Source: an uncultured Flavobacteriaceae bacterium
Lineage (GTDB): Bacteria > Bacteroidota > Bacteroidia > Flavobacteriales > Flavobacteriaceae
DNA length: 64,000 nucleotides
Assembly (NCBI GenBank): GCA_947497145.1
Contig: CANMFQ010000001.1
Span: 310,001 to 374,000, forward strand
Direction of reading: 5' to 3'
The number at the start of each line of letters is the position of its first letter. Positions within the stretch are counted from its first letter, which is position 1. The position numbers and the translations under genes were made by a program. Below the pieces are notes generated by a model. That model was given only the letters and a program-made list of their open reading frames with translations, had not been told where the DNA came from and did not search any database. Below, piece after piece: positions 1 to 64,000 of this stretch.

Positions 1-900
1 AAGCCGTATACCGTTTTAGAAAAATCTGTTAATAGACATGTGGTCAAACATAATACTGATAACATATGGGGCTATTCACTTTTTGAACCTTCGACTGATT
101 TAGATTATGAAGATGGACTCATAAAAGCAAATGATGCTCCTTGTTTAGTTATGTATAAGAAGCAATATAACAGGCGCATCTTGTTGTCTATGACCGATCC
201 TGATTTGGGGTTTAAATCAAGAGCGAATGATCCTGCGCTTGTTAAAAACGTATTATTAACGTTACATGGTCAATGGTCACTTTCTCAACCGCATAAACAG
301 GTAACTAAAGTGGCTATCACAGATAGTACTACGACACTTCAGTTTACAGTTGAGGATGCCTTGGCAGTTGAGGTCAGTTTGGTGAAGCGTAAAGCGGTTA
401 AAAAAATACATTTGATACCCTCTGTTGTCCGAAATTTAAAAGTAGATGACACCTATAGACTTAAAGGATTTGTGATTCCACATAATGCAACTGATGTAAA
501 TTTGGTTTGGAATTCAGAAGATGAAACTGTTGCGACTATTGATCAAAAAGGGCTAATTACGGGAGTAACTCCAGGAAATACCCTTATTACACTTAGCGAT
601 ACAGGAACTGGAAAATTTGATACTGTAGAAGTAATTGTGAGTCCTCGTAATGGTGGCGCATCAGGAGGGACACTAATTGTTTATCCAAACCCAACAAGAT
701 TTATTCTTTTTGCAAAAACGCAAAAACATATAGCAAAATACGAGATTTACGACCATGCAGGCAAAGTGAGACTGTCTCGGTCAAACCTTAGAGGAAAAAG
801 AATAATTATTCCGGTTTATAGTTTAAAAAGAGGAATTTATATACTTAAAGTTACAGATAAAAAAGGACACACCATTTCTCAACAGTTTATTAAAGAGTGA
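1..900 (+). CDS. Polysaccharide lyase family 8, C-terminal part, with Big2 and T9SS sorting domains
   Basis: The frame is open from the first base, so the catalytic alpha-toroid lies outside the window; the GTG at 40 is not a likely start. Residues ~1-130 (NDAPCLVMYKK, LLSMTDPDLGF) resemble the C-terminal beta-sandwich of PL8 lyases that cut chondroitin, hyaluronan or related uronic-acid glycans. Residues ~145-215 are a Big2/Ig-like domain (LVWNSEDETVATID). The last ~80 residues are a type A T9SS sorting domain (VYPNPT, GIYILKV, ending KE). I infer a secreted or cell-surface enzyme exported by the type IX system. The exact substrate cannot be told from this part. Confidence 0.8.
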   Translation, partial: KPYTVLEKSVNRHVVKHNTDNIWGYSLFEPSTDLDYEDGLIKANDAPCLVMYKKQYNRRILLSMTDPDLGFKSRANDPALVKNVLLTLHGQWSLSQPHKQVTKVAITDSTTTLQFTVEDALAVEVSLVKRKAVKKIHLIPSVVRNLKVDDTYRLKGFVIPHNATDVNLVWNSEDETVATIDQKGLITGVTPGNTLITLSDTGTGKFDTVEVIVSPRNGGASGGTLIVYPNPTRFILFAKTQKHIAKYEIYDHAGKVRLSRSNLRGKRIIIPVYSLKRGIYILKVTDKKGHTISQQFIKE

Positions 901-960
901 GAAAATGAAAAGGTGATAACTCAAAAAAGATTCGCTTTCTTTTTTCCGCTGGCTTGAAAT

Positions 961-1030
961 AGTAATAAAACCCGTCTTTACTTTTTGTTTGGAACCGAGA
1001 ATCATGGCTTTTACGCCGTAATGACATCAT
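961..1030. repeat. Fragment of interspersed inverted-repeat element
   Basis: The stretch around TTTGTTTGGAACCGAGAAT, ending in GCCGTAATGA, matches with changes a stretch near 32,850 (TTTGTTCAGAATCGAGAAT, then GCCGTAATGA). It appears to be a degenerate copy of the small elements seen complete near 49,440 and 57,974. Confidence 0.45.
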
Positions 1031-1156
1031 TTTTTGTTGCACAGCCATAGCAATGGGACTCAAAAATGACAAAATTAGGGGTAAAATGTATAATTTGCAG
1101 GTAAAAGAAAAGTCAAAACTAGTTAATTGTCAAACCATTCATATTGACATATATAA

Positions 1157-1807
1157 CTAGAAATTTTGTTTCGATTTTTTTGAACCTTGTTTGTAAATAC
1201 GATGTATTTTGATGGGTGTTTTTAAAGATTGTTCATTGGTTTCGCCAGCTTGAATCTTTTTTACGATATCCATACCTTTTATAACCTCGCCAAAGGCTGC
1301 AAAACCCTGCCCGTCAGGGTTGCGTTTGCCGCCGTAATCTAATGCTGGTTGGTCGTTTATACAGATAAAAAATGCAGCTGAAGCAGTGCCTGGCTCAGAT
1401 CTTGCCATGGAAACAGTACCGTTTTTGTGTAAAATACCTGTTGTTTTTGTTGTTTCATGAGGTATAGGGGGTAGGGCTTTATCTTCTGCAATAAAATTAC
1501 CTTGAATGACGGCTATTTTAACGGGGTTTATCGGTTGGTTGTCCATGCGTACAACCCTATAAAAAGTGGCTCCTTCAAAATTAGAAAGCTGCACGTATTT
1601 GATGAAATTACCAACAGTAATAGGTGCTTTTTTTGGATACACTTTAATCGTAATGTCTCCTAAATCAGTTTCAATTATGTAGCAGTTTTTTGTGAAATAG
1701 TCTTTGCTGTTGGTATTTGAAATATCGCTATGAGTAGTTTTTTTATAGACTAGTAAGACAGAAATAAACAAAACGGCTATCAGCAGTAGTTTGTCAATGT
1801 ACTTCAT
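1157..1807 (-). CDS. Cyclophilin-type peptidyl-prolyl cis-trans isomerase (membrane-anchored)
   Basis: 216 aa. An N-terminal hydrophobic segment (residues ~8-21, LLIAVLFISVLLVY) anchors or exports the protein. A complete cyclophilin domain follows (TDLGDITIKVYPKKAPITV, then FFICINDQPALDYGG and GFAAFGEVIKGMDIV). The family isomerises prolyl bonds to assist folding; this copy would act in the periplasm. It is a tandem paralogue of the next gene (2026-2598) and lies downstream of a SusCD operon on the same strand, with a gap of about 220 bp between the two isomerase genes. Its association with the polysaccharide locus may be only positional. Confidence 0.9.
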   Translation of the reverse strand: MKYIDKLLLIAVLFISVLLVYKKTTHSDISNTNSKDYFTKNCYIIETDLGDITIKVYPKKAPITVGNFIKYVQLSNFEGATFYRVVRMDNQPINPVKIAVIQGNFIAEDKALPPIPHETTKTTGILHKNGTVSMARSEPGTASAAFFICINDQPALDYGGKRNPDGQGFAAFGEVIKGMDIVKKIQAGETNEQSLKTPIKIHRIYKQGSKKSKQNF

Positions 1808-2025
1808 GTTAATTAATTATAGTTAAACATTTTGTTAAGATGCTGTAATGTGAAATAGTTGTGAGCAATGAACTATTGTTTTCATATACAGGTTATTGTT
1901 AGCTTTGAAATAACCTGATAGTCGTACCAGTTATGTTTTTTGATTGCCATTTTTTAATACTTGGTTTAGGGTATTGCAAAGGAGTTATAGTAATTAAAGC
2001 TTGTTCGTTATATGTGAGATCAACA

Positions 2026-2598
2026 TTAGTTTATAGGTGCTATTTTGATGATTTTTATTTTCTTTTTAAGCAATTGTCCATCGGCTTCTCCTTCTTGAAT
2101 TTTACGTACTACATCCATTCCTTTTATGACTTGCCCAAAGGCAGCAAAACCTTGATTGTCAGCGTTTCTTTTTCCTCCATGATCTAGTTCGGGCTGGTCA
2201 TTTATACAGATAAAAAATTCGGCAGCGGTACTACCAACCAAAGTTCGTCCCATGGAAACCGTACCGTTTTTATGGGTTAAACCAGTTTCTTTGGTAGTTT
2301 CATGGGCTATAGGCGGAAAATAATTGGCTTTGCCTGTAAAATCTCCTTGGATAACTTCAATTTTTACAGGGCTTTGTTCTTGATTGTCTAAACGAACGGT
2401 ACGATAAAAATAAGCACCATCAAAATTAGCTTGCTTTACATATTTCTTGAAATTTGAAACCGTAATGGGGGCTTTTTCTGGGTATGTTTCAAAGGTTATA
2501 TTACCCACCTCGGTTTGAATAAGAAATCGATTACTAGAAGTTGATAAACAGTTTATGAAACTGCTCATTAATAAGAAACAAAGTAGCTTTTTCATCAA
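2026..2598 (-). CDS. Cyclophilin-type peptidyl-prolyl cis-trans isomerase (probable lipoprotein)
   Basis: 190 aa. The N-terminus is a signal with a lipobox-like end (LLMSSFINC, Cys at residue ~17), suggesting a lipoprotein. The cyclophilin domain is close to that of the neighbouring paralogue (TEVGNITFETYPEKAPITV; FFICINDQPELDHGG; GFAAFGQVIKGMDVV). It lies about 70 bp downstream of the SusCD-associated lipoprotein gene on the same strand, so it may be co-transcribed with that operon. Periplasmic prolyl isomerase activity is inferred from the family. Confidence 0.9.
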   Translation of the reverse strand: MMKKLLCFLLMSSFINCLSTSSNRFLIQTEVGNITFETYPEKAPITVSNFKKYVKQANFDGAYFYRTVRLDNQEQSPVKIEVIQGDFTGKANYFPPIAHETTKETGLTHKNGTVSMGRTLVGSTAAEFFICINDQPELDHGGKRNADNQGFAAFGQVIKGMDVVRKIQEGEADGQLLKKKIKIIKIAPIN

Positions 2599-2669
2599 AA
2601 TACGTTTTAGTTAAACTATTGTGTTTTGTTTATCAAATTCTTTAAATACCCAGTTACTGCTTTAGATAC

Positions 2670-3161
2670 CTATTCTATTATTGCAATAGTAAAATTTGTT
2701 CGCATACTACTATCATATCTGTCTACAACACCACCATCTGCGTAGTTGATGATGAAATTTATGTTAAAAGCATCTCCGACTTCCAAATCATTGATATCGA
2801 GATTTTGAAAACCATCTATAAGCTGCGTCGCAGTCAATGAAATAGTGGTCGGAAACGTAGTTAGCGATGCTTCTTGAATTGCTGTATATGGGCCATCTAC
2901 TTTATCTACAAATACTCGGTGTATTAGAATACTGCTAACGGCGCGTTTGTCAGCTCCCTTTTGGTCTACTTTAAAGTTTAGCGTGTAGTCGTCAATCGTT
3001 GCTGAAGGAACTGTAAGGTTACTTGTAACTTCTACATCTAAGAGTATCCCAAATGCTGTTCCATCTAAAAATTCTGGTACAATTTCATTTTCATCATGAT
3101 TGCATGAAAGTGTTACAATACAAGAAAGTAGAAGTAGGTATTTTAGGGTATGTTTTTTCAT
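2670..3161 (-). CDS. SusCD-associated lipoprotein, unknown function
   Basis: I chose the start MKKHTLKYLLLLSCIVTLSC because it gives a classic lipoprotein signal (LSC at residues 18-20) and begins 13 bp after the SusD stop; a longer reading would overlap susD. The mature ~143 aa are beta-rich without a domain I recognise. Position as third gene after susC and susD suggests a surface-exposed accessory glycan- or peptide-binding lipoprotein, as is common in such operons, but no binding motif is visible. Confidence 0.75.
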   Translation of the reverse strand: MKKHTLKYLLLLSCIVTLSCNHDENEIVPEFLDGTAFGILLDVEVTSNLTVPSATIDDYTLNFKVDQKGADKRAVSSILIHRVFVDKVDGPYTAIQEASLTTFPTTISLTATQLIDGFQNLDINDLEVGDAFNINFIINYADGGVVDRYDSSMRTNFTIAIIE

Positions 3162-3174
3162 TGTCTTTTTTAGT

Positions 3175-4641
3175 TTAGTTATCCCAGAAAACAAATTCAT
3201 CATTATTAGGCAGGGTAGGAGGCGTGGTACTTGATGGGTAAGGAAACCTATTTAATATAGCACTTGTTTGTACTACCAGTGTTAAATCATCGGGGAAGCC
3301 TGTGCGTCTCCAATCATTATATTGCTCCATGCCATTGCCAAAAAGATGGATATACTTTTGCATCATGATTAGTTTTAGTTTTTCGGTATCATCAGCAGCA
3401 TTAAAGGCGTTCAATTGGTTCATTACATAGTCGTTTATTTGCATTGCTGAAATACCAGGGCCAACGCCCAAATCATTTACTTTTTGCATTGATTCTCGTA
3501 TACCTTCTTCAAAAAGAGAAACTACAGGAGCAGAGGCGGTAATCCCCATAGCCACGGCTGCTTCGGCTTCAATAAATAAACGCATGGCATTGGTCATCAT
3601 TCGATACGTACCAGCACCTTTTAAACCCATTTCACTATTGGTTACCCCACCAGAACCATCGTCGTATTGGCCTCCGCAAGGGTATACGCCATGGAAAGTA
3701 CGGGTGTCTTGATCTTCAAAAGTTGATAGTCCATTGGGGTTGCCAGCGTCTCTACCAACAAAGTTACCTGCACTTTGATTGTAGAAATAATAGGGTATTC
3801 TAGGGTCGTTGTTCGCTGTGAGCACAGTATTGAAATAATTTGAAATTCTATTATCTAATCGTTCTACATAGTCATTTACAAAAAGTAACATTCTATTTTC
3901 GGGAGAGGCTGTATTACCATAAACCAATTGAAAATCATCAGCGCTTGATTGAATAAGGGAGTTGCTAGCAATTAGAGCTTCCATTTTTGAACCCACACTA
4001 CTATCTACTAAACGTATTTGATTGTACATTTTTAGTAGTAGGGTATTCCCCATTCGTCTCCATTTTGTTAAATCACCTCCGTAAATAACATCATCTGAAG
4101 AAGGGGACAGGGAAGATGTTTTTTCCAAATCTTCCAAGGCTTCTTTTATTAAGGCTTCTAGGCTGCTGTATATAGCGCTTCCTGAATCATAGGCAGGTGA
4201 TTCAAATTCAGGATTAAAGGCCTGAGAATAGGGAATGTCATTCCATAAATCAACCATAAGGCTAAAAGTGTAGGCTTTCATTAATTTCGCCACACCTACA
4301 TAATGCCATTGTTCATTTTCAGTACCTAAAACAATCACCTCTTCTAAATCTTTTAAACCACCGCTATAGAGGTTGTTATTCCAAACGCCATCTATGGTGG
4401 TTCTGCTTACTGTAAAATTGTCATATCTGGTGTTTACACGAGATTGTACTGCACTTGAGGTAATTGCGTTTATTAAACTAGAGAAAGGGCGAATTACTGA
4501 TACTTGACCATGAGGTAATAACTCTACTACTGTTGCGCTAGTTGGGCTATTAGGGTTTTCATTGATATCAAGATCACAGGACAAAAACAGCGAAAAAAAC
4601 ACGATCAATGTAACTGCTTTAGTATATGTTGAATATTTCAT
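3175..4641 (-). CDS. SusD/RagB-family nutrient-binding outer-membrane lipoprotein
   Basis: 488 aa, full family length. The N-terminus is a lipoprotein signal (VFFSLFLSCD). The body has the SusD TPR-type helices (VAKLMKAYTFSLMVDLWNDIPYSQAF is typical of the second helical repeat) and a family-like C-terminus (IHLFGNGMEQYNDWRRTGFP, then LNRFPYPSS). SusD proteins cap the SusC channel and capture oligomeric nutrients. The gene follows susC by 24 bp, in the usual susC-susD order. The sequence resembles the SusD-like group often linked to non-classical substrates, so the ligand cannot be stated. Confidence 0.92.
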   Translation of the reverse strand: MKYSTYTKAVTLIVFFSLFLSCDLDINENPNSPTSATVVELLPHGQVSVIRPFSSLINAITSSAVQSRVNTRYDNFTVSRTTIDGVWNNNLYSGGLKDLEEVIVLGTENEQWHYVGVAKLMKAYTFSLMVDLWNDIPYSQAFNPEFESPAYDSGSAIYSSLEALIKEALEDLEKTSSLSPSSDDVIYGGDLTKWRRMGNTLLLKMYNQIRLVDSSVGSKMEALIASNSLIQSSADDFQLVYGNTASPENRMLLFVNDYVERLDNRISNYFNTVLTANNDPRIPYYFYNQSAGNFVGRDAGNPNGLSTFEDQDTRTFHGVYPCGGQYDDGSGGVTNSEMGLKGAGTYRMMTNAMRLFIEAEAAVAMGITASAPVVSLFEEGIRESMQKVNDLGVGPGISAMQINDYVMNQLNAFNAADDTEKLKLIMMQKYIHLFGNGMEQYNDWRRTGFPDDLTLVVQTSAILNRFPYPSSTTPPTLPNNDEFVFWDN

Positions 4642-4665
4642 AGTATGCCGTAGTTTTATTTTTTG

Positions 4666-7600
4666 CTAAAATGATAGTTTTATGTTCAAGGCTATATTCT
4701 TTACTGTAGGAGGGGCATATTGTTCTACACCTTGCGCATTACCGGCCCCATAGGTAGATACTTCAGGGTCTAAATGCGGATAGTTAGGAGCTTTAAACCA
4801 TAAGTTTCTTCCCAGAAAGGTGATATTGACTTTGCCAAAGGGTAAGGTTTGTAACACTTTTTTAGGAAAGGAATACCCTAGGCTAATTTCACGTAAACGA
4901 AAGACGGTAGCATCAAAAATTAATGACTCGGCACTAAAACGATATTGATTTCTTTGTGTACCATTGGTTGCACCGCTCCAATAGTTTTGAGGAGATATTT
5001 GAATGTTGTTTCTAACCTTATTCCCATTTGCGTCAAGCATGGGTTGGCTGGGGTCTGTTGGGTCTGCAAGAAAACCGGGCAGGATATATGTTCTTTCTCT
5101 ATCTACAGCGGTCTCTTTTGTTAGTCCGAACCCTCTAAGATAGCCATTAGATAGTGAAAGAATATCACCGCCCTGTTTCCAATCAAACAAAAAACCTAAA
5201 GTGAAACCTTTTAGTGATAATGTATTTGTGATACCTACAATAAAATCTGGATTAGGGTCACCTACAATTTGTTGTCCAGGTGCTTTAGTAGGTAATCCTG
5301 TGAGGGCATTAATTAATAGATTACCCTCAGCATCTCTGTTTTGCACTTCCCCTTCAATGACACCATAAGGCTCGCCTACTTTTAATATGTTACCATATTC
5401 AGGCAATCTATTTCCGGGGTTAATTTGATCTAAGCCGTCAATAAGTTTCTCAACTTTACTGACATTTTTTGAAAATGTACCGTAAATATTCCAGTTAAAA
5501 CCATCAGGGTTTGTAAAGGGGTTTACATCTAACCCAACCTCTAAACCTTTGTTTGATATTTCTCCAGCATTTAAGGTTTTGGTTCTATACCCCGTAGCAG
5601 AAGGAATGTTTACGCTAAATATTTGATCTTCGGTATTTTTAGCGTAATAGGCTACATCTAATCCAATTAAATTTTTAAATAAGTTTAGCTCTAGCCCTAC
5701 CTCATATTCTGTTGTAAATTCTGGTTTTAAATCAAGATTCCCTAAGTTGTCACCAATAGCAGTCCCCGATACGCCTTTAAAAGGAAACTCAAGACCAGAG
5801 TCACCACCGTTTATAGTATGTACTGTTGATAGTAAATACGGGTCTGCATCATTACCAATTTTTGTATACGCCAAGCGTAGCTTTCCAAAAGACAAAACAT
5901 CTGAATTGAGTTTAAAAGCATCCGTAAAATTAAACGTTGTTGATACCGAAGGATAAAAGAAACTTCTTTTCCCTTTGGGTAGTGTTGAAGACCAGTCATT
6001 TCTTCCCGTAAGGTTTAAAAATAAATAATCTTTATATGAGAGCACGATATCACTAAAAAGCCCTACAATGCGTCTTTTGGTTAGTATCGATTGATCGGTA
6101 ACCACTGACTCGGTATTGGTGATTCTAGAAATGCCTCTTTTTATAATACCGGTACCTCTTATATTCAAAAGATCGGTTTCTCGCTGGTTGTAATTATGAC
6201 CTAAAACTACTCTAAGATTTAAATTTTCGGTCAACTGTTTTGCTCCTGTAAGTATTAAATTGGATGACAGTTCTGAAAAATGAATGTTATTGTTTATAAT
6301 GCTGCCTGTTGTAAAGAAACTTCCTCTGGGTACTATTTGGCTTCTTCTATCATTATAGGTGTTGAGGCCTATTTTATAGGAAACATTTAACCATTCGTTT
6401 ATTTTGTAATCAGAAGAAGCGTAACCATATATTCTATCAACATCACTGTCATAGGGGCCTTCTTGTGCTAGCCATCTTGGATTATCCCAAAAAGAAAATT
6501 GTAGTTGCCCACCCGTAAGTTCATCGATATATTCAAAGCCTGTAAGGTCATAGCTACGTGGAATAAACAAGGTTTGTCTATTGATGCTTGACAAGGTGTT
6601 ATGACCACCCGATAGCACCCCATCTTGATGCGTATTTACGTAGGTGACAGAGGCTTTTAGTTTAAGTCCGTTGTCTAGTTTGGTGAGGCCAGAAACTTTA
6701 ATAGAGGTTCTTTTTAATCCTGTATAGGGAATAAAACCTTCATTAGCTACATTACTAGCGGTAATGGCAAATGCATTTTTACCATCGCCACCTTGGGCAC
6801 GTAAAGAAGTTTCACGCTGAAATCCTGTTTTGTAAAAGTCTTTTACATTATCAGGAAAAGCTTTATAAGGTACATTATTGCCAATATGATTGGTGTATTT
6901 AATGATGCCGTCTTCTCTAAATAGTCCGCCATTACCCTCTAAGTTGGGGTCGTCAAATGCGGGGCCCCAAGACTCTGTTGCTGTGGGACTAAAGACGTAT
7001 TTTCCTTCACTAAAATTTCCTTGGCCGTATTTGTTTTGATAATCAGGGAATCGTGAAATTGTTTCCGCACCAACCGTATTTGATATTTCTACTTCCAAGC
7101 CTTTTCTTGATTGACTGCCCGAATGGGTGGTGATGATGATAACCCCATTTGAAGCTCTTGAACCGTATAGGGCAGCTGCAGCCCCTCCTTTTAATACCGT
7201 CATACTAGCAATATCATTGGGGTCTAAATCTAAAGCCCTGTTGGAATAGGTAGAGGAGGTGCCCGCAAGATCAGAAGTGCTGGTAGTAGAATTGTCAAAG
7301 GGAATGCCATCAACAACAAATAAGGGTTGGTTATTACCAGTTGCCGAGTTGTTACCACGAATGATGATATTGGTAGAAGAGCCTGATGCTCCCCCAGAGC
7401 CAGATATATTTACACCAGCTACTTTTCCACTCAGTGCCTTCAATACATCAGCTTCTGCTTTATTGGCCAACTGATCACCTTTTACTTCAGAAATCGCATA
7501 GGAGAGTGATTTTTTATCGCGCTCAATACCTAAGGCAGTAACCACTACTTCATCTAAGGTGTTAAGGTCTTCTTGTAGTTGAACATTAATGGTAGTTTGG

Positions 7601-7974
7601 TCGTTAATAGCTACTTCTTTTGGCATATAACCTATATAAGAAAAGGAAAGGTGGGTAGCATTGGCAGGAACGAGTATACTGTAGGCGCCATCAAAATCAG
7701 TGACTGCTCCAATTGTGGTTCCTTTTACAATTATAGTAGCACCTATAAGGGGCATGTTTTTTTCGTCAGTAACCACGCCCTTTATTTCACGATCTTGTTT
7801 TAGCCAGACATCTTTTTCAGAATTCCAATTTGTGGGGTTTATGTTTGAATCGAAACCGAATAAGATGCCATAATGATTTTTAGCATTGTCTGTGGCAGAT
7901 GCTAAAGTACTGTATAGGCTAAAACAAAAAATAATTAGTAGTATGCCTCTTTGAATGACAAGAGATTTTTTCAT
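4666..7974 (-). CDS. SusC/RagA-family TonB-linked outer-membrane transporter
   Basis: 1102 aa. After a signal peptide there is a carboxypeptidase-like regulatory domain (IKGVVTDEKNMPLIGATIIVKG), a TonB-box/motif region (LDEVVVTALGIERDKKSLSYA), a plug (LFVVDGIPFDN) and a long 22-strand barrel ending in aromatic LNIKLSF. It imports large nutrients across the outer membrane with TonB energy and SusD. It is first of a susC-susD-lipoprotein operon. No sigma/anti-sigma or hybrid two-component regulator lies next to it in this window. Confidence 0.95.
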   Translation of the reverse strand: MKKSLVIQRGILLIIFCFSLYSTLASATDNAKNHYGILFGFDSNINPTNWNSEKDVWLKQDREIKGVVTDEKNMPLIGATIIVKGTTIGAVTDFDGAYSILVPANATHLSFSYIGYMPKEVAINDQTTINVQLQEDLNTLDEVVVTALGIERDKKSLSYAISEVKGDQLANKAEADVLKALSGKVAGVNISGSGGASGSSTNIIIRGNNSATGNNQPLFVVDGIPFDNSTTSTSDLAGTSSTYSNRALDLDPNDIASMTVLKGGAAAALYGSRASNGVIIITTHSGSQSRKGLEVEISNTVGAETISRFPDYQNKYGQGNFSEGKYVFSPTATESWGPAFDDPNLEGNGGLFREDGIIKYTNHIGNNVPYKAFPDNVKDFYKTGFQRETSLRAQGGDGKNAFAITASNVANEGFIPYTGLKRTSIKVSGLTKLDNGLKLKASVTYVNTHQDGVLSGGHNTLSSINRQTLFIPRSYDLTGFEYIDELTGGQLQFSFWDNPRWLAQEGPYDSDVDRIYGYASSDYKINEWLNVSYKIGLNTYNDRRSQIVPRGSFFTTGSIINNNIHFSELSSNLILTGAKQLTENLNLRVVLGHNYNQRETDLLNIRGTGIIKRGISRITNTESVVTDQSILTKRRIVGLFSDIVLSYKDYLFLNLTGRNDWSSTLPKGKRSFFYPSVSTTFNFTDAFKLNSDVLSFGKLRLAYTKIGNDADPYLLSTVHTINGGDSGLEFPFKGVSGTAIGDNLGNLDLKPEFTTEYEVGLELNLFKNLIGLDVAYYAKNTEDQIFSVNIPSATGYRTKTLNAGEISNKGLEVGLDVNPFTNPDGFNWNIYGTFSKNVSKVEKLIDGLDQINPGNRLPEYGNILKVGEPYGVIEGEVQNRDAEGNLLINALTGLPTKAPGQQIVGDPNPDFIVGITNTLSLKGFTLGFLFDWKQGGDILSLSNGYLRGFGLTKETAVDRERTYILPGFLADPTDPSQPMLDANGNKVRNNIQISPQNYWSGATNGTQRNQYRFSAESLIFDATVFRLREISLGYSFPKKVLQTLPFGKVNITFLGRNLWFKAPNYPHLDPEVSTYGAGNAQGVEQYAPPTVKNIALNIKLSF

Positions 7975-8638
7975 AAATCAGGTTGTTATATTTAGATTAT
8001 AGTTGGTCAGGGTAATCACTGGTTTTGGTTTTTAAATAGAAACAGCTTTTTTTAATAATGAAAAAGAAACATGTGTTTGAAATGGTTTTTCATTTTGGTA
8101 TCGCTGTTATGGTCTTAATCTTTTCTATATCAGGTGTCTATTGATTTAATTGATAATGGGTTGACATACCGCTTGATTGCGTTTTTTTTAATGCTGCAGG
8201 AGGCTTGATTGAGTGTAAGATTTATGGTGTATTAAATTTCTAAAAGAAATAGCATTTGTCAATATGTGAAATACATAGTTTTAGGAAAGTGTAGCGATAT
8301 GTCTATTTGATGGAGTTTTTAGCAATATTATAAGAAAAAACTTACACAGAAAGCGATATTTGTGGTTTTAAACGCCATTTAATCAGGGTTTTGAAATATG
8401 CTTAGTTTTTTTGCCTGTTAATTTTTAATAGTAGGATAATTTCATTACAAATAAAAAATTGAATCTTTTTAACTATAGATGTACTAAGTTTTGTCTTTAA
8501 ATTATATGAGTTATTTCTTTCAATATAGTCGTTAACCATAATTTTTTTTGTTTCACATTGATTTTTACTCTTGTTAAGAGTATTAGGGAGATATCTTAGT
8601 TGCAATCAATGTGGTGTAGCGAAAAATGTTTGCTTATT
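7975..8638. other. Intergenic region upstream of susC; no gene seen
   Basis: This is about 660 bp of A+T-rich DNA between the susC start and the first RHS fragment. One short reading frame on the minus strand (8402-8605) has no recognisable feature and low-complexity composition, so I do not call it. The susC promoter must lie here, but I found no convincing -33/-7 pair. The right edge is the boundary of the toxin island. Confidence 0.5.
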
Positions 8639-8666
8639 TAGATTTTAAGACAAGCGAAGACATTAC

Positions 8667-9062
8667 ATGGTTTTAATCCCAAAACCGTCTTATAAAAGGC
8701 TTTGTATTTTGGCAATTTCTGACAAAAACGGAAGCCTTAAAGAAAAACGACACTTTGATGCATGGGGAACTATTGTAAAATGGACCAATGGTAGCAATAC
8801 AGCCATTAGCAAGGGGGTAGCTGGTGGTGGCGTGCTAGACCGAGGCTATACGGGGCACGAACACCTGTTTGGCGTAGACTTAGTACACATGAACGGTCGC
8901 TTATATGACCCTTTGCTTCACCGCTTTACGATGCCTGATAATTTTGTGCAGGATTTAACGAATACGCAAAATTTTAATAGATTTGCTTATGTTCTTAACA
9001 ATCCTCTTAAATATACGGATCCTAGTGAGGAGTTTATACATATAATCATAGGTGCCCAGTAG
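8667..9062 (+). pseudogene. RHS core tip fragment, copy 1 (orphan module 1)
   Basis: The frame encodes the RHS-repeat-associated core signature (HFDAWGTIVKW, GYTGHEHLFGVDLVHMNGR, NRFAYVLNNPLKYTDPS) but lacks the large upstream RHS shell. It is an orphan tip. The core should run on into the toxin region, but a one-base loss near 9054 (GGTGCCCAG) moves the toxin region to another frame. Bases 8642-8700 are also shared with copy 2 near 10,581. Unlike copies 2 and 3, it has CGA (8748-8750) where they have TGA. I consider it a displaced, untranslated or recombination-donor cassette. Confidence 0.8.
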
Positions 9063-9079
9063 GTGGTGTTATTAACCTT

Positions 9080-9943
9080 GTGATGAACTGGGATAATATT
9101 GACAACTTCTGGGAAGGTTTAGCAGCATTTGGTGTTGGTGCAGGTGCAGGAGCATTAACAGCAGCAACAGGAGGTGCAGCAGCAGGAACTTTTATGGTTT
9201 CAACAGGTGCAGCCATAGGAGTAGCAGCGATTGGAGGTGCTGCCACAGGAGCAACAAACAATATTATTTCTCAAACTGGAAATGGTGTTGGACTCAATCA
9301 AGTAGATTGGGGGCAGGTTGGATTAAGTAGAGCTATTGGTAGTGTTGCAGGTTTAGCGTCTTATGATGCCAGAACTTGGGCATCAAACAACTTAGGTAAT
9401 GCCATCGTAAATGGAATGCAAATCAATAGTCCAATGCTTTCGCAAGGAATTAATGGACTCGTTGGTGGTGCTGCAGGTGGATATGCTGGAGGGTTTACTG
9501 CTGGTTTTATGTTTTCAGGTGGTGATTTAGAAGCTGCATTTGAAGGTGGATGGAATGGTTTAGCTTCTGGAGCTGTAATTGGAGGAGCTGCAGGTTTAGG
9601 AAGCGGTTGGCTTTATGCCAAACAAAATAACCTTAATATTTGGAATGGTAAACCATTGGAATCTTCTTCCACATTTACTGTAACTCCTGATGGAATTGTT
9701 TTACCAAGAGATGCATATATTCCAGATGATTTAATACAAAACCCATATGGTAGACCTGGAAGTTATGGTAGAATGATAGATGGTAAATTTATTGAGATAG
9801 TCAGAATAGACCCTGGAACAGCACCTGGCTACAAAGGCCCTAATGATAGTCATTTTCACTTAAATGGTGGTAAAAGCACATTTTTGATATTAATAAATGG
9901 CCTTGGTGGCGTAAATAGTAGTTGTTCATATGGAATTCAATAG
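9080..9943 (+). CDS. Polymorphic toxin C-terminal region, orphan module 1 (frameshifted near the end)
   Basis: Residues ~10-185 are Gly/Ala-rich with hydrophobic stretches, as in the pre-toxin region of RHS proteins. The tail (GRPGSYGRMIDGKF, DPGTAPGYKGPNDSHFHLNG) is the toxin proper; I do not recognise its activity. In the present frame it ends at 9943 and overlaps the immunity gene. If the A4 run near 9872 had one more A, the tail would read KHIFDINKWPWWRK and stop at 9918, just 11 bp before the next start. I believe that is the ancestral end. The true translation start is upstream, in the RHS core. Confidence 0.7.
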   Translation: MMNWDNIDNFWEGLAAFGVGAGAGALTAATGGAAAGTFMVSTGAAIGVAAIGGAATGATNNIISQTGNGVGLNQVDWGQVGLSRAIGSVAGLASYDARTWASNNLGNAIVNGMQINSPMLSQGINGLVGGAAGGYAGGFTAGFMFSGGDLEAAFEGGWNGLASGAVIGGAAGLGSGWLYAKQNNLNIWNGKPLESSSTFTVTPDGIVLPRDAYIPDDLIQNPYGRPGSYGRMIDGKFIEIVRIDPGTAPGYKGPNDSHFHLNGGKSTFLILINGLGGVNSSCSYGIQ

Positions 9944-10289
9944 TTTAAGCTGGCACGATTCAGTAATTGAGAGGATAGATATAAATAGAAAAAATCCGGG
10001 CAAGAATGATATTATCCAAATAGAAATATCATGGCCAAGTGATGAAAGTAATATTGTTTCTTTCAAAGATGTATATTGGGCAGATTTAAATATGAATTTT
10101 GGAATAGTTAGTCCTGAAAGTATTTTAAAGGCTCATGCTGAAGGGAAAGAAAATGAGACCGTAAAACGTTTCTATGAGAAGTGGAAGGGAATGCTTAATG
10201 ATGTTGAATTAAACTATTATGAAATAGAAACTAACTCAACAAATAGTAAGATTAGAATTATAGCAAAGAGTTTTGAAATAGAAAAATAA
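9930..10289 (+). CDS. Probable immunity protein of module 1
   Basis: 119 aa, acidic, no signal peptide or membrane segment. It begins with FNSLSWHDSVIERIDI, a pattern seen in small immunity-like proteins encoded after RHS toxins; I cannot assign a named family. It starts 11 bp after the reconstructed toxin stop and is followed by a clear terminator. Position and size are the main evidence for an immunity role, in which it would bind and block the cognate toxin in the cytoplasm. Confidence 0.7.
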   Translation: MEFNSLSWHDSVIERIDINRKNPGKNDIIQIEISWPSDESNIVSFKDVYWADLNMNFGIVSPESILKAHAEGKENETVKRFYEKWKGMLNDVELNYYEIETNSTNSKIRIIAKSFEIEK

Positions 10290-10294
10290 TAAAT

Positions 10295-10320
10295 AAAAGC
10301 CCGGCAAGTCCGGGCTTTTT
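10295..10320. terminator. Intrinsic terminator after module 1 (bidirectional)
   Basis: AAAAGCCCGG-CAAGT-CCGGGCTTTT forms a strong GC-rich stem with A and U tracts on both sides. It can end the immunity gene on the plus strand and the regulator remnant on the minus strand. Confidence 0.85.
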
Positions 10321-10585
10321 ATTTATCAGCTTGTCTGGCTTTGGCATCACGCACCGCCATATCAATAAAGTAATAAATTTTGTCTTTGTCTTCTTGTGTA
10401 AGGCTTTCAATATCTTCAAGCCTTTTTAAAAGCTCTTTATCTAAAACCGCACTTTTAGAACCACCTAGTAAATAATCAAGAGTAACACCGAGAGAATCCG
10501 CAATATTTTTAGCTGTCTCAATAGATGACTTTATTTCATTGCGTTCATACTTTTTAGCCCCAAATCGCTTGGGTTTAGGTAGATT
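10319..10585 (-). pseudogene. XRE-family regulator, N-terminally truncated remnant
   Basis: Reading the minus strand gives KRFGAKKYERNE, then SIETAKNIADSLGVTLDYL and a tail IDMAVRDAKARQADK. This is the second half of an XRE/Cro-type helix-turn-helix protein common in Bacteroidetes. Its first half is cut off where the RHS-copy-2 sequence begins (~10,581), so module insertion or recombination broke it. Similar remnants recur between other modules. Confidence 0.7.
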
Positions 10586-10767
10586 TTAAGACAAGGCATT
10601 ACCCGGTTTTAATCCCAAAACCGTCTTATAAAAGGCTTTGTATTTTGGCAATTTCGGACAAAAACGGAAGCCTTAAAGAAAAATGACACTTTGATGCATG
10701 GGGAACTATTGTAAAATGGACCAATGGTAGCAATACAGCCGTTACCAAGGGAGTAGCTGGTGGTGGC

Positions 10768-11871
10768 GTGCTAGACCGAGGCTATACGGGGCACGAATAC
10801 CTGTTTGGCGTAGGCTTAGTACACATGAACGGTCGCTTATATGACCCTTTGCTTCACCGCTTTACGATGCTTGATAATTTTGTAAATGACCCTTATAGTA
10901 CCTTGAGTTATAACAGGTATTCGTATGTAATCAATAATCCTTTGATGTTTATTGATCCTAGTGGTGAATTTGTTGTTGAAGCTTCTTTGGTGTTGACTTA
11001 TGCTTTAGCAACGGTAATTATTGGAGGGTCAATTATACATGGTCTAAAAAAAGCGCATAAGACAGAAATACCACAATCTGCAAAAACGGAACCTCCGACT
11101 CCATCAAGTGGACAAGGTAACTCCAAATACATTGCCTCAAATTTAGGTCCAGATACTGGTCAAATTCATGATTTAGAAACACCTTTAGGTATACTATGGA
11201 AAGGATACAAAGATGGTTTTAAAGGATATTATTCCGATTTATGGAACGGCGTTAAGACCTTGTTTACTAATCCTATGTCGATAATAAAAAAGGAGATGAA
11301 CATGTCATTTAGAGAAAGACTAGAACGTTCTATCACTTCGACCATCGACCTGATGATTCCTAATACAATTTCTTCATTGAAAATGCAGGGAGACATTATG
11401 TATGCTTCGGCACTTGGAGATTTTTATCAAATGGGTTATATTTATGGTAATAAGTATGGAGAAGTAAGTTTTGATGTTGCATCAATTGCAATAGGTGGTG
11501 CTGGAAGAGTACTAAAGGGTGGCTCGATAGCCGCTAAGTCAACGACTGGCAGATTACAATCTTACGTAATCAAGGCTGCAAAAGAAGTTGATGCTTTAGG
11601 AGATGCTGCTTTTACACCAAGACAATTACAAGCAATTCAACGTAATCCAAATTTACGACCGATGTATAGAGGGAATAGAATTGATGTAAGAGCCCGTCAG
11701 ATGATTAAAAATGACCCTGTATTATCTCCATTAAAAAGCAACTATACAAGAGGTGCTGATTTTGTTGACCCTGCAACTGGAAGATGGTGGGATATGACAA
11801 CACCAGGAGCATGGCCAGCTCACGTAAATAAATATGGACCTGGAGGAACTTTATTGAATACGATGTATTAA
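10768..11871 (+). CDS. RHS core tip (copy 2) fused to nuclease-like toxin, module 2
   Basis: The start shown is a GTG inside the RHS core. The same core continues upstream to ~10,620 but is interrupted by TGA at 10684-10686. Residues 1-65 are the RHS tip (GYTGHEYLFGVGLVHMNGR; NNPLMFIDPSGEF), then a hydrophobic segment, a linker, and a C-terminal toxin (~residues 270-367) with RGADFVDPATGRWWDMTTPG and HVNKYGPGG. The acidic/WWD pattern suggests a restriction-endonuclease-like fold, which I hold at low confidence. The pentapeptide gene starts 3 bp after the stop. Confidence 0.75.
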   Translation: MLDRGYTGHEYLFGVGLVHMNGRLYDPLLHRFTMLDNFVNDPYSTLSYNRYSYVINNPLMFIDPSGEFVVEASLVLTYALATVIIGGSIIHGLKKAHKTEIPQSAKTEPPTPSSGQGNSKYIASNLGPDTGQIHDLETPLGILWKGYKDGFKGYYSDLWNGVKTLFTNPMSIIKKEMNMSFRERLERSITSTIDLMIPNTISSLKMQGDIMYASALGDFYQMGYIYGNKYGEVSFDVASIAIGGAGRVLKGGSIAAKSTTGRLQSYVIKAAKEVDALGDAAFTPRQLQAIQRNPNLRPMYRGNRIDVRARQMIKNDPVLSPLKSNYTRGADFVDPATGRWWDMTTPGAWPAHVNKYGPGGTLLNTMY

Positions 11872-11874
11872 ATT

Positions 11875-12792
11875 ATGACTGTTAAGTATCTGAAAAATAG
11901 ATGGACGGAGAATGAAGAAGCACGTATAGCTTTTGACAAAATACTTCGTGTGTTAAGAAAAGGAGGAACATTAAAAAAAGATTTTACTCCTTTCGGAAAT
12001 ACAGAAAATGGCTATTCAGATTTTAGAGGAATTGATTTAAGTGAACAAAAGGTTGTAAAGTTAAAAATAGAAAAGGCTGATTTGTCACACTCTAGTTTCA
12101 ACAATTCATGGATTGAAAAATCGACCTTTAATAATATCATTTTTGAGAAAGCTGATTTTACCGAAATAACCGACAAAGGGAACTCATTTAATGATATATC
12201 TTTTATCAATTGTAAATTAAATAAAGCTGGTCTTGGTTATGAAGGTACTAATTATATGAATTGTAGTTTTGAGAATGTAAATTTTACAAAAGCAGTATTC
12301 ATTAGAAGTGTATTCCAAGGCTGTTTGTTTAAGGATTGTAAATTAAAAGGAGCGGATTTTAATGCTTCTCTTTTTGAGGATTGCAAGTTTTCTGGAAAGT
12401 TAGAGGATGTTTGGTTTAGAGGGGGATATGCTTTTCCTTCGGATGTGAAGGAGTTTGGGAAAGCGAAAAAAAACCAAATGAAAAATGTCTCCTTTGAAGA
12501 TGCAATACTTGAAGGAGTGAATTTCAGCAACGACTGTATTTTATCAAAAGTTCTACCTCCTAAAACTGGAAATTACCAAGTCTTTGATAACTGGGCAAAT
12601 AGATTAGCATATTTAAAAACTAAAATCGTTGATTGGTCTGCCCCCCAGAAAAAAGAAGCTGAAATATTTGCCAACTCATATTTGGTACATGCTAAAACTC
12701 AAGATTGGTTCTTACTTAATATAGAAGAAATTCAACGAGACTTTGGTGTTGATGTTGCAAGCAACATCATTATTACACTTAACGAAAAGTAA
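11875..12792 (+). CDS. Pentapeptide-repeat immunity-type protein of module 2
   Basis: 305 aa with many A(D/N)(L/F)xx-like repeats from residue ~45 to ~215 (YSDFRGIDLS, ADFTEITDKG, SFENVNFTKAVF, GADFNASLFEDC), predicting a right-handed beta-helix. Pentapeptide proteins occur as immunity partners of RHS toxins and as DNA mimics. The 3-bp spacing from the toxin stop indicates translational coupling. A GNRA-like/UUCG hairpin terminator follows at once. Confidence 0.8.
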   Translation: MTVKYLKNRWTENEEARIAFDKILRVLRKGGTLKKDFTPFGNTENGYSDFRGIDLSEQKVVKLKIEKADLSHSSFNNSWIEKSTFNNIIFEKADFTEITDKGNSFNDISFINCKLNKAGLGYEGTNYMNCSFENVNFTKAVFIRSVFQGCLFKDCKLKGADFNASLFEDCKFSGKLEDVWFRGGYAFPSDVKEFGKAKKNQMKNVSFEDAILEGVNFSNDCILSKVLPPKTGNYQVFDNWANRLAYLKTKIVDWSAPQKKEAEIFANSYLVHAKTQDWFLLNIEEIQRDFGVDVASNIIITLNEK

Positions 12793-12798
12793 AGAAAT

Positions 12799-12824
12799 AG
12801 CCTCACTTCGGTGGGGCTTTTTTA
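12799..12824 (+). terminator. Intrinsic terminator after module 2
   Basis: AGCCTCAC-TTCG-GTGGGGCT with a following T tract: an eight-pair stem closed by a UUCG tetraloop. Confidence 0.85.
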
Positions 12825-12826
12825 TA

Positions 12827-13438
12827 TATATGCCTGTTTAGTCCTGAAATCCCTTATGTAAGCATCAATAATATCTAAAAGCTTGTTTTGGCATCAGCAC
12901 CCATTTTTTCAATACCTTCCAATCGCTTGATAGCTTCTTTGTCATACTTGCCGATAATATCACGAAAACGCCTTGTAACTGCTGGAACTCTATTGTAAAT
13001 GCTAACGAGTGAAATTTTGATTAAGCTCAATTACAGAAAAGATATATTCCCAGTCTTTTTTTTCAAACTTGGAGACTTCCAAAAATACGTTTTTGGGTAT
13101 CCTTGTCCATCTCTATGTCTACTTTGTTAGTAAGCTAATCCATTGAAAAATAGAGGATGTTAGCTATTTTACGAGTAATCTCAATGGATGGAAAAACTTC
13201 ATCCCCCCCAGTATATTTTTGTGGATGCCAAGCTGAGTAGGCAAGTCGGTTTGTGGTATTCCTTGTTTTTTGAGTTTTACTTCAATTTTTTGTAATTTTA
13301 AAGAGGATTGCAGCAAACTAGCCAATAGTTCTTGCCGAATGTCTCATTCATCCTTTTATACAAACTGGGACAGGTCTGGCACATTTGTCCCGAGGTGCGT
13401 TTTTTGCGGCTGCGATGAACCTCACGGAAGCAGGTGAT
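12827..13438 (-). pseudogene. Remnants of two XRE-family regulators
   Basis: On the minus strand, 13005-12827 encodes pieces such as YDKEAIKRLEGIEKMGADAK and LLDIIDAYIRDFRTKQ in different frames. 13320-13015 is a decayed copy of the regulator at 14,013-14,335 (VEMDKDTQKR, EVSKFE-type tail, GIPQTDLPTQLGIHKN). Bases 13,027-13,438 form a direct repeat with 14,013-14,503 but lack an internal ~85 bp. There is no intact gene here; the stretch is a graveyard of toxin-locus regulators. Confidence 0.65.
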
Positions 13439-13518
13439 AATTTTGTTCTTGCCTCGTGAAATTAAACTTCGACTTGAGCCAGGAGGCGATTTAAATTATA
13501 ACATGTTTGGAAGGTAGG
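13430..13518 (+). pseudogene. Toxin tail relic of module 3
   Basis: One plus-strand frame reads LPREIKLRLEPGGDLNYNMF and stops at 13516-13518, three bases before the best ATG of the following gene. The composition and stop-to-start spacing match the end of a toxin gene upstream of its immunity gene, but almost all of the toxin is gone. Confidence 0.45.
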
Positions 13519-13521
13519 TCT

Positions 13522-13941
13522 ATGTTTTGGAAGAAGAAAATAAAAGATCCTCAAAAAGGAGAATTAACTTATCTGGAAAAAACTGTTTTTGAATATTTGA
13601 TTTCGCAGTTACCAGAACGTCAGTCTTTATTAGTAAAGGAACAACTAAAGTATTTGACTCTAATAAAGAGGATAGAATATAAAAATGACATTGTTACAGA
13701 AATGTATCCTGAACAATATGGTATTATCCCAAAGGAGAAATTGTTTGGTAGAACCGAGGAGTTTCGATTGGCATACGTGAAATTCAAAATAGGTGGAGTG
13801 AAGTATACATGTGAAATCCATATGGCAATGGGACAAGTCTTTGATATTAGAATCAGACCAAAGCCAGATAAGAAGGAAATAGCTGCTGTTGAATTTTTAG
13901 AAGCAAAAATTGATTCTAAATTAGATATTAATACCTATTAA
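13522..13941 (+). CDS. Probable immunity protein of module 3
   Basis: 139 aa from the ATG of MFWKKKIKDPQKG; a TTG-started extension of five residues (13507) is less likely. It is soluble and charged, with a two-part alpha/beta look (YLEKTVFEYLISQLPERQ, then FKIGGVKYTCEIHMAMGQVFDI). I do not recognise the family. It sits directly after a toxin relic and before a terminator, as other immunity genes in the island do. Confidence 0.65.
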   Translation: MFWKKKIKDPQKGELTYLEKTVFEYLISQLPERQSLLVKEQLKYLTLIKRIEYKNDIVTEMYPEQYGIIPKEKLFGRTEEFRLAYVKFKIGGVKYTCEIHMAMGQVFDIRIRPKPDKKEIAAVEFLEAKIDSKLDINTY

Positions 13942-13944
13942 ATG

Positions 13945-13970
13945 AAAGCCATCCTTCGGGGTGGCTTTTT
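13945..13970 (+). terminator. Intrinsic terminator after module 3
   Basis: AAAGCCATCC-TTCG-GGGTGGCTTT followed by TTCTTT: ten-pair stem with a UUCG loop. Confidence 0.85.
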
Positions 13971-13974
13971 CTTT

Positions 13975-14335
13975 ATATAATAGACTGAATCTTTCTTTTG
14001 GTGATAAAAGCGTCAATTACAGAAAAGATATGTTCCCAGTCTTTTTCTTCAAACTTGGAGACTTCCAAAATACGTTTTTGAGTATCCTTGTCCATCTCTA
14101 CGTCTACTTTGTTAGTAAGCTAATACATTGTAATATGGAGGATGTCTGTTATTTTACGAGTAATCTCAATGGATGGAAAAACTTCATCCCCCCAGTATAT
14201 TTTTGTGGATGCCAAGCTGAGTAGGCAAGTCGGTTTGTGGTATTCCTTGTTTTTTGAGTTCTACTACAATACTTCCGAAATCCATAATAGGAGAATGTTT
14301 AAGGGTGTTAACACCAGCATTTAAAGCAATAATTT
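13975..14335 (-). pseudogene. XRE-family regulator remnant (better preserved copy)
   Basis: The minus strand gives an almost complete small regulator in pieces: IMDFGSIVVELKKQGIPQTD and LPTQLGIHKN (helix-turn-helix start), then a frame change at a C6 run (~14,189), VFPSIEITRKITDILHITM, a TAG stop, VDVEMDKDTQKRILEVSKF and IDAFITKRK. The family is typical of Bacteroidetes RHS loci. Frameshift and nonsense codon mean it is not functional. Confidence 0.7.
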
Positions 14336-14504
14336 TGTTGTTGTTCTGCAATTTTTTGTAATTTTAAAGAGGGTTATAGCAAACTAGGCAATAGTTCTTG
14401 CCGAAGGTTTCATTCATCCCTTTAAACAAACAGGGACAGGTTTGGCACATTTGTCCCGAGGTGCGTTTTTTGTAGCTGGGATGAACCTCACGGAAGCAGG
14501 TGAT

Positions 14505-14944
14505 GGTGTTTACTTGCCATAGCTACTCAAGGTGCCGGACGCGCCGTGGGTAGCCTTGCAAGGGCAGGTAAGGTTGGGGTTAGGTCTGTGCCGCTAGGGG
14601 GTAGAGTTCTTGGGACTGCACAATCTACGGGAACAAGAGGTCATGCTTTCTTAAGTAAAGCCATAGGATTGAGGTATTCTTTAGATCCCCGTGTTGCAAG
14701 AGTTACATACGATCTTGGTTATAAGAGACTTCTAGGTGGCGGGGCTTTTAAATATAGTCCTAGACCAGATGTTGGTGTTCTTTTTAAATCAGGAAGAGTC
14801 AAGGTTTTTGAAATAGGTTCTAAAACGGATAATTTACCTCAGTTGTCAAATCGCAACCTAAATTTCATGAGGCAGAATGGAATTAATGGTAGTGTTCGTG
14901 TTTATAGTGGTGCTCGTTACCTTAATCGTTTATGGCCAAAATAA
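14505..14944 (+). CDS. PD-(D/E)XK-type nuclease toxin domain, module 4 (N-terminally truncated)
   Basis: The open frame runs from ~14,505 with no RHS core; an ATG-like (GTG) start lies at 14546. The C-terminal ~90 residues contain SPRPDVGVLFKSGRVKVFEIGSKTD, which has the PD...(D/E)xK arrangement of restriction-endonuclease-fold toxins (PDV, then EIGSK). The stop is 10 bp before the next gene. This looks like a displaced toxin tail that would need fusion to an RHS shell to be delivered. Confidence 0.7.
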
Positions 14945-14954
14945 TAAAAATAAT

Positions 14955-15797
14955 ATGGGTTTATTTGGGATTGGTAATAAGAAGACATACTACAATGTGT
15001 TAAAATGTTTTAAGATTGTAGATTTGGATGAAGCTAGTAAAATCAATATTCATGAAATAGTGTTGCATTCTTTGGGGTTAACTTTTACAGTAAATTTGAG
15101 TTACCCTAGCAGTTATGAGATTAATTTTGGAGAGAAGCAATGGAGGTCAAAAACGGGTTTTGATAAAGCCATTTCTAAAATGAAAGGGGAGGATATTTTT
15201 GATTTTACAGCATTGTTCTCAGAGTCAAAATCCTCAATACATTATGATAATAACATATTGAATGTTGTGTCATCTTCAGTTCCCAACAAATCAATGGTGA
15301 GTGTTGAAATTGCAGTACCAAAATTGTCAATTGTTTATAATCAATTGATGTCATTTTTTAGCAGCTTATATAACATTTTTCAATATGACTATGGTTATGT
15401 AGTTGAATTGAGTGAAGATTATGATTTTGGTACAGAAAGGAAAATAAAGAAAAAACTTTTTGGCCAAGAAATTACAATAGAAGAGATTGATAAAATATGG
15501 CGATTTCATTCGGTTGGGATTAATTATGGTTTTCTCAAAGATATTTATCTCATTAATATTTTTAATAAAACGCAAATTTCTCAACCTATAATTAATAAGT
15601 GTTTTAAAGAAAAAATTGGAAAGCTTGAACAGATTAATGATGACGTTAGTTTATGGCTTTTAACCAACAAAGAGTTAAACCAAGTTCAAGATTTTTTTAA
15701 AGAGTCTAAGTATCTTATTGCCAATAAAGATTCTTCAAGATATTTTTTAGACTCCGATGAATCAAAGCGATTTCATGCTATGATGAAACTTGGATAA
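14955..15797 (+). CDS. Probable immunity protein of module 4
   Basis: 280 aa. I chose the ATG at 14955 (MGLFGIGNKKTYYN) since it begins 10 bp after the toxin stop; an earlier ATG at 14877 would read through the toxin gene in another frame. Soluble and charged, no recognised domain. A position directly after a nuclease-type toxin tail supports an immunity role. Confidence 0.7.
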   Translation: MGLFGIGNKKTYYNVLKCFKIVDLDEASKINIHEIVLHSLGLTFTVNLSYPSSYEINFGEKQWRSKTGFDKAISKMKGEDIFDFTALFSESKSSIHYDNNILNVVSSSVPNKSMVSVEIAVPKLSIVYNQLMSFFSSLYNIFQYDYGYVVELSEDYDFGTERKIKKKLFGQEITIEEIDKIWRFHSVGINYGFLKDIYLINIFNKTQISQPIINKCFKEKIGKLEQINDDVSLWLLTNKELNQVQDFFKESKYLIANKDSSRYFLDSDESKRFHAMMKLG

Positions 15798-15800
15798 TTT

Positions 15801-16028
15801 AAGAGAGCTGCTGTTTAAGATTAGATTTTAGCAGGAAAGCAGAAAAACAAGTATATTAGTTTTCATATGGTCGTTTGATAGTTGCTGTGTTTTATTGAAA
15901 AGTCGAAGAAGCTGGTTGGTTGCAATGTAGATATGGGCTTTTTTATATAGCTCGTCTTGTAGGTCTTGCACAAGGTTTTAGCTATGTTAAACTTAATAAT
16001 CAACACCCGTTGACGGGGGCAGGTTTAA
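15801..16028. repeat. Direct repeat, copy A (module boundary)
   Basis: This ~228-bp stretch recurs with about 15% changes at 16,649-16,875. It begins AAGAGAG and ends in ACGGGGGCAG. It includes the start of the toxin gene of module 5, so it carries both a boundary spacer and a shared pre-toxin segment. Confidence 0.8.
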
Positions 16029-16369
16029 GTGCCACTAGGCCGAGTACGAAGCTGTTGCCAATGTTGTCCGAAACAACAACTAAAGATATTTTGTCAAGTG
16101 CTCAAGTCCTTGATAAAAATGGATTGAGTGTAGCAGGTAGAGCTTTACAAAAACACGCTGGTAGACCTGGGCCTTTTAGTAATATTAAATTTTCTCATAA
16201 AACAGGTAGTCAACAATGGTTGGAGGTATTGAATAGCATTCTCAATTCCAAGAATCCTATTATTCAAAATGCAGGTAATGGCGGTTACAGAATTTTTGAT
16301 GGAGCAACAGGTCGTGGCTTTGGGTTATCAAGAAATGGATTATTTAATGGATTTAGACAATTGCCTTAG
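15920..16369 (+). CDS. RHS/CDI-type toxin domain, module 5 (truncated)
   Basis: 149 aa; the first ~45 residues come from the repeated boundary segment. The tail LSVAGRALQKHAGRPG, then GYRIFDGATGRGFGL and NGLFNGF belongs to a widespread toxin-tail type found at the end of RHS and filamentous haemagglutinin proteins (GRALQKH...DGRG...NGxFxGF). I think an RNase is likely but cannot prove it from sequence. The stop is 2 bp before the next ATG. Confidence 0.7.
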   Translation: MQCRYGLFYIARLVGLAQGFSYVKLNNQHPLTGAGLSATRPSTKLLPMLSETTTKDILSSAQVLDKNGLSVAGRALQKHAGRPGPFSNIKFSHKTGSQQWLEVLNSILNSKNPIIQNAGNGGYRIFDGATGRGFGLSRNGLFNGFRQLP

Positions 16370-16371
16370 TT

Positions 16372-16605
16372 ATGACAGAACAAAAAAAGAGATACCAAAT
16401 AATTATTGGTAGCCCAGTTGATTATGAAGAGCTTGTGGCTTATATCAATATTGATGGAAAAGACATAGCACTACTCAATCAAGATGAGGGGGCAGGCAAA
16501 TTGAAAATAGAATTTTTTGATGAACCTAAAGTGAACGAAGTAGACTACTACGTATTTTTGGAAGCTTTACAAGCCGCAAAAAAGGACTTACTACTTGAAG
16601 AGTAG
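16372..16605 (+). CDS. Small immunity protein of module 5
   Basis: 77 aa, very acidic (IALLNQDEGAGKLKIEFFDE, LLLEE end). This kind of small acidic protein regularly follows the GRALQKH-type toxin tail, so an immunity role is well supported by context. It starts 2 bp after the toxin stop. A weaker hairpin with a T tract follows near 16,617-16,640. Confidence 0.75.
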   Translation: MTEQKKRYQIIIGSPVDYEELVAYINIDGKDIALLNQDEGAGKLKIEFFDEPKVNEVDYYVFLEALQAAKKDLLLEE

Positions 16606-16648
16606 AGAGCAGATATCCAAAGCATCCTACAGGGTGGCTTTTTTCATT

Positions 16649-16875
16649 AAGAGAGTTGCTGTTTAAGAGTAGACTTTAGTAGGAAAGCAGAAAAACAAGT
16701 ATATTAGTTTTCGTATAGTCGTTTGATAGTTGCTGTGTTTTATTGAAAAGAGGAAGAAGCTGGTTGGTTGCAATGTAGATATAGGCTTTTTTATGTTGCT
16801 CGTTTTGTAGGTACTGCTCAAGGTTTTAGATATGCTAAACTTAATAATCAAAACCCTTGGACGGGGGCAGATTTA
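16649..16875. repeat. Direct repeat, copy B (module boundary)
   Basis: Partner of 15,801-16,028. Here the shared pre-toxin reading frame is broken by a TAG near 16,879, and a different toxin tail follows. This is what one expects from recombination between conserved flanks with exchange of the tail. Confidence 0.8.
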
Positions 16876-16926
16876 ATTTAGGCTACAGGGCAAGCGGCTG
16901 GGGGGAGTACAGCTGTAGTCGATGAT

Positions 16927-17244
16927 TTGGTAAGAGTTCGACACCATACCTCGAATTCAGGGCTTAAAGGGATAAAAAATAGTGGTTTAATTAAGGCATC
17001 GAGAAGTGAGCCTTTTGGAGTAGACGTAGAAGTATCTCCGTTTTTAAAACCAACAAAAGTCGATTTAGGACAAGCAGGAAGTGGGTCATATATAGAATTT
17101 TCTGTTCAGAGAAGTCAACTGATTACTCCTCCTGGGTTTTTAGGAGGTGCTGGAAATGCAGGTCGTATTGTAACTGGGGGTACTCCATTGAATATATCAG
17201 GGTCTGCCCCAAGATTTGTTAGATGGAATTGGTTAGGGTTTTAA
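16927..17244 (+). CDS. ADP-ribosyltransferase-like toxin domain (HYD1 type), module 6 (truncated)
   Basis: The frame is open from ~16,882 after a TAG; the TTG at 16927 is only a nominal start. RVRHHTSNSGLKGIKNSGLI matches the opening of the Tox-ART-HYD1 family (H-x-T-S...GL..I..SG.I), and GSGSYIEFSVQRSQLI fits a later strand of that fold. Such toxins transfer ADP-ribose from NAD to cell targets. There is no RHS core in front, so it is an orphan tail. The stop is 10 bp before the next ATG. Confidence 0.65.
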   Translation: MVRVRHHTSNSGLKGIKNSGLIKASRSEPFGVDVEVSPFLKPTKVDLGQAGSGSYIEFSVQRSQLITPPGFLGGAGNAGRIVTGGTPLNISGSAPRFVRWNWLGF

Positions 17245-17254
17245 ATTTCAAGTG

Positions 17255-17782
17255 ATGCAAAAGTTTAATATAAAATACAATCAAATATTATTTCTGTATG
17301 CCTACTTAAGGCATATAAATCTATCTCTCGATAGAAGTCGATGGACATCATGGAATGAGTTTCAAGTTTATTTTAAAGACAGGTTGCAACCTATTCAAAT
17401 AATAGAATATTTAAAAAGAAATTTTAATTTGCCGAATACTGATTTAGAACAGTTTGTTTTCTTTTTCAAAAAGAAACCTTTTATAGTAAAACTTAAATCT
17501 GTTATTCGAAAAGATAAAATTTTGAGTCAACACGAAATTTTATATTGTTGTAAGCTTTTGTGGATTTTTGAAAAAGAACTTGAGTCAAATATTGAAGAGT
17601 ACAATTTGGAGATTGAAAAGTTAAGAATTGATGTGTCTCAATTTTATAATGAGGTTTTGGGATTGTTAATATCGAATAAAGACCTCAATAGATTAATGAA
17701 AATCGAACATTATAACCAAAGCAACGAAATTGAAGTAATTGAAATGAGTGAATTCATTCCTGATGATTTTTGGATAAAATAG
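17255..17782 (+). CDS. Probable immunity protein of module 6
   Basis: 175 aa, soluble, helix-rich and charged (YAYLRHINLSLDRSRWTSW, KKPFIVKLKSVIRKDK). I preferred the ATG at 17255 over the GTG at 17252. Unknown family. It follows the ART-like toxin by 10 bp and overlaps the nominal start of the next toxin frame, which marks the module boundary. Confidence 0.65.
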   Translation: MQKFNIKYNQILFLYAYLRHINLSLDRSRWTSWNEFQVYFKDRLQPIQIIEYLKRNFNLPNTDLEQFVFFFKKKPFIVKLKSVIRKDKILSQHEILYCCKLLWIFEKELESNIEEYNLEIEKLRIDVSQFYNEVLGLLISNKDLNRLMKIEHYNQSNEIEVIEMSEFIPDDFWIK

Positions 17783-18135
17783 TGCTGCTGGAACGTATGT
17801 CTGAGGTTCAGCTTGTGACAAGGGTTGTACAAAAAGCGGAAGCTGTAGTTGCTGGTACAGAAGGGTTTGCAGGGATAGCAAAGCATACTTATGCTAACAA
17901 TCTTTTAAATAGATACCAGAGTATTTACGGTAATAGAGGTCTACAGACAAATGTCTATTTTAATGGTAGGCATGGTCGAGGATTTTTGGATGTATTAGAT
18001 AACACTAATGGTGTTATATATGACTTTAAGTTTGGACGACCTTTTATGAGGACTTCACAATTTAATAAGTATTCTGAGCATTGGAGACTGCCTGTAAATA
18101 TTGTTGACGGTGCAGGTAATATAATACCTCGATAA
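17770..18135 (+). CDS. PD-(D/E)XK-type nuclease toxin domain, module 7 (truncated)
   Basis: The convincing part starts near 17,830 (VVAGTEGFAGIAKHTYANNL). The catalytic-looking stretch GRGFLDVLDNTNGVIYDFKF, then QFNKYSEHWRLPVNIVDG, fits a restriction-endonuclease-like toxin (D...D-x-K core: LDVLD, YDFKFG). The start codon at 17770 lies inside the preceding immunity gene and is probably not used. An orphan tail with the next gene 9 bp downstream. Confidence 0.7.
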   Translation: MDKIVLLERMSEVQLVTRVVQKAEAVVAGTEGFAGIAKHTYANNLLNRYQSIYGNRGLQTNVYFNGRHGRGFLDVLDNTNGVIYDFKFGRPFMRTSQFNKYSEHWRLPVNIVDGAGNIIPR

Positions 18136-18144
18136 ATTTAGGTT

Positions 18145-18828
18145 ATGGCTGTAAGTGCATTAAATAAGAAGGAAGTTGCTAATTTATGGTTGGATAGATA
18201 TCCGTCTCTTCACCCATATTCACAGGATAAATTATATGTTGTTCTAGGCCCTTTTATAATGGGTATTGAATTAATTAAGCTTCCCAGAATTGAAGAATAT
18301 CGACCTCATTTTGTTTTGTATCCTTTGTATGGGAATTTATCAGGTCAAAAGATAAAGGACTGCATGAGTTATCCAGTTTTATTATTGGAGTTTTTCAATA
18401 AGAAAGGTTTACAATACTCCATACCGTATAAAAATAGTTTTTCTTTGACTCAAGAAGCTATAAAGGCAGTAGACCGAGAAATACCATTTAAAATTGGTGA
18501 TGATGTGAGTTTGTCTTCTATTCACAGATTAGTTGACTCACAAATCAATAATAAGCTTGTTAAGTTACAATTAAAACAACCTGAGTTCTATGAGGTTAAA
18601 TATTACTCAGCTTTATACATTTCAAATAGTGCTGCAGAAGTTGTGTTAAAGCAGATAAATAAGGATAGCAAGGCTTGGGATATGAAGAAGTTTAGTACTT
18701 ATTATGGAGATTATAATGCTTGGTATAATGGCTTAAAAGAAACAAATCGAGATAAATTTATTGAGATTATTGATAAAAATAAATCTGATAAAAAGGTTGA
18801 AAAACTTCATTATTCAGAACTGAACTAA
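18145..18828 (+). CDS. Probable immunity protein of module 7
   Basis: 227 aa, soluble, no signal. Contains FVLYPLYGNLSGQKIKDC and a Lys-rich C-terminus. I do not recognise the family. It follows the nuclease-type tail by 9 bp and ends just before a terminator-like hairpin (18,842-18,870), the usual position for an immunity gene here. Confidence 0.65.
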   Translation: MAVSALNKKEVANLWLDRYPSLHPYSQDKLYVVLGPFIMGIELIKLPRIEEYRPHFVLYPLYGNLSGQKIKDCMSYPVLLLEFFNKKGLQYSIPYKNSFSLTQEAIKAVDREIPFKIGDDVSLSSIHRLVDSQINNKLVKLQLKQPEFYEVKYYSALYISNSAAEVVLKQINKDSKAWDMKKFSTYYGDYNAWYNGLKETNRDKFIEIIDKNKSDKKVEKLHYSELN

Positions 18829-18841
18829 AAGTATAAAAATA

Positions 18842-18870
18842 GTGCCTTACAGAGATGTGAGGGCTTTTTT
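18842..18870 (+). terminator. Terminator-like hairpin after module 7
   Basis: GCCTTAC-AGAGAT-GTGAGGGC then T6. It is a slightly damaged copy of the perfect hairpin at 21,544-21,572, and the flanking bases (ATGTGGCAATACTTTTGATTT) are also shared. Confidence 0.65.
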
Positions 18871-18872
18871 AT

Positions 18873-19976
18873 GTGGCAATACTTTTGATTTTGTTAAGAT
18901 TTACAGTACACCTGTTTCCGACCAGACACTACGTAAATGGAGATGCCTACTCTTCGCCTGTTATATACCATTCAAGTCCAGGTACTACAACTACGGCGCA
19001 ATACCTGGACTTACACCGTGATTATTTGGGAAGTATTTTGGCAATTTCGGACAAAAACGGAAGCCTTAAAGAAAAATGACACTTTGATGCATGGGGAAAT
19101 ATTGTAAAATGGACCAATGGTAGCAATACAGCCGTTACCAATGGAGTAGCTGGTGGTGGCGTGCTAGACCGAGGCTATACGGGGCACGAATACCTGTTTG
19201 GCGTAGGCTTAGTACACATTAACGGTCGCTTATATGACCCTTTGCTTCACCGCTTTACGATGCTTGATAATTTTGTGCAGGATTTAACGAATACGCAAAA
19301 TTTTAATAGATTTGCTTATGTTCTTAGCAATCCACTTAAATATACGGATTCTAGTGGGGAGTTTATAGTAGCTGCTCTTATTAGGGCTTCAATTCGAGTT
19401 ATAACCAATGGAATTAGTAACACTCTCAATGGCGAAGGTTTTTTTAAGGGTGCTGGAAAATCAGCAGTTTTTGGTGCTATCGGTGATGCAGCAAGTTTTG
19501 GAATTGGACAAGTTGCAAGTAATATCGCTAGTAGCTTGGCATCGTCAGGAGCAAGTGCTGCTACAAGTTCTTTTGTTACGGGAGCATTTCAGGCAGGAGC
19601 TCATGCATTGTTAGGCGGTAGTCTTAGTGCTTTGCAGGGCGGTAAGTTTGGTGCTGGTGCATTGAGTGGAGCCTTCAGTTCTATTTCTTCTAGTCTTGTT
19701 GGTGGATTAAATACTGGATCAAAGTTTTTAAATGCAGCAGAAAAAATTGGTACAGCAGGCTTATCAGGAGGTGTTGGTAGTGTAATTGGTGGGGATAAAT
19801 TCATTGATGGCGTAAGGCAAGGTTTAATTTCTGGTGCCTTGAATCATGGGGTACATGCTGGTTGGTTTGGTAAGAATATGGCGGTAGCTGCCATGACCCA
19901 AAGGCTACGACACTTGTTCGGTCCAGATACTAATTACCAATATGGTTACACTAATAATGGAAATCCGTTTAGGTAA
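18873..19976 (+). pseudogene. RHS core tip (copy 3) with Gly/Ala-rich toxin region, module 8, interrupted by TGA
   Basis: This is the longest core copy: PGTTTTAQYLDLHRDYLGSI (RHS signature), then SDKNGSLKEK and TGA at 19077-19079, then HFDAWGNIVKW in the same frame; a GTG at 19161 could reopen translation. Residues after TDSSGEF are Gly/Ala/Ser-rich (GAGKSAVFGAIGDAASFGIG) and may insert in membranes. The tail RLRHLFGPDTNYQYGYT is short and I do not know its activity. The stop TAA is followed after one base by the ATG of the next gene. Confidence 0.75.
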
Positions 19977-19977
19977 T

Positions 19978-20406
19978 ATGAAAACTAATAAATTAATAAT
20001 ATTCACAGTAATTATAATAATCTTATTCTTCTTCTTTCAGGTAATATTCTCAATTCTTAAGAACGAGGATAAAACATTAAAAATAGAAGATGAGATAAAT
20101 GTTTACGCTAAAAATATTAAATATAAAAAAGGTGTAATTACAATTAATGATAGTATTGCACTTCACGGGAATGCTCTATTCCTTGATGATAATTATAAAT
20201 CAGGTAAGAGAAATAATAGCGTTACCCTCGCAAAATTTGAAGGACCATACCGTATTGTTAAGAAAAGGAACAATGACACTCTGTTCGTTATCATATCAAA
20301 CGACACTTTATATTTTAAATTTATAGACCCAGATTATAAAGACCCCAATGACCCTACGTTCCCAGACTTATTTGAACGGCTTTTAATTCAGATAAATGAA
20401 AGATAA
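19978..20406 (+). CDS. Membrane-anchored probable immunity protein of module 8
   Basis: 142 aa, starting one base after the toxin stop. It has one strong N-terminal membrane segment (LIIFTVIIIILFFFFQVIF) and a periplasm-type charged domain (INVYAKNIKYKKGVITIND; NDTLYFKFIDPDYKDPND). An immunity protein in the inner membrane fits a toxin that attacks the membrane or periplasm; that is inference. No family recognised. Confidence 0.7.
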   Translation: MKTNKLIIFTVIIIILFFFFQVIFSILKNEDKTLKIEDEINVYAKNIKYKKGVITINDSIALHGNALFLDDNYKSGKRNNSVTLAKFEGPYRIVKKRNNDTLFVIISNDTLYFKFIDPDYKDPNDPTFPDLFERLLIQINER

Positions 20407-20454
20407 GATTACAGCATTTGGAGTTAAATAATAGAGTAAGCCTTTGGTTTTAAG

Positions 20455-20741
20455 AACGTAGTTCCAAAGTTTGCAGACGATATTGATGCAATACATTTAA
20501 TGAAAGACCCTAATTGGAAGAGTAGCTTTATTAAGGCTATTGATAATCCGAACAACGAGCTTCATTTTAATCTTACGGAATAGATAGCAAGCCAATGCAG
20601 ATGATTATGAATCCTAGTCGATCAGGTATCAACTGGGAAATGAATGCATTGTATCAGAACTCAACTGCGTTTGAAAGAACCATATTCCATTATGGAGGTA
20701 ATACTTATAAAGGGTTTGGTGTATTTAAAATAATTCCATAA
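20455..20741 (+). pseudogene. Frameshifted toxin relic of module 9
   Basis: Two frames together give one protein: VPKFADDIDAIHLMKDPNW, LHFNLTE, then after a shift near 20,580 DSKPMQMIMNPSRSGINWEM and FHYGGNTYKGFGVFKIIP before TAA. It has no RHS core. The family is unknown to me. The two-frame reading and the following immunity-like gene indicate a dead toxin. Confidence 0.55.
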
Positions 20742-20789
20742 AACATTGATATGGTAATTTATAGTAATCTAACTCAGGAATTTTAAATT

Positions 20790-21077
20790 GTGGACTTTTC
20801 AGCTACTCATAGTCAGTTACTTTTGAGAAGTCTTAAAACAAAAGATAGAGAATACAATATTGATATCATAGTTAAGGGTGTTGGGCGTTTACTTCTTCCC
20901 GCATTTTTTCATGGGATAGAGATATCTGTATTAGAAAATAAAGAGATAATATCTTTTCTTGAAGACAAATTCTCCTTCAAGAATGAATACGATAACCGTA
21001 TTTTTGTATTAGAGACAATCAAGGCGGAGTGTATTATATCAATGCTTTGTGTTTTGGGATATACCACAATAAATTAG
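20790..21077 (+). CDS. Probable immunity protein of module 9
   Basis: 95 aa from a GTG codon (VDFSATHSQLLLRSLKTKDR). The pattern DIIVKGVGRLLLPAFFHGIE recalls small immunity-like proteins after RHS toxins in this phylum, though I cannot name the family. The start is uncertain because no ATG lies in frame close by. It outlives a frameshifted toxin gene, as orphan immunity genes often do. Confidence 0.6.
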   Translation: MDFSATHSQLLLRSLKTKDREYNIDIIVKGVGRLLLPAFFHGIEISVLENKEIISFLEDKFSFKNEYDNRIFVLETIKAECIISMLCVLGYTTIN

Positions 21078-21266
21078 ATATTCTTGAAACAAGCATTGGG
21101 CGATATGACATGGACAGTTTGGGAGAACATCAAAAATGGTATGCGGATTAGTCTTTATTTATTTTAAGAATTAAAACATAAACCCCTGTTATTTTTAACT
21201 TATACAGTTTTTGGGATAGTGTCAGGGTTTACGTCTAAACAAGGGTATGGCTTTAGCTTCAACGTT

Positions 21267-21536
21267 ATGGAAATTAAACGAAATAGATGTAACAGGTACC
21301 AATGCCCATGTTGTGGGCATTATACTTTAGATGATAAGCCCGATAATACTTTTCAAGTTTGCCCTGTCTGTTTTTGTGAAGATGATGGTGTTCAATTAAA
21401 TGACCCTGATTATGAAGGTGGAGCAAATGAAATGAGCCTTAACAAGGCTCGTGAAAACTTCAAGGTGTTTGGTGTAATAGATTTACAATTTAAGGAGCAA
21501 GTTAGACGACCATCCGAAGAAGAACTAAAAGATTAA
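21267..21536 (+). CDS. CPCC-type cysteine-rich immunity protein (module 10)
   Basis: 89 aa from the ATG at 21267; longer readings are possible back to 21,219. RYQCPCCGHYTL ... CPVCFCEDDGVQLNDPDYEG and LNKARENFKVFG are diagnostic of the Cys-rich CPCC family, a zinc-ribbon-like immunity family of polymorphic-toxin loci. Upstream (21,078-21,218) only tatters of its toxin remain (e.g. LETSIGRYDMDSLGEHQKW). A perfect terminator follows. Confidence 0.8.
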   Translation: MEIKRNRCNRYQCPCCGHYTLDDKPDNTFQVCPVCFCEDDGVQLNDPDYEGGANEMSLNKARENFKVFGVIDLQFKEQVRRPSEEELKD

Positions 21537-21543
21537 TATCGAG

Positions 21544-21572
21544 AGCCCTTACAGAGATGTGAGGGCTTTTTT
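21544..21572 (+). terminator. Intrinsic terminator closing the toxin island
   Basis: AGCCCTTAC-AGAGAT-GTGAGGGCT then T6, a nine-pair stem (two wobble pairs). Its damaged copy lies at 18,842. Confidence 0.85.
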
Positions 21573-21643
21573 ATGTGGCAATACTTTTGATTTTGACCTT
21601 TTGGGGAGTCCCTGATGTAAGTATCCGAAATATTATTCTAACC

Positions 21644-22207
21644 CTAGCCCTCTATTTTAAGTTGATGCTTGGTAAGCAAACCGGGCAAACCATCTTTTGA
21701 AAAACGAGCTCCTTTAAGTTGGTTTTTTTCAGGGTCAATAGTAAAATTTAGTGCCGAAGTAAAATCGGTATTTTGTAGGTTGGTCTGCGAAAATATAGCT
21801 TTAGTTAAATCACAATGAGCAAAGATACTCTTGCTTAGGTTGGTTGTTGTAAAATCAGCCTCAATCAATTTGCAATGGTTAAATGTTTTGGCTTTTAAAG
21901 ACAAGCCATAAAAGGAAGCGAAACTTAAATCACAATGCACAAAACTAAAATCCATTAAAAAATCGTTGCAATTTTCAAATTTCATGCCTATCATTTTGCA
22001 TCGTTCAAAATTTACGTCATTAAAAACCGTATGGGCTATATTCACGTTGCCAAGGTTACAATCTATAAATTGGCACTCCATAAAATGTTGATTATCGAGA
22101 TATCCGTTTAAAAAAATACAACCTTCAAAAATACAGTGCTCATATTCACCTTTGGGAAGCCGTATTTGGGAGTAGTCTTGCCCTTTAAAAGTTTGGTCTA
22201 AAATCAT
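21644..22207 (-). CDS. Pentapeptide-repeat protein
   Basis: 187 aa with repeats through most of the length (CIFLNGYLDNQHFMECQFID; CKLIEADFTTTNLSKSIFAH; AIFSQTNLQNTDFTSALNF), predicting a quadrilateral beta-helix. Unlike the immunity protein of module 2, this gene belongs to the chromosomal block to its right: its ATG overlaps the stop of the preceding large gene by one base (TAATG), so it is translated after that gene. Function unknown; DNA mimicry and protein binding are both seen in the family. Confidence 0.85.
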   Translation of the reverse strand: MILDQTFKGQDYSQIRLPKGEYEHCIFEGCIFLNGYLDNQHFMECQFIDCNLGNVNIAHTVFNDVNFERCKMIGMKFENCNDFLMDFSFVHCDLSFASFYGLSLKAKTFNHCKLIEADFTTTNLSKSIFAHCDLTKAIFSQTNLQNTDFTSALNFTIDPEKNQLKGARFSKDGLPGLLTKHQLKIEG

Positions 22208-25200
22208 TATTCAGGTAGTATAATTGCGGGTAAACCTAATTCTTTATACAGGGCGTTATACATGTTCATCTCTTCATCTACTATAGCATTACGCTCTTTT
22301 TCATACACTTTCCAATCATTTTGTAAATCTGCCCAACGTTCTTTTGCACCTTGGGTAAGTTTAGGTTCTTCGGTATCAATATAATTTTTTAAGTGTATGC
22401 ATTGCGCATTGAGTTGGTTGTTGTAATTAATAACATCTTGAAAGGTTTTTTGTTTCGGTTGTATGAGATGCTCTTCCCATGATGCGATGCGTTTTAGCAA
22501 GACATCGCCTTTTGCTATCAGGTCTTTTGCTTTTTCGTTATCTTTTAATAATGCCGCATACGTTTCCAGTTGTTTTTTGGCAGAACGCATATCATTGACA
22601 GATTTGTGAATGGTTTTTACAGTTTTTTCTATGGCTTCCAAAACGGCTTGTTGTTCTTCGTAATCGGCAAGCGTTACTGCTGCTTTTGGATTTTTTAAAA
22701 TGGTAACTTCGGTTTCGGCTGAGGTATTATCCAAAGAAAGTTTTAAGGTATATTTTCCAGGGCCTACGCTGGCACCGGCATCACCACCAAAAATAAATAC
22801 CTTGTCTATGGCTGGCAGATTAGCACGCCTAAAATTCCATGTAAAACGGTTATATCCCTGTTTTGACGGAAGTAGCTGCGGTTTTGATGGGCCACCAGGC
22901 CAGGTTTTAAACGTTTCTGGCTTTTTGTTGGTATAGGTTCTTAGTAGTTTGTCGCCTTTAAAAATTTCAAGTTTTAAGAGCAAACTATCCGCATTTTTAG
23001 ACAAATAATAATCGAAAGTTACCCCTTGTTTGGGGTTGTCACCCAAAGCGGGTCTGGGTTTCTCTGAACTACCGCCAAAAAGTAAGTAAGTGTCTTTGGG
23101 TTTGAAAATAGAAACGGTTTCTTTTGGTGTAGCTATGTGTTGTATCGGTGTTAGGTCATCGAGTATCCAAAAAGCACGCCCCGAAGTTGCTGCCACTAGG
23201 TCATTGGTTTGAATGGTTAAATCGTTGATAGGAACAACGGGAAGGTTCAATTGAAATGGCTGCCAATTTTCACCATCGTTTAAAGAAATAAATAAGCCAG
23301 TTTCTGTGCCTGCATATAGCAACCCCTTGCGAACGGGGTCTTCTCGCACAACGCGGGTAAAGGTGTGTTCGCCAGTAATGCCGTCAACAATCTTTGTCCA
23401 GCTCTGTCCGTAATCGGTAGTTTTGAAGATGTACGAGTTTAAATCCATCGATTTGTATCGCATAATTACCACATAGGCAGTAGCCGGGTCATGAGGAGAG
23501 ACTTCAATGCTGTTCACAATACCATCAGGGATATTGGGCGGCGTTACATTGGTCCATTGTTGTCCTTCATTTTTGGTGATATGAAGCCATCCATCATCGG
23601 TGCCAGCCCATAGCACCCCTTTTTCATAGGGCGATTCTACGAGGTAGGTGATGGTGTTGTAGTTTTCACCACCAGCGGCTTCATTGGTAAAAGGGCCACC
23701 GCCAGGGCCGTGTTTTTCGGTTTCGTTTTTGGTTAAATCAGGACTCACAGTACGCCAACTTTGACCTTCATCAGTTGATTTAAAAACAACATTACCCGCA
23801 TGATAAATAGTTTTGCGGTCATGGGGAGAGGTGATAATGGGCGCATTCCAATTGTAACGGTATTTGCTGTCTTTTGGTTCAATACTTAAACCTATTTCAG
23901 GATACTCTTTAATGGGTTTTGATGTTTTCGTTGCAGCATTCCATTTGGCAATATTTCCTTGGTAGGTGCCGCCGTATATAATTTGGGGGTTGTCGGGGTC
24001 AAAAGCTATGAAAGCACTCTCACCACCTGCCACAGCATGCCAATCTTTCCAGTCAATACCTGCATCATTTGTTCGGCTAGCAATGGCTACGGTTGAATTA
24101 TCTTGTTGCCCACCATAAACATTGTAGGGCACTAAATTGTCTGTAATTACACGATAAAATTGAGCCGTATTTTGATTTTGTTGCGTACTCCAACTGTTAC
24201 CACCATTGAGTGATACATTGGCACCCCCGTCATTTGAATTAATCATATGTTGATTATTGTAGGGGTCTATCCATAAATGGTGATTGTCGCCGTGGGGTGT
24301 GGGCAATGGTTTAAAAGTTTTGCCTCCGTCTATCGATTTGGTCATGGGTGCATTTAAAACATAAACGATATTTTCATTTTGCGGGTCAGCAAAAATTTCC
24401 ATATAATACCAAGAGCGGGTAATATTAATTCGGTCTTTATTTACCTGTATCCATTTTTTACCTGCGTCGGTTGATTTGTATACCCCCGCTTTGGTGCCTT
24501 CAGCCTCAACAACTGCAAAAACAATTTCATTATTGGCCCTAGAGACCGAAATGCCTGCTTTTCCTAATTCTTTGGGCAACCCTTCGGTCATTTTTTTCCA
24601 TGTACTGCCTCCATCGGTAGATTTGTACAATCCAGAATCTTTACCTCCAGATTCCATATACCATGGGTACCTGCGGTGTTGCCACATAGCAGCATATAAA
24701 ATTGACGGATTTTTCATGTCCATACTTACATCTGAAGCTCCTGTATTTTCGTTGATGTAAAGCGTACGTTTCCAAGTAGCGCCTCCATCAGTAGAGCGGT
24801 AAATGCCACGTTGTGATGATGGGCCATATTGTGCTCCTTGCGCAGCAACAAAAATGATATTGGGGTTTGTGGGGTCTATTATAACATCTGAAATATGTCG
24901 GGTTTTGTCTAAGCCGATATGCTTCCATGTTCTTCCTGCATCTGTTGACTTGTATACCCCATCACCCATTGAGGTCATTACCCCTCTTGCTGCATGCTCT
25001 CCCATGCCTACAACGACAATATTGGGGTTGCTTTCAGAAACGGCTATTGCCCCTACGGTACCTGTTTTTAAAAAACCATCAGAAATATTTTTCCAAGTAA
25101 TACCAGCATCAAGGGTTTTCCATATACCTCCGCCAGTGGTACCCATATAATACGTCATTGGTTCACCCACAACCCCTGAAGAAGCTACGCTTCGTCCACC

Positions 25201-25353
25201 TCTAAAAGGCCCTATGTTTCGCCATTTAAGACCATGAAAAATACTATCTTGAACGCTAACTGCCGGCGTTGTTTTTTTCTTCTTTTTTCGTTGACCGTAA
25301 ATCGTTAATGGAAGAATGAGCAGGGCAACAAAGAATATTTTTAAACTTTTCAT
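22207..25353 (-). CDS. Secreted sortilin/BNR-repeat beta-propeller protein
   Basis: 1048 aa with a signal peptide ([17 protein letters not shown]). Many BNR/Asp-box repeats ([41 protein letters not shown]) build one or two propellers over residues ~40-720; a C-terminal helical region (~900-1040) follows. Annotated in relatives as VPS10 or glycosyl-hydrolase BNR protein. Enzymatic activity is unproven; the propeller more probably binds protein or glycan outside the cell. It starts a two-gene unit with the pentapeptide gene. Confidence 0.88.
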
Positions 25354-25394
25354 GGTGTGGTTATTTAATGGGTAAAAGATAGTTTTTAAAGGGT

Positions 25395-26681
25395 TTATAG
25401 TTTTTTATCTAGGGCAAGAATGGTGTGTAATAAAACAGTAGCACCATTTGCCATGTCTGCTGCCGAGGTAAATTCTAACGGCGAATGACTGATGCCCCCT
25501 TTGCTAGGAACAAATATCATTGCCGATGGCGCAATTAAAGCCATGTCTTGTGCGTCATGCCCTGCACCACTAGGCATTTTTTTGGTTGAAAGACCTAGTT
25601 TTTCAGCAGTTGTTTTAATAAGGTTTTGAATTTCTGTATCCATTATCGCTGGGTCTGCGGTGGTGTCTAGTGGTTTAAAGGCTATTTCAACCTTAGATGC
25701 TTTGGCTATTTCTTTACCCTTGGCTTCAATTGCTTGGTACACTTTTTTAATTACCTCCGAAGATAAATCACGTATTTCTAAACTAGTAACTACCTTACCC
25801 GGAATAACATTTGGTGCCCCAGGTTGAGCCGTTATTCTACCTACTGTGCCCACTTGCGCACCCTCAAAGCTATTGGTGATTTCATTAACAGCTACTATAA
25901 ATTTTGCTGCTGCTAGGAGCGCATCTTGTCGAGAATTCATGGGTGTAGTACCCGCATGATTTGGAAAGCCCGTAAACTCAACATCCCACCATTTAAGCCC
26001 CACAATACCTTCAACAATGCCAATATCCTTATGCTCTTTTTCAAGAATACCACCTTGTTCTATATGCAGTTCTACAAAAGCCGCTATGTCACCTTTGTTA
26101 CGAGCAACTTCAGCAATACGAGTTGTGTCGCCACCAAGTCTCATAATACCTTCGCCCATGGTATAACCTGTGGAGTTTACCACACCTAAGGCACTTTTTT
26201 TTAAATGACCAGCAATAGCTCTACTGCCCATTACACCACCCTCTTCATTAGAAAAAATGATAATTTCTAAAGGGTGCTGGGTAGTAATTTTATTTTCGTT
26301 TAAGACGGTTAGTACTTCAAGAGCTGCCATAGAACCTAAGCAACCATCATAATTACCGCCATGTGGTACGCGGTCAATATGAGAACCAAATGAAATAGGT
26401 TTTTTAGTACTGTCTTTTCCTTTTCTTCTTCCAACAATATTTCCTGCAAAGTCAATATGTACATCAAGACCCAAATCACGTAAGTTCTGTGCTACCCATT
26501 GTTGCGCAGCAATATCAGCATCACTAAAAGCTACTCTTTCAGTTTCCCCATTCTCTTGAAGTCCGAATTTTGCCAATTCAAAAATGCGACGTTCAAGGCG
26601 GTTTTGATTGACTTTTGTTTGTTGCGCCAGAAGTGTAGCACATCCGAAGCAAAGAAAAATAGAAATTAAACGTATCACCAT
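25395..26681 (-). CDS. Zn-dependent amidohydrolase, hydantoinase/carbamoylase family (M20)
   Basis: 428 aa with an N-terminal signal ([15 protein letters not shown]). Metal-site motifs are visible: [43 protein letters not shown] and [12 protein letters not shown]. These match allantoate amidohydrolase / N-carbamoyl-amino-acid hydrolase. The family usual is SH(L/I)DTV; here the T is R. It likely cleaves an N-carbamoyl or ureide substrate in the periplasm. It ends 41 bp before the propeller gene start on the same strand. Confidence 0.88.
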
Positions 26682-26823
26682 GTTACTATAACTTTGCCTG
26701 AAAAGTATGAATTTTTTTAAGAATGTTGTTGTAATTATTTTTTTGATTCCTTGTAACGTTTTAAAATAGCCATTGTTAGGGTAATTATTTGGTTTATGAA
26801 TTTTTACTCCTTTTTACAAAGAG

Positions 26824-26853
26824 TTTGAGTACCCTAATAATTGATTATTTTTG
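26824..26853 (+). promoter_or_regulatory. Promoter of the NUDIX-type regulator
   Basis: TTTG at 26824-26827, an 18-bp spacer and TATTTTTG at 26846-26853 match the Bacteroidetes -33/-7 consensus (TTTG, TAnnTTTG). The -7 box overlaps the palindrome at 26851-26869, as expected for a repressed promoter. Confidence 0.65.
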
Positions 26854-26869
26854 TGTTGTTAATACGCAA
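26851..26869. promoter_or_regulatory. Candidate NrtR-like operator, copy 3
   Basis: TTGTGT-N7-ACGCAA, a 19-bp palindrome. It is the same element as the two copies before the Nampt gene and covers the end of the -7 box of the regulator gene, so autoregulation is likely. Confidence 0.65.
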
Positions 26870-26873
26870 TGTT

Positions 26874-27548
26874 ATGAATCAAAATATACTTCTTACTGTA
26901 GATGCTGCAGTTTTCGGTTATGAACATGGTCATATTTCTGTTTTACTAGTAAAGCGAAAATACGCGCCTTTTAAAGGAGAATGGGCTTTGCCTGGAGGGT
27001 TTGTTTTAGAAAATGAAAACTTAGAAGAAGCCGTAGAAAGGGAGCTCTTGGAGGAGACAGGTGTAAAAATCAACTATCTTGAGCAATTATACACCTACGG
27101 TGATACAATGAGAGACCCACGAGGTAGGGTTGTATCGGTAGCGTATTTTGGGCTAGTCAAACCTACCGTTTTTAAAATAACGGCTGCAACCGATGCTGAG
27201 CAGGTTGCTTGGTTTCCTGTAAATAAATTGCCAAAATTAGCGTTTGACCATAAGACGATTTTGAATATGGCCGTAAAAAGACTTCAAGGGAAGATAACTT
27301 ATGAGCCAATTGGTTTTGAATTACTTGATAAAAAGTTCCCTTTTTCCGATTTAGAAAAATTATATACAACAGTTTTAGGACGTGAAATAGACAGAAGAAA
27401 TTTCAAGAAAAAAATTACAAACCTTAAAATACTTGATGAACTTGATGAAAAGGTAAGTAACGGCAGAGGAAGGCCTGGCAGTCTTTTTCAGTTTAATGAA
27501 CAGCGTTATTTTGAGCTGAAAAAAGAAGGAATTATTTTCGAAATTTAA
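26874..27548 (+). CDS. NUDIX-domain transcriptional regulator (NrtR-like)
   Basis: 224 aa from MNQNILLTVD; a longer start at 26841 would run through the promoter and operator. Residues ~1-145 are a NUDIX domain with a complete Nudix box (GFVLENENLEEAVERELLEE then TG). Residues ~150-224 form a winged helix (RREIDRRNFKKKITNLKIL-like, GRGRPGSLFQF), the architecture of NrtR regulators that sense ADP-ribose-type NAD metabolites. It sits next to a nicotinamide salvage operon with shared palindromes at both promoters, so control of NAD salvage is a strong inference. Confidence 0.88.
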   Translation: MNQNILLTVDAAVFGYEHGHISVLLVKRKYAPFKGEWALPGGFVLENENLEEAVERELLEETGVKINYLEQLYTYGDTMRDPRGRVVSVAYFGLVKPTVFKITAATDAEQVAWFPVNKLPKLAFDHKTILNMAVKRLQGKITYEPIGFELLDKKFPFSDLEKLYTTVLGREIDRRNFKKKITNLKILDELDEKVSNGRGRPGSLFQFNEQRYFELKKEGIIFEI

Positions 27549-27574
27549 GAATATCAATATCGTTTAAAATTATT

Positions 27575-27593
27575 TTGCGTAAATAAAACACAA
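27575..27593. promoter_or_regulatory. Candidate NrtR-like operator, copy 1
   Basis: TTGCGT-N7-ACACAA, upstream of the -33 box of the Nampt promoter. It lies inside a wider perfect inverted repeat with AAATTATTTTG at 27567-27577 and its complement at 27591-27601. Confidence 0.65.
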
Positions 27594-27598
27594 AATAA

Positions 27599-27630
27599 TT
27601 TGGAGATTTGAATGATGCAATTTATATTTG
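27599..27630 (+). promoter_or_regulatory. Promoter of the NAD-salvage operon
   Basis: TTTG at 27599-27602, 20-bp spacer, TATATTTG at 27623-27630. Operator copy 2 overlaps the last bases of the -7 box. Confidence 0.65.
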
Positions 27631-27646
27631 CGTCAATAATACACAA
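27628..27646. promoter_or_regulatory. Candidate NrtR-like operator, copy 2
   Basis: TTGCGT-N7-ACACAA; together with copy 1 it forms a 25-bp direct repeat (two differences) spaced by 53 bp. It lies 17 bp before the chosen Nampt ATG, which argues against the longer reading of that gene. Confidence 0.65.
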
Positions 27647-27662
27647 AATAAAAACGAACGAT

Positions 27663-29117
27663 ATGAATGCATTACTACTTACAGACGGTTATAAAACGGG
27701 GCATCATCAACAATATCCAAAAGGAACTGAGCAAGTCTATTCAAATTGGACACCAAGAAGTAATAAATATGCACCGCAAGGTTGTGACAAGGTACTTTCT
27801 TTTGGTCAGCAATATGTAATGCAATGGCTGCATGATTATTTTGAGTTTAATTTTTTCTCAAAGCCTAAAGCTTATGTCTGTAATGAGATAAAAGCAGAAC
27901 TTTCACTTTATCTTAATACTGAGTATGATATTTCTCATTTTGAAGATTTACATGACTTAGGTTATTTGCCAATTCGAGTTAAATCTTTACCCGAAGGAGT
28001 AGAGGTACCCATTCGTGTTCCAATGTTAACTGTTGTAAATACGAAACCAGAATTTTATTGGGTTACAAATTTTTTAGAGACGATACTTTCTACCATGTTA
28101 TGGTTGCCAATGACATCGGCTTCTATTGCACTTACTTATAAAAGGCTTTTTAAAAGATGGGCTTTAAAGACAGATGCTGACAATATTGGGTTTATAGATT
28201 TTCAAGGGCATGATTTTTCTATGCGTGGCATGGGCGGTTTACAAAGTGCTGTTGCTTCGGGTATGGGGCATTCTGCTGTGTTTTTTGGGTCTGATACTTT
28301 ACCAGTTATTCATGGTCTTCGTAAATATTATGATGCTGATGGGTTTGTAGTGGGGTCAGTAAACGCTACTGAGCATTCGGTTATGTGCGCTGGCACTAAA
28401 GATGATGAAATAGGCACCTTTCGTCAGTTGATGCAAACTTACCCAACGGGAATTCTATCTGTAGTTAGTGATACTTGGGATTTGTGGAAAGTACTAACAG
28501 TATATTTACCCGCTTTGAAGGAAGAAGTTTTGTCTCGCGATGGCAAACTAGTCATTAGGCCTGATAGTGGTGACCCTGTTGATATTATTTGTGGAACATC
28601 ACATCATACAGGTGAAGGTACAGCTGTAGAAAAGGGCGTTATAGCGTTACTATGGGATATATTTGGCGGAACAATAAACAAAGAAGGTTACAAGGTACTC
28701 GATGCACATATTGGAGCTATCTATGGAGATAGTATTACAACAACTAGAGCAGAGCAAATTTGTCAAAGATTGGCTGATAAAGGCTTTGCAACTACCAATG
28801 TGGTATTGGGTATAGGGTCTTTTACCTATCAGTTTAATACCAGAGATACTTTTGGTTTTGCCATGAAAGCAACTTCTGTTGTAGTAAATGGTGAACGAAG
28901 AGAAATTTTTAAAGACCCCATTACTGATGACGGTATAAAAAAATCAGCAAAAGGATTAATACGTGTAGATAAGGTTGATGGTGATTATGTTTTAGTAGAT
29001 GAGGTAACAGAAACAGCTGAAAAAGAAGGAGAATTACAACTGATTTATGAGGACGGAAAATTAACAAACAAAACCTCATTAAGTGAAATTAGAGATAGCA
29101 TAAACAAACGTTTGTAA
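27663..29117 (+). CDS. nadV: Nicotinamide phosphoribosyltransferase (Nampt)
   Basis: 484 aa from MNALLLTDGYKTGHH; an in-frame ATG at 27612 would overlap the operator. Motifs of the Nampt family are present: SNWTPRSNKYAP near the N-terminus, GFIDFQGHDFSMRGMGG, HGLRKYYDADGFV-type loop and VIRPDSGDPVDI for the phosphoribosyl site. It makes NMN from nicotinamide and PRPP, the first step of one-enzyme nicotinamide salvage. First gene of a five-gene operon; the next gene probably supplies PRPP. Confidence 0.92.
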   Translation: MNALLLTDGYKTGHHQQYPKGTEQVYSNWTPRSNKYAPQGCDKVLSFGQQYVMQWLHDYFEFNFFSKPKAYVCNEIKAELSLYLNTEYDISHFEDLHDLGYLPIRVKSLPEGVEVPIRVPMLTVVNTKPEFYWVTNFLETILSTMLWLPMTSASIALTYKRLFKRWALKTDADNIGFIDFQGHDFSMRGMGGLQSAVASGMGHSAVFFGSDTLPVIHGLRKYYDADGFVVGSVNATEHSVMCAGTKDDEIGTFRQLMQTYPTGILSVVSDTWDLWKVLTVYLPALKEEVLSRDGKLVIRPDSGDPVDIICGTSHHTGEGTAVEKGVIALLWDIFGGTINKEGYKVLDAHIGAIYGDSITTTRAEQICQRLADKGFATTNVVLGIGSFTYQFNTRDTFGFAMKATSVVVNGERREIFKDPITDDGIKKSAKGLIRVDKVDGDYVLVDEVTETAEKEGELQLIYEDGKLTNKTSLSEIRDSINKRL

Positions 29118-29181
29118 GCTACGTTTGAAAACTAAATGTAAAACCTGCTTTACGGTTTTGAAACCTATAAAACATCAGATA

Positions 29182-29940
29182 ATGTCATACGAAATAAAGA
29201 AGTTTAAAGACGGACAAGTAGCTGCAAAAATTATAGAAGAAGGTGATCTTGATATTCATATACGCGGAAATAGTTATGAAGATTTGTTTGCCATAGCAGC
29301 AATAAAAGAAGCTTGGGATGCGGCACACAGTTTAAACAAAACTAGCACAGCCCGCTTAACAATATATTGTTTAATAGGACAGCGTTCTGATAGGCGTTTT
29401 AATGCAAATGAATCTTTTGACCTTAAGGTGATTGCTAATTTTATTAATGCGATGAATTTTGATAAAGTTGAAATTTTTCACCCGCATAGTGCCATTTCAT
29501 TAGCCTTGATAAAAAATGCGCAGAAACGCTCACATTTTCCTTATGTGAAAAAAGCTTTTGATGCTATTGGCACCCCTGTTTTGGTAAGCCCTGATGCTGG
29601 GGCATATAAAACTACACATGAAATTGCCGAAAAACTAAATGCTGATTTGGTACCCTCAAATAAGGTACGCGTTAATGGAGCTCCACAAATAAGTATTCAA
29701 GGCGATGTAACAAAAAAAGATTGTCTTATTGTCGATGACTTAGCCGATGGTGGTCGTACGTTTAAGTTTCTTGCAGAAGCATTAAAAGAACAAGGTGCTT
29801 CTAAGGTATTTTTATATGTTACTCATGCCCAATTTAATTATGGCTTTGATGAACTAAAAGAAACCATAAACCATGTGTATTGTACTAATAGTTACAAAGA
29901 TATTGAGAGTGAATTTGTAACACAATTTAAGGTGATATGA
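29182..29940 (+). CDS. Ribose-phosphate pyrophosphokinase-like protein (PRPP synthetase)
   Basis: 252 aa from MSYEIKKFKDGQ; an upstream ATG at 29125 gives an unlikely Cys/Lys-rich leader. Family features: GQRSDRRFN-type loop, FHPHSAISLALI and the PRPP-binding loop CLIVDDLADGGRTF. It is shorter than housekeeping PRPP synthetase (~310 aa), as are versions in phage and operon-borne NAD salvage sets. It probably provides PRPP for the Nampt upstream. Its stop overlaps the next ATG (ATGA). Confidence 0.88.
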   Translation: MSYEIKKFKDGQVAAKIIEEGDLDIHIRGNSYEDLFAIAAIKEAWDAAHSLNKTSTARLTIYCLIGQRSDRRFNANESFDLKVIANFINAMNFDKVEIFHPHSAISLALIKNAQKRSHFPYVKKAFDAIGTPVLVSPDAGAYKTTHEIAEKLNADLVPSNKVRVNGAPQISIQGDVTKKDCLIVDDLADGGRTFKFLAEALKEQGASKVFLYVTHAQFNYGFDELKETINHVYCTNSYKDIESEFVTQFKVI

Positions 29941-30395
29941 AAATAATTACAGCGACGGAGAAGCTTCTTATAAAAGACAGTTATAGCGTTTTTTTAGCAG
30001 GAAGTATTGAAGGAGATACTGCTGAAAAATGGCAAAATGTGGTTATTGAAAAGTTAGCTGATGCTTTTGTTACTCTGATAAACCCCAGAAGAGATGAATG
30101 GGATGCAAGTTGGAAACAGGAAATTAATAACTCTAAATTTAAAGAGCAAGTTAATTGGGAATTAGAAGCTTTAGAAAAAGCGGATTTAATTATTATGTAT
30201 TTTGATAGAAGTACGATGTCACCAATATCTCTTTTAGAACTAGGGCTATTTGCCAAAAGCGGAAAACTAATTGTTTGCTGTCCAGATGGTTTCTGGAGAA
30301 AGGGCAATGTAGACATTGTTTGTAAGCGATATGATGTATTACAAGTTCAGAATTTGGAAGAATTAATTGATGAAGTGAAAAATAGAATAATATGA
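29937..30395 (+). CDS. Nucleoside 2-deoxyribosyltransferase-like protein
   Basis: 152 aa. SYSVFLAGSIEGDTAEKWQ opens a nucleoside 2-deoxyribosyltransferase-like fold; LINPRRDEWDASWKQ, then EKADLIIMYFDRSTMSPISL and LELGLFAKSGK carry the family's catalytic-region residues. Members exchange bases between nucleosides or cut glycosidic bonds. Start and stop overlap both neighbours by four bases, so it is part of the same NAD-related operon. Possibly acts on nicotinamide riboside-like compounds, which is inference. Confidence 0.85.
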   Translation: MKIITATEKLLIKDSYSVFLAGSIEGDTAEKWQNVVIEKLADAFVTLINPRRDEWDASWKQEINNSKFKEQVNWELEALEKADLIIMYFDRSTMSPISLLELGLFAKSGKLIVCCPDGFWRKGNVDIVCKRYDVLQVQNLEELIDEVKNRII

Positions 30396-30946
30396 AGTAT
30401 TCTTTAAGCAGTCTTAGGGAGAAGTTTAAAAATGGAGAACAGCCAAAGTTGTTGTTTTTTTGGGGGCATACTCCAAGTAAAGACGGTACTATCGGTAAAA
30501 GCTGTTTTAGCCAATGGTGGAAAGTTTCGTTTGTAAAGGAAGGAGAGATTTATAAGACAGCAGAACATTTTATGATGGCGGAGAAAGCGAGGTTGTTTGA
30601 AGATAAAGAAACTAGAACAGAAATTATAGCTTGCGAGCATCCAGCAGAAGCTAAAAGGTTGGGGCGTAAGGTGTTTAAGTTTAACGCTGAGGTCTGGGAT
30701 GAGCACAAGTATGCAATAGTCAAAGAAGGAAATTTTTTAAAGTTTTCTCAACATTTGGATTTAAAAGATTTTTTACTCAAAACTAATGAGAGAGTATTGG
30801 TTGAAGCAAGTCCTATTGACGTCATTTGGGGAATAGGATTGTCTCATGATGATCCTAGAGCACTGAATCCTACTTTGTGGGAAGGAGATAATTTACTAGG
30901 TTTTGCTTTAATGGAGGTGAGAGACAAATTAAATGAAATAGAATGA
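30392..30946 (+). CDS. NADAR family protein (N-glycosidase-like)
   Basis: 184 aa. LLFFWGHTPSKDG, CFSQWW, AEHFMMAEKARLFED and the C-terminal PIDVIWGIGLSHDDPRALNP then WEGDNLLGFALMEVRD are hallmarks of the NADAR/YbiA superfamily. Proteins of this group cut N-glycosidic bonds in riboflavin intermediates or remove ADP-ribose from guanine in DNA. In this NAD-salvage operon either metabolite damage control or ADP-ribose reversal is possible. ATGA overlaps at both ends. Confidence 0.9.
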   Translation: MKYSLSSLREKFKNGEQPKLLFFWGHTPSKDGTIGKSCFSQWWKVSFVKEGEIYKTAEHFMMAEKARLFEDKETRTEIIACEHPAEAKRLGRKVFKFNAEVWDEHKYAIVKEGNFLKFSQHLDLKDFLLKTNERVLVEASPIDVIWGIGLSHDDPRALNPTLWEGDNLLGFALMEVRDKLNEIE

Positions 30947-31479
30947 AAGAATACGCTACACTTTTCGGAGGTGCAGGTAATAATACGCAATCAAAAGAGT
31001 ATTTAGAAACTGTTGAAATAGGTGGTTTTCTTGCTTATCGAGGTTATATTGTTAAGAATGGGGGTTATGGAGGGATGATGGAGGCTGTTTCAAAAGGTGC
31101 TTTCAAAGAAGGGGGTAAAGTAATTGGAGTTACTTGTAGACAGGTTGGTGCTCCTATTGGGAATATATATTTGTCGGAGACTATAGTTACGGATAACCTA
31201 TATGATCGACTCAAAATTTTAATTGAAAACACTTCTGTTTTTATTGTTCAAAAAGGTGGTATAGGAACATTGTCAGAGGTTTTTTTAGCTTTGGATATCA
31301 TTCGAAAAAGCCCAAAAAATAAGCAGTCAAAACTATATTTTATCGGAGGTATTTGGAGTGATTTAGTTGCATGCCTAAAATTGGATTTGATTCCCGCATC
31401 CGAGCATGGATTATTTCATGTCGTTGAAAACTTCATTGAATTACGTAAAAGAATGGAAATAGATTTTCCTTTAAAGTAA
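30943..31479 (+). CDS. LOG-like / TIGR00725-type Rossmann-fold nucleotide-binding protein
   Basis: 178 aa. FGGAGNNTQSKEYLE, then NGGYGGMMEAVSKGA and VQKGGIGTLSEVFLALD resemble the SLOG/LOG superfamily, where PGGxGTxxE binds nucleotide phosphates; here the motif is KGGIGTLSE. LOG enzymes cleave nucleotide monophosphates to base and ribose phosphate. Last gene of the operon (ATGA overlap with the NADAR gene). A role in recycling NAD-derived nucleotides is inferred. Confidence 0.85.
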   Translation: MKEYATLFGGAGNNTQSKEYLETVEIGGFLAYRGYIVKNGGYGGMMEAVSKGAFKEGGKVIGVTCRQVGAPIGNIYLSETIVTDNLYDRLKILIENTSVFIVQKGGIGTLSEVFLALDIIRKSPKNKQSKLYFIGGIWSDLVACLKLDLIPASEHGLFHVVENFIELRKRMEIDFPLK

Positions 31480-31699
31480 AAATAACTCAACTTTTGTTGA
31501 GCGTATTCTTCAAATTTTGAAGATGGGTTGTTAATTTTTATATTTTTTCATTGACAGTAGAAACAAAGAAAAATAAGGAGATAGCACTCAAATACACCAC
31601 CCTAACCCAAACAACCACTTCCCTCAGTAAACATACCTCTAGCCTAATTCTTTATAGTTACTAAGCTATATACGGGATACTTTTAAGCAAAAAATAGGT

Positions 31700-32827
31700 A
31701 TGAAAACATATAGTATTAGTTGCATCATTTGTGGTATTATTTTTAGTATGCTGGGTTGTAAAGAACCCAAAAAGCAACAGATGGTTAAAGGCCAGTCGCC
31801 AGCGTTAAACACTGCCGTTGCTGTGAATGACTTTACAGTACATGTGCCAAAAACCTATGAAAATTTAAGTGTTTATATGATTACTGGTAAAGCGGGTATA
31901 CGTGGTGAAAGCTACATGACTTTATCTCAAGCTATGAAAGAAAAACAAGTGAGGGTTATAGAAACGGGCGCTGTAAATGAATTGGCTATTGATAATCTGA
32001 GTGATGATTATGTGTTTATTCATTCTGGTGATATTGTAAAAGGAGGCAAACAAGATAGAACCATAAGTTATGATGTTATTATTCCTCCAAATGCCATAAA
32101 TGTTTCCTTAGAAAGTTTTTGTGTTGAACAGGGTAGGTGGAAACAAAGAGCTGATGAACAGGTGCTTTCATTTGCGTCCAATTCAAAAATGTTGTCTTCC
32201 AGAGATTTGAAGTTGGCAGCTAAATATGAAAAAAATCAGACTAAAGTATGGAGCAAGGTTGCTGAACAAAAAACGGAATTAGACAAAGCATTATCCCATA
32301 AAAATGGATTTGCTGTTACCGTAGAAGATACGCTTTCGAATACAAGTTTACAGTTGGCTTTAGAAAATGAGGTTTTAAAAAAGGATAAAAAGGAATATTT
32401 AAATGCCTTAAAAGAGGCTATTAATATAGAAGGTGCTGTAGGCTATGCGTATGCCATAAATGGAGAAATTTATGGTGTAGAACTGTACAATAATACACAG
32501 CTATTTGTGCAATTATGGGACAAAATTATAGGGTCTATAGTTGTAGAAGCCATCAGTAAGTACAAAAACGAAACAATAGTGCAGCCTAAGGTTAACGATG
32601 TAGCTACCTTTATGAAGGCTGTTACAAAAGAGGATAAAATGAGTCTTAAACGCATAAATGATATCACCCATTTGAAGACACTGGAGAGTAAAACTGGACA
32701 TATTGTTTTTATCACTGAAGATTTACATCAAAAAACATGGATTCACAAAAGCTATATGAAACAAGATACTAGCGAGATAGCTACAAATACTCGCCAGAAA
32801 TTCAGTGTAAATTCTTTAGATGATTAA
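31700..32827 (+). CDS. ARPP-1 family lipoprotein
   Basis: 375 aa with a lipoprotein signal (IISMLGC-like: GIIFSMLGC). The mature part matches ARPP-1-type proteins (LSVYMITGKAGIRGESYMTL, ETGAVNELAIDNLSDDYVF, IHSGDIVKGGKQDRTISYDV). Function of the family is poorly known; members form part of secreted or periplasmic stress-related gene sets. It stands alone, about 220 bp after the NAD operon. Confidence 0.8.
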   Translation: MKTYSISCIICGIIFSMLGCKEPKKQQMVKGQSPALNTAVAVNDFTVHVPKTYENLSVYMITGKAGIRGESYMTLSQAMKEKQVRVIETGAVNELAIDNLSDDYVFIHSGDIVKGGKQDRTISYDVIIPPNAINVSLESFCVEQGRWKQRADEQVLSFASNSKMLSSRDLKLAAKYEKNQTKVWSKVAEQKTELDKALSHKNGFAVTVEDTLSNTSLQLALENEVLKKDKKEYLNALKEAINIEGAVGYAYAINGEIYGVELYNNTQLFVQLWDKIIGSIVVEAISKYKNETIVQPKVNDVATFMKAVTKEDKMSLKRINDITHLKTLESKTGHIVFITEDLHQKTWIHKSYMKQDTSEIATNTRQKFSVNSLDD

Positions 32828-33404
32828 TTTGTCAGCATTGAACTCGCCTTGACTTTTTGTTCAGAATCGAGAATTATGACTTGGTGCCGTAATGAAGGGG
32901 TTTTGTTGTTATAGAATCGCTATGTAAAAAGCAGGTACACTACTAAATAGATGATGATAAAATGACAAGTGCCAGTACAAATTGACAGTTTAAAACTGAC
33001 AATTTTTCATTTTTTTATTTTTTGGTATTTTTTTTGGATTTGCAGGATAACTTAAAATTTTGAAATCGCAATATCATGCAATGTATTGAACTAGAAGAAG
33101 GTTTTTTGCCCGCCTTTTCAGTTTGGTTTAGTGCTAAAAAAAATGGCCTTATTGCGCCAAATAAAACAACAAGATGCGGGCAAGCTTCACAAATGCTATC
33201 TAAAGGGATGAACAGCCTAGTTCTCCTGCCTATTTTTCTTTTTAAAATTATTTTTTCTGAATTTAAGTTCTATAGATGAGCTTATTTATATCATTGATTA
33301 CCAAGTTTTAGTGCTTCACGTGCTATAGTGGCGTAGCTTATTTTTTGTTCTGTTTTTTTAGACGAATACTTAAAAGAATCAAAGTATAATTTTAATTAAA
33401 TAGT
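32828..33404. other. Intergenic region; element fragment, no convincing gene
   Basis: About 575 bp. Near its left end (32,840-32,898) lies a partial copy of the small inverted-repeat element found at 49,440 and 57,974. One short plus-strand frame (33,076-33,279) has no recognisable features and I do not call it. Confidence 0.5.
32840..32898. repeat. Partial interspersed inverted-repeat element
   Basis: Begins GAACTCGCCTTGACTTTTTG, near-identical to the left arm of the complete elements, then continues like the copy at 961-1030. The right arm is missing. Confidence 0.55.
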
Positions 33405-33821
33405 ATGAAACCATTGAATAGTTTTAAAGAAAACAACAAGCATCATATAAATTCTTTAGCAACTGTACCGCTAAAAAAGATTCAAATGAATTTGGATGAT
33501 AATGGGGTAAAGGTTCGAATTTTTGCTGATTGCCTAAAAAAAGGCAACCATACTGTAATTGTTCAAGACGGTATGTTGTACCTCAAAGTAAAGCCATTTG
33601 CTAGCACCTATGATTTTTACAGAAACCCCTTTTTAGCTCAGTCTTTTGAAAAGGATATGGATTTTCAAATTAGACTCCCCGGAAAACAGTACCGCTATTT
33701 ACATGCAATGCGATTTCATAAGGGGGTTTTAGAAGTTCGTGTGGGAGAGCATCATAAAATAAACCAACATTTAAAAACCATCAAGCCTTCATTAGCAGCC
33801 AATCAATTGATGGCCTCATAA
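33405..33821 (+). CDS. Hypothetical protein upstream of a Gld-like ABC operon
   Basis: 138 aa, no signal peptide. The middle (VKVRIFADCLKKGNHTVIVQDG; DFQIRLPGKQYRYL; MRFHKGVLEVRVG) has alternating strands that vaguely recall a small heat-shock/CS-type sandwich, but key signatures are absent, so I leave it unnamed. It ends 14 bp before the ABC ATPase gene on the same strand and may be co-transcribed. Confidence 0.7.
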   Translation: MKPLNSFKENNKHHINSLATVPLKKIQMNLDDNGVKVRIFADCLKKGNHTVIVQDGMLYLKVKPFASTYDFYRNPFLAQSFEKDMDFQIRLPGKQYRYLHAMRFHKGVLEVRVGEHHKINQHLKTIKPSLAANQLMAS

Positions 33822-33835
33822 ATAACAGTATTTAA

Positions 33836-34765
33836 ATGGATATACAAATAGAAAAACTAACCAAAACTTACGGCCCTCAAACTGCGGTAAACGATATCAG
33901 TTTTGAAGTTAAAACGGGTGAGGTACTTGGATTTCTTGGTCCCAATGGCGCAGGAAAATCAACTACCATGAAAATGATTACTGGCTATATTGGTATTGAG
34001 AAAGGTGATATACGTATAGGAGGTAAGCGTATGGCTGATGATACCGATAATTTGAAACGACATATTGGGTATTTGCCAGAAAATAATCCATTGTATTTAG
34101 ATATGCCTGTAATGGATTATTTGGCGTTTTGTGCAGCTTTACAAGGTGTGTCTAAAGACCTTATTCCAAAGCGGGTTCGTAAGATGATTGGTGTTTGCGG
34201 CCTAAATAGAGAGAAACATAAAAAAATTGGAGAACTTTCAAAAGGGTATCGCCAACGTGTAGGGCTAGCACAAGCCATGATTCATGACCCTGAAATTTTG
34301 GTTTTAGATGAACCAACAACCGGTCTTGACCCCAATCAAATTATTGAAATACGAAAACTTATTCGCGATTTGGGTAAGGAGAAAACCGTGATTCTTAGCA
34401 CGCACATTTTGCCAGAAGTTGAGGCTACCTGCGACCGTATTCTTATTATCAATAGAGGTAAAATAGTTGCTAATGGTACCCCAGAAACATTACGAAAACA
34501 AGCACAGGGTAATGAAGTTTTAAAACTTTGTATTGAAGATGGTGATACAGATACTGTTTTAAAATCTTTAAAAGCCCTAGACACCGTTCAGGGGGCAACT
34601 GCAATACAACCCGACCAGCATTTATTTGAAGTACAAAGTAAGGCAGAGCAGAGCTCAAAACGAGCAGTATTTGACCTCTGTGTAAAGCATAAATGGGTCT
34701 TGACTGAACTTACTCCTTTAGAAACAAAACTTGAAGATATTTTTAGAAATTTAACGGTAAACTAA
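33836..34765 (+). CDS. GldA-like ABC transporter ATP-binding protein
   Basis: 309 aa. Walker A GPNGAGKST, signature LSKGYRQRVGLAQ, Walker B ILVLDEPTTGLDP and the switch histidine (LSTHI) are intact. Sequence pattern (YLPENNPLYLDMPVMDYLAF) is that of GldA and its close relatives. It powers the permease encoded next. Because a DUF4340 gene ends the operon, this may be the widespread GldAFG-like exporter rather than the motility-specific set. Confidence 0.9.
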   Translation: MDIQIEKLTKTYGPQTAVNDISFEVKTGEVLGFLGPNGAGKSTTMKMITGYIGIEKGDIRIGGKRMADDTDNLKRHIGYLPENNPLYLDMPVMDYLAFCAALQGVSKDLIPKRVRKMIGVCGLNREKHKKIGELSKGYRQRVGLAQAMIHDPEILVLDEPTTGLDPNQIIEIRKLIRDLGKEKTVILSTHILPEVEATCDRILIINRGKIVANGTPETLRKQAQGNEVLKLCIEDGDTDTVLKSLKALDTVQGATAIQPDQHLFEVQSKAEQSSKRAVFDLCVKHKWVLTELTPLETKLEDIFRNLTVN

Positions 34766-34766
34766 T

Positions 34767-35489
34767 ATGCATACAATATGGACAATTGCCAAACGAGAAT
34801 TGGCAACTTTTTTTGATTCGCTTATCGCTTACATCATACTGGGGCTTTTTTTAGGATTTAGTGGTTTTTTTACCTGGTTATATGGAAATGATATTTTCTT
34901 GGTAGGTCAAGCAAATCTCAGGGTTTTCTTTAGTATCGCCTCATGGAGCCTTTTCTTTTTTATTCCGGCAATTACCATGAAAATGCTTGCCGAAGAGCGA
35001 AAAACAGGCACCTTAGAATTGTTGCTTACCAAATCAGTATCAGACCGACAATTAATACTCGGAAAATTTTTGGGCTCTGTTTTACTGGTCTGTATTGCCT
35101 TGGTGGCTACCATACCTTATGTGATTACCGTTTCCTGTATTGGTGATTTGGATAATGGTGGAACTATTTGTGGTTATCTTGGGTTATTACTCTTGAGTAT
35201 CGCCTATACCGCTATTGGTATTTTTGCTAGTAGTATTACCACCAATCAAATTGTTGCCTTTATGACTGCTTTGCTGATAGGGCTTTTTTTTCATATTATT
35301 TTTGGAGTGCTAGCGCAGAATTTTACTGGCAGTTTGGGTCAGTTTTTTGATACCCTCAACTTACAATCACACTTTGAGTCTATCTCAAGAGGGGTTATCG
35401 ACTCTAAAGATATCGTGTATTTTCTTTCAATAACTTTTTTAGGTCTTTACTTGGGTGAATGGTCCTTAGCTAAAAGACATTTTTCATAA
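34767..35489 (+). CDS. GldF-like ABC-2 permease
   Basis: 240 aa with about six membrane helices. FFFIPAITMKMLAEERKTGT then LELLLTKSVSD is the typical ABC-2 cytoplasmic loop of GldF-like permeases. It begins one base after the ATPase stop. Partner of the ATPase and of the GldG-like protein that follows. Confidence 0.9.
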   Translation: MHTIWTIAKRELATFFDSLIAYIILGLFLGFSGFFTWLYGNDIFLVGQANLRVFFSIASWSLFFFIPAITMKMLAEERKTGTLELLLTKSVSDRQLILGKFLGSVLLVCIALVATIPYVITVSCIGDLDNGGTICGYLGLLLLSIAYTAIGIFASSITTNQIVAFMTALLIGLFFHIIFGVLAQNFTGSLGQFFDTLNLQSHFESISRGVIDSKDIVYFLSITFLGLYLGEWSLAKRHFS

Positions 35490-35503
35490 TCAGTAGTAAT
35501 AAA

Positions 35504-37003
35504 ATGAAAAAGACAAACATAACCATCGTATTAATACTGGGTATTCTTGTATTTGCCAATCTGGTATCGGAGCAATATTTTTTTAGAATTGACCTCACCG
35601 AGGATAAACAATATACGCTGAGTGATGCTACTAAAAACATCATGAAGTCTTTAGAAAATCCCATTACAGTAAAGGCTTATTTTTCAGAGAATTTACCGCC
35701 CCATATTGCCAAGACTAAGGATGATTTTGAAGCATACCTCATTGAATATGCCAGAAAATCTGATGATAATTTGGTATATACTTTTATAAACCCCAATGAA
35801 AATGAAGAGAAAGAACGTGAGGCGGTAGAAGCGGGTATCAATCCTGTGATGATTAATGTGCGAGAAAAAGACCAAATGAAACAGCAAAAGGCTTTTTTAG
35901 GGGTTGTTTTAGAACTTGAAGACCGCAAAGAAATTATTCCGTTCATGCAACCAGGAGCGCCTATGGAATATTTACTTTCTTCTTCCATAAAAAAGATTGC
36001 CGTAACCAATAAGCCTGAAATAGGTTTGATGAGTGGTTATGGGCAAGCATCCATGGGAGAGCTTATACAGGTGAAAACGGCCTTAGATGTGCTGTATGAT
36101 ATGAAGTCAATTACCGTAAATGATAGTGTTACCGTACCAGAAAATATAAAAACCTTAGCCGTAGTGCGTCCAACAGATACAATAAGTGCGGGTGCTTTGC
36201 AGCAGTTGGATAGTTTTTTAAAAAATGGCGGAAATTTATTCATTGCTTTAAATCGTGTAAACGGAGATTTGAATAATGCCTATGGTAGTGCAATTACAAC
36301 GGGAATTGAAAAATGGTTGGCTCAAAAAGGACTTGAGGTTCGTGATGATTTTGTGGTAGATGCTCAGTGTGCTACCATTGGAGTACAACAGCGCCAAGGC
36401 ATATTTAATTTCACGTCTAATGTCGCTTTTCCATACATCCCTATCATAAATAAATTTGCCAACCACCCAGCTACAAAAGGCTTAGAGGCTGTGGTAATGC
36501 AGTTTGCTAGTTCGTTAAATTTCACCCCTAAAGATTCTCTAACGACGTTTACACCCTTGGCTTTTTCTTCCGAAAATTCGGCAAGTATGCCAGCTCCTCA
36601 GTTTTTTGATATTCAAAAAGAATGGTCAGAAAGAGATTTTACAGCACCACATCAAGTGGTTGCAGGGGTTTTAGAACAGCAATATGCTTCGGGTAAGCGT
36701 TCGCGAATTTTTGTGGTTGCCGACGGAGATTTTCCAATAAGTCAGTCGCAACAAGTACAAGGAGACAATGTAAACTTTATGGTGAATGCAATAGATTGGC
36801 TGAGTGATGATACAGGCCTAATTGATTTGAGAACCAAAGGTATAACCTATAGACCCATTGATAAACTAGAAGAGGGCACCAAAACAACCTTGAAGTATCT
36901 TAATTTTTTGATGCCCATTGTTTTAGTTTTTATATACGGGGTTTTTCGTATGCAAATGAATAAAAATAAACGCAGCCGTAGAATAGAAGAAAATTACGAA
37001 TAA
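35504..37003 (+). CDS. GldG-like ABC auxiliary protein
   Basis: 499 aa. An N-terminal membrane helix (IVLILGILVFANLVSEQYFF), then RIDLTEDKQYTLSDATKNIM and VKAYFSENLPPHIAK typical of GldG/IFT52-like proteins, a large periplasmic domain and a C-terminal helix (FLMPIVLVFIYGVFRMQ). It works with the permease and ATPase before it. Flavobacterial GldG is near 560 aa, so this one is a little short. Confidence 0.9.
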   Translation: MKKTNITIVLILGILVFANLVSEQYFFRIDLTEDKQYTLSDATKNIMKSLENPITVKAYFSENLPPHIAKTKDDFEAYLIEYARKSDDNLVYTFINPNENEEKEREAVEAGINPVMINVREKDQMKQQKAFLGVVLELEDRKEIIPFMQPGAPMEYLLSSSIKKIAVTNKPEIGLMSGYGQASMGELIQVKTALDVLYDMKSITVNDSVTVPENIKTLAVVRPTDTISAGALQQLDSFLKNGGNLFIALNRVNGDLNNAYGSAITTGIEKWLAQKGLEVRDDFVVDAQCATIGVQQRQGIFNFTSNVAFPYIPIINKFANHPATKGLEAVVMQFASSLNFTPKDSLTTFTPLAFSSENSASMPAPQFFDIQKEWSERDFTAPHQVVAGVLEQQYASGKRSRIFVVADGDFPISQSQQVQGDNVNFMVNAIDWLSDDTGLIDLRTKGITYRPIDKLEEGTKTTLKYLNFLMPIVLVFIYGVFRMQMNKNKRSRRIEENYE

Positions 37004-37049
37004 ACGAGGCTCAAAAATAGCCCATAACATAAATTAATAGCAATAGGAG

Positions 37050-38003
37050 ATGAAAAAAAACAACATTTTAATTGCCGTACTTCTTGGTTTGGTGTTGCTT
37101 TTTGTAACCACCAACTACTTTAAAAAGAACAGTAGTGCTAGTTTTAAAGCAAACCTAGTAGCATTAGATTCTTCGCAAGTAGATAAGATTTACATTCATT
37201 CACCATTGAAGCAACATACCGAGCCCATAATTATTTCAAGAGAAGCGAATCGTTGGAAAGTTGCACAAGGAAATAGCAAGGCTGATGCTAACCAAAGAGC
37301 AGTTAAAAATGTACTACGCCAATTACAACAACTTAAGGTAGAGCGGTTGGTAGCTAAAACCAAAGATAAATGGAAGGCCTATGAATTAACCGATTCTTTG
37401 GCGCAAAAAGTTGAAGTTTATGAAAAGGGTAGTGGAAAGCGTACCAAGTTGTATTTTGGAAAAACCAACTTTCAGCAGCCTGAAAATGCACAATATGGCC
37501 CTGGGGCTATGAACGGATTTACGTATTTTAGAATGAATGACAACGCAGAAACTTATGTGGTGAAAAGTGAACGCTCAACCGCATTTAATAAAGCGTTTAA
37601 TGCATGGCGAAATCCTGAATTTATCAAATTAGATAAAGAGGTAATAACCCAACTAGAATTTGAAAATGCAGACAGCGGTAATTTTACGGTAGTTAAAAAA
37701 GATTCTGTTTGGACTCTGGGAGAAACACCCGTAGATGCTGCCAAATTAAAACAATATCTCAATGTGCTGCGCCAGCAAAATAGCACACAATTTGCCGATG
37801 ATTTCACTCCAAAAGATGAAGCCGATTATACCCTTACGGTACATGGCGATTCCGCAGCGAATCTACATATAAAAGCCTATAAAGAAACAGAAAATAAGTT
37901 TTTCTTGAATTCTTCCCAACATCCAAACGTTTTTGTGTCTAGTGATTCTACAGGCCTCTTTAAAAGGTTGTTTGTTGCTAAAGAATATTTTTTAAAAAAT
38001 TAA
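37050..38003 (+). CDS. DUF4340 domain protein
   Basis: 317 aa with an N-terminal membrane anchor (ILIAVLLGLVLLFVTTNYF). The body (WKVAQGNSKADANQRAVKNV; LYFGKTNFQQ; DKEVITQLEFENADSG) fits DUF4340, a family that regularly ends GldAFG-like operons. Probably a periplasmic accessory of the transporter; substrate unknown. 46 bp after the GldG-like gene. Confidence 0.85.
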   Translation: MKKNNILIAVLLGLVLLFVTTNYFKKNSSASFKANLVALDSSQVDKIYIHSPLKQHTEPIIISREANRWKVAQGNSKADANQRAVKNVLRQLQQLKVERLVAKTKDKWKAYELTDSLAQKVEVYEKGSGKRTKLYFGKTNFQQPENAQYGPGAMNGFTYFRMNDNAETYVVKSERSTAFNKAFNAWRNPEFIKLDKEVITQLEFENADSGNFTVVKKDSVWTLGETPVDAAKLKQYLNVLRQQNSTQFADDFTPKDEADYTLTVHGDSAANLHIKAYKETENKFFLNSSQHPNVFVSSDSTGLFKRLFVAKEYFLKN

Positions 38004-38095
38004 AATTTTGGGTGTGCTAGGGTTGCCAATAACGCTAGGCATCGTATTAAACCATTTCATTTTTTCAACCTTTTAAGAATATTAAATTTTTTTCT

Positions 38096-39244
38096 ATGAC
38101 AACTGGTAAACACTATCTAAGAACAGCACTATTTGTAGTGACATTTGTATTGTTTTGTAGTGCTGTTGCAAAGGCTGGCAATGGCATAACACTGTATACG
38201 CCGTATACGAATATTTCTGTGCCTCCGGGAGAATCTATTGATTATTCTATCGATGTTAAAAATAGCGGAGGACAACGAAAAACTGTGGGTATTTTACTCT
38301 CAGGTATGCCTGATGGGTGGGATTATACCTTAAAAGCCGGAGGGTATACGGTGCATGAGGTAGCGGTAATGCCAGGGGAAAAGAAAACAATTAAGTTAAC
38401 CATTAATGTGCCTTTGAAAGTAGATAAGGGTAACTACAAGATTAAAGTTATTGGAAAAAATTATGACGTTCTTCCCTTAGAAATTGATGTGTCGGAACAA
38501 GGTACTTTTAAAACCGAATTTACTGCAGACCAAATCAATATGGAGGGGCATTCAAAATCGAATTTCAATTTTAGTACCAAGCTTAAAAATCATACAGGTG
38601 AAAAGCAGGTATATTCATTAATTGCAAATCCGCCCCGAGGCTGGAATGTGGCTTTTAAACCCAATGGCAGACAAGCTACAGCCGTAGAAATACAGCCAGG
38701 AAAAACAACCAATATCTCTGTAGAGGTGAAGCCGTCATCTCAGGCTGTCTCTGGTACGTATAAAATCCCCGTAAGGGCAACTAATAAGTATAGCGACGCT
38801 TCGCTAAACTTGGAGGTAGTTATAAAGGGGTCTTATAACATAGAACTTACCACACCTACAGGTTTGCTGAGCACGAGTATTACCTCAGGAAATGAAAAAC
38901 AAGTTGCCCTTTTGGTAATGAATACGGGGTCTGGAGATTTGAATACGGTTACTTTTAATACTTCAAAACCTAAAGAGTGGGAGGTTAAGGTTGAGCCAGA
39001 TACCATTCCCTTAATAAAGGCTGGCGCTAGTAAAAAGGTATACGCCACCATAAAAGTTGCTGACAAAGCTATACCAGGAGATTATATTACCAAAATTACA
39101 GCACGTACACCAGAAGTATCATCTACAGCGGCAATACGAGTATTGGTAAAAACACCTTTGTTATGGGGTTGGCTAGGTATTTTTATCATTTTAGGTACGT
39201 TATGGGCTATTTATTACCTGTTTAAAAAATACGGCAGACGATAA
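38096..39244 (+). CDS. NEW3-domain membrane protein
   Basis: 382 aa: signal peptide, then repeated NEW3-type beta domains (VPPGESIDYSIDVKNSGGQ; LSGMPDGWDYTLKAGGYTVH; PPRGWNVAFKPNG; VTFNTSKPKEWEVKVEPDTI), then one C-terminal membrane helix and a basic tail (KKYGRR). NEW3 domains bind or present extracytoplasmic ligands. The stop overlaps the next ATG by one base (ATAATGG), so it is coupled to the following ABC genes. Confidence 0.85.
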   Translation: MTTGKHYLRTALFVVTFVLFCSAVAKAGNGITLYTPYTNISVPPGESIDYSIDVKNSGGQRKTVGILLSGMPDGWDYTLKAGGYTVHEVAVMPGEKKTIKLTINVPLKVDKGNYKIKVIGKNYDVLPLEIDVSEQGTFKTEFTADQINMEGHSKSNFNFSTKLKNHTGEKQVYSLIANPPRGWNVAFKPNGRQATAVEIQPGKTTNISVEVKPSSQAVSGTYKIPVRATNKYSDASLNLEVVIKGSYNIELTTPTGLLSTSITSGNEKQVALLVMNTGSGDLNTVTFNTSKPKEWEVKVEPDTIPLIKAGASKKVYATIKVADKAIPGDYITKITARTPEVSSTAAIRVLVKTPLLWGWLGIFIILGTLWAIYYLFKKYGRR

Positions 39245-40218
39245 TGGTAGAAAAGCGCATAGAAATAACAGGATTAACCAAAAAATACGGCGATTATGTA
39301 GCGGTAGATAAGTTAACATTGTCTATTGAAAAAGGCGAAATTTTTGGTTTGTTAGGTCCTAACGGAGCAGGGAAATCAACCACCATTTTAATGCTACTGG
39401 GTTTAACAGAGGTAGATGCTGGAAGTGTAAAAGTTTGTGGCATTGACGCTACACGATATCCACTAGAGGTAAAAAGAAAAGTGGGCTATTTACCCGAAGA
39501 TGTTGGCTTTTACAATGAGTATACAGGGCTTCAAAATTTAATGTATATCGCACAGTTAAATAATATTTTGCCAGATAAGGCCAAAGAAGCTGCCCTAAAA
39601 ATATTGAAGGATGTAGGCTTGTTGGCAGTAAAAGACAAAAAAGTAGAAAGCTACTCAAGAGGTATGCGACAACGGCTGGGCCTTGCTGATGTGTTAATTA
39701 AAAACCCCGATGTTATTATATTAGATGAGCCTACCTTAGGCCTTGACCCCGAGGGCGTACAGAATTTTTTAAAGCTTATTGTTACCCTAAGTAGAAAGAA
39801 AGGAATTACGGTGCTTTTCTCATCACATCACTTGCATCAGATACAGCAGGTTTGTGACCGTGTAGGCATTTTTGTAAAAGGTAAATTATTAGCCGAAGGA
39901 AAAATAAGCTCTTTGGCGCAGCAGTTATTTGGTAAAAACACCTGTACTATTGAAGCTGCCGTAGCACCCATTTCTCAGAAGGAAGAATGCGCAATCAAAC
40001 CTTTGAAGGAGTTAAAGGAAAAGGTAAAACAAATACAAGGTGTTACCGATGTGCTGTTACAAGAAAATCAGTTTACAATAGAAGCAACACGAGATATTGC
40101 TCCTGAGCTATCACAGTTTTTTGTAAATGCAGGTTATGGTCTTCACTATTTGAGTAAAAAAGAATACGGACTAGACGATATTTATCACCAATATTTTCAA
40201 GAACAAAAAAGCATATGA
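39244..40218 (+). CDS. ABC transporter ATP-binding protein
   Basis: 324 aa. Walker A GPNGAGKST, signature YSRGMRQRLGLAD, Walker B VIILDEPTLGLDP and SSHHL switch. The C-terminal ~90 residues (EAAVAPISQKEECAIKPLK) are an extension typical of exporters with ABC-2 permeases. Coupled to the NEW3 protein in front and overlapping the permease by four bases. Confidence 0.92.
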   Translation: MVEKRIEITGLTKKYGDYVAVDKLTLSIEKGEIFGLLGPNGAGKSTTILMLLGLTEVDAGSVKVCGIDATRYPLEVKRKVGYLPEDVGFYNEYTGLQNLMYIAQLNNILPDKAKEAALKILKDVGLLAVKDKKVESYSRGMRQRLGLADVLIKNPDVIILDEPTLGLDPEGVQNFLKLIVTLSRKKGITVLFSSHHLHQIQQVCDRVGIFVKGKLLAEGKISSLAQQLFGKNTCTIEAAVAPISQKEECAIKPLKELKEKVKQIQGVTDVLLQENQFTIEATRDIAPELSQFFVNAGYGLHYLSKKEYGLDDIYHQYFQEQKSI

Positions 40219-41291
40219 ATACCAAACTACACAGTATCGCACTACTAAAGCAGGCTAAAATAAAACAGCCAAATTGGATGGGTTTTGCCCAGTTGTTTAA
40301 TTTTTTTAGAAAACCCAAAAGTATTGACCATGTCAGCTATCCTTTAAACCCATTTAAAGCGATGGTGCAAAAGGAAATTTCTGACCATATTAGAAATTGG
40401 CGTTTTATCATTTTGTTTGTGCTCATTGTGTTAGCATGTATGGGTACCCTGTTTTCTACCCTTACCGATAGTATTAAAACACTGGGTGCTGATAGCGCTG
40501 ACAATACGTTCTTTTTTTTGAATTTATTCACTAAATCTGATGGTACCTTACCTTCCTTTTTTGTTTTTGTAGGGTTTTTGGGGCCTTTGTTTGGTATTAG
40601 CTTGGGGTTTGACGCTATAAGTTCAGAACAGAGTAGGGGCACGTTAAGTCGTGTAATGGCACAGCCTATACCAAGAGATTTTATATTGAATGCCAAGTTT
40701 TTAGCAGGTATTATTGTTATCAGTGTCATGCTTTTTGCGTTGAGCTTTTTGGTGATGGGGGCAGGCTTAGCGGTATTGGGTATACCGCCCAGTGCTGAAG
40801 AGTTTATGCGTATTGTGGTATATACGGTATTGAGTATTGTCTATGTTTCGTTTTGGCTAAACCTTTCTATATTGTTTTCTGTTCGTTTTAAACAGTCGGC
40901 AACATCTGCCTTGTTAGGTATTGCGGTTTGGTTGTTTTTTACCATTTTTTACCCGCTAATAGTGAACCTGATTTTAAAGGGTTTTGAACCTTCGCAATAC
41001 GCAGCACCTAGGGCAATTTTTTTATATAAAAAGTTGAAATTTAATTTGGTGCAAATAATGCCCAACGAGTTGTTTGATGAGATTACGTCAGCTGTTTTGG
41101 TGCCTTCTGTACGAAGTTTAGGCCCTTTAACTATGGAGCAGTTGCAGGGTGCGGTGCCAAGTACATTGTCTTTAGGGCAGAGCTTAATTTTGGTTTGGCC
41201 ACAAATTACTGGGCTACTAGCCTTAACCCTGCTTTGCTTTTTGTTTTCGTATGTAGTTTTTATGAAACGCGAAATACGGTCGAGAGGTTGA
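40215..41291 (+). CDS. ABC-2 type permease
   Basis: 358 aa with about six membrane helices after a ~60-residue basic lead. SLGFDAISSEQSRGTLSRVM is the ABC-2 signature loop. With the ATPase and the NEW3 protein it forms a complete exporter of unknown cargo. Confidence 0.9.
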   Translation: MNTKLHSIALLKQAKIKQPNWMGFAQLFNFFRKPKSIDHVSYPLNPFKAMVQKEISDHIRNWRFIILFVLIVLACMGTLFSTLTDSIKTLGADSADNTFFFLNLFTKSDGTLPSFFVFVGFLGPLFGISLGFDAISSEQSRGTLSRVMAQPIPRDFILNAKFLAGIIVISVMLFALSFLVMGAGLAVLGIPPSAEEFMRIVVYTVLSIVYVSFWLNLSILFSVRFKQSATSALLGIAVWLFFTIFYPLIVNLILKGFEPSQYAAPRAIFLYKKLKFNLVQIMPNELFDEITSAVLVPSVRSLGPLTMEQLQGAVPSTLSLGQSLILVWPQITGLLALTLLCFLFSYVVFMKREIRSRG

Positions 41292-41694
41292 AAGGCGTTG
41301 CTGAAGAATGTTGCTAGGAGGGCTCGCCATTATTTTTAGAACTAAAAAGAGGCCGTTTAAAAGCAATTTAGGCGGTCTTAGTTATTGCAGATTATTTGAG
41401 TGCTATTAATGCATAAATTAATATTTTTAAAAGTACTGTAGGAGGGTAGCTAGAGGTTGCACTTCCTTTATATTACTTTTTCTAAAATACTTAAATCTAT
41501 CTGATTAAAATCGTATTGATGTACGGGATGATTCTTTGGAACTAAATTATCCTAACTGGGTGGGAGAAGGCTTCGTTAATCTTGATTGTTGGTCTTCCAT
41601 GCTACTTTTTGACTCATAACTAAACGGTTACAATCCTTTTCAATTTTAAACAAAAAAAGAAGCTGCCTTTTAAGACAGCCTCTTTACGACTGCA
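41292..41694. other. Intergenic region between convergent genes
   Basis: About 400 bp. I see an imperfect hairpin near 41,350 (GAGGCCGTTT ... AGGCGGTCTT) that could end the ABC operon, and a clear terminator for the slipin gene at 41,651-41,687. Nothing else is recognised. Confidence 0.55.
41651..41687 (-). terminator. Terminator of the slipin gene
   Basis: On the minus strand GAGGCTGTC-TTAAAA-GGCAGCTTC followed by T7. Imperfect but stable stem with a U tract. Confidence 0.75.
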
Positions 41695-42792
41695 CTAGTT
41701 TACAGTAAAAATCTCTTTTAGCTGTTTTACCATGCCGCCGTTACCTGATACGGTAATCTCGCCGATTTTCTCAGCGATTTTTTCAACGTATTCCATCTCC
41801 TTCAACTTGAAGAGCATTTCGTTTTCTTCCATCAATTTTGCCGTATTTAGCAAACTTCTGGTTGAAGCGGTTTCTTCACGTCGAGTTATGATATTCGCTT
41901 GGGCTCTTTTTTGAGCTATTAAAACTTGGTTCATGATATCTTTCATTTCACCAGTTAAAATAACATCGCGAATACCGCAGCTTAATATCGTGACACCCAA
42001 TTGGCTAGCTGCTGTTTCAATTTTTGAAAACACCGCATTAGCAATATTCTCTTTACGTTCTAGCAACTCATCTAAGGTATACGTGCCAATGTATGCACGT
42101 AATGCCAATTGTAAGGCGATATACAATTGTTTTTCATAGTCTTTGTTTTCCAATACGGCTTTTTCAATAGCAACTACACGATACTGAGTATAGAAGTTGA
42201 TACGAATCGCAGCCTTGTCTTTGGTTAATAATTCTTGACCTGAAATTTCCAGTTGTAATTGACGCATATCTACTTTTGCAAGCTTGATAGAGCTGTTATT
42301 ACGCCAAAAATGATAGGTGCCGCTATCTAGCGTTTTTACATAAACGTCATCAATTAAAAGTACCGCTTTTTCATAGGCAGCAACTTCTAAGGTACGCATA
42401 TAACTGCGCAGTTGCACATGACTTAGCATTGCTTTGCTAATCGTTTCAGTGATATAAACTTTGCTCAAATCGACTGAAGTGAACGTATAGTTTTTTAAAC
42501 CTTTCCAAAAAGCGTAAGTACCCGTGGTAAGTACATTTTTTAAGATTCCGTTTTCTATAACTAGGCTCAATTCAGCATCTTTTACTTCAACAATATGTAG
42601 CATTGCTTTGAGCGTTTCATCTTGCAACAAAATTTCTAAAGCTATAGGTGCTACAAAGGCTTTTGCTAGGTCATATTCAATAACAGTATTACCTAATCTT
42701 ACCCAGTGCGTACCCTGGGTGATTACTTTTTGGTAATCACCTCTTTTAAAAATTAAACCTACTTTACCCGTATTGATTCTTACACGTTTCAT
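41695..42792 (-). CDS. Slipin / SPFH-Band 7 domain protein
   Basis: 365 aa. Central region (VDMRQLQLEISGQELLTKDK then AAIRINFYTQYRVV; ALRAYIGTYTLDELLERKE; SQLGVTILSCGIRDVILTG) is the SPFH/Band 7 fold of slipins; the N-terminal ~130 residues are an extra domain with no membrane helix. EEMKDIMNQVLIAQKRAQANI-like and RREETASTRSLLNTAKLMEE mark the C-terminal coiled coil. Slipins organise membrane microdomains or assist proteases. It is single and lies at the end of the tRNA array. Confidence 0.88.
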   Translation of the reverse strand: MKRVRINTGKVGLIFKRGDYQKVITQGTHWVRLGNTVIEYDLAKAFVAPIALEILLQDETLKAMLHIVEVKDAELSLVIENGILKNVLTTGTYAFWKGLKNYTFTSVDLSKVYITETISKAMLSHVQLRSYMRTLEVAAYEKAVLLIDDVYVKTLDSGTYHFWRNNSSIKLAKVDMRQLQLEISGQELLTKDKAAIRINFYTQYRVVAIEKAVLENKDYEKQLYIALQLALRAYIGTYTLDELLERKENIANAVFSKIETAASQLGVTILSCGIRDVILTGEMKDIMNQVLIAQKRAQANIITRREETASTRSLLNTAKLMEENEMLFKLKEMEYVEKIAEKIGEITVSGNGGMVKQLKEIFTVN

Positions 42793-43188
42793 AATTAAAA
42801 AATTTGTGTTCGCTTTTGCGAACGGTTAAACAGTATAGTGCTACAGTTTTTTACAATTGCGGGTACAATTATAAAAGGTACTGTATGTTTTAGTTACTAT
42901 TGAAAAGCAGTCATTGTAGGTCATCTTTCTACTACGGAAATAGTGTTTTTTATTGCGTTAACGTGTCGTTTTGTAGTATGCTGTCTAAAGGGTTTAAATG
43001 ATGTTATTCACTTATTTCCTTCAGAAGGATAACTAAAAAAGTATCCGGTAGGACAATAAAAAAGTCAATATTTCAAGGTAGTTTTAAGATTGTCTCTTTT
43101 TCCACAAGGGTAAAGAAACCAACATACAACTACTGCTTTTGTAATTTATAGCCTAACAGGGCTGTGGTCTTTTTACAAGTGACCTTCT
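42793..43188. other. Region between tRNA array and slipin gene
   Basis: About 400 bp without a gene. On the minus strand, downstream of the last tRNA, there are two small hairpins (GGTC...GACC near 43,170 and AGCC-CTGTTA-GGCT near 43,155) but no U tract, so the 3' end of the array transcript is not clear. Confidence 0.45.
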
Positions 43189-43260
43189 TGTTGAAAATGG
43201 ATTTTGAGTCCATAACCTACATTAAAAGTGTAGTGCTCTACCTAACTGAGCTACCTCACC
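43189..43260 (-). tRNA. tRNA-Lys(TTT), atypical in linear reading
   Basis: GGTGAGG-TA-GCTC...GAGC D arm, anticodon arm CTACA-CTTTTAA-TGTAG (TTT), 3-nt variable loop, T arm ATGGA-CTCAAAA-TCCAT, 3' acceptor TTTCAAC. The D and anticodon arms are perfect, but the acceptor has one mismatch and two wobbles and the T loop is not TTCRANY. The 3' half just upstream (43,264-43,297) pairs better with this 5' half; see the permuted candidate. Confidence 0.6.
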
Positions 43261-43297
43261 AAGGGTGAGAACGGGAATCGAACCCGTGACAGCTACG
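43222..43297 (-). other. Candidate permuted tRNA-Lys (3' half precedes 5' half)
   Basis: On the minus strand: CGTAG-CTGTC-ACGGG-TTCGATT-CCCGT-TCTCACC (3' half, 43297-43264), three-base linker CTT, then GGTGAGG-TA-D arm-CTACA-CTTTTAA (5' half, 43260-43222). The joined halves give a 7-pair acceptor (one wobble), 4/5 anticodon stem, a 5-nt variable loop and a canonical T loop. All arm lengths are normal. This order is that of circularly permuted tRNA genes; a mosaic of decayed neighbours is the alternative. Confidence 0.4.
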
Positions 43298-43373
43298 CCT
43301 GTTGTTCTATCCATTGAACTACGATTGCTAGTTGAATCGATGGGAGTCGAACCCATGACTTACAGACTGGTAA
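43298..43373 (-). other. Second candidate permuted tRNA-like sequence
   Basis: 3' half (43373-43333): TTACCAG-TCTGT-AAGTC-ATGGG-TTCGACT-CCCAT-CGATTCA; linker ACTA; 5' half (43328-43298): GCAATCG-TA-GTTCAATGGATAGAAC-A-ACAGG. Anticodon stem ACAGG/TCTGT is 5/5 with a wobble, D and T stems are perfect, acceptor pairs 5/7. The loop would hold ACC, an unusual anticodon. It abuts the permuted Lys candidate with no spacer. Read linearly, the 5' half continues into a shortened anticodon arm. Confidence 0.35.
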
Positions 43374-43534
43374 TCATTTTTTGGAAAATGATTAAAACCA
43401 TCAAGTCAAGTTGCACATGAAACAGTGATACCTTTCGGCAACGCCTCATACAATAGTGCCTTACAGAAACACCCAACAAGACCTGCTTGATATTGTTATA
43501 TCCGTAGAAACGGAAATATTTTCAATGAACTTTG

Positions 43535-43737
43535 TACCTCTTGCCAGATTCGAACTGGCACTTTCGTCGAAACGAACAGATTGGCTATAAATGCGCTTCC
43601 CTACTTTGATGCTACATCGTTTCGGTGCTTCTGCAAATTCTATTCATTGGCAGGCGCGCCGCCAATAACATCATCCAATCACTCCATGAATTCGTTCTAG
43701 TCTTTTTTCACAGCTCTTCCTTTTAAGCTAAAGAGGC
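43535..43737 (-). ncRNA. tRNA-like RNA with ~130-nt insertion
   Basis: The ends pair as a tRNA acceptor (GCCTCTT at 43737-43731 with AAGAGGT at 43542-43536), with a good D arm (GCTT...GAGC) after the 5' end and a perfect T arm (GCCAG-TTCGAAT-CTGGC) before the 3' end. The anticodon region is replaced by ~130 nt holding a hairpin ATTGGCGGCGCGCCTGCCAAT-type stem (split ATTGGC/GCCAAT), and an 8-bp pair CGAAACGA/TCGTTTCG. No anticodon or tmRNA tag is evident. Confidence 0.45.
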
Positions 43738-43883
43738 ATTTTGTTAATCCTCACAGTACTCTTTATTGCTGTAAGGCATTACTACAAGCAATATTTATAC
43801 GAAGCTTGTTTTTTAATCACACAACAAAATTGATTTGTAACTGCGCAAGTATTCTGCGTAGTTTAAATTTCTTTTGCATTTAG

Positions 43884-43956
43884 TAGGAGTAGCAAGACTC
43901 GAACTCGCATTTCTAGGTTCGTAGCCCAGCGTTCTGTCCAATTGAACTATACTCCT
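43884..43956 (-). tRNA. tRNA-Arg(ACG)
   Basis: Acceptor AGGAGTA/TACTCCT (7/7), D arm GTTC...GAAC, anticodon arm CTGGG-CTACGAA-CCTAG (ACG), T arm GCGAG-TTCGAGT-CTTGC. No encoded CCA. All arms pair. Confidence 0.8.
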
Positions 43957-43963
43957 AAATTTG

Positions 43964-44036
43964 TGGAACAGACAGGACTCGAACCTGTATCTTCGGATTT
44001 TCAATCCGTAGCATTGACCATCTTTGCTACTGTTCC
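43964..44036 (-). tRNA. tRNA-Phe(GAA)
   Basis: Acceptor GGAACAG/CTGTTCC (7/7), D arm GCA...TGC, anticodon loop TTGAAAA (GAA) with one A-A mismatch at the stem base, T arm ACAGG-TTCGAGT-CCTGT. No encoded CCA. Confidence 0.8.
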
Positions 44037-44042
44037 TGTTAG

Positions 44043-44115
44043 GGTGTACTCCGGGATTCGAACCCTGTTTTTCCCATTCACAGTGGGACGCTTTACCACA
44101 TAAGCTAGAGACACC
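44043..44115 (-). tRNA. tRNA-His(GTG), weakened acceptor
   Basis: Anticodon arm TCCCA-CTGTGAA-TGGGA (GTG) and D arm GCTT...AAGC are perfect. It keeps the His-specific G at -1 opposite C73. The acceptor has about two mismatches and the T stem one, so stability is lower than normal. Confidence 0.7.
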
Positions 44116-44120
44116 ATTTG

Positions 44121-44192
44121 AAAACCCGAAAGGATTTGAACCTTTACAACAAGAATCAAAATCTTGTATGCTAACCGTTACATCACGGGTCT
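44121..44192 (-). tRNA. tRNA-Gln(TTG)
   Basis: Acceptor AGACCCG/CGGGTTT (one wobble), D arm ATG...CAT, anticodon arm CAAGA-TTTTGAT-TCTTG (TTG), T arm AAAGG-TTCAAAT-CCTTT. The T loop has A in place of the usual G. Confidence 0.75.
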
Positions 44193-44197
44193 ATTGG

Positions 44198-44269
44198 TAA
44201 GCCTACAAAGAATTGAACTTTTACTTCAGGCTTAGAAATCTTGCGTGCTGTTCATTGCACTATAAGTTT
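44198..44269 (-). tRNA. tRNA-Arg(TCT)-like, degenerate
   Basis: D arm GTGC...GCAC is perfect and the anticodon loop TTTCTAA gives TCT, but the anticodon stem CAAGA/GCCTG pairs only 3/5, the acceptor AAACTTA/TAGGCTT has a mismatch and a wobble, and the T loop is TTCAATT. Probably decayed or a non-decoding tRNA-like RNA. Confidence 0.55.
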
Positions 44270-44272
44270 GTG

Positions 44273-44346
44273 TACCCCACCCAAGATTCGAACTTGAACT
44301 TTAAGGATTTTAAGTCCTTTGCCTCTGCCAATTGGGCTAGTGGGGC
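44273..44346 (-). tRNA. tRNA with Leu(TAA) anticodon, short variable loop
   Basis: Acceptor GCCCCAC/GTGGGGT, D arm GCC...GGC, anticodon arm AAGGA-CTTAAAA-TCCTT (TAA), T arm TCAAG-TTCGAAT-CTTGG. Bacterial tRNA-Leu has a long variable arm; here only five bases lie between anticodon and T stems (AAAGT). Confidence 0.75.
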
Positions 44347-44350
44347 ATTG

Positions 44351-44423
44351 TACAGGGAGAGAGATTCGAACTCTCAGCGTACTGGTTCTAAACCAGCTGC
44401 GTTTACCATTTCGCCATCCCTGC
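44351..44423 (-). tRNA. tRNA with Leu(TAG) anticodon, short variable loop
   Basis: Acceptor GCAGGGA/TCCCTGT, Leu-like D arm GCGAAATGGTAAACGC, anticodon arm GCTGG-TTTAGAA-CCAGT (TAG), variable loop ACGCT, T arm GAGAG-TTCGAAT-CTCTC. It lacks the type II variable arm expected for Leu. Confidence 0.75.
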
Positions 44424-44446
44424 ATGTTGTTCAGGCATTAGTCCTG

Positions 44447-44518
44447 TACGCTGTAGGGGAGTCGAACCCCTGTTTCCTGATAGAAAGTCAGGCGTACTAA
44501 CCATTATACGAACAGCGC
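44447..44518 (-). tRNA. tRNA-Glu(TTC)
   Basis: Acceptor GCGCTGT/ACAGCGT (one wobble), D arm GTA...TAC, anticodon arm CCTGA-CTTTCTA-TCAGG (TTC), T arm AGGGG-TTCGACT-CCCCT. Well formed. Confidence 0.85.
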
Positions 44519-44523
44519 AATAG

Positions 44524-44608
44524 TCTGAGAAGCAGGATTCGAACCTGCAACCTCCCGCGTCCAAGGCGGGTAAACAACTCCCGATAGCTATCGGGATTAT
44601 CTTCTCAG
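44524..44608 (-). tRNA. tRNA-Pro(TGG) with palindrome in place of the D arm
   Basis: Acceptor CTGAGAA/TTCTCAG (7/7), anticodon arm CCCGC-CTTGGAC-GCGGG (TGG), T arm GCAGG-TTCGAAT-CCTGC are perfect. Between acceptor and anticodon arm lies TCCCGATAGCTATCGGGA, a perfect 18-bp palindrome, where the D arm should be. Probably insertion of a repetitive palindrome. Confidence 0.7.
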
Positions 44609-44613
44609 TTTTG

Positions 44614-44686
44614 CAGTACCGACGGGACTCGAACCCGTACCTTCCCGATAGACAGTCGGGTGCTCTAGCCTTTGAACTACGGTACT
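44614..44686 (-). tRNA. tRNA-Asp(GTC)
   Basis: Acceptor AGTACCG/CGGTACT (7/7), D arm GTTC...GAGC, anticodon arm CCCGA-CTGTCTA-TCGGG (GTC), T arm ACGGG-TTCGAGT-CCCGT, discriminator G. Well formed. Confidence 0.85.
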
Positions 44687-44690
44687 AATG

Positions 44691-44774
44691 TGGAAGCAAT
44701 AGGACTCGAACCTACACGCTATATAATAGACCTGATTTACAGTCAGGCGAGCCAACCAATTGCTCAATGCTTCC
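44691..44774 (-). tRNA. tRNA-Tyr(GTA)
   Basis: Acceptor GGAAGCA/TGCTTCC (7/7), D arm GAGC...GCTC, anticodon arm CCTGA-CTGTAAA-TCAGG (GTA), long variable arm as expected for Tyr, T arm GTAGG-TTCGAGT-CCTAT. Well formed, 84 nt. Confidence 0.87.
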
Positions 44775-44785
44775 AGTATTATTTG

Positions 44786-44858
44786 AGACAAGAATGAGAT
44801 TCGAACTCATAAAAAATGGGTTTGCAAGCCAATGCTTTAACCATTCAGCCATCTTGTC
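44786..44858 (-). tRNA. tRNA-Cys(GCA)
   Basis: Acceptor GACAAGA/TCTTGTC (7/7), D arm GCT...AGC, loop TTGCAAA (GCA), T arm ATGAG-TTCGAAT-CTCAT. The anticodon stem pairs only 3/5 (TTGGC/CCCAT). Confidence 0.72.
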
Positions 44859-44866
44859 AAATTTTG

Positions 44867-44953
44867 CGGAGGGCAAAGGAATTGAGCCTTCACTACCTAG
44901 TGATAGACTCGCTGAGCAGGCGAGCGCAACAAACCATTATTTGCCTACCCTCC
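44867..44953 (-). tRNA. tRNA-Ser(GCT)
   Basis: Acceptor GGAGGGT/GCCCTCC (one wobble), D arm GCAA...TTGC, anticodon arm CTCGC-CTGCTCA-GCGAG (GCT), long variable arm (TCACTAGGTAGTGA) as in Ser, discriminator G. The T loop is CTCAATT instead of TTCRANY. Confidence 0.75.
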
Positions 44954-44960
44954 AGTTGTT

Positions 44961-45025
44961 TTTACTACGTGAGAGTTGAACTCACACAAGTTGTTATTTT
45001 TATACACAGTTACAGTCATCATTTT
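44961..45025 (-). pseudogene. Degenerate tRNA-like sequence at the start of the array
   Basis: A T arm (GTGAG-TTCAACT-CTCAC) with possible 3' acceptor GTAGTAA is clear on the minus strand, but no matching 5' acceptor or anticodon arm is found upstream. Further up there is an isolated anticodon-like piece ACTTTTAAT (~45,045). Confidence 0.4.
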
Positions 45026-45081
45026 AAATTTTATCGGCTTATTAAAAGTGTGCTATTACAAATAGGCTTGTTTTTAGATAT

Positions 45082-45113
45082 AAAAAAAGCATCTCGTTAT
45101 CGGAGATGCTTTG
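45082..45113 (-). terminator. Intrinsic terminator ending the tRNA-array leader
   Basis: Minus strand AAAGCATCTC-CGATAAC-GAGATGC followed by T7. It lies ~180 bp after the promoter module and ~60 bp before the first tRNA-like sequence, so it would attenuate the array unless read through. Confidence 0.8.
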
Positions 45114-45293
45114 TATATATCGTATTGTTGCTATTAGCTCAACATAGAATACACGTCTTTCTCCGTATAGTACAAATACCCCCTTGACGGCTATAAAACT
45201 GTTCAAAACCTTTCGGCGAACTGAAAGAGAGTTTAATTACTTGTATATGTCTTTTTAAAAATTCCATAGGTATGGGTTGTAATTTATATCGGT
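45114..45293 (-). ncRNA. Putative leader RNA / attenuator of the tRNA array
   Basis: About 200 nt between the -7 box (45,295) and the terminator. Contains small hairpins (TGTTG-AGCTAATAG-CAACA; GTAT-TTGTACT-ATAC) and no open frame of note. It could be a stand-alone small RNA or an attenuator; the sequence alone cannot decide. Confidence 0.45.
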
Positions 45294-45294
45294 G

Positions 45295-45394
45295 CAAATA
45301 TGATATTGTTTTTTGAATTACACAAATAAAAAATTAATTAATTTACTGAATATCAATTAGTTACAGGGATTCTAAGCAATAGAATCCCTGTCCG
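45295..45394 (-). promoter_or_regulatory. Promoter module B (tRNA array)
   Basis: Minus strand: CGGACAGG, ATTCTAT, GCTT, AACTA, TGAT, TCAGT, AATTAA, then ATTTTTTATTTG (-33 TTTG at 45326-45323), 20-bp spacer, CATATTTG (-7). The same blocks in the same order precede the rtcB leader at 48,411-48,512. Here the module also contains a perfect 10-bp hairpin (CAGGGATTCT...AGAATCCCTG). Confidence 0.65.
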
Positions 45395-45502
45395 TCGCAT
45401 TGCGGATTTTGAACCTTTTTTACAATCGTCTGTCTACCAATTGTTTCGTGTTTCAATTATCTAGTTTTGTATTTGTTTACTATTTATTCAATTATTTCAA
45501 TA

Positions 45503-46051
45503 TTATTTCTTGTTCTTTTTCTTCCTCTTTTTAGTAGAAGATTTTTTCTTTTTTACTTTGGACTTTTCTAGCTTCAGTTTCTTTTTAATTCTATTTTCTT
45601 CATCCTCAATAAAAGAAAAGTAGTAATCATTAAAGGCGTACTTTTTTGCTTTTTTAAGATGCTTTATAGCGGTCTTATACGCTTGGTTTATTTCTGATAC
45701 ATATGCAGAAAGCCAATATAAGTCTCCTTTTGATATCCCTTTTCTACTAAAAGCAAATGTGATGAGTTTTTTAGCTTTATCAATTTCATCAGCCCAAATC
45801 AAGTACTTTGCATACATAGGGTATACATCTATATAATCGCTGTTTATGGCAATTACCTTATCAAAGCAATCAAAGGCTTCTTCATATTGATGTAAGTTTC
45901 TTGCGTATATAGTACCCAATAGGCAAAGTGCTGCACAATGATTTTCATCGTATGAAAGTGCATAGTTTAATGATTCGCAAACCTCGTCCCAATCATAACC
46001 TGATGCTGCTTTCGCTTTCAAGTAATAGGTGTCTGCTATTGTTAGTGCCAT
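45503..46051 (-). CDS. TPR-like protein with strongly basic C-terminal tail
   Basis: 182 aa. TPR-like helical pairs (SLNYALSYDENHCAALCLLG; EAFDCFDKVIAINSDYIDVY; KTAIKHLKKAKKYAF) followed by ~30 residues almost wholly Lys/Arg/Ser (KLKLEKSKVKKKKSSTKKRK). The tail suggests RNA or ribosome binding. Its ATG overlaps the end of prfH, so it is translationally coupled to the RNA-repair genes. I know no named family; an adaptor in RNA repair is inference. Confidence 0.75.
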   Translation of the reverse strand: MALTIADTYYLKAKAASGYDWDEVCESLNYALSYDENHCAALCLLGTIYARNLHQYEEAFDCFDKVIAINSDYIDVYPMYAKYLIWADEIDKAKKLITFAFSRKGISKGDLYWLSAYVSEINQAYKTAIKHLKKAKKYAFNDYYFSFIEDEENRIKKKLKLEKSKVKKKKSSTKKRKKKNKK

Positions 46052-46734
46052 GATTGTTTTTTTAAATCGTTTTTTAGTTTGTGCCGTTTTTGTTTATAGC
46101 TTTTTGGTGTTTTTTCATGCTTAAAATCTGTTCCTTTAAAAACTCGAACAGGGTTTCCGCGTTGCAAATTCAAATGATTTTCCCATTGGTCTGTTATGCG
46201 TTCTTTTAGCTGACTTATGTTCACCTCGTTTATCTTCTCTTTTAGTCGAGTAATAGCTAGTTTTTTATTTTGATGTTGCGAGCGACTATCCATGGCAACT
46301 ACTTGAACTCCCGTTGGATTATGAATTGCCCGTACTGCTGAGTTTACCTTATTTACATGCTGCCCACCAGGCCCTGTGCTTCGCATTGTTTTAAACACAA
46401 TATCACGGTCATCAACTTGGGTATACTGGGTTAGCTTCAACTCAAAAACACCAATAAACCAATTTTTTCGTTTGTGATATTTTCTAAATGTTGAGGTACC
46501 CACCCATTGAATGGTACCTAGCCATGTTGCTAAAAAAGCAGTGGTGTTATCACCAATTAAGCGAAGGGTTACCGACTGTATGGTGCCATTTTGTATACCC
46601 TTTTCACGGTGTAAAATGCTAGGATAATAGCCTTTTTCTCTGGCTGCTGCTAAAAACAACTTGAGTACTTGAGCTACAACCCAGCTGCATTCTGCTGGGC
46701 CTTTGCCTGCTGTTATTTGAATTATTCTTTCCAT
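46042..46734 (-). CDS. prfH: PrfH, peptide chain release factor H
   Basis: 230 aa. The GGQ catalytic motif is intact (STGPGGQHVNKVNSAVRAIH), followed by the basic RF C-terminus (SRSQHQNKKLA, KQKRHKLKNDLKKQ). It lacks the codon-recognition and N-terminal domains of RF1/RF2, as PrfH does. PrfH pairs with RtcB and releases peptides from ribosomes damaged at the decoding centre so that RtcB can mend the RNA. It starts 9 bp after the rtcB stop. Confidence 0.92.
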   Translation of the reverse strand: MERIIQITAGKGPAECSWVVAQVLKLFLAAAREKGYYPSILHREKGIQNGTIQSVTLRLIGDNTTAFLATWLGTIQWVGTSTFRKYHKRKNWFIGVFELKLTQYTQVDDRDIVFKTMRSTGPGGQHVNKVNSAVRAIHNPTGVQVVAMDSRSQHQNKKLAITRLKEKINEVNISQLKERITDQWENHLNLQRGNPVRVFKGTDFKHEKTPKSYKQKRHKLKNDLKKQSWH

Positions 46735-46743
46735 TGTTATTTT

Positions 46744-48135
46744 TTAAGTATTCATGCGTACAATTTTTGGCGTGAAAGTGCCAATCACTTCTACCAATTC
46801 TTGCTGATTTGCCATCACTTTTTTTATGTTTTTATACGCCATGGGCGCTTCATCAATTCCACCACCGATAAGGGTTACCTCATGTTGTTGTAATTGTTTT
46901 TTAATTTCACTTTGGGTAAAGGTTTCTTTACATTTTCGTCGTGAAAATAAACGCCCTGCACCGTGAGAAGCAGAATTTAAACTAGCTTCGTTGCCTAAGC
47001 CTCTAACTAAATAGCCAGGGGCAGTCATTGAGCCAGGGATGATGCCTAAAGCTCCTTTAGCGGCTGGGGTTGCTCCTTTTCTATGCACAATACATTCGTT
47101 ACCGTTGATGATTTCTTTCCAAGCAAAATTGTGATGGTTTTCAATTTTTACTAGAGGTTTGGCGCCCAACAATTTTGATAAACGTTTGTGAATATCATCA
47201 TGACAAGCCTTTGCATAGTCTCCTGCCAAATTCATTGCTAACCAATATTCTTGACCATCGTGGGTGTTCATATCAAGCCAAGCCAAATGCTGTACATGCT
47301 TGGGCAAGGGACATTGTTTTGTTGCTAAGTAGGTATAATGCTTAGCAATATTTGCTCCTAACCCTCGTGAGCCACTATGTGATAGTACGCCCAAATATTC
47401 GCCTACAGGTAGCTGCCATTCGTTTGTTGCATCAGAAATGGCTACTGCGCCAAATTCTACAAAGTGATTGCCACCACCCGAGGTGCCCAATTGTTTATAC
47501 GCCTTGTCTTTTAATCTTTTTACTAACGGAATTGTTTTAAATTCATCGCGTTCAAAGATTTCATGGTCGTGCTTAATTGCATGGGTTTCCATCATTCCAA
47601 ATTTGGTGTGATTGGCCAAAATACTAGCCAATTGTTGCCTTTTCCCTTTCAAAAATGAAACGGGAATCGGATACATAGTTAAGCACATTCGGCAACCTAT
47701 ATCTACACCCACACCATAAGGTATTACAGCATTGTTGGTGGCTAAAACTCCGCCAATAGGCAGTCCGTAGCCAGTATGCGCATCGGGCATTAAAGCCCCA
47801 GCAACTGAAATTGGTAATTTTAAAGCATCGTATAGTTGGTACTTTGCTTGGTCATCAATTTCGTTTTCACCGTAAATATGAAAGGGTGCTCTATGTGATT
47901 TTAGTTGCTGTTTTTTTACATTAACAGGGTTTACTAAACTCTCTGCAATCTTGCCCCATACCGCATCACCTTTATAGTTTTCTGGATGCAATAAAACATG
48001 CTTTGCTTCCATCAATATTTGTGCTTTCTTTTTTCGTTTTTGATATCTATTAATTTGCCCTAAAGCAATATTGATACTATTGTTTTTTGGAAAGCCTAGT
48101 TTTATTAGGTCTTTTCCACTTAATTTCTTTCCCAT
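46744..48135 (-). CDS. rtcB: RtcB RNA ligase
   Basis: 463 aa. Mn-site and GMP motifs are present: MPDAHTGYGLPIGGV, GVGVDIGCRM, GTSGGGNHFVEFG, HSGSRGLG, ENHHNFAW, HRKGATPA and the guanylylated His in SASHGAGR. RtcB joins 2',3'-cyclic-phosphate or 3'-phosphate ends to 5'-OH ends and so repairs tRNA and rRNA cut by ribotoxins. This copy belongs to the prfH-associated type by context. It lies ~100 bp after a leader terminator and heads rtcB-prfH-TPR. Confidence 0.95.
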   Translation of the reverse strand: MGKKLSGKDLIKLGFPKNNSINIALGQINRYQKRKKKAQILMEAKHVLLHPENYKGDAVWGKIAESLVNPVNVKKQQLKSHRAPFHIYGENEIDDQAKYQLYDALKLPISVAGALMPDAHTGYGLPIGGVLATNNAVIPYGVGVDIGCRMCLTMYPIPVSFLKGKRQQLASILANHTKFGMMETHAIKHDHEIFERDEFKTIPLVKRLKDKAYKQLGTSGGGNHFVEFGAVAISDATNEWQLPVGEYLGVLSHSGSRGLGANIAKHYTYLATKQCPLPKHVQHLAWLDMNTHDGQEYWLAMNLAGDYAKACHDDIHKRLSKLLGAKPLVKIENHHNFAWKEIINGNECIVHRKGATPAAKGALGIIPGSMTAPGYLVRGLGNEASLNSASHGAGRLFSRRKCKETFTQSEIKKQLQQHEVTLIGGGIDEAPMAYKNIKKVMANQQELVEVIGTFTPKIVRMNT

Positions 48136-48231
48136 GATTTAATTTTTAGGAATAGTAGGACCGTTTCCATTACGGAAATAGCCTATTGTGTTTACTAAAA
48201 GTTTCGAAAATTGAACCTAATTGAAAGGCAT

Positions 48232-48267
48232 AAAAAAAAGTCCGAAACATTAAGGCTTCGGACTTTC
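48232..48267 (-). terminator. Intrinsic terminator in the rtcB leader
   Basis: Minus strand AAAGTCCGAA-GCCTTAATG-TTTCGGACTTT then more T. It lies between the rtcB promoter module and the rtcB start, about 100 bp before the gene. Confidence 0.85.
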
Positions 48268-48409
48268 TTTCATAATCTATTGTAGATTTATGTATGTGTG
48301 AAGTCCTGAAGCAAACCTGTAAAAACACCCGGTGTTTTTGATAGGTAATGGCGTGTGATTATATAAGTCATCTACTTCAGTTAATATAAGTTTTGTGCTT
48401 TATTGCGTT
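48268..48409 (-). ncRNA. Putative leader RNA / attenuator of rtcB
   Basis: About 145-175 nt from the -7 box to the terminator. Pairings: CTGAAG with CTTCAG closing a ~70-nt domain that holds a hairpin AAAAACACC-G-GGTGTTTTT. No open frame. Arrangement promoter-structure-terminator-gene is that of an attenuator; a free small RNA is also possible. Confidence 0.5.
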
Positions 48410-48410
48410 G

Positions 48411-48512
48411 CAAACCTAAAACCAATTTTTAATATATGCAAATAAAAATTCAATTTAATTAACTGATAATCAGATAGTTGTGTTTATTTTGAAGCATAGA
48501 AATACCTGTCCG
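48411..48512 (-). promoter_or_regulatory. Promoter module A (rtcB operon)
   Basis: Minus strand: CGGACAGG (48512-48505), TATTTCTAT, GCTT, AACTA, TGAT, ATCAGT, AATTAA, ATTTTTATTTG (-33 TTTG at 48442-48439), 20-bp spacer, TAGGTTTG (-7, exact TAnnTTTG). Homologous to module B before the tRNA array. Confidence 0.7.
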
Positions 48513-48601
48513 TTTTTCAACAGATACCTCCATTCGTTGTAGTGAACTGGGAGTCAAATATTTAGTATTCAATCTTTTCAGCGGTTTTGTAAACGTTATA
48601 A

Positions 48602-48637
48602 GCAAAAAAAAGCGTTCAATTTCTTGAACGCTTTTTG
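48602..48637 (-). terminator. Intrinsic terminator after the S24-like gene
   Basis: Minus strand AAAAAGCGTTCAA-GAAA-TTGAACGC then T8. A strong stem, ~145 bp after the S24-like stop; it separates that transcript from the rtcB promoter module. Confidence 0.88.
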
Positions 48638-48779
48638 AGAATCTATTTTTTACAACCGTATTATCGACTACATTGATATGTAAATAGCTTTTCAGCGTTC
48701 GCTATGTGTTTCAAATAATTTGGCATCTCTTCTATGTTAATTGTTTTTAAATTCAACTATTAAAAATGAGGTATGGCAC

Positions 48780-49067
48780 CTAAAGTATTGCTATTACTTT
48801 GCCATACACATTTTTTGTCCATCCGTTAATTCTTCCGTGATTATTGCCAATAAGCAAACCACGTTTATCATTCTTGCCTTTAACGAGGTGGGTATATACG
48901 TTACCACGTACCTTGCAGAATACGATATCACCAACCTTACAATCTTCCCAGCTAATAGGTGTAAGACGCACAGGCTGTTTTGATTTTATGATAGGTAACA
49001 TCGAATTACCGGGTTCTTTTGAAATGATGGTCTTTCCATCAAGTAATTTTTGAATTTTCCAATTCAT
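48780..49067 (-). CDS. S24/S26-like peptidase-fold protein
   Basis: 95 aa from MNWKIQKLLDGK (a start 13 codons earlier is possible). PGNSMLPIIKSKQPVRLTPI and VGDIVFCKVRGNVYTHLVK, then LLIGNNHGRINGW match the S24/S26 catalytic-domain fold (SM serine motif, downstream K in HLVKG). There is no DNA-binding domain. It could be a self-cleaving regulator partner or a remnant of a LexA-like repressor. It is upstream of the RNA-repair operon on the same strand. Confidence 0.7.
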   Translation of the reverse strand: MNWKIQKLLDGKTIISKEPGNSMLPIIKSKQPVRLTPISWEDCKVGDIVFCKVRGNVYTHLVKGKNDKRGLLIGNNHGRINGWTKNVYGKVIAIL

Positions 49068-49533
49068 ATGTTCAATTTTAAATGTTATGCATACCATTAT
49101 TGGCATGCATATCCTTTAAAATTTTTCAAAAGAACTACGCAACTCATATTATGTATTAAAAAATCTATGTCCACTTAAAATCACTATAAAATAAAACGTT
49201 ACGTAGCATTTTACAATTTCATTTTAAGCTTCATTATGAAGTTTTTCTACATAATTCGGTTTCAATGAACTGCTACAAAGATGCATAATATGAGGGATAT
49301 AGTCAAAAAAAAAATGTGACACAGCTTGTTTTTCTGTTGAATGAGCGCTTAAGAACGAATTCTAGTTGATGCGCAACGAATACTAAAAGAGGGTGATTTT
49401 TAAGTTTGTTCGCAGCTACATTTGATAGCAAATAACAATGAACTCATCTTGACTTTTTCTGTTAGCTACAAAACCATAATGCTGGGTTCTAAAGAAAAAA
49501 GTCAAGACAAGTTCATAATCAAAAACTAAAATC
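49068..49533. other. Divergent intergenic region
   Basis: About 465 bp. On the minus strand a promoter-like pair TTTG / CATCTTTG lies near 49,280-49,315, giving the S24-like gene a long leader (~200 nt). The complete small inverted-repeat element at 49,440-49,514 lies just before the vWA gene. Confidence 0.45.
49440..49514. repeat. Small interspersed element with terminal inverted repeats
   Basis: Left arm GAACTCATCTTGACTTTTTC, right arm GAAAAAAGTCAAGACAAGTTC-type (split GAAAAAAGTC/AAGACAAGTTC), 75 bp overall. Homologous to 57,974-58,046 and to fragments at 961 and 32,840. No coding capacity; MITE-like. Confidence 0.7.
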
Positions 49534-51690
49534 ATGAAACTATTATGTACATTTTTTCTATTGTGTGTCTTTACAACTGGTGTGGCTCAAGATGATGGGA
49601 GCCCTTATTTATATGTGTCTACAAAGCATGCTGTGATACCCCTTAAAGCATCAAAAACCGATGTTCAAATTTCAGGTTCGATTGCGCATGTTCGTATTAC
49701 TCAGGTATATCAAAATTTAGGTAAGCAACCCATAGCCGCCAAGTATGTATTTCCACTTGCTACACAGGCTGCTGTTCATAAAATGCAAATGGCCATAGGT
49801 AATCGTATTATAAATGCTAAAATATTTGAAAAAGAAGCGGCGCAAAAAGTGTATAAAAGGGCATTGAAAGAAGGAAAACGGGCCGCAAAATTAGACCAAA
49901 ATAGACCGAACGTTTTTCAAATGGATGTTGGTAATATTATGCCCAATGATGAAATTACCATTACCATTTATTATACCGAGATGTTACTGCCTGTTGATGG
50001 GGAATATCAGTTTGTTGCTCCTGCTGTAGTTGGCCCTCGTTTTACTGGTGAAAGTACCCAAGCTGAGGCTGGTTTTGAAATGCCATATACGGCAAAGGGT
50101 ATTGCTGATACCTTTGATTTTGATATGATGGTTACCATAAATGCAGGCATAACTATAAAAAGTATTACCTCTAGTAGCCATGAGATAGGTGTTAATTATC
50201 CTAATAGTAAAACGGCAGAAGTCTTTTTGGCAAAAAGTAATAGAAATCCATCGAATAGAGATTTTATTTTGAATTATAACTTACGGGGCAATACGATAGA
50301 ATCAGGACTACTGTTGTACGAGCATGAAGATGAGCATTTTTTTGCCTTTCAAATGGAACCAACCCAGCATATCGCGGTAGCTGATATTCCTGCGCGTGAG
50401 TATCTCTTTATCGTTGATGTTTCGGGTTCTATGAACGGATACCCGCTTGATGTTGCCAAAGGGTTAATGCGAAATTTACTATGTGACTTGAGACCTACAG
50501 ACACCTTTAATGTTCAACTATTTGCATCAAGTAGCACGGTTTTTAGTAGCATGCCTGTTGAAACAAATGCTCAGAATATTGATGCAGCTATTCGCTTTCT
50601 TTCGGAAGGGCAGGGTGGTGGAGGTACACAATTGCTTAGTGCTTTGCAACAGGCGTATAAATTACCAAGAAAAGATACCAGTAGTGCTCGCTCTATGGTG
50701 GTAATAACCGACGGTTATGTGAGTGTAGAAGATGAGGCTTTTGAGCTGATAAGAAATAATTTAAACCAAGCTAATGTGTTCACCTTTGGCATTGGTACAA
50801 GTGTTAATAGACATCTTATTGAAGGTATGGCAAAGGTTTCTAACAGTTTGTCTTTTGTGGCTACCAATAACAGCGAAGCGCAGGAAGTAGCAAAAAGGTT
50901 TAAGAAATATATAGCAAGTCCATTAGTAACTCAAGTAAAAATTAAAGCAGAAGGTTTTGATATGTATGCGGTTACCCCCAGTAGTATACCTGATGTTTTT
51001 GCATCAAGACCCGTTACTGTTTTTGGTAAATACAGGGGCAAGGCTAGGGGTACAATCATAGTAACAGGCTATCAAGGTGGTAAGAATTTTTACCAAGAAT
51101 TTAGGGTGTCACAGGGTAATTTGAGCAAAGCCAATAAGGCCTTGCGTTATTTGTGGGCACGGAAAAAAATTGCGGCTTTAGACGATTATAGAAAATTGTC
51201 TGATACTGCCGAAAGGGACAGCGTTATTGCTTTAGGCTTAAAATATAATCTGGCTACCCAATACACTTCTTTTGTGGCTGTAGATGAAACTGTGGTTAAT
51301 AAAGATGAAGAAATAAAGACGGTGAAACAGCCTTTGCCTATGCCGCAACATGTGAATAATTCAGCGGTAGGGGCAGAAGCCGAAGTTAGTGTTAAAACAA
51401 AATTTACGACATCGTTTAAGGTAGCTTTTGAAGATGATGTAACAAAGACAGTACAAAGAAATACGACCATGCAGTTTAAAGCATTATATGCAAAACTGGT
51501 AATGAAACACCTAGCTAAGAACCAACAATTGCGTTTAAAATTTGATGCTCAGGGTGTGCTAGTTAAGGTTGAAAGCATGGAAAATGGTAAATGGGTGTTT
51601 TCTCAAGTGCTCACCAAAACGTTTTTAGAATCGTCATCAAGGCCGATGAAAATTGCTAAAGAAATGACCTTGACAGTTCGTTTGGGGTGA
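49534..51690 (+). CDS. VIT and vWA domain protein
   Basis: 718 aa with a signal peptide. A VIT domain (LGKQPIAAKYVFPLATQAAV; FEKEAAQKVYKRALKEGKR) is followed by a vWA domain with intact MIDAS (FIVDVSGSMNG) and TDGYVS, then a beta-rich region. Architecture resembles inter-alpha-trypsin-inhibitor heavy chains and bacterial surface proteins that bind matrix or partners through Mg. Single gene with its own terminator. Confidence 0.9.
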   Translation: MKLLCTFFLLCVFTTGVAQDDGSPYLYVSTKHAVIPLKASKTDVQISGSIAHVRITQVYQNLGKQPIAAKYVFPLATQAAVHKMQMAIGNRIINAKIFEKEAAQKVYKRALKEGKRAAKLDQNRPNVFQMDVGNIMPNDEITITIYYTEMLLPVDGEYQFVAPAVVGPRFTGESTQAEAGFEMPYTAKGIADTFDFDMMVTINAGITIKSITSSSHEIGVNYPNSKTAEVFLAKSNRNPSNRDFILNYNLRGNTIESGLLLYEHEDEHFFAFQMEPTQHIAVADIPAREYLFIVDVSGSMNGYPLDVAKGLMRNLLCDLRPTDTFNVQLFASSSTVFSSMPVETNAQNIDAAIRFLSEGQGGGGTQLLSALQQAYKLPRKDTSSARSMVVITDGYVSVEDEAFELIRNNLNQANVFTFGIGTSVNRHLIEGMAKVSNSLSFVATNNSEAQEVAKRFKKYIASPLVTQVKIKAEGFDMYAVTPSSIPDVFASRPVTVFGKYRGKARGTIIVTGYQGGKNFYQEFRVSQGNLSKANKALRYLWARKKIAALDDYRKLSDTAERDSVIALGLKYNLATQYTSFVAVDETVVNKDEEIKTVKQPLPMPQHVNNSAVGAEAEVSVKTKFTTSFKVAFEDDVTKTVQRNTTMQFKALYAKLVMKHLAKNQQLRLKFDAQGVLVKVESMENGKWVFSQVLTKTFLESSSRPMKIAKEMTLTVRLG

Positions 51691-51718
51691 TAGTATTAAA
51701 AAGCCGTTTTTATTTAAA

Positions 51719-51757
51719 AAAAGCTTCGCAAAATTTCTAAAATTTGCGAGGCTTTTG
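51719..51757 (+). terminator. Terminator of the VIT/vWA gene
   Basis: AAGCTTCGCAAA...TTTGCGAGGCTTTT: a long A+T/GC stem followed by T. A perfect 14-bp palindrome GGCTGCATGCAGCC follows at 51,782-51,795. Confidence 0.75.
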
Positions 51758-51825
51758 CATGTATGAAATTGTTTTATTGATGGCTGCATGCAGCCAACCT
51801 TTGGGCTTGTTGTAGTTTCTGGCAA

Positions 51826-53007
51826 TTATCGGGTTACAGTAATTTTTACGGTATCTTCGGTTTTATTCGAAAACTCATCAACTGCAGTAAAAATTAGTTC
51901 AAAATCTCCTTCCGTAAGTGGTAATCCTGATAATTTCCTCTTTTTGCTGTCAAATTGCAACCAATCAAATGCATGCTGATTAATGCTGAGAGTCAGTTTT
52001 TTAGCATCAATGTCTTTAAAATAGTCACTAGGAATAGTAATTTCAAATTTCTTGTCAATTGGAACTGTTACATTCGCTAAGGGGTTGAACACAAAAGGTT
52101 TAAATACTTTTGCCGTATGCACCCAGTAAATATCAGATTCTAACAATTTGAAAGCTTTAATTTCTAGGCGTGTAAAAAACAACAATTTATTGTCGATACT
52201 TACAAATGGGCGTCTATCCCAATGTTTTGAATTTATAGTTGCATCTAGCATTTGGGGTGCTGTCCAATGCCCATCAAGGGTGCGATAACTTATATATAAA
52301 TCTGCGTTGGTTTCTTTATCAGTATATCTGCAAAAGAGTATGTATGTTTCTTTTGGGGAGATAAATACACTTTCTTCATCATTAGCAGAATTTAATTCAG
52401 CTATTTCATGTACATCAGTATAGGAGTTAGCTGTTAATTTTGAGTAAAATAAATCGGCGGTGTAACAGTTTTCTTTTCCCTGGCAATTTCTATTTGATGA
52501 AAAATAAATGGTGCCGTCATTAGTCATACTAGCGTTAGCTTCTCTGCTTGTTGAGCTTAGGGGCGCATATATTTTTTTAGGAGAATTCCAACTGTCATTA
52601 TTTTTTTCAAGCTTCCAAATATTGGTGATATACAAGCTAGTTGTATCAGGGATGCTTTGTGCATAGAGTAATGATTTGCCATCAGGGCTAAAGTAGGGAA
52701 GATATACGTTTTTGTTTTCTAATGGTTTAAAACCTATTGGAGTACTCCATGTACCCGCTGTTTTTTTTGAATAGTAAATGTTTCCTTTTATTGCCTGCTT
52801 ATCTAATATGCCAAATGCCACTTCTTGAGCGTCAGGGGAGAATGAAATACCATGTTCAAATCGACCTTTTTTTGAGATTAACCCTTTGCCAAATACTACA
52901 GGGGTCGTTTTTGGTGCTGTTTGTCCAAAATAATCAACGCTAACCTTAGTGGTTTTACAGCCAATCATTGTGATAGCGGCAATAAATAGAAGAAATTTTA
53001 AGGGCAT
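51826..53007 (-). CDS. PD40 (TolB-like) repeat lipoprotein with C-terminal cadherin-like domain
   Basis: 393 aa. Lipoprotein signal (LLFIAAITMIGC). Residues ~45-300 hold TolB-type PD40 repeats (ISFSPDAQEVAFGI, PYFSPDGKSLLYAQ, ASMTNDGTIYFSSNR). The last ~85 residues (VTVPIDKKFEITIPSDYF; LSGLPLTEGDFELIFTAVDE) resemble a dystroglycan/cadherin-like domain. Surface or periplasmic binding protein of unknown partner. Confidence 0.8.
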   Translation of the reverse strand: MPLKFLLFIAAITMIGCKTTKVSVDYFGQTAPKTTPVVFGKGLISKKGRFEHGISFSPDAQEVAFGILDKQAIKGNIYYSKKTAGTWSTPIGFKPLENKNVYLPYFSPDGKSLLYAQSIPDTTSLYITNIWKLEKNNDSWNSPKKIYAPLSSTSREANASMTNDGTIYFSSNRNCQGKENCYTADLFYSKLTANSYTDVHEIAELNSANDEESVFISPKETYILFCRYTDKETNADLYISYRTLDGHWTAPQMLDATINSKHWDRRPFVSIDNKLLFFTRLEIKAFKLLESDIYWVHTAKVFKPFVFNPLANVTVPIDKKFEITIPSDYFKDIDAKKLTLSINQHAFDWLQFDSKKRKLSGLPLTEGDFELIFTAVDEFSNKTEDTVKITVTR

Positions 53008-53115
53008 TGTTTTAGGTTGTAATGCGGTTTTACGCTTGACACTACCGATTGTAATTATATAGTTGCGTCTTTTTGTAAGACGTTTTTTTGAGGCAGCAAT
53101 TTACTAAATAAAACG

Positions 53116-53149
53116 AAAAGCGATTTGAGTTAAAACTCAAATCGCTTTT
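53116..53149. terminator. Strong bidirectional terminator hairpin
   Basis: AAAAGCGATTTGAGTT-AA-AACTCAAATCGCTTTT: a 16-bp perfect stem. Ends the nitroreductase gene on the minus strand. Confidence 0.88.
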
Positions 53150-53176
53150 AATTAGCACACTTTTTTATACGTCAGC

Positions 53177-53809
53177 TTAATCGATAACTGTGACTAATTC
53201 ATTCATGGGCTTACGCACCTTAACAAGGTTTACCAACCAATCATTGTCTGCATCTTTATAGCCTAATGGGAGTAATAAGGTGCTACGTAATCCTTTTTTA
53301 CGCAAGTCTAATATTTCATCTAAGGCATTGGGGTCAAAACCTTCCATGGGTGTGTTGTCTACATTTTCGTAGGCTGCTTGTGTAATAGCTGCCATAAAAG
53401 CAATATAGGTTTGCCGTGCAGCATGTTGAAAATTTGTTTCTGCATCTTTTTGAGGATACGAAGATAACAGCATCTGGCGGTAATTTTCCCATCCTTCGTT
53501 TTTGAAGCCTCTAATTTCATTAGTTAAATCGAACATATGATTAATGCGGTCTTCGGTATAATTGTCCCAAGCGGCGAATACCAATAAATGCGAGCAATCG
53601 GTAATTTGAGGTTGATTCCAAGCAATTTCTTTAATTTTCGATTTGGTTTCATCATTGGTGACCACAAATACTTCAAAAGGTTGTAATCCACTTGATGTTG
53701 GAGCTAACCGAATAGCCTCTAAAATATTATTTATTTTTTCTTGAGGAACAACAGCACCGTTCATTGCTTTAGTGGCGTAGCGTTCTTTTAATTTTTCTAA
53801 AAAACTCAT
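53177..53809 (-). CDS. Nitroreductase-family NAD(P)H-dependent oxidoreductase
   Basis: 210 aa, complete family length. ERYATKAMNG and APTSSGLQPFEVFVVTNDE (FMN contacts), MEGFDPNALDEIL and LLPLGYKDADNDW are nitroreductase motifs (NfsB-like). It reduces nitro compounds or quinones with FMN. Separate transcript by the strong terminator at its 3' end. Confidence 0.92.
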   Translation of the reverse strand: MSFLEKLKERYATKAMNGAVVPQEKINNILEAIRLAPTSSGLQPFEVFVVTNDETKSKIKEIAWNQPQITDCSHLLVFAAWDNYTEDRINHMFDLTNEIRGFKNEGWENYRQMLLSSYPQKDAETNFQHAARQTYIAFMAAITQAAYENVDNTPMEGFDPNALDEILDLRKKGLRSTLLLPLGYKDADNDWLVNLVKVRKPMNELVTVID

Positions 53810-53911
53810 TTTATTATTTTTAATTATACTACAAAGGTAGCTGCTATGGCTACTTTTAAAATTGATGTATGGTAAGAAATTGTGTTTGTGCTTCTTTGTG
53901 GTTTTCTTGTA

Positions 53912-54574
53912 TCACTCAACGGATTGCAGTTGTTGGATAATATCCCTGTTCTCTAAAATTTCTTTATCGGTGCCGTTAAGGCCCACAGTGAACATTGCCT
54001 TAGCTAATTCTGTTGATTTTATACTTGCATTCTTGCCAAACAATTTAATAATAGGGTAGCATAATCTTGATACTCGGTATAAAAGATTGGGCTCTTGTCT
54101 TGGTGTTACAGGATAAATATAGGCAGGTCTGAAGGCATAAAAAGTCAATCCCGTTTTAGCAATCTTATTTTCTGCCATTCCTTTAAGGCGCGCAAAAGCA
54201 GTGCTACTTTGTTCAGTGCGGTCAGCGCCAGCACCACTTAAAAAACAAAGGGTAGCATTGGTAGCTTGGTTTTGTAGTGCTTGTGCAAAGGCAACCGCAT
54301 AGTTTACGGTAATCTTTTCAAACTGCGTTGCGGGAACTTGCCCTGTGTAAACGCCAATACAGAAAAAGGCAATATCAATATTTTCAAAGACCGCGCTAAC
54401 ATCAGTGTAGTCTTCAAAATCAGAAACAATAGTTTCGTTTAATTTTTCATTTTTTTCATTCAAGGAAGCTTTACGAACTAGTGTTCTTACTTCGGTGATT
54501 TTGTTTGATTGTAAGCAATGCTGCATTACTAAGCTGCCAATCATTCCCGTGCTTCCTGCTATTAAAACCTTCAT
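53912..54574 (-). CDS. NAD(P)-binding SDR-like protein
   Basis: 220 aa. N-terminal GSTGMIGSLV is the glycine-rich NAD(P) loop of atypical short-chain dehydrogenases; LCFLSGAGADRTEQSS and RLKGMAENKI, then TFYAFRPAYIYP follow the family pattern (no classic YxxxK). Substrate unknown. It lies ~100 bp from the DUF1772 gene on the same strand. Confidence 0.85.
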   Translation of the reverse strand: MKVLIAGSTGMIGSLVMQHCLQSNKITEVRTLVRKASLNEKNEKLNETIVSDFEDYTDVSAVFENIDIAFFCIGVYTGQVPATQFEKITVNYAVAFAQALQNQATNATLCFLSGAGADRTEQSSTAFARLKGMAENKIAKTGLTFYAFRPAYIYPVTPRQEPNLLYRVSRLCYPIIKLFGKNASIKSTELAKAMFTVGLNGTDKEILENRDIIQQLQSVE

Positions 54575-54666
54575 GATATTTTATTCTATCGCTGTGATGT
54601 ACTACGGGCTTAATGCTATTGTTAGGTGCCTTAGCGGGGTTGAGCAAAGAGTGTTTGTTTCTCTGA

Positions 54667-55101
54667 TTATTTTAGCGATATAGCAAGTAGGCATCCAATA
54701 AATGAACAAATAGCCATTATTGTTCTAATATGGTGTAGTTTGCCCCAACTAGAAATTAAATTCATAGCGCCATCAGCATTTTTTAAATTTAATAATTTGG
54801 TATTCGTCTTCGCTATAGCAATAGCCGTAAATGGTATTAATAAAAACAGGGGAATAGCTGCGTATATCCAATAAATATTCCCTGTTAAATACCAAGTAAG
54901 TACTAAGAGCGGAACCGTAATCATACCAATAGTTCTCAGGAGACCACTTGCCTTAGGAAAAACTAGCCTCCAGTTTTTAAGTTGACTTGCTTCGTCTGTG
55001 GTTGCTCTTATAGGTATTTCAACTAGTGATGAATAGCTTGTAGCACCCGCCATGAGACCTACAGTAAGTGTTACTAGTATTTCAGAGATATTGGCTATCA
55101 T
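54667..55101 (-). CDS. DUF1772 membrane protein (anthrone oxygenase-like)
   Basis: 144 aa with four membrane helices (ILVTLTVGLMAGATSY start; MITVPLLVLTWYLTG; IYAAIPLFLLIPFTAIAIAK; ICSFIGCLLAISLK). Matches DUF1772. Function in bacteria is uncertain. Confidence 0.85.
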   Translation of the reverse strand: MIANISEILVTLTVGLMAGATSYSSLVEIPIRATTDEASQLKNWRLVFPKASGLLRTIGMITVPLLVLTWYLTGNIYWIYAAIPLFLLIPFTAIAIAKTNTKLLNLKNADGAMNLISSWGKLHHIRTIMAICSFIGCLLAISLK

Positions 55102-55186
55102 AGTTTAATTATAGTTTCGTTTTTGAGCGTTTCTTTCCAGTTTTAAATTAAAAAAACTTTTAGCAAACCCTTGAAATCCTAAAGGA

Positions 55187-56671
55187 CTAGGCTCTTGCAG
55201 TTAGGGATTTGAAAAATACATATCCAAAACCTAAAAACAACATGAAATGAAATGGAAAGAGTCCAAAATCATTTAGGGGTATGGCGCTATACATGCCAAA
55301 AACAAAATATAGCATCAGGGCAAATTCTAAAATCATATTAGGCGATAATTTTTTTGCCAAATATTTATTCCCTTTCCAGCTTTCAGTAAGGTTGTTAATG
55401 TTGAATTTTGGTGTGCGTACAAATTCACTACGCTTACCCATATGACCTTCAATAACAGCAATAGAGTTGTGTAATGAAAAACCTAATGCCACAGAGAAAA
55501 AGGTAAAGAAAATCTTAATATATCCCACAAAATTATCAAAGCCACTACCTTGTATACTTTTATAAGTAAACCAATAACAAACAAATAAAATTATGGTACT
55601 CAAGACAAAGAAGCTAAGTAGTGTAAAAACAAAATCTAAGTGCGGATAGCCTTGCTTTATGTACATTGCAGGAACACTCAGAAGCGCGACAACAAAAACA
55701 CATAAAAACATAGAGCTATTGAGTAAGTGCATTACGCCGTGAAATTTTGTTTTAAAAGAGATGTTTTTTGCTGAAATCACACTCCAAACGGTCTTTCTAA
55801 AATTTTCTGCTCCACCTTTATTCCATCGAAATTGCTGTGAACGTGCAGCGCTAATAACAACAGGAAGCTCAGCAGGGGTTTCTACATCTTCTAAATACTT
55901 GAATTTCCAATTTTTTAATTGTGCACGGTAACTTAAATCTAGGTCTTCAGTAAGCGTGTCGCCTTCCCAGTTGCCTGCATCAAGAATACACTGTTTTCGC
56001 CATATACCCGCTGTGCCGTTAAAATTAATGAAATGCCCTTTTGAGTTTCTACCTACTTGTTCAAGGGTGAAATGCGCATCTAAGGCAAAGGCTTGTATTT
56101 TGGTGAGTGTAGAATAATTTCTGTTAATATGTCCCCATCGGGTTTGTACTACACCTATTTCGGGGTCTTTAAAATAAATTACTGTCTTTTTTAACCAATC
56201 GCTATCTGGTAAGAAATCAGCATCAAATATCGCAACAAAATCGCCTTTGGCAACTTCTAAACCTTCTTTTAACGCACCAGCTTTAAAGCCTTGACGATTG
56301 GTTCTACGGATATGCTGAATGTCTAAACCTGTTTCTTGTAGTGCTTTTATCCACTTTGCGGTGTCAACTACAGATTCGTCGGTAGAATCATCTAATACTT
56401 GAATCTCTAGTTTGCTTTTTGGATATTCTATTTTGGCAATATTCTCTAGCAAACGTTCCATAACATATTCTTCGTTATAGACAGGAAGCTGAATTGTTAC
56501 AAAAGGAATTTCTTTGGGGTCTAAAAGATTAAATTTTGGCGCTGTTTGGTTTTGACGTTTGTGGCTCAAGTAATTCACCAAAAGATTTAACTGTGCTAAA
56601 CTGTAGAAAAATATCAGCAATAGGGCAATACTGTAGATTGCCATGATGATGTATGCTATAATTAAACCCAT
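55187..56671 (-). CDS. GT2 processive glycosyltransferase (cellulose-synthase-like)
   Basis: 494 aa. N-terminal membrane helix, then GT-A domain with VLDDSTDES, FDADF, TEDLDLSYR and the processive motif QQFRW, then several helices. This pattern is that of membrane glycan synthases using UDP-sugars. The next gene upstream (a second GT2) ends 1 bp before its start, so the two are co-expressed. Confidence 0.92.
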   Translation of the reverse strand: MGLIIAYIIMAIYSIALLLIFFYSLAQLNLLVNYLSHKRQNQTAPKFNLLDPKEIPFVTIQLPVYNEEYVMERLLENIAKIEYPKSKLEIQVLDDSTDESVVDTAKWIKALQETGLDIQHIRRTNRQGFKAGALKEGLEVAKGDFVAIFDADFLPDSDWLKKTVIYFKDPEIGVVQTRWGHINRNYSTLTKIQAFALDAHFTLEQVGRNSKGHFINFNGTAGIWRKQCILDAGNWEGDTLTEDLDLSYRAQLKNWKFKYLEDVETPAELPVVISAARSQQFRWNKGGAENFRKTVWSVISAKNISFKTKFHGVMHLLNSSMFLCVFVVALLSVPAMYIKQGYPHLDFVFTLLSFFVLSTIILFVCYWFTYKSIQGSGFDNFVGYIKIFFTFFSVALGFSLHNSIAVIEGHMGKRSEFVRTPKFNINNLTESWKGNKYLAKKLSPNMILEFALMLYFVFGMYSAIPLNDFGLFPFHFMLFLGFGYVFFKSLTARA

Positions 56672-56672
56672 A

Positions 56673-57362
56673 TTATTTGAAACTATATTTAAAAATCCAA
56701 CTAAGAATTTTTATGCCTGCAAATATACTGCCTTTTACGGTACCTGAAACCTTTGAAATACCTATTCTTCTTTTGTAACGCACTGGTATTTCAGTATATG
56801 TTATTTTCTTTTTCAGCACTTTTAACTGCATTTCTACCGTCCAACCGTAGGTTTTGTCTTCCATGTCAAGTGCTAACAACTTGTCATATCGTATAGCTCT
56901 AAACGGTCCTAGGTCGGTAAATGTTGCTCTAAAAAAGATTTTCATCAAAAATGTTGCCAACCAATTACCAAAAACTTGCTGCGGTGTCATGCTTCCGTCT
57001 TCTCTTAGTCTCTTTACTCGCGCACCTATTACAAAATCACATTCATTTTTTATAATTGGCGTTACAAGCTTGGTCAATTCTTCAGGGTAATCAGAATAAT
57101 CCCCATCAATAAAGACAACAATATCTGGTTTCTCTTTTTGTTTGGCAATATAATCCATGCCTTTTAAACAGGCGTGGCCATAGCCTTTGCTATTTTCGGT
57201 TAATACGGTTGCACCTGCATTTTGAGCGTTTTCAACTGTTTTGTCGTTAGAATTATTATTAACAACTATTATTTCACTTACCGTTTTTGGAAGCTCATTA
57301 ATAACATTTGCAATTGAATCTGCTTCGTTAAATGCGGGAATGATGACTTTTATATTGGTCAT
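56673..57362 (-). CDS. GT2 glycosyltransferase (dolichyl-phosphate-mannose-synthase-like)
   Basis: 229 aa. VIIPAFNEADSIANVI, VVNNNSNDKT and FIDGDYSDYPEE are GT2 nucleotide-sugar motifs; there is no membrane-domain extension. Likely transfers a sugar to a lipid carrier that feeds the following synthase. Abuts both the MORN-repeat gene and the processive GT2 gene. Confidence 0.9.
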   Translation of the reverse strand: MTNIKVIIPAFNEADSIANVINELPKTVSEIIVVNNNSNDKTVENAQNAGATVLTENSKGYGHACLKGMDYIAKQKEKPDIVVFIDGDYSDYPEELTKLVTPIIKNECDFVIGARVKRLREDGSMTPQQVFGNWLATFLMKIFFRATFTDLGPFRAIRYDKLLALDMEDKTYGWTVEMQLKVLKKKITYTEIPVRYKRRIGISKVSGTVKGSIFAGIKILSWIFKYSFK

Positions 57363-57845
57363 TTATTTTAAATCAGAAAGGTTGTTTTCGCGCCTAAAAC
57401 TACTAAAACTGAACCATTCTTTGATTTTTTTTCCATTGTTATATTTTTCTGCAGAGGTTAGTTTGGCATTCACATAGCGTAAACAATACCCATTTTTTAC
57501 ACCATTAGCCAGTTGGCATTTATGATTGATACGTCCTTGTTTATCATAAAATAGCCACCAATCTGCTTTTTTACCATTTTTATAATGCCCTTCTGCCTTA
57601 CGTTTTCCTATATCACTATAAAAGTACCAATATTTAATTCGCTGGTCATTTTTGTATGCGCCTTTTTCGGCAATACGACCATTACTATGGTAGTGTTTCC
57701 AATAACCTGTTTTTACATTATTGTACATCCAGCCTTCGGCTTTCATAACACCGTTTTCATAATATTCTTTGTGATATGTGTTATCTGATTCAGATGCATA
57801 TCCAAAGATAAAAAAGGAAACTAATACAGATAAGACTTTAATCAA
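57363..57845 (-). CDS. MORN-variant repeat protein (YwqK-like)
   Basis: 160 aa. Signal peptide, then about five MORN-variant repeats (YYENGVMKAEGWMYNNVKTG; HYSNGRIAEKGAYKNDQR-type; AEGHYKNGKKADWWLFYDKQ). Often labelled YwqK antitoxin, but no toxin is adjacent and the signal peptide points to a periplasmic or surface role. First gene of the unit with the two GT2 genes. Confidence 0.85.
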   Translation of the reverse strand: MIKVLSVLVSFFIFGYASESDNTYHKEYYENGVMKAEGWMYNNVKTGYWKHYHSNGRIAEKGAYKNDQRIKYWYFYSDIGKRKAEGHYKNGKKADWWLFYDKQGRINHKCQLANGVKNGYCLRYVNAKLTSAEKYNNGKKIKEWFSFSSFRRENNLSDLK

Positions 57846-57973
57846 TTTGTAATTGTTTGTTGTTTTTGTCGAAAAAAAAATAGTTGCCTAACATTTTTAT
57901 TTAAAAAAATGTCTACTCTATTTACGCTATTATTTGCTGTTTAGTTTTTTGATAGCGATAAAGATACAAACAG

Positions 57974-58046
57974 AACTCATCTTGACTTTTTGATCAGAAC
58001 CGAAAACTATAGTTTTTGCAGTCAAAAGAAAAAGTCAAGATGAGTT
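57974..58046. repeat. Small interspersed element with perfect 18-bp terminal inverted repeats
   Basis: AACTCATCTTGACTTTTT ... AAAAAGTCAAGATGAGTT, 73 bp. The inner bases GATCAGAACCGAAAACTAT relate to the copies at 961 and 32,840. MITE-like; no coding capacity. Confidence 0.75.
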
Positions 58047-58083
58047 TAATAAAAAAGGAATGCTTAAAAAAGCGTTGCTACCG

Positions 58084-59664
58084 TTATTTTTTATTGGTTA
58101 ATTCCATTAAATCAACATCATTACCCAATAATACTTCTGTTGGGTTGATACGTCCTTCTAAAGGCCCATTTTCTAATTTCAATACACCTCTTGGGCATAC
58201 GGCAGAGCACACGCCACAGCCAACACAGCTAGAGCGTACTATGTTTTCTCCTTTTTGAGCATAGGCTCGTACATCAATACCTTGTTCACAATAGGTAGAG
58301 CAATTACCACATGATATACACTGACCGCCGTTGGTGGTAATTCTAAATCGTGATTTAAATCGTTGTACAAATCCTAGGTAAGCCGCTAGTGGGCAACCAA
58401 AACGACACCAAACTCTATTGCCAAATATGGGGTAAAAACCTGTGCCTATAACCCCTGCAAATATAGAGCCAATAGCCAGGCTATAGGTGTTTTGAATACT
58501 TTGTGTTTTAATACCTAAAACAGTACTGGTTTCAGCAAAGAAACTGTAAAGCGTCATGCCTGTCATTACAACAGCAAAAAGCAATACACCATGTATTAAC
58601 CAACGTTCTATCTTCCAAGAGAATAACGATTTGCTTGAATGTTGACGATAAGGGTCACCTAGGGTTTCTGCTAATCCTCCACATCCACAAACCCATGAAC
58701 AATACCATCTTTTTCCGAAGAAATAAACCATAACGGGTACTACAACAAGGGTTAAAACAATACCCCAAACCAAAATAAATAGGCCGATACCACCACTATT
58801 TAAAAGTTGTTTTAAATTCCAACTAAAAAAGAAATCATAGTCTAAAGGAAAAGCATTTTTAAAATCATAATACGGCATTTGTAGGCGTACCATAATTTCA
58901 GGAATTAGAAATGCAAATACAATTTGAAAAAATAATACCGAAGTGGTACGTACCATTTGATACATGTTGTGACGGTATTTGATATACATGCGTATGGCCA
59001 TTACCGTCATAATTACACAATACATAAAGCCATAAACAAACCAATGTCCTGCCGGGTTACCACTTAAGCTTTCACTAATAGGGTCAACCAAATAGGTCCA
59101 GTTGGTAGCATATTCTGATTTGAAATACAGAATAAGATAAAAGCCTACCAGAAAAATGAAAACCAACCAAGCTACCCAGCCTTTGTTGGTGGCGCTTTCA
59201 TGATAAATACCATCGTTTTTAATACCTTTTTTGCCCAATAAAATTACATTAGGTATGATGAATAATAGGGCGCCTATGATGCCTAGACCAAAGGTTAAGA
59301 ACCACATTGTTCCTTTATTATTAGCTATAAAACCATTACCAGACCTTTTGCCAATAAGTGTAGCCATATCACTTGGCTTGGTATAAATTTTCTTTTTGTA
59401 TTCTTTGTTTTTTACATGTTGGGTATTGGCATTTTCTATAGCAGCACTTACCAAAGGTGATATCGATTGCATGCCTTGAAATTCTTTTCCAACAACATTT
59501 TTAGTAATATCTGTAATGAATAGTTCGCTTTTTATTCTTTTTTCTGCTACTATTTTGTCAAATGTAGATTGGTCTAGTTTAAATGTTCCTATTAGGGGAA
59601 GGGCAGTGAAAATGCCTAGTCCTATTAAGAAAATGACTAATCCTATGTTTTTAATTGCTTTCAT
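58084..59664 (-). CDS. Membrane-bound 4Fe-4S protein (NapH/NosR-like)
   Basis: 526 aa with a periplasmic N-terminal region and about eight membrane helices. Cys motifs WYCSWVCGCGG, CRFGCPLA and two ferredoxin clusters (CISCGNCSTYCEQG; SSCVGCGVCSAVCPRG) indicate electron transfer from quinol or cytoplasm to an extracytoplasmic partner. It starts 13 bp after the FAD oxidoreductase gene stop, so the two form an electron-transfer unit. Confidence 0.9.
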   Translation of the reverse strand: MKAIKNIGLVIFLIGLGIFTALPLIGTFKLDQSTFDKIVAEKRIKSELFITDITKNVVGKEFQGMQSISPLVSAAIENANTQHVKNKEYKKKIYTKPSDMATLIGKRSGNGFIANNKGTMWFLTFGLGIIGALLFIIPNVILLGKKGIKNDGIYHESATNKGWVAWLVFIFLVGFYLILYFKSEYATNWTYLVDPISESLSGNPAGHWFVYGFMYCVIMTVMAIRMYIKYRHNMYQMVRTTSVLFFQIVFAFLIPEIMVRLQMPYYDFKNAFPLDYDFFFSWNLKQLLNSGGIGLFILVWGIVLTLVVVPVMVYFFGKRWYCSWVCGCGGLAETLGDPYRQHSSKSLFSWKIERWLIHGVLLFAVVMTGMTLYSFFAETSTVLGIKTQSIQNTYSLAIGSIFAGVIGTGFYPIFGNRVWCRFGCPLAAYLGFVQRFKSRFRITTNGGQCISCGNCSTYCEQGIDVRAYAQKGENIVRSSCVGCGVCSAVCPRGVLKLENGPLEGRINPTEVLLGNDVDLMELTNKK

Positions 59665-59676
59665 TTTTATGATGGG

Positions 59677-61023
59677 TTAAGCGTTGCTAAAAATTCGTTT
59701 CCAACTTTTTTTCTTGGGTGTGATATGGGTGCCAAATTCTGAATTGAATTTTGAAATAATTTCGTTTTCATAAGCTGCAAAAAATTCAGGGTCAAAATTG
59801 GCGTCTTTTAAAAATTCCATTATGTGGTTAATGTCTCGTTTTTCACTTAGCCAGCGGTTAAAAATTTCATGTCGCATGCGAATGCCAAAGGTATTAATGC
59901 CTAAAAACTGCTTGCTGTCTTTATCAAAGGCTATTGTAACGCATATTTTTTCGGTTGCGTGTCGCCAATGAAAATGCTGCTCGTTTTCTTTTTTATTTTG
60001 TTCACTAAAAACCCATCCGTAAGTTTGGTATTCAAGGTCTAAAAATTTAGCTGAATTAAACCAATGTCCTGGTTTGTATTCAATTTTATTACCACATATG
60101 GTTTGCGCAACGGTTTCGCCCATCATTCTACCGGTATACCATACCGCTTCAATGGGTCTGCGCTGGCCAATGCCTTCGTGTTGTTCGGCACAGTCACCTA
60201 TGGCATAAATATCAGGGATATTGGTTTCTAAAAAGCGATTTACTTTCACGCCGCGCCCTATGGCTATTCCTGATTCTTTAAGGAAATCTATATTTGGAGA
60301 AACCCCTGCCGTTAGTCCAACCACAGTACATTCAATCGTGTCTCCTTTATCGGTGGTAACTGCTTTTGCTCGCCCGTTTTCATCGGCTAAGATTTCAACA
60401 AGGTTGGTTTCTAAACGTAAATCGATATGATGTTCTAAAATATGTTCATTTATCATTTGTGATTCCCCTGAGGGTAGCACGCCATTCCAAAAACTGTTTT
60501 CACGCACTAAAAAGGTAACGGGGATTTTTCTACTTCGTAGCATTTCGGCCATTTCTATTCCAATCAATCCACCGCCGACAATTACAGCTCGCTTACAAGT
60601 TTTATTGTCAGGAGCATTGGCTTCTAGTTGGTCTAAATCTTGTTTTGAATACAAACCTTGAACACCCGGTAAATCTTGTCCAGGCCAGCCAAATTTGTTG
60701 GGCTTAGAGCCTGTTGCAATAATAAGTTTGTCATAGTTTATAGTATTGCCATCTTGTAAAACCAGCTTTTTGTCTTCGTGATTTACTTGAGTTACAAATG
60801 CCTTTACTAAATCAATACGATTTTTTTTCCAAAACCAATTCTCATAGGGCTGTGTATGTTCAAATTTCATGTGCCCCATATATATGTACATTAATGCGGT
60901 ACGTGAGAAAAAATAGTCAGTTTCTGCCGAAACAACAGTTATTTTTTTATCCGAGTTTTTTCGAATATGCCTGGCGGCGGTTATTCCCGCAATGCCATTA
61001 CCTATAATTACAATGTTTTCCAT
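59677..61023 (-). CDS. FAD-dependent NAD(P)H oxidoreductase
   Basis: 448 aa. FAD loop IIGNGIAGITAARHI, NAD(P) loop VIVGGGLIGIEMAE, FAD-pyrophosphate motif DIYAIGDCAE. Resembles rubredoxin/nitrite-reductase-type pyridine-nucleotide-disulphide oxidoreductases without the redox disulphide. The last ~90 residues are an added domain. Likely electron donor for the 4Fe-4S membrane protein encoded next. Confidence 0.9.
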   Translation of the reverse strand: MENIVIIGNGIAGITAARHIRKNSDKKITVVSAETDYFFSRTALMYIYMGHMKFEHTQPYENWFWKKNRIDLVKAFVTQVNHEDKKLVLQDGNTINYDKLIIATGSKPNKFGWPGQDLPGVQGLYSKQDLDQLEANAPDNKTCKRAVIVGGGLIGIEMAEMLRSRKIPVTFLVRENSFWNGVLPSGESQMINEHILEHHIDLRLETNLVEILADENGRAKAVTTDKGDTIECTVVGLTAGVSPNIDFLKESGIAIGRGVKVNRFLETNIPDIYAIGDCAEQHEGIGQRRPIEAVWYTGRMMGETVAQTICGNKIEYKPGHWFNSAKFLDLEYQTYGWVFSEQNKKENEQHFHWRHATEKICVTIAFDKDSKQFLGINTFGIRMRHEIFNRWLSEKRDINHIMEFLKDANFDPEFFAAYENEIISKFNSEFGTHITPKKKSWKRIFSNA

Positions 61024-61254
61024 ATGATTTTGTTGGTAAATAAAGTTTCAGTCGCTAAGTTTTATAATAACTTAACGCAGAATCTTTATTTAGATGTGAT
61101 TTAAATAAAAGCTTTTGAGTAAGTTAGTAAAGTATTAAGGTATCATTTTAATAAAAACCTTGAAAAAAGTAATAAATGTGATTTTTTTTGTATGGATTGT
61201 AATCTCAGTTCGACATAGATTTCAGTTCCGAATGAATAAAAACAAATTAATAGT

Positions 61255-61977
61255 ATGAAAAAGATAAAAAATATAGGATTAGTGTTTTTGTTGTTATGTG
61301 CCACCTCATGGTCTAATGCGCAAAACACTGCTGAGTTCTTTTCTAAAGCAGATGCTTTTTTTAAGACCCATGTCAAAAATGGAAGAGTTGCTTATAAAGC
61401 TATAAAGGAAGATAGAGCTGCTTTGGATGAATTGTTGGGTATGGCCAAAGAAATTTCGGTTTCAAAAGATGATATGGCTACATACCAAGCTTTTTGGATT
61501 AACGGTTATAATCTTTTAGTTATTGATGGAATTGTAAAAAATTATCCTTTAAAATCGCCTTTAGATAAAGCAGGTTTTTTTGATAAAACTAAAAATGAGA
61601 TTGGAGGAACCATGATTACCTTGAATGATATTGAAAATAAGTTGCTACGTAAAAATTTCCCCAAAGAAGCACGCTTTCACTTTGTGTTGGTTTGCGGCGG
61701 TTTGGGTTGCCCTCCAATAATTAGTGAGGCATATACCCCTGCAAAACTTAATGCGCAATTAGAAAAACAAACAAAATTGGCGCTTAATAACCCTAAATTT
61801 ATCCAAGTAAATAAAAATAAGGTTAAAATATCGCAGATATTTGAGTGGTATAAGGGTGATTTTGAGCATGACGGAAAAGTAACAGACTTTATCAATAAAT
61901 ACAGATCTGAAAAGCTTCCTGAAAAATCAAAGGTGTCATACTACCCATACGATTGGACACTTAACGAGACAAAATAA
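61255..61977 (+). CDS. DUF547 domain secreted protein
   Basis: 240 aa, signal peptide ending SNA-Q. FWINGYNLLVIDGIVKNYP, then HFVLVCGGLGCPPIISEAY and KVSYYPYDWTLNE are DUF547 hallmarks. Function unknown; often near redox or membrane genes. Divergent from the FAD oxidoreductase gene. Confidence 0.9.
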   Translation: MKKIKNIGLVFLLLCATSWSNAQNTAEFFSKADAFFKTHVKNGRVAYKAIKEDRAALDELLGMAKEISVSKDDMATYQAFWINGYNLLVIDGIVKNYPLKSPLDKAGFFDKTKNEIGGTMITLNDIENKLLRKNFPKEARFHFVLVCGGLGCPPIISEAYTPAKLNAQLEKQTKLALNNPKFIQVNKNKVKISQIFEWYKGDFEHDGKVTDFINKYRSEKLPEKSKVSYYPYDWTLNETK

Positions 61978-62071
61978 TTCAACATTAAACATAATGGCTT
62001 ACATTCCTAACAATAGTTTTTAGGTGGGTCTGCTATTACAATATAATAACAATATCAAATACTTTAAAATA

Positions 62072-63031
62072 ATGAAATCAATTAGAAAATACGCAGTATT
62101 AGTAGGCTTGCTTTTTGTAGCTAGCATGAGTTTTGCACAAGAGGAAATGAAGGATGATGAAATGATGGATGAGCCAGCACAGAGTAATGTGCAGCAGTAT
62201 ACGCCTTCTAAACTATTAAATAAAGGACAATGGGATATCAAGTTCTTTAACGGTTTATATACGCAAACCAAACAAACAGATGGCGGTAGTAAGGCACAAG
62301 ATATAGCAAGACAGAATTTTTTCACCAATACTACAGAGGTGTATACAGGGGTGAGTGATAATTCTAGGATTAATGTTGGTTTAATTTTTCAAGTACGCGC
62401 AAATACTTTTGCCGGAGCAAAAGCTACGAGTGTATTTAGTTTTGAAGATAATACTACCGATGCCCGAAGTGGATTAACAACCATTGCACCATCAATTAGA
62501 GTGCAGCCATTTAAAAATATTGGTAATTTTTCTTTTACGAGTTCTTTATATCTGCCCATTTTTAAAGATGTACCTAACGCTCCGTATCTTGATAAAAGAA
62601 GTGTCTTTTGGGAAACTAAGTTTTTCTACGATAAAACCTTTGGCGGTGGTGATTGGCAGTTATTTACCGAAGCAGATTTGGGCTTTAATTTTGGGGAAAG
62701 CGTTCAAGATGCTACCGGTAGTAATGTAAATGTAGGTGAGCGTTTTGCTAATAATAGTTTGGCAGTTCCTTTAAGTGTATTTTTAAGCTATTTCCCTTCT
62801 TCGAAATCAACGATATTCATTAATGCACAACAAAATTTCTTTATTGGATATAATAATCCAAACGCTAATGGCGAAAACTTTTCACAAGATTATACGGCAT
62901 TAGGTTTCGGTGGTAAATATCAACTTACTAATGCTTTAAACGTTGAACTTTCTTATAACAAATTTGTAAGAGGGCATAGTTTTCAAGGGTTAGGACAAAC
63001 TTTTAGTTTAGGTTTACGAGCTATTTTATAA
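62072..63031 (+). CDS. Probable outer-membrane beta-barrel protein
   Basis: 319 aa from MKSIRKYAVLVGLLF (an ATG at 62024 would add a poor leader). Signal peptide ending SFA-Q, an acidic linker, then many alternating strands with aromatic ends (WDIKFFNGLYTQTKQ; FSFTSSLYLPIFKDV; GLGQTFSLGLRAIL with terminal hydrophobic residue). I do not recognise the family beyond a porin-like barrel. Confidence 0.8.
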   Translation: MKSIRKYAVLVGLLFVASMSFAQEEMKDDEMMDEPAQSNVQQYTPSKLLNKGQWDIKFFNGLYTQTKQTDGGSKAQDIARQNFFTNTTEVYTGVSDNSRINVGLIFQVRANTFAGAKATSVFSFEDNTTDARSGLTTIAPSIRVQPFKNIGNFSFTSSLYLPIFKDVPNAPYLDKRSVFWETKFFYDKTFGGGDWQLFTEADLGFNFGESVQDATGSNVNVGERFANNSLAVPLSVFLSYFPSSKSTIFINAQQNFFIGYNNPNANGENFSQDYTALGFGGKYQLTNALNVELSYNKFVRGHSFQGLGQTFSLGLRAIL

Positions 63032-63078
63032 TAAATATTAACCTAAATACCTTATTTTTGGTGGCTTAATAGCATTGA

Positions 63079-64000
63079 ATGAGGTATTTAGGTTTTTTGT
63101 TTTTGTGTTTATTGCAGTTTTCATGTGCCAGTCAGCATATTAAGAAAATAAATGGAGTGAGTTTTGTTGCTTCAGGTGAAGCCGTAGCCCAAGAAAATGT
63201 TGATGTCCTTGTTGCTATTAATGCAAATCACGCTGCAATAATGCCTTTTGGTTTCATACGTGATGTGAATTCTCCTGAAATTCTTCACAATACAGATAGG
63301 CAATGGTTTGGCGAAACAAAAAAGGGAGCCAAGCAATATATTGAAATGCTTCATAAAAATAATATTCAAGTGATGGTAAAACCACAAATTTGGATATGGC
63401 ATGGAGAGTTTACAGGTACGTTAACGATGAAAGCCGAGAAGGATTGGGAAATTCTCGAAAAGTCTTATGAGCATTTTATAATGACTTATGCGGAGTTAGC
63501 GCAAGAAACCAATGCGCAAATTTTATGTATCGGTACCGAGCTTGAGCAGTTTGTAAAAAATAGACCCGACTATTGGATCAAGCTGATACAAAAGATAAAA
63601 AAGGTGTACAAGGGTAAATTGACCTACGCTGCCAATTGGGATGAGTACACGAGAACACCATTTTGGGAAGAGCTAGATTATATAGGTATAGATGCCTATT
63701 TTCCGTTGTCAGAGGCCAAAACACCATCAGTAGCACAGTTGCAAAAAGGGTGGAAACGATGGAAACCCACCATGGCTAGTTTGGCTAAAGAAAAGAAGAA
63801 ACCTATTCTCTTTACAGAATTTGGATACCGCAGTATGGACTATACTGCAAAAAAACCATGGTTGGTTGATTTACATGATGAAAAGGTCAACTTGCAGGGG
63901 CAAGATAATGCGCAAACAGCACTTTTTAATGCATTTTGGGGCGAAGATTGGTTTGCTGGAGGATATGTTTGGAAATGGTTTATTGACCATGAAAATTCAG
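63079..64000 (+). CDS. Glycoside hydrolase, GH113-like TIM barrel (partial, runs off the window)
   Basis: Lipoprotein signal (FLCLLQFSC) and a TIM-barrel body: KPQIWIWHGEFTG, AQILCIGTELEQFVKNRPDY (acid/base Glu in GTE), LDYIGIDAYFPLS and ILFTEFGYRSMDY (nucleophile Glu). This is the pattern of GH113-type beta-mannanase-like enzymes. The 3' end is missing. A surface enzyme on hemicellulose-type glycans is likely. Confidence 0.75.
   Translation, partial: MRYLGFLFLCLLQFSCASQHIKKINGVSFVASGEAVAQENVDVLVAINANHAAIMPFGFIRDVNSPEILHNTDRQWFGETKKGAKQYIEMLHKNNIQVMVKPQIWIWHGEFTGTLTMKAEKDWEILEKSYEHFIMTYAELAQETNAQILCIGTELEQFVKNRPDYWIKLIQKIKKVYKGKLTYAANWDEYTRTPFWEELDYIGIDAYFPLSEAKTPSVAQLQKGWKRWKPTMASLAKEKKKPILFTEFGYRSMDYTAKKPWLVDLHDEKVNLQGQDNAQTALFNAFWGEDWFAGGYVWKWFIDHENS

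Follow-up and report, generated by a model that had tools for sequence, protein, structure and literature searches.

Why should a bacterium keep a separate set of tRNA genes next to genes for RNA repair? The window (the whole 64,000-nt stretch of DNA analysed here, from an uncultured member of the Flavobacteriaceae) carries such an arrangement on its minus strand, and an earlier note had suggested that the tRNAs either replace those destroyed by anticodon nucleases or serve as decoys for these enzymes. The island is real, conserved and bigger than first described. It consists of two transcription units, rtcB-prfH-TPR and tRNA array-RNA A-RNA B-SPFH, and the same layout was found again in other genera when loci were compared, so it is not a product of chance. 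Absent from the first description were an SPFH/Band-7 gene, a leader/terminator unit ahead of rtcB and another ahead of the array, and a pair of structured RNAs (about 43217-43493 and 43536-43737).

The first unit encodes three proteins:

46744..48135, minus strand: RtcB RNA ligase of the RtcB2 type, beside prfH (PF01139, 275 bits)
46042..46734, minus strand: PrfH ribosome-rescue release factor (TIGR03072, 227.7 bits; cut-off 166.65)
45503..46051, minus strand: TPR protein with a Lys/Arg-rich basic tail (TPR models match only below their cut-offs)

These genes lie on one strand, as the earlier note had stated, and the adjacency of rtcB to a prfH above its curated cut-off is what an RtcB2-PrfH rRNA-repair module would show. 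A homologue of the TPR protein is present in 35/43 loci that carry RNA B (see below). The S24-like gene that had been counted with them is less secure, with a weak match to PF00717 (E 0.012, below the cut-off) and a homologue within 8.5 kb in only 3/43 RNA-B loci, window counted, and 5/80 rtcB loci. According to the accessible parts of the published accounts, the RtcB2-PrfH module protects against colicin E3, which cuts 16S rRNA (PMC9223846, PMC6514570), and in E. coli RtcB2-PrfH gave no protection against the tRNA-cutting colicins E5 and D (PMC9223846). The RtcB-PrfH enzymes and the array tRNAs therefore probably deal with different damage.

In the array itself, 13 tRNA genes are credible and together serve 11 amino acids; the earlier count had been at least 14 for 12. 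ARAGORN called 11 of them, Rfam added an Arg(TCT)-like gene, and homology with another locus, L046, added a Ser(GCT)-like gene:

44867..44953, minus strand: tRNA-Ser(GCT)-like (homologue of an ARAGORN Ser(gct) in L046; no ARAGORN call in the window)
44785..44858, minus strand: tRNA-Cys(GCA) (ARAGORN)
44690..44774, minus strand: tRNA-Tyr(GTA) (ARAGORN)
44613..44686, minus strand: tRNA-Asp(GTC), pyrimidine at position 37 (ARAGORN)
44523..44594, minus strand: tRNA-Pro(TGG), 5' part irregular, position 37 changed (ARAGORN)
44446..44518, minus strand: tRNA-Glu(TTC), position 37 changed (ARAGORN)
44350..44423, minus strand: tRNA-Leu(TAG), without long variable arm (ARAGORN)
44272..44346, minus strand: tRNA-Leu(TAA), without long variable arm (ARAGORN)
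44198..44269, minus strand: tRNA-Arg(TCT)-like (RF00005, 41.1 bits)
44120..44192, minus strand: tRNA-Gln(TTG) (ARAGORN)
44042..44114, minus strand: tRNA-His(GTG), position 37 changed (ARAGORN)
43963..44036, minus strand: tRNA-Phe(GAA) (ARAGORN)
43883..43956, minus strand: tRNA-Arg(ACG), position 37 changed (ARAGORN)

Two of these genes, Pro and Arg(TCT), seem to have decayed in part. A Lys-like unit at 43189-43260, which scores 45 bits as a tRNA and had been included in the earlier count, more plausibly belongs to a permuted tRNA-like RNA. The array does not represent ordinary housekeeping copies, since all 13 of its isoacceptors have a separate housekeeping gene elsewhere in the genome, and such a redundant array apart from the housekeeping genes is one mark of a stress-induced tRNA operon of the Anabaena trn type. 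Nor is the neighbourhood of rtcB and array a peculiarity of one strain, as it occurs in other genera, but an array of at least five tRNAs was found near rtcB in only 5/80 loci, some of which end early at contig ends.

With the housekeeping set of the window genome as the only reference for arrays from every genus, and the anticodon as the matching label, position 37 of the array tRNAs differed in 129/259, position 38 in 100/259 and position 32 in 118/259. The corresponding numbers for housekeeping tRNAs of two genera were 0/27, 0/27 and 2/27. Position 37 is kept in the array Lys, Tyr, Asn, Cys, Trp, Ser, Arg(TCT), Met and Val tRNAs, so resistance to nucleases could not be general. The discriminator base, N73, is changed in 20/259 array tRNAs. 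Identity among array tRNAs is 0.784 versus 0.601 between array and housekeeping tRNAs. The stems have 97.2% standard pairs and U33 is kept, features for which ARAGORN itself partly selects. Five amino acids are avoided: Ala, Thr, Gly, Ile and Val tRNAs occur in 1, 1, 3, 4 and 5 of 23 arrays, respectively.

Downstream of the tRNAs lie the two structured RNAs and the SPFH gene:

43536..43737, minus strand: RNA A, about 200 nt, a large insert between tRNA-like ends (profile search)
43367..43493, minus strand: RNA B, 5' structured domain, model R1 (covariation)
43304..43357, minus strand: RNA B, permuted tRNA module 1 (T arm, acceptor hairpin, D arm)
43217..43287, minus strand: RNA B, permuted tRNA module 2 and anticodon-arm-like hairpin (YrlA alignment)
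41695..42792, minus strand: SPFH/Band-7 protein, slipin-like, with three N-terminal beta units (PF01145; predicted structures)

RNA A was found in five loci, window counted. RNA B is a covarying RNA with circularly permuted, YrlA-like tRNA modules, in which the order T arm-acceptor-D arm that characterizes YrlA is present. Its T arms pair downstream in 64/96 cases and upstream in 8/96; for the T arms of array tRNAs the numbers are 24/216 and 147/216. The RNA B of the window reaches 49.1 bits with the YrlA model (RF02553), short of the gathering cut-off of 69 bits; in other sets of loci RF02553 matched in at least 17/20 and in 8/10, all below 69 bits among the matches listed. No Ro60/TROVE match was found in the window's own genome, and Ro60 is present in 2/396 genomes of the family, both times inside the island locus. 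A search for GOLLD (RF02032) gave no match at E <= 1 within 40000-52000 of the window; a full-length but sub-threshold GOLLD-like RNA is present at three other RNA-B loci among the 29 scanned.

The SPFH protein scores 100.4 bits with PF01145 against a curated cut-off of 23.6, placing it in that family. RNA B is found in 40/396 family genomes and this SPFH type also in 40/396, with both in 39. SPFH is near RNA B in 39/40 genomes and TPR in 32/40; PrfH lies within 8.5 kb in 11/40, with one additional genome (G319) at about 9.8 kb, and fewer than five tRNAs lie upstream of RNA B in 23/40. The array's steady partners are thus the SPFH protein and RNA B, not RtcB-PrfH, and TPR too is steadier than PrfH. 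In Citrobacter, Burkholderia and Photobacterium, SPFH homologues are neighbours of RtcR or RtcB, and in Citrobacter one adjoins RtcR and an NTase.

What ties rtcB to the array is their control region. Both units have the same elements in the same order:

48464..48525, minus strand: operator/palindrome 5' of rtcB, element shared with the array (upstream alignment; own-genome pattern search)
48406..48414, minus strand: -7 region of the rtcB-unit promoter, TTTGCAACG (upstream alignment)
48288..48371, minus strand: rtcB-unit leader ORF, 27 aa (antiterminator segment 48301-48306)
48232..48266, minus strand: intrinsic terminator between leader and rtcB (sequence)
45347..45407, minus strand: operator/palindrome 5' of the tRNA array (upstream alignment; own-genome pattern search)
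45290..45298, minus strand: -7 region of the array-unit promoter, TTTGCACCG (upstream alignment)
45139..45267, minus strand: array-unit leader ORF, 42 aa (antiterminator segment 45160-45165)
45082..45112, minus strand: intrinsic terminator between leader and tRNA array (sequence)

This common promoter/operator element and the same leader-terminator design support the functional link between rtcB and the array that the earlier note had proposed. Terminators with dG < -10 are present in 24/25 units versus 38/400 control sites, and an antiterminator lies 18-30 nt upstream of the leader end in 20/23 units versus 1.67 expected. Single antiterminator pairings are better than their own shuffles at p < 0.1 in 19/24 units, not in all. 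Because leaders were selected through their promoters and related species do not count as independent samples, P values overstate the case. The antiterminator and the 5' arm of the terminator change together, and the rtcB leaders are near-constant in length (27-28 aa). The shared element is present in 22/32 RNA-B loci fetched later, one of which (L205) comes from the same genome as training locus L046, and absent from 10/32; no terminator was found at 5/24 element matches in these loci. With a leader ORF, a terminator and a competing antiterminator near the leader end, both units appear to be built as in ribosome-gated attenuation.

We think it fairly probable that this is a translation-emergency island, in which the two co-regulated units are switched on by failing translation. 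Each unit would be held off by the terminator behind its short leader ORF, and a segment near the leader end would pair with the 5' arm of the terminator. A ribosome that finishes the leader would mask the segment and transcription would stop, while one that stalls early would leave it free and transcription would continue. The trigger would be cut tRNAs or damaged ribosomes, and the output three answers. RtcB2 and PrfH would rescue and reseal cut 16S rRNA, as others have shown for E. coli proteins. Back-up tRNAs with altered anticodon loops would still be charged by the normal synthetases and would probably be cut poorly by anticodon nucleases. The near-obligate co-occurrence of RNA B and the SPFH protein suggests that the two may act as an RNP on broken RNA, handling or mending it, in parallel to Y RNA-Ro60.

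Of the two roles offered for the array at the outset, the comparison favours replacement, by spare and possibly nuclease-resistant tRNAs, over decoys, since the anticodon loops are changed and the discriminator base is mostly kept. If the array tRNAs were expendable and absorbed anticodon nucleases or sequestered their partners, the nuclease recognition site should persist, yet positions 32, 37 and 38 are often changed, and a decoy has no need of synthetase identity, yet N73 is mostly kept. We consider this role improbable, even with divergent extra tRNAs adjoining repair genes, loops kept in Lys, Tyr, Asn, Cys and others, and YrlA discussed as a possible competitive nuclease inhibitor in the portion of Hughes et al. 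available (PMC7790460). It is similarly unlikely that the tRNAs are anti-defence cargo derived from phages or plasmids and now passive in chromosomes. From what could be consulted of the sources, phage tRNAs carry anticodon-loop mutations (PMC10264068), mycobacterial arrays are termed a putative antidefense system (PMC12803027) and GOLLD co-localises with such arrays (PMC9569102). However, relatives of the SPFH protein were absent from 50,697 phage records, with none confirmed in a pattern-based scan of viral contigs; in relatives as in the window, the array shares its control with repair genes, and its stems are well paired.

Ordinary growth-related tRNA dosage or codon supply is least credible, a very improbable purpose. 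tRNA genes are not plentiful in the genome (46 Rfam matches, array counted), so extra copies could matter, but the array tRNAs diverge strongly from their housekeeping counterparts, avoid five amino acids and are preceded by a terminator. As for control, a WYL-type or other regulator acting at the shared operator might suffice, with the leader-terminator units incidental. The operator-like element is conserved, and a WYL-type gene lies within 8.5 kb of RNA B on the opposite strand in 14/40 genomes. However, none is clustered within 8.5 kb of RNA B in the window, and the near-constant rtcB leaders and the covarying antiterminator at a near-constant distance make control by a regulator alone a doubtful proposition.

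SPFH-linked RNA repair and stress-induced tRNA operons are already known. Burroughs and Aravind (2016) reportedly described SPFH/Band-7 RNA-repair modules with a cognate tRNA-like RNA; going by the abstract, the island may differ from these in its tRNA array, its attenuators and the 5' domain of RNA B, which is specific to the family. A close regulatory parallel is the Anabaena trn/TrcR system. In the excerpts available, its large redundant array is repressed while growth is normal and comes on under translational stress, and the regulon also includes rtcB and a slipin gene; there, however, the array sits on a megaplasmid, with rtcB and slipin as separate genes controlled by the RHH repressor TrcR (PMC10272220), whereas the genes of the island are adjacent and have leader-terminator units. 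The Salmonella rsr-yrlBA-rtcBA operon, as far as the available text goes, likewise has an RNA ligase and a tRNA-mimicking Y RNA and is induced by broken tRNAs (PMC7790460), but the window's genome has no Ro60 match, and the island has an SPFH gene after the tRNA-like RNA and adds PrfH and a full array. RtcB2-PrfH(-TPR) modules share rtcB, prfH and an accessory TPR gene, and some partner proteins have charged regions like the TPR tail here; the accessible sections do not mention a tRNA array, RNA B, SPFH or attenuator (PMC9223846, PMC6514570). Mycobacterial and phage arrays are also redundant, divergent tRNA clusters with altered anticodon domains, but they sit in phages, plasmids or presumed transferred elements, and the parts of the reports at hand do not mention RtcB, SPFH or a Y-like RNA beside them (PMC9569102, PMC10264068, PMC12803027); some of those in mycobacteria have GOLLD as a neighbour (PMC9569102). 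No description of the island's combination of parts was found in the literature searched.

The locus thus joins four questions: redundant tRNA arrays, SPFH/slipin proteins beside RNA repair, Y-like RNAs without Ro60, and the place of GOLLD. A simple sensor is predicted, in the form of a leader peptide that the damaged translation system reads, as are natural tRNAs whose loops are altered beside the anticodon, where anticodon nucleases act. A more tentative possibility is that the island is a second decoding kit gated by leader-peptide translation, in which a parallel, cleavage-resistant tRNA set is combined with an RNP that forms a ring or cage of SPFH protein and whose RNA strings together circularly permuted tRNA modules (a Y RNA with SPFH in place of Ro60), with GOLLD as an interchangeable RNA part. 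If true, GOLLD would gain a biological context as part of an SPFH-RNA machine. Some marine bacteria, it seems, carry an island that is apparently switched on when protein synthesis fails.

The island lies on the minus strand and runs in the order rtcB, prfH, a basic-tailed TPR gene, a tRNA array, the structured RNAs A and B and an SPFH/Band-7 gene, in a genome of 5.1 Mb and 198 contigs. The earlier note named the repair genes, the TPR gene and a tRNA array, but it lacked the SPFH gene and missed the nature of the RNA parts. The array is made up of 11 tRNAs found by ARAGORN, an Arg(TCT)-like gene found with Rfam and a Ser(GCT)-like gene found by homology. All 13 isoacceptors are duplicated by separate housekeeping genes. 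A 108-aa S24-like ORF with a sub-threshold Peptidase_S24 match (window 48780-49106) is found 5' of rtcB in some loci only. The genome also has a second, divergent RtcB gene (locus L044, G000:C5:11632-12393).

The proposed adjacency of rtcB, prfH and array recurs in other genera. Among the 80 best-scoring rtcB loci of a larger number, all from named genomes and some clipped by contig ends, prfH is present in 74, an SPFH gene in 7 and an array of at least five tRNAs in 5. The array thus recurs, but rtcB-prfH occurs mostly without it. The closest named rtcB loci, among the matches listed, are from Flavobacteriaceae such as Zobellia.

A more constant association is that of RNA B with the SPFH gene. 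A search with R1, a model of the RNA B 5' domain built from 13 loci, found RNA B in 40 of 396 Flavobacteriaceae genomes, one copy each, with filters that lose weak matches. Counting neighbours up to 8.5 kb from RNA B, the SPFH gene is present in 39 of these genomes, a TPR gene in 32, RtcB of any kind in 22, a WYL-type regulator in 14 and PrfH in 11; upstream are at least five tRNAs in 17, one to four in 15 and none in 8. The SPFH gene is 3' of RNA B on the same strand in all 32 loci of a second set. A search seeded with the SPFH protein's N-terminal part likewise gave 40 of 396 genomes, 39 of them shared with the RNA B set. The exceptions are G036, which has RNA B without the SPFH protein and no T arm left in this region of its locus (L168), and G033, in which only the SPFH protein was matched. 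At class level, RNA B was found in 5 of 395 genomes, all Flavobacteriaceae. RlaP-type nucleotidyltransferases and an RNase T-type exonuclease are found near some loci (L206, L208, L168, L204 and L216).

Covariation supports the 5' domain of RNA B. In the 13 sequences that gave the structure, on which the test was also scored, 96.6% of cells are paired, against 33-47% when the partners are slid by 1-3 columns, and 16 pairs are changed on both sides, a number equalled in 0 of 500 shuffles. The tRNA-like modules 3' of this domain are in permuted order: by a criterion of at least 6 of 7 pairs, the acceptor strand of RNA B T arms pairs with a downstream stretch in 64 of 96 cases and upstream in 8, whereas that of array T arms pairs downstream in 24 of 216 and upstream in 147. 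Rfam's YrlA model has this permuted arrangement. It scores 49 bits on the window, with sub-threshold matches in at least 17 loci of one further set of 20 and in 8 of another set of 10; none of the matches listed, in the window or elsewhere, reaches the gathering score of 69. Ro60 has no match in the window's genome. Ro60/TROVE is present in 2 of the 396 family genomes, both times in the RNA B-SPFH locus (L212 and L230), on the same strand and 3' of the SPFH gene.

RNA A is about 200 nt long; its ends are tRNA-like, its large insert is conserved, and a profile search found it at five loci including the window; no Rfam match is listed at its position. A scan of 30 loci from 29 genomes, mostly with 1.5-kb flanks, revealed full-length GOLLD-like RNAs (RF02032) 5' of RNA B in three other genomes, at 119-125 bits (E < 1e-30) against a gathering score of 150. 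A partial match lies 3' of the array in locus L047, and none was found in L046, L051 or L087. GOLLD adjoins tRNA clusters in mycobacteria (PMC9569102).

Structured RNAs beside the arrays and RNA B
Window 43536-43737, minus strand: RNA A, between array and RNA B
Locus L183 1743-2238, minus strand: GOLLD-like RNA, full length, 119-125 bits
Locus L178 907-1379: GOLLD-like RNA, full length, 119-125 bits
Locus L192 781-1261: GOLLD-like RNA, full length, 119-125 bits
Locus L047 17097-17383: partial GOLLD-like RNA, 83 bits, 3' of array

The array was proposed to supply either replacement tRNAs or decoys for anticodon nucleases. Surveying 48 loci gave 23 arrays of at least five tRNAs. The amino acids served most often are Asp, Phe, Leu, Tyr, Glu, Cys and Gln, each in 17 to 21 arrays, and those served least often are Ala and Thr (one array each). 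Judged by sequence, the array tRNAs appear functional: standard pairs make up 97.2% of stem pairs and U33 is kept in all those compared, figures that lean upward because ARAGORN favours well-paired genes. For a given isoacceptor, identity is 78% from the array of one locus to that of another and 60% between array tRNA and the housekeeping tRNA of the window's genome, so the arrays have their own line of descent. Array tRNA-Leu lacks the long variable arm (74-76 nt versus 83-85); this includes the tRNA-Leu genes at window 44272-44423, whose housekeeping counterparts in the same genome have it.

With arrays of all genera scored against one reference, the housekeeping tRNAs of the window's genome rather than of their own, position 37 is changed in 129 of 259 array tRNAs, 38 in 100 and 32 in 118, and the discriminator base differs in 20. 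In the housekeeping control, the window's genome against genome G352, the three positions are changed in 0, 0 and 2 of 27. The changes at position 37 are systematic by isoacceptor. U37 replaces A37 in Asp (23/24) and Glu (18/18); G37 is lost in Gln (19/19), Pro (17/17), Arg(ACG) (12/12), Leu(TAG) (16/19) and His (11/15), and A37 in Phe (14/21). Position 37 is unchanged in Lys, Tyr, Asn, Cys, Ser, Trp, Met, Val and Arg(TCT). The combination of altered loops and retained discriminator bases favours a role as usable spares over one as decoys. By analogy, such spare tRNAs may resist anticodon nucleases: phage tRNAs with mutated anticodon loops are a precedent (PMC10264068), and Salmonella Trp, Tyr, Cys and Phe tRNAs are cut after position 36 (PMC7790460). 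However, Tyr, Cys and Trp are among those unchanged at 37, which counts against general resistance.

Array and repair genes share a promoter/operator element. A profile built from the regions upstream of arrays matches those of rtcB as well, and 26 upstream regions picked by such matches can be aligned on a shared palindrome, an operator-like block and a TTG...TTTGCA promoter. An operator-promoter pattern has seven matches in the window's genome (control 0), two of them being the island's two promoters. Downstream of the promoter, 23 of 25 units have a leader ORF and all 25 a terminator (24 at the stricter energy of -10, versus 38 of 400 control sites). A leader segment able to pair with the terminator's 5' arm starts 18-30 nt ahead of the leader's end in 20 of 23 units, where 1.67 would be expected; antiterminator and terminator sides change together, and single pairings are better than shuffles (p < 0.1) in 19 of 24. 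In the second set of RNA B loci, 22 of 32 have the element (24 plus-strand matches, 19 with a terminator), mostly 5' of the TPR gene, array or RtcB; one locus, L205, is from the genome of training locus L046. The leaders can be read as ribosome-mediated attenuation, whose direction and trigger we infer. Array leader peptides (window 45139-45267 and relatives) are poor in Ala, Gly, Val and Thr, a weak signal; most arrays have no tRNA for these amino acids.

Inspection by eye shows no membrane segment at the N-terminus of the SPFH protein. The structure predicted for it (mean pLDDT 72) comprises three beta units, an SPFH domain and a C-terminus that is helical and modelled poorly. The whole model best matches stomatin-type proteins and also matches major vault protein, a candidate relative, over residues 2-283; the beta units alone (pLDDT 85) gave no strong structural match.

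SPFH modules with tRNA-like RNA were reportedly described by Burroughs and Aravind in 2016. The RtcB2-PrfH module with TPR is already known (PMC6514570) and protects against colicin E3, which cuts 16S rRNA, while giving no protection from colicins E5 and D (PMC9223846). A stress-induced tRNA operon in Anabaena has rtcB and slipin in one regulon (PMC10272220), and a Y RNA lies beside rtcBA in Salmonella (PMC7790460). Searches on parts of the island's combination, over titles and abstract openings of mostly non-subscription literature that did not include the most relevant review (2016), found no description of it.

SPFH relatives outside the family, in plasmid-collection records from E. coli, Citrobacter, Burkholderia, Photobacterium and Subdoligranulum, are 34-41% identical over 96-98% of the protein. 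The Citrobacter gene adjoins rtcR and a nucleotidyltransferase gene, and the records from Burkholderia, Photobacterium and Subdoligranulum have an RtcB relative 3' of the SPFH gene. T-arm motifs occur within 0.4 kb upstream of the SPFH gene in all five non-family loci checked. With such repair neighbours and T-arm motifs, the pairing of SPFH protein and tRNA-like RNA appears to be older and wider than the Flavobacteriaceae.
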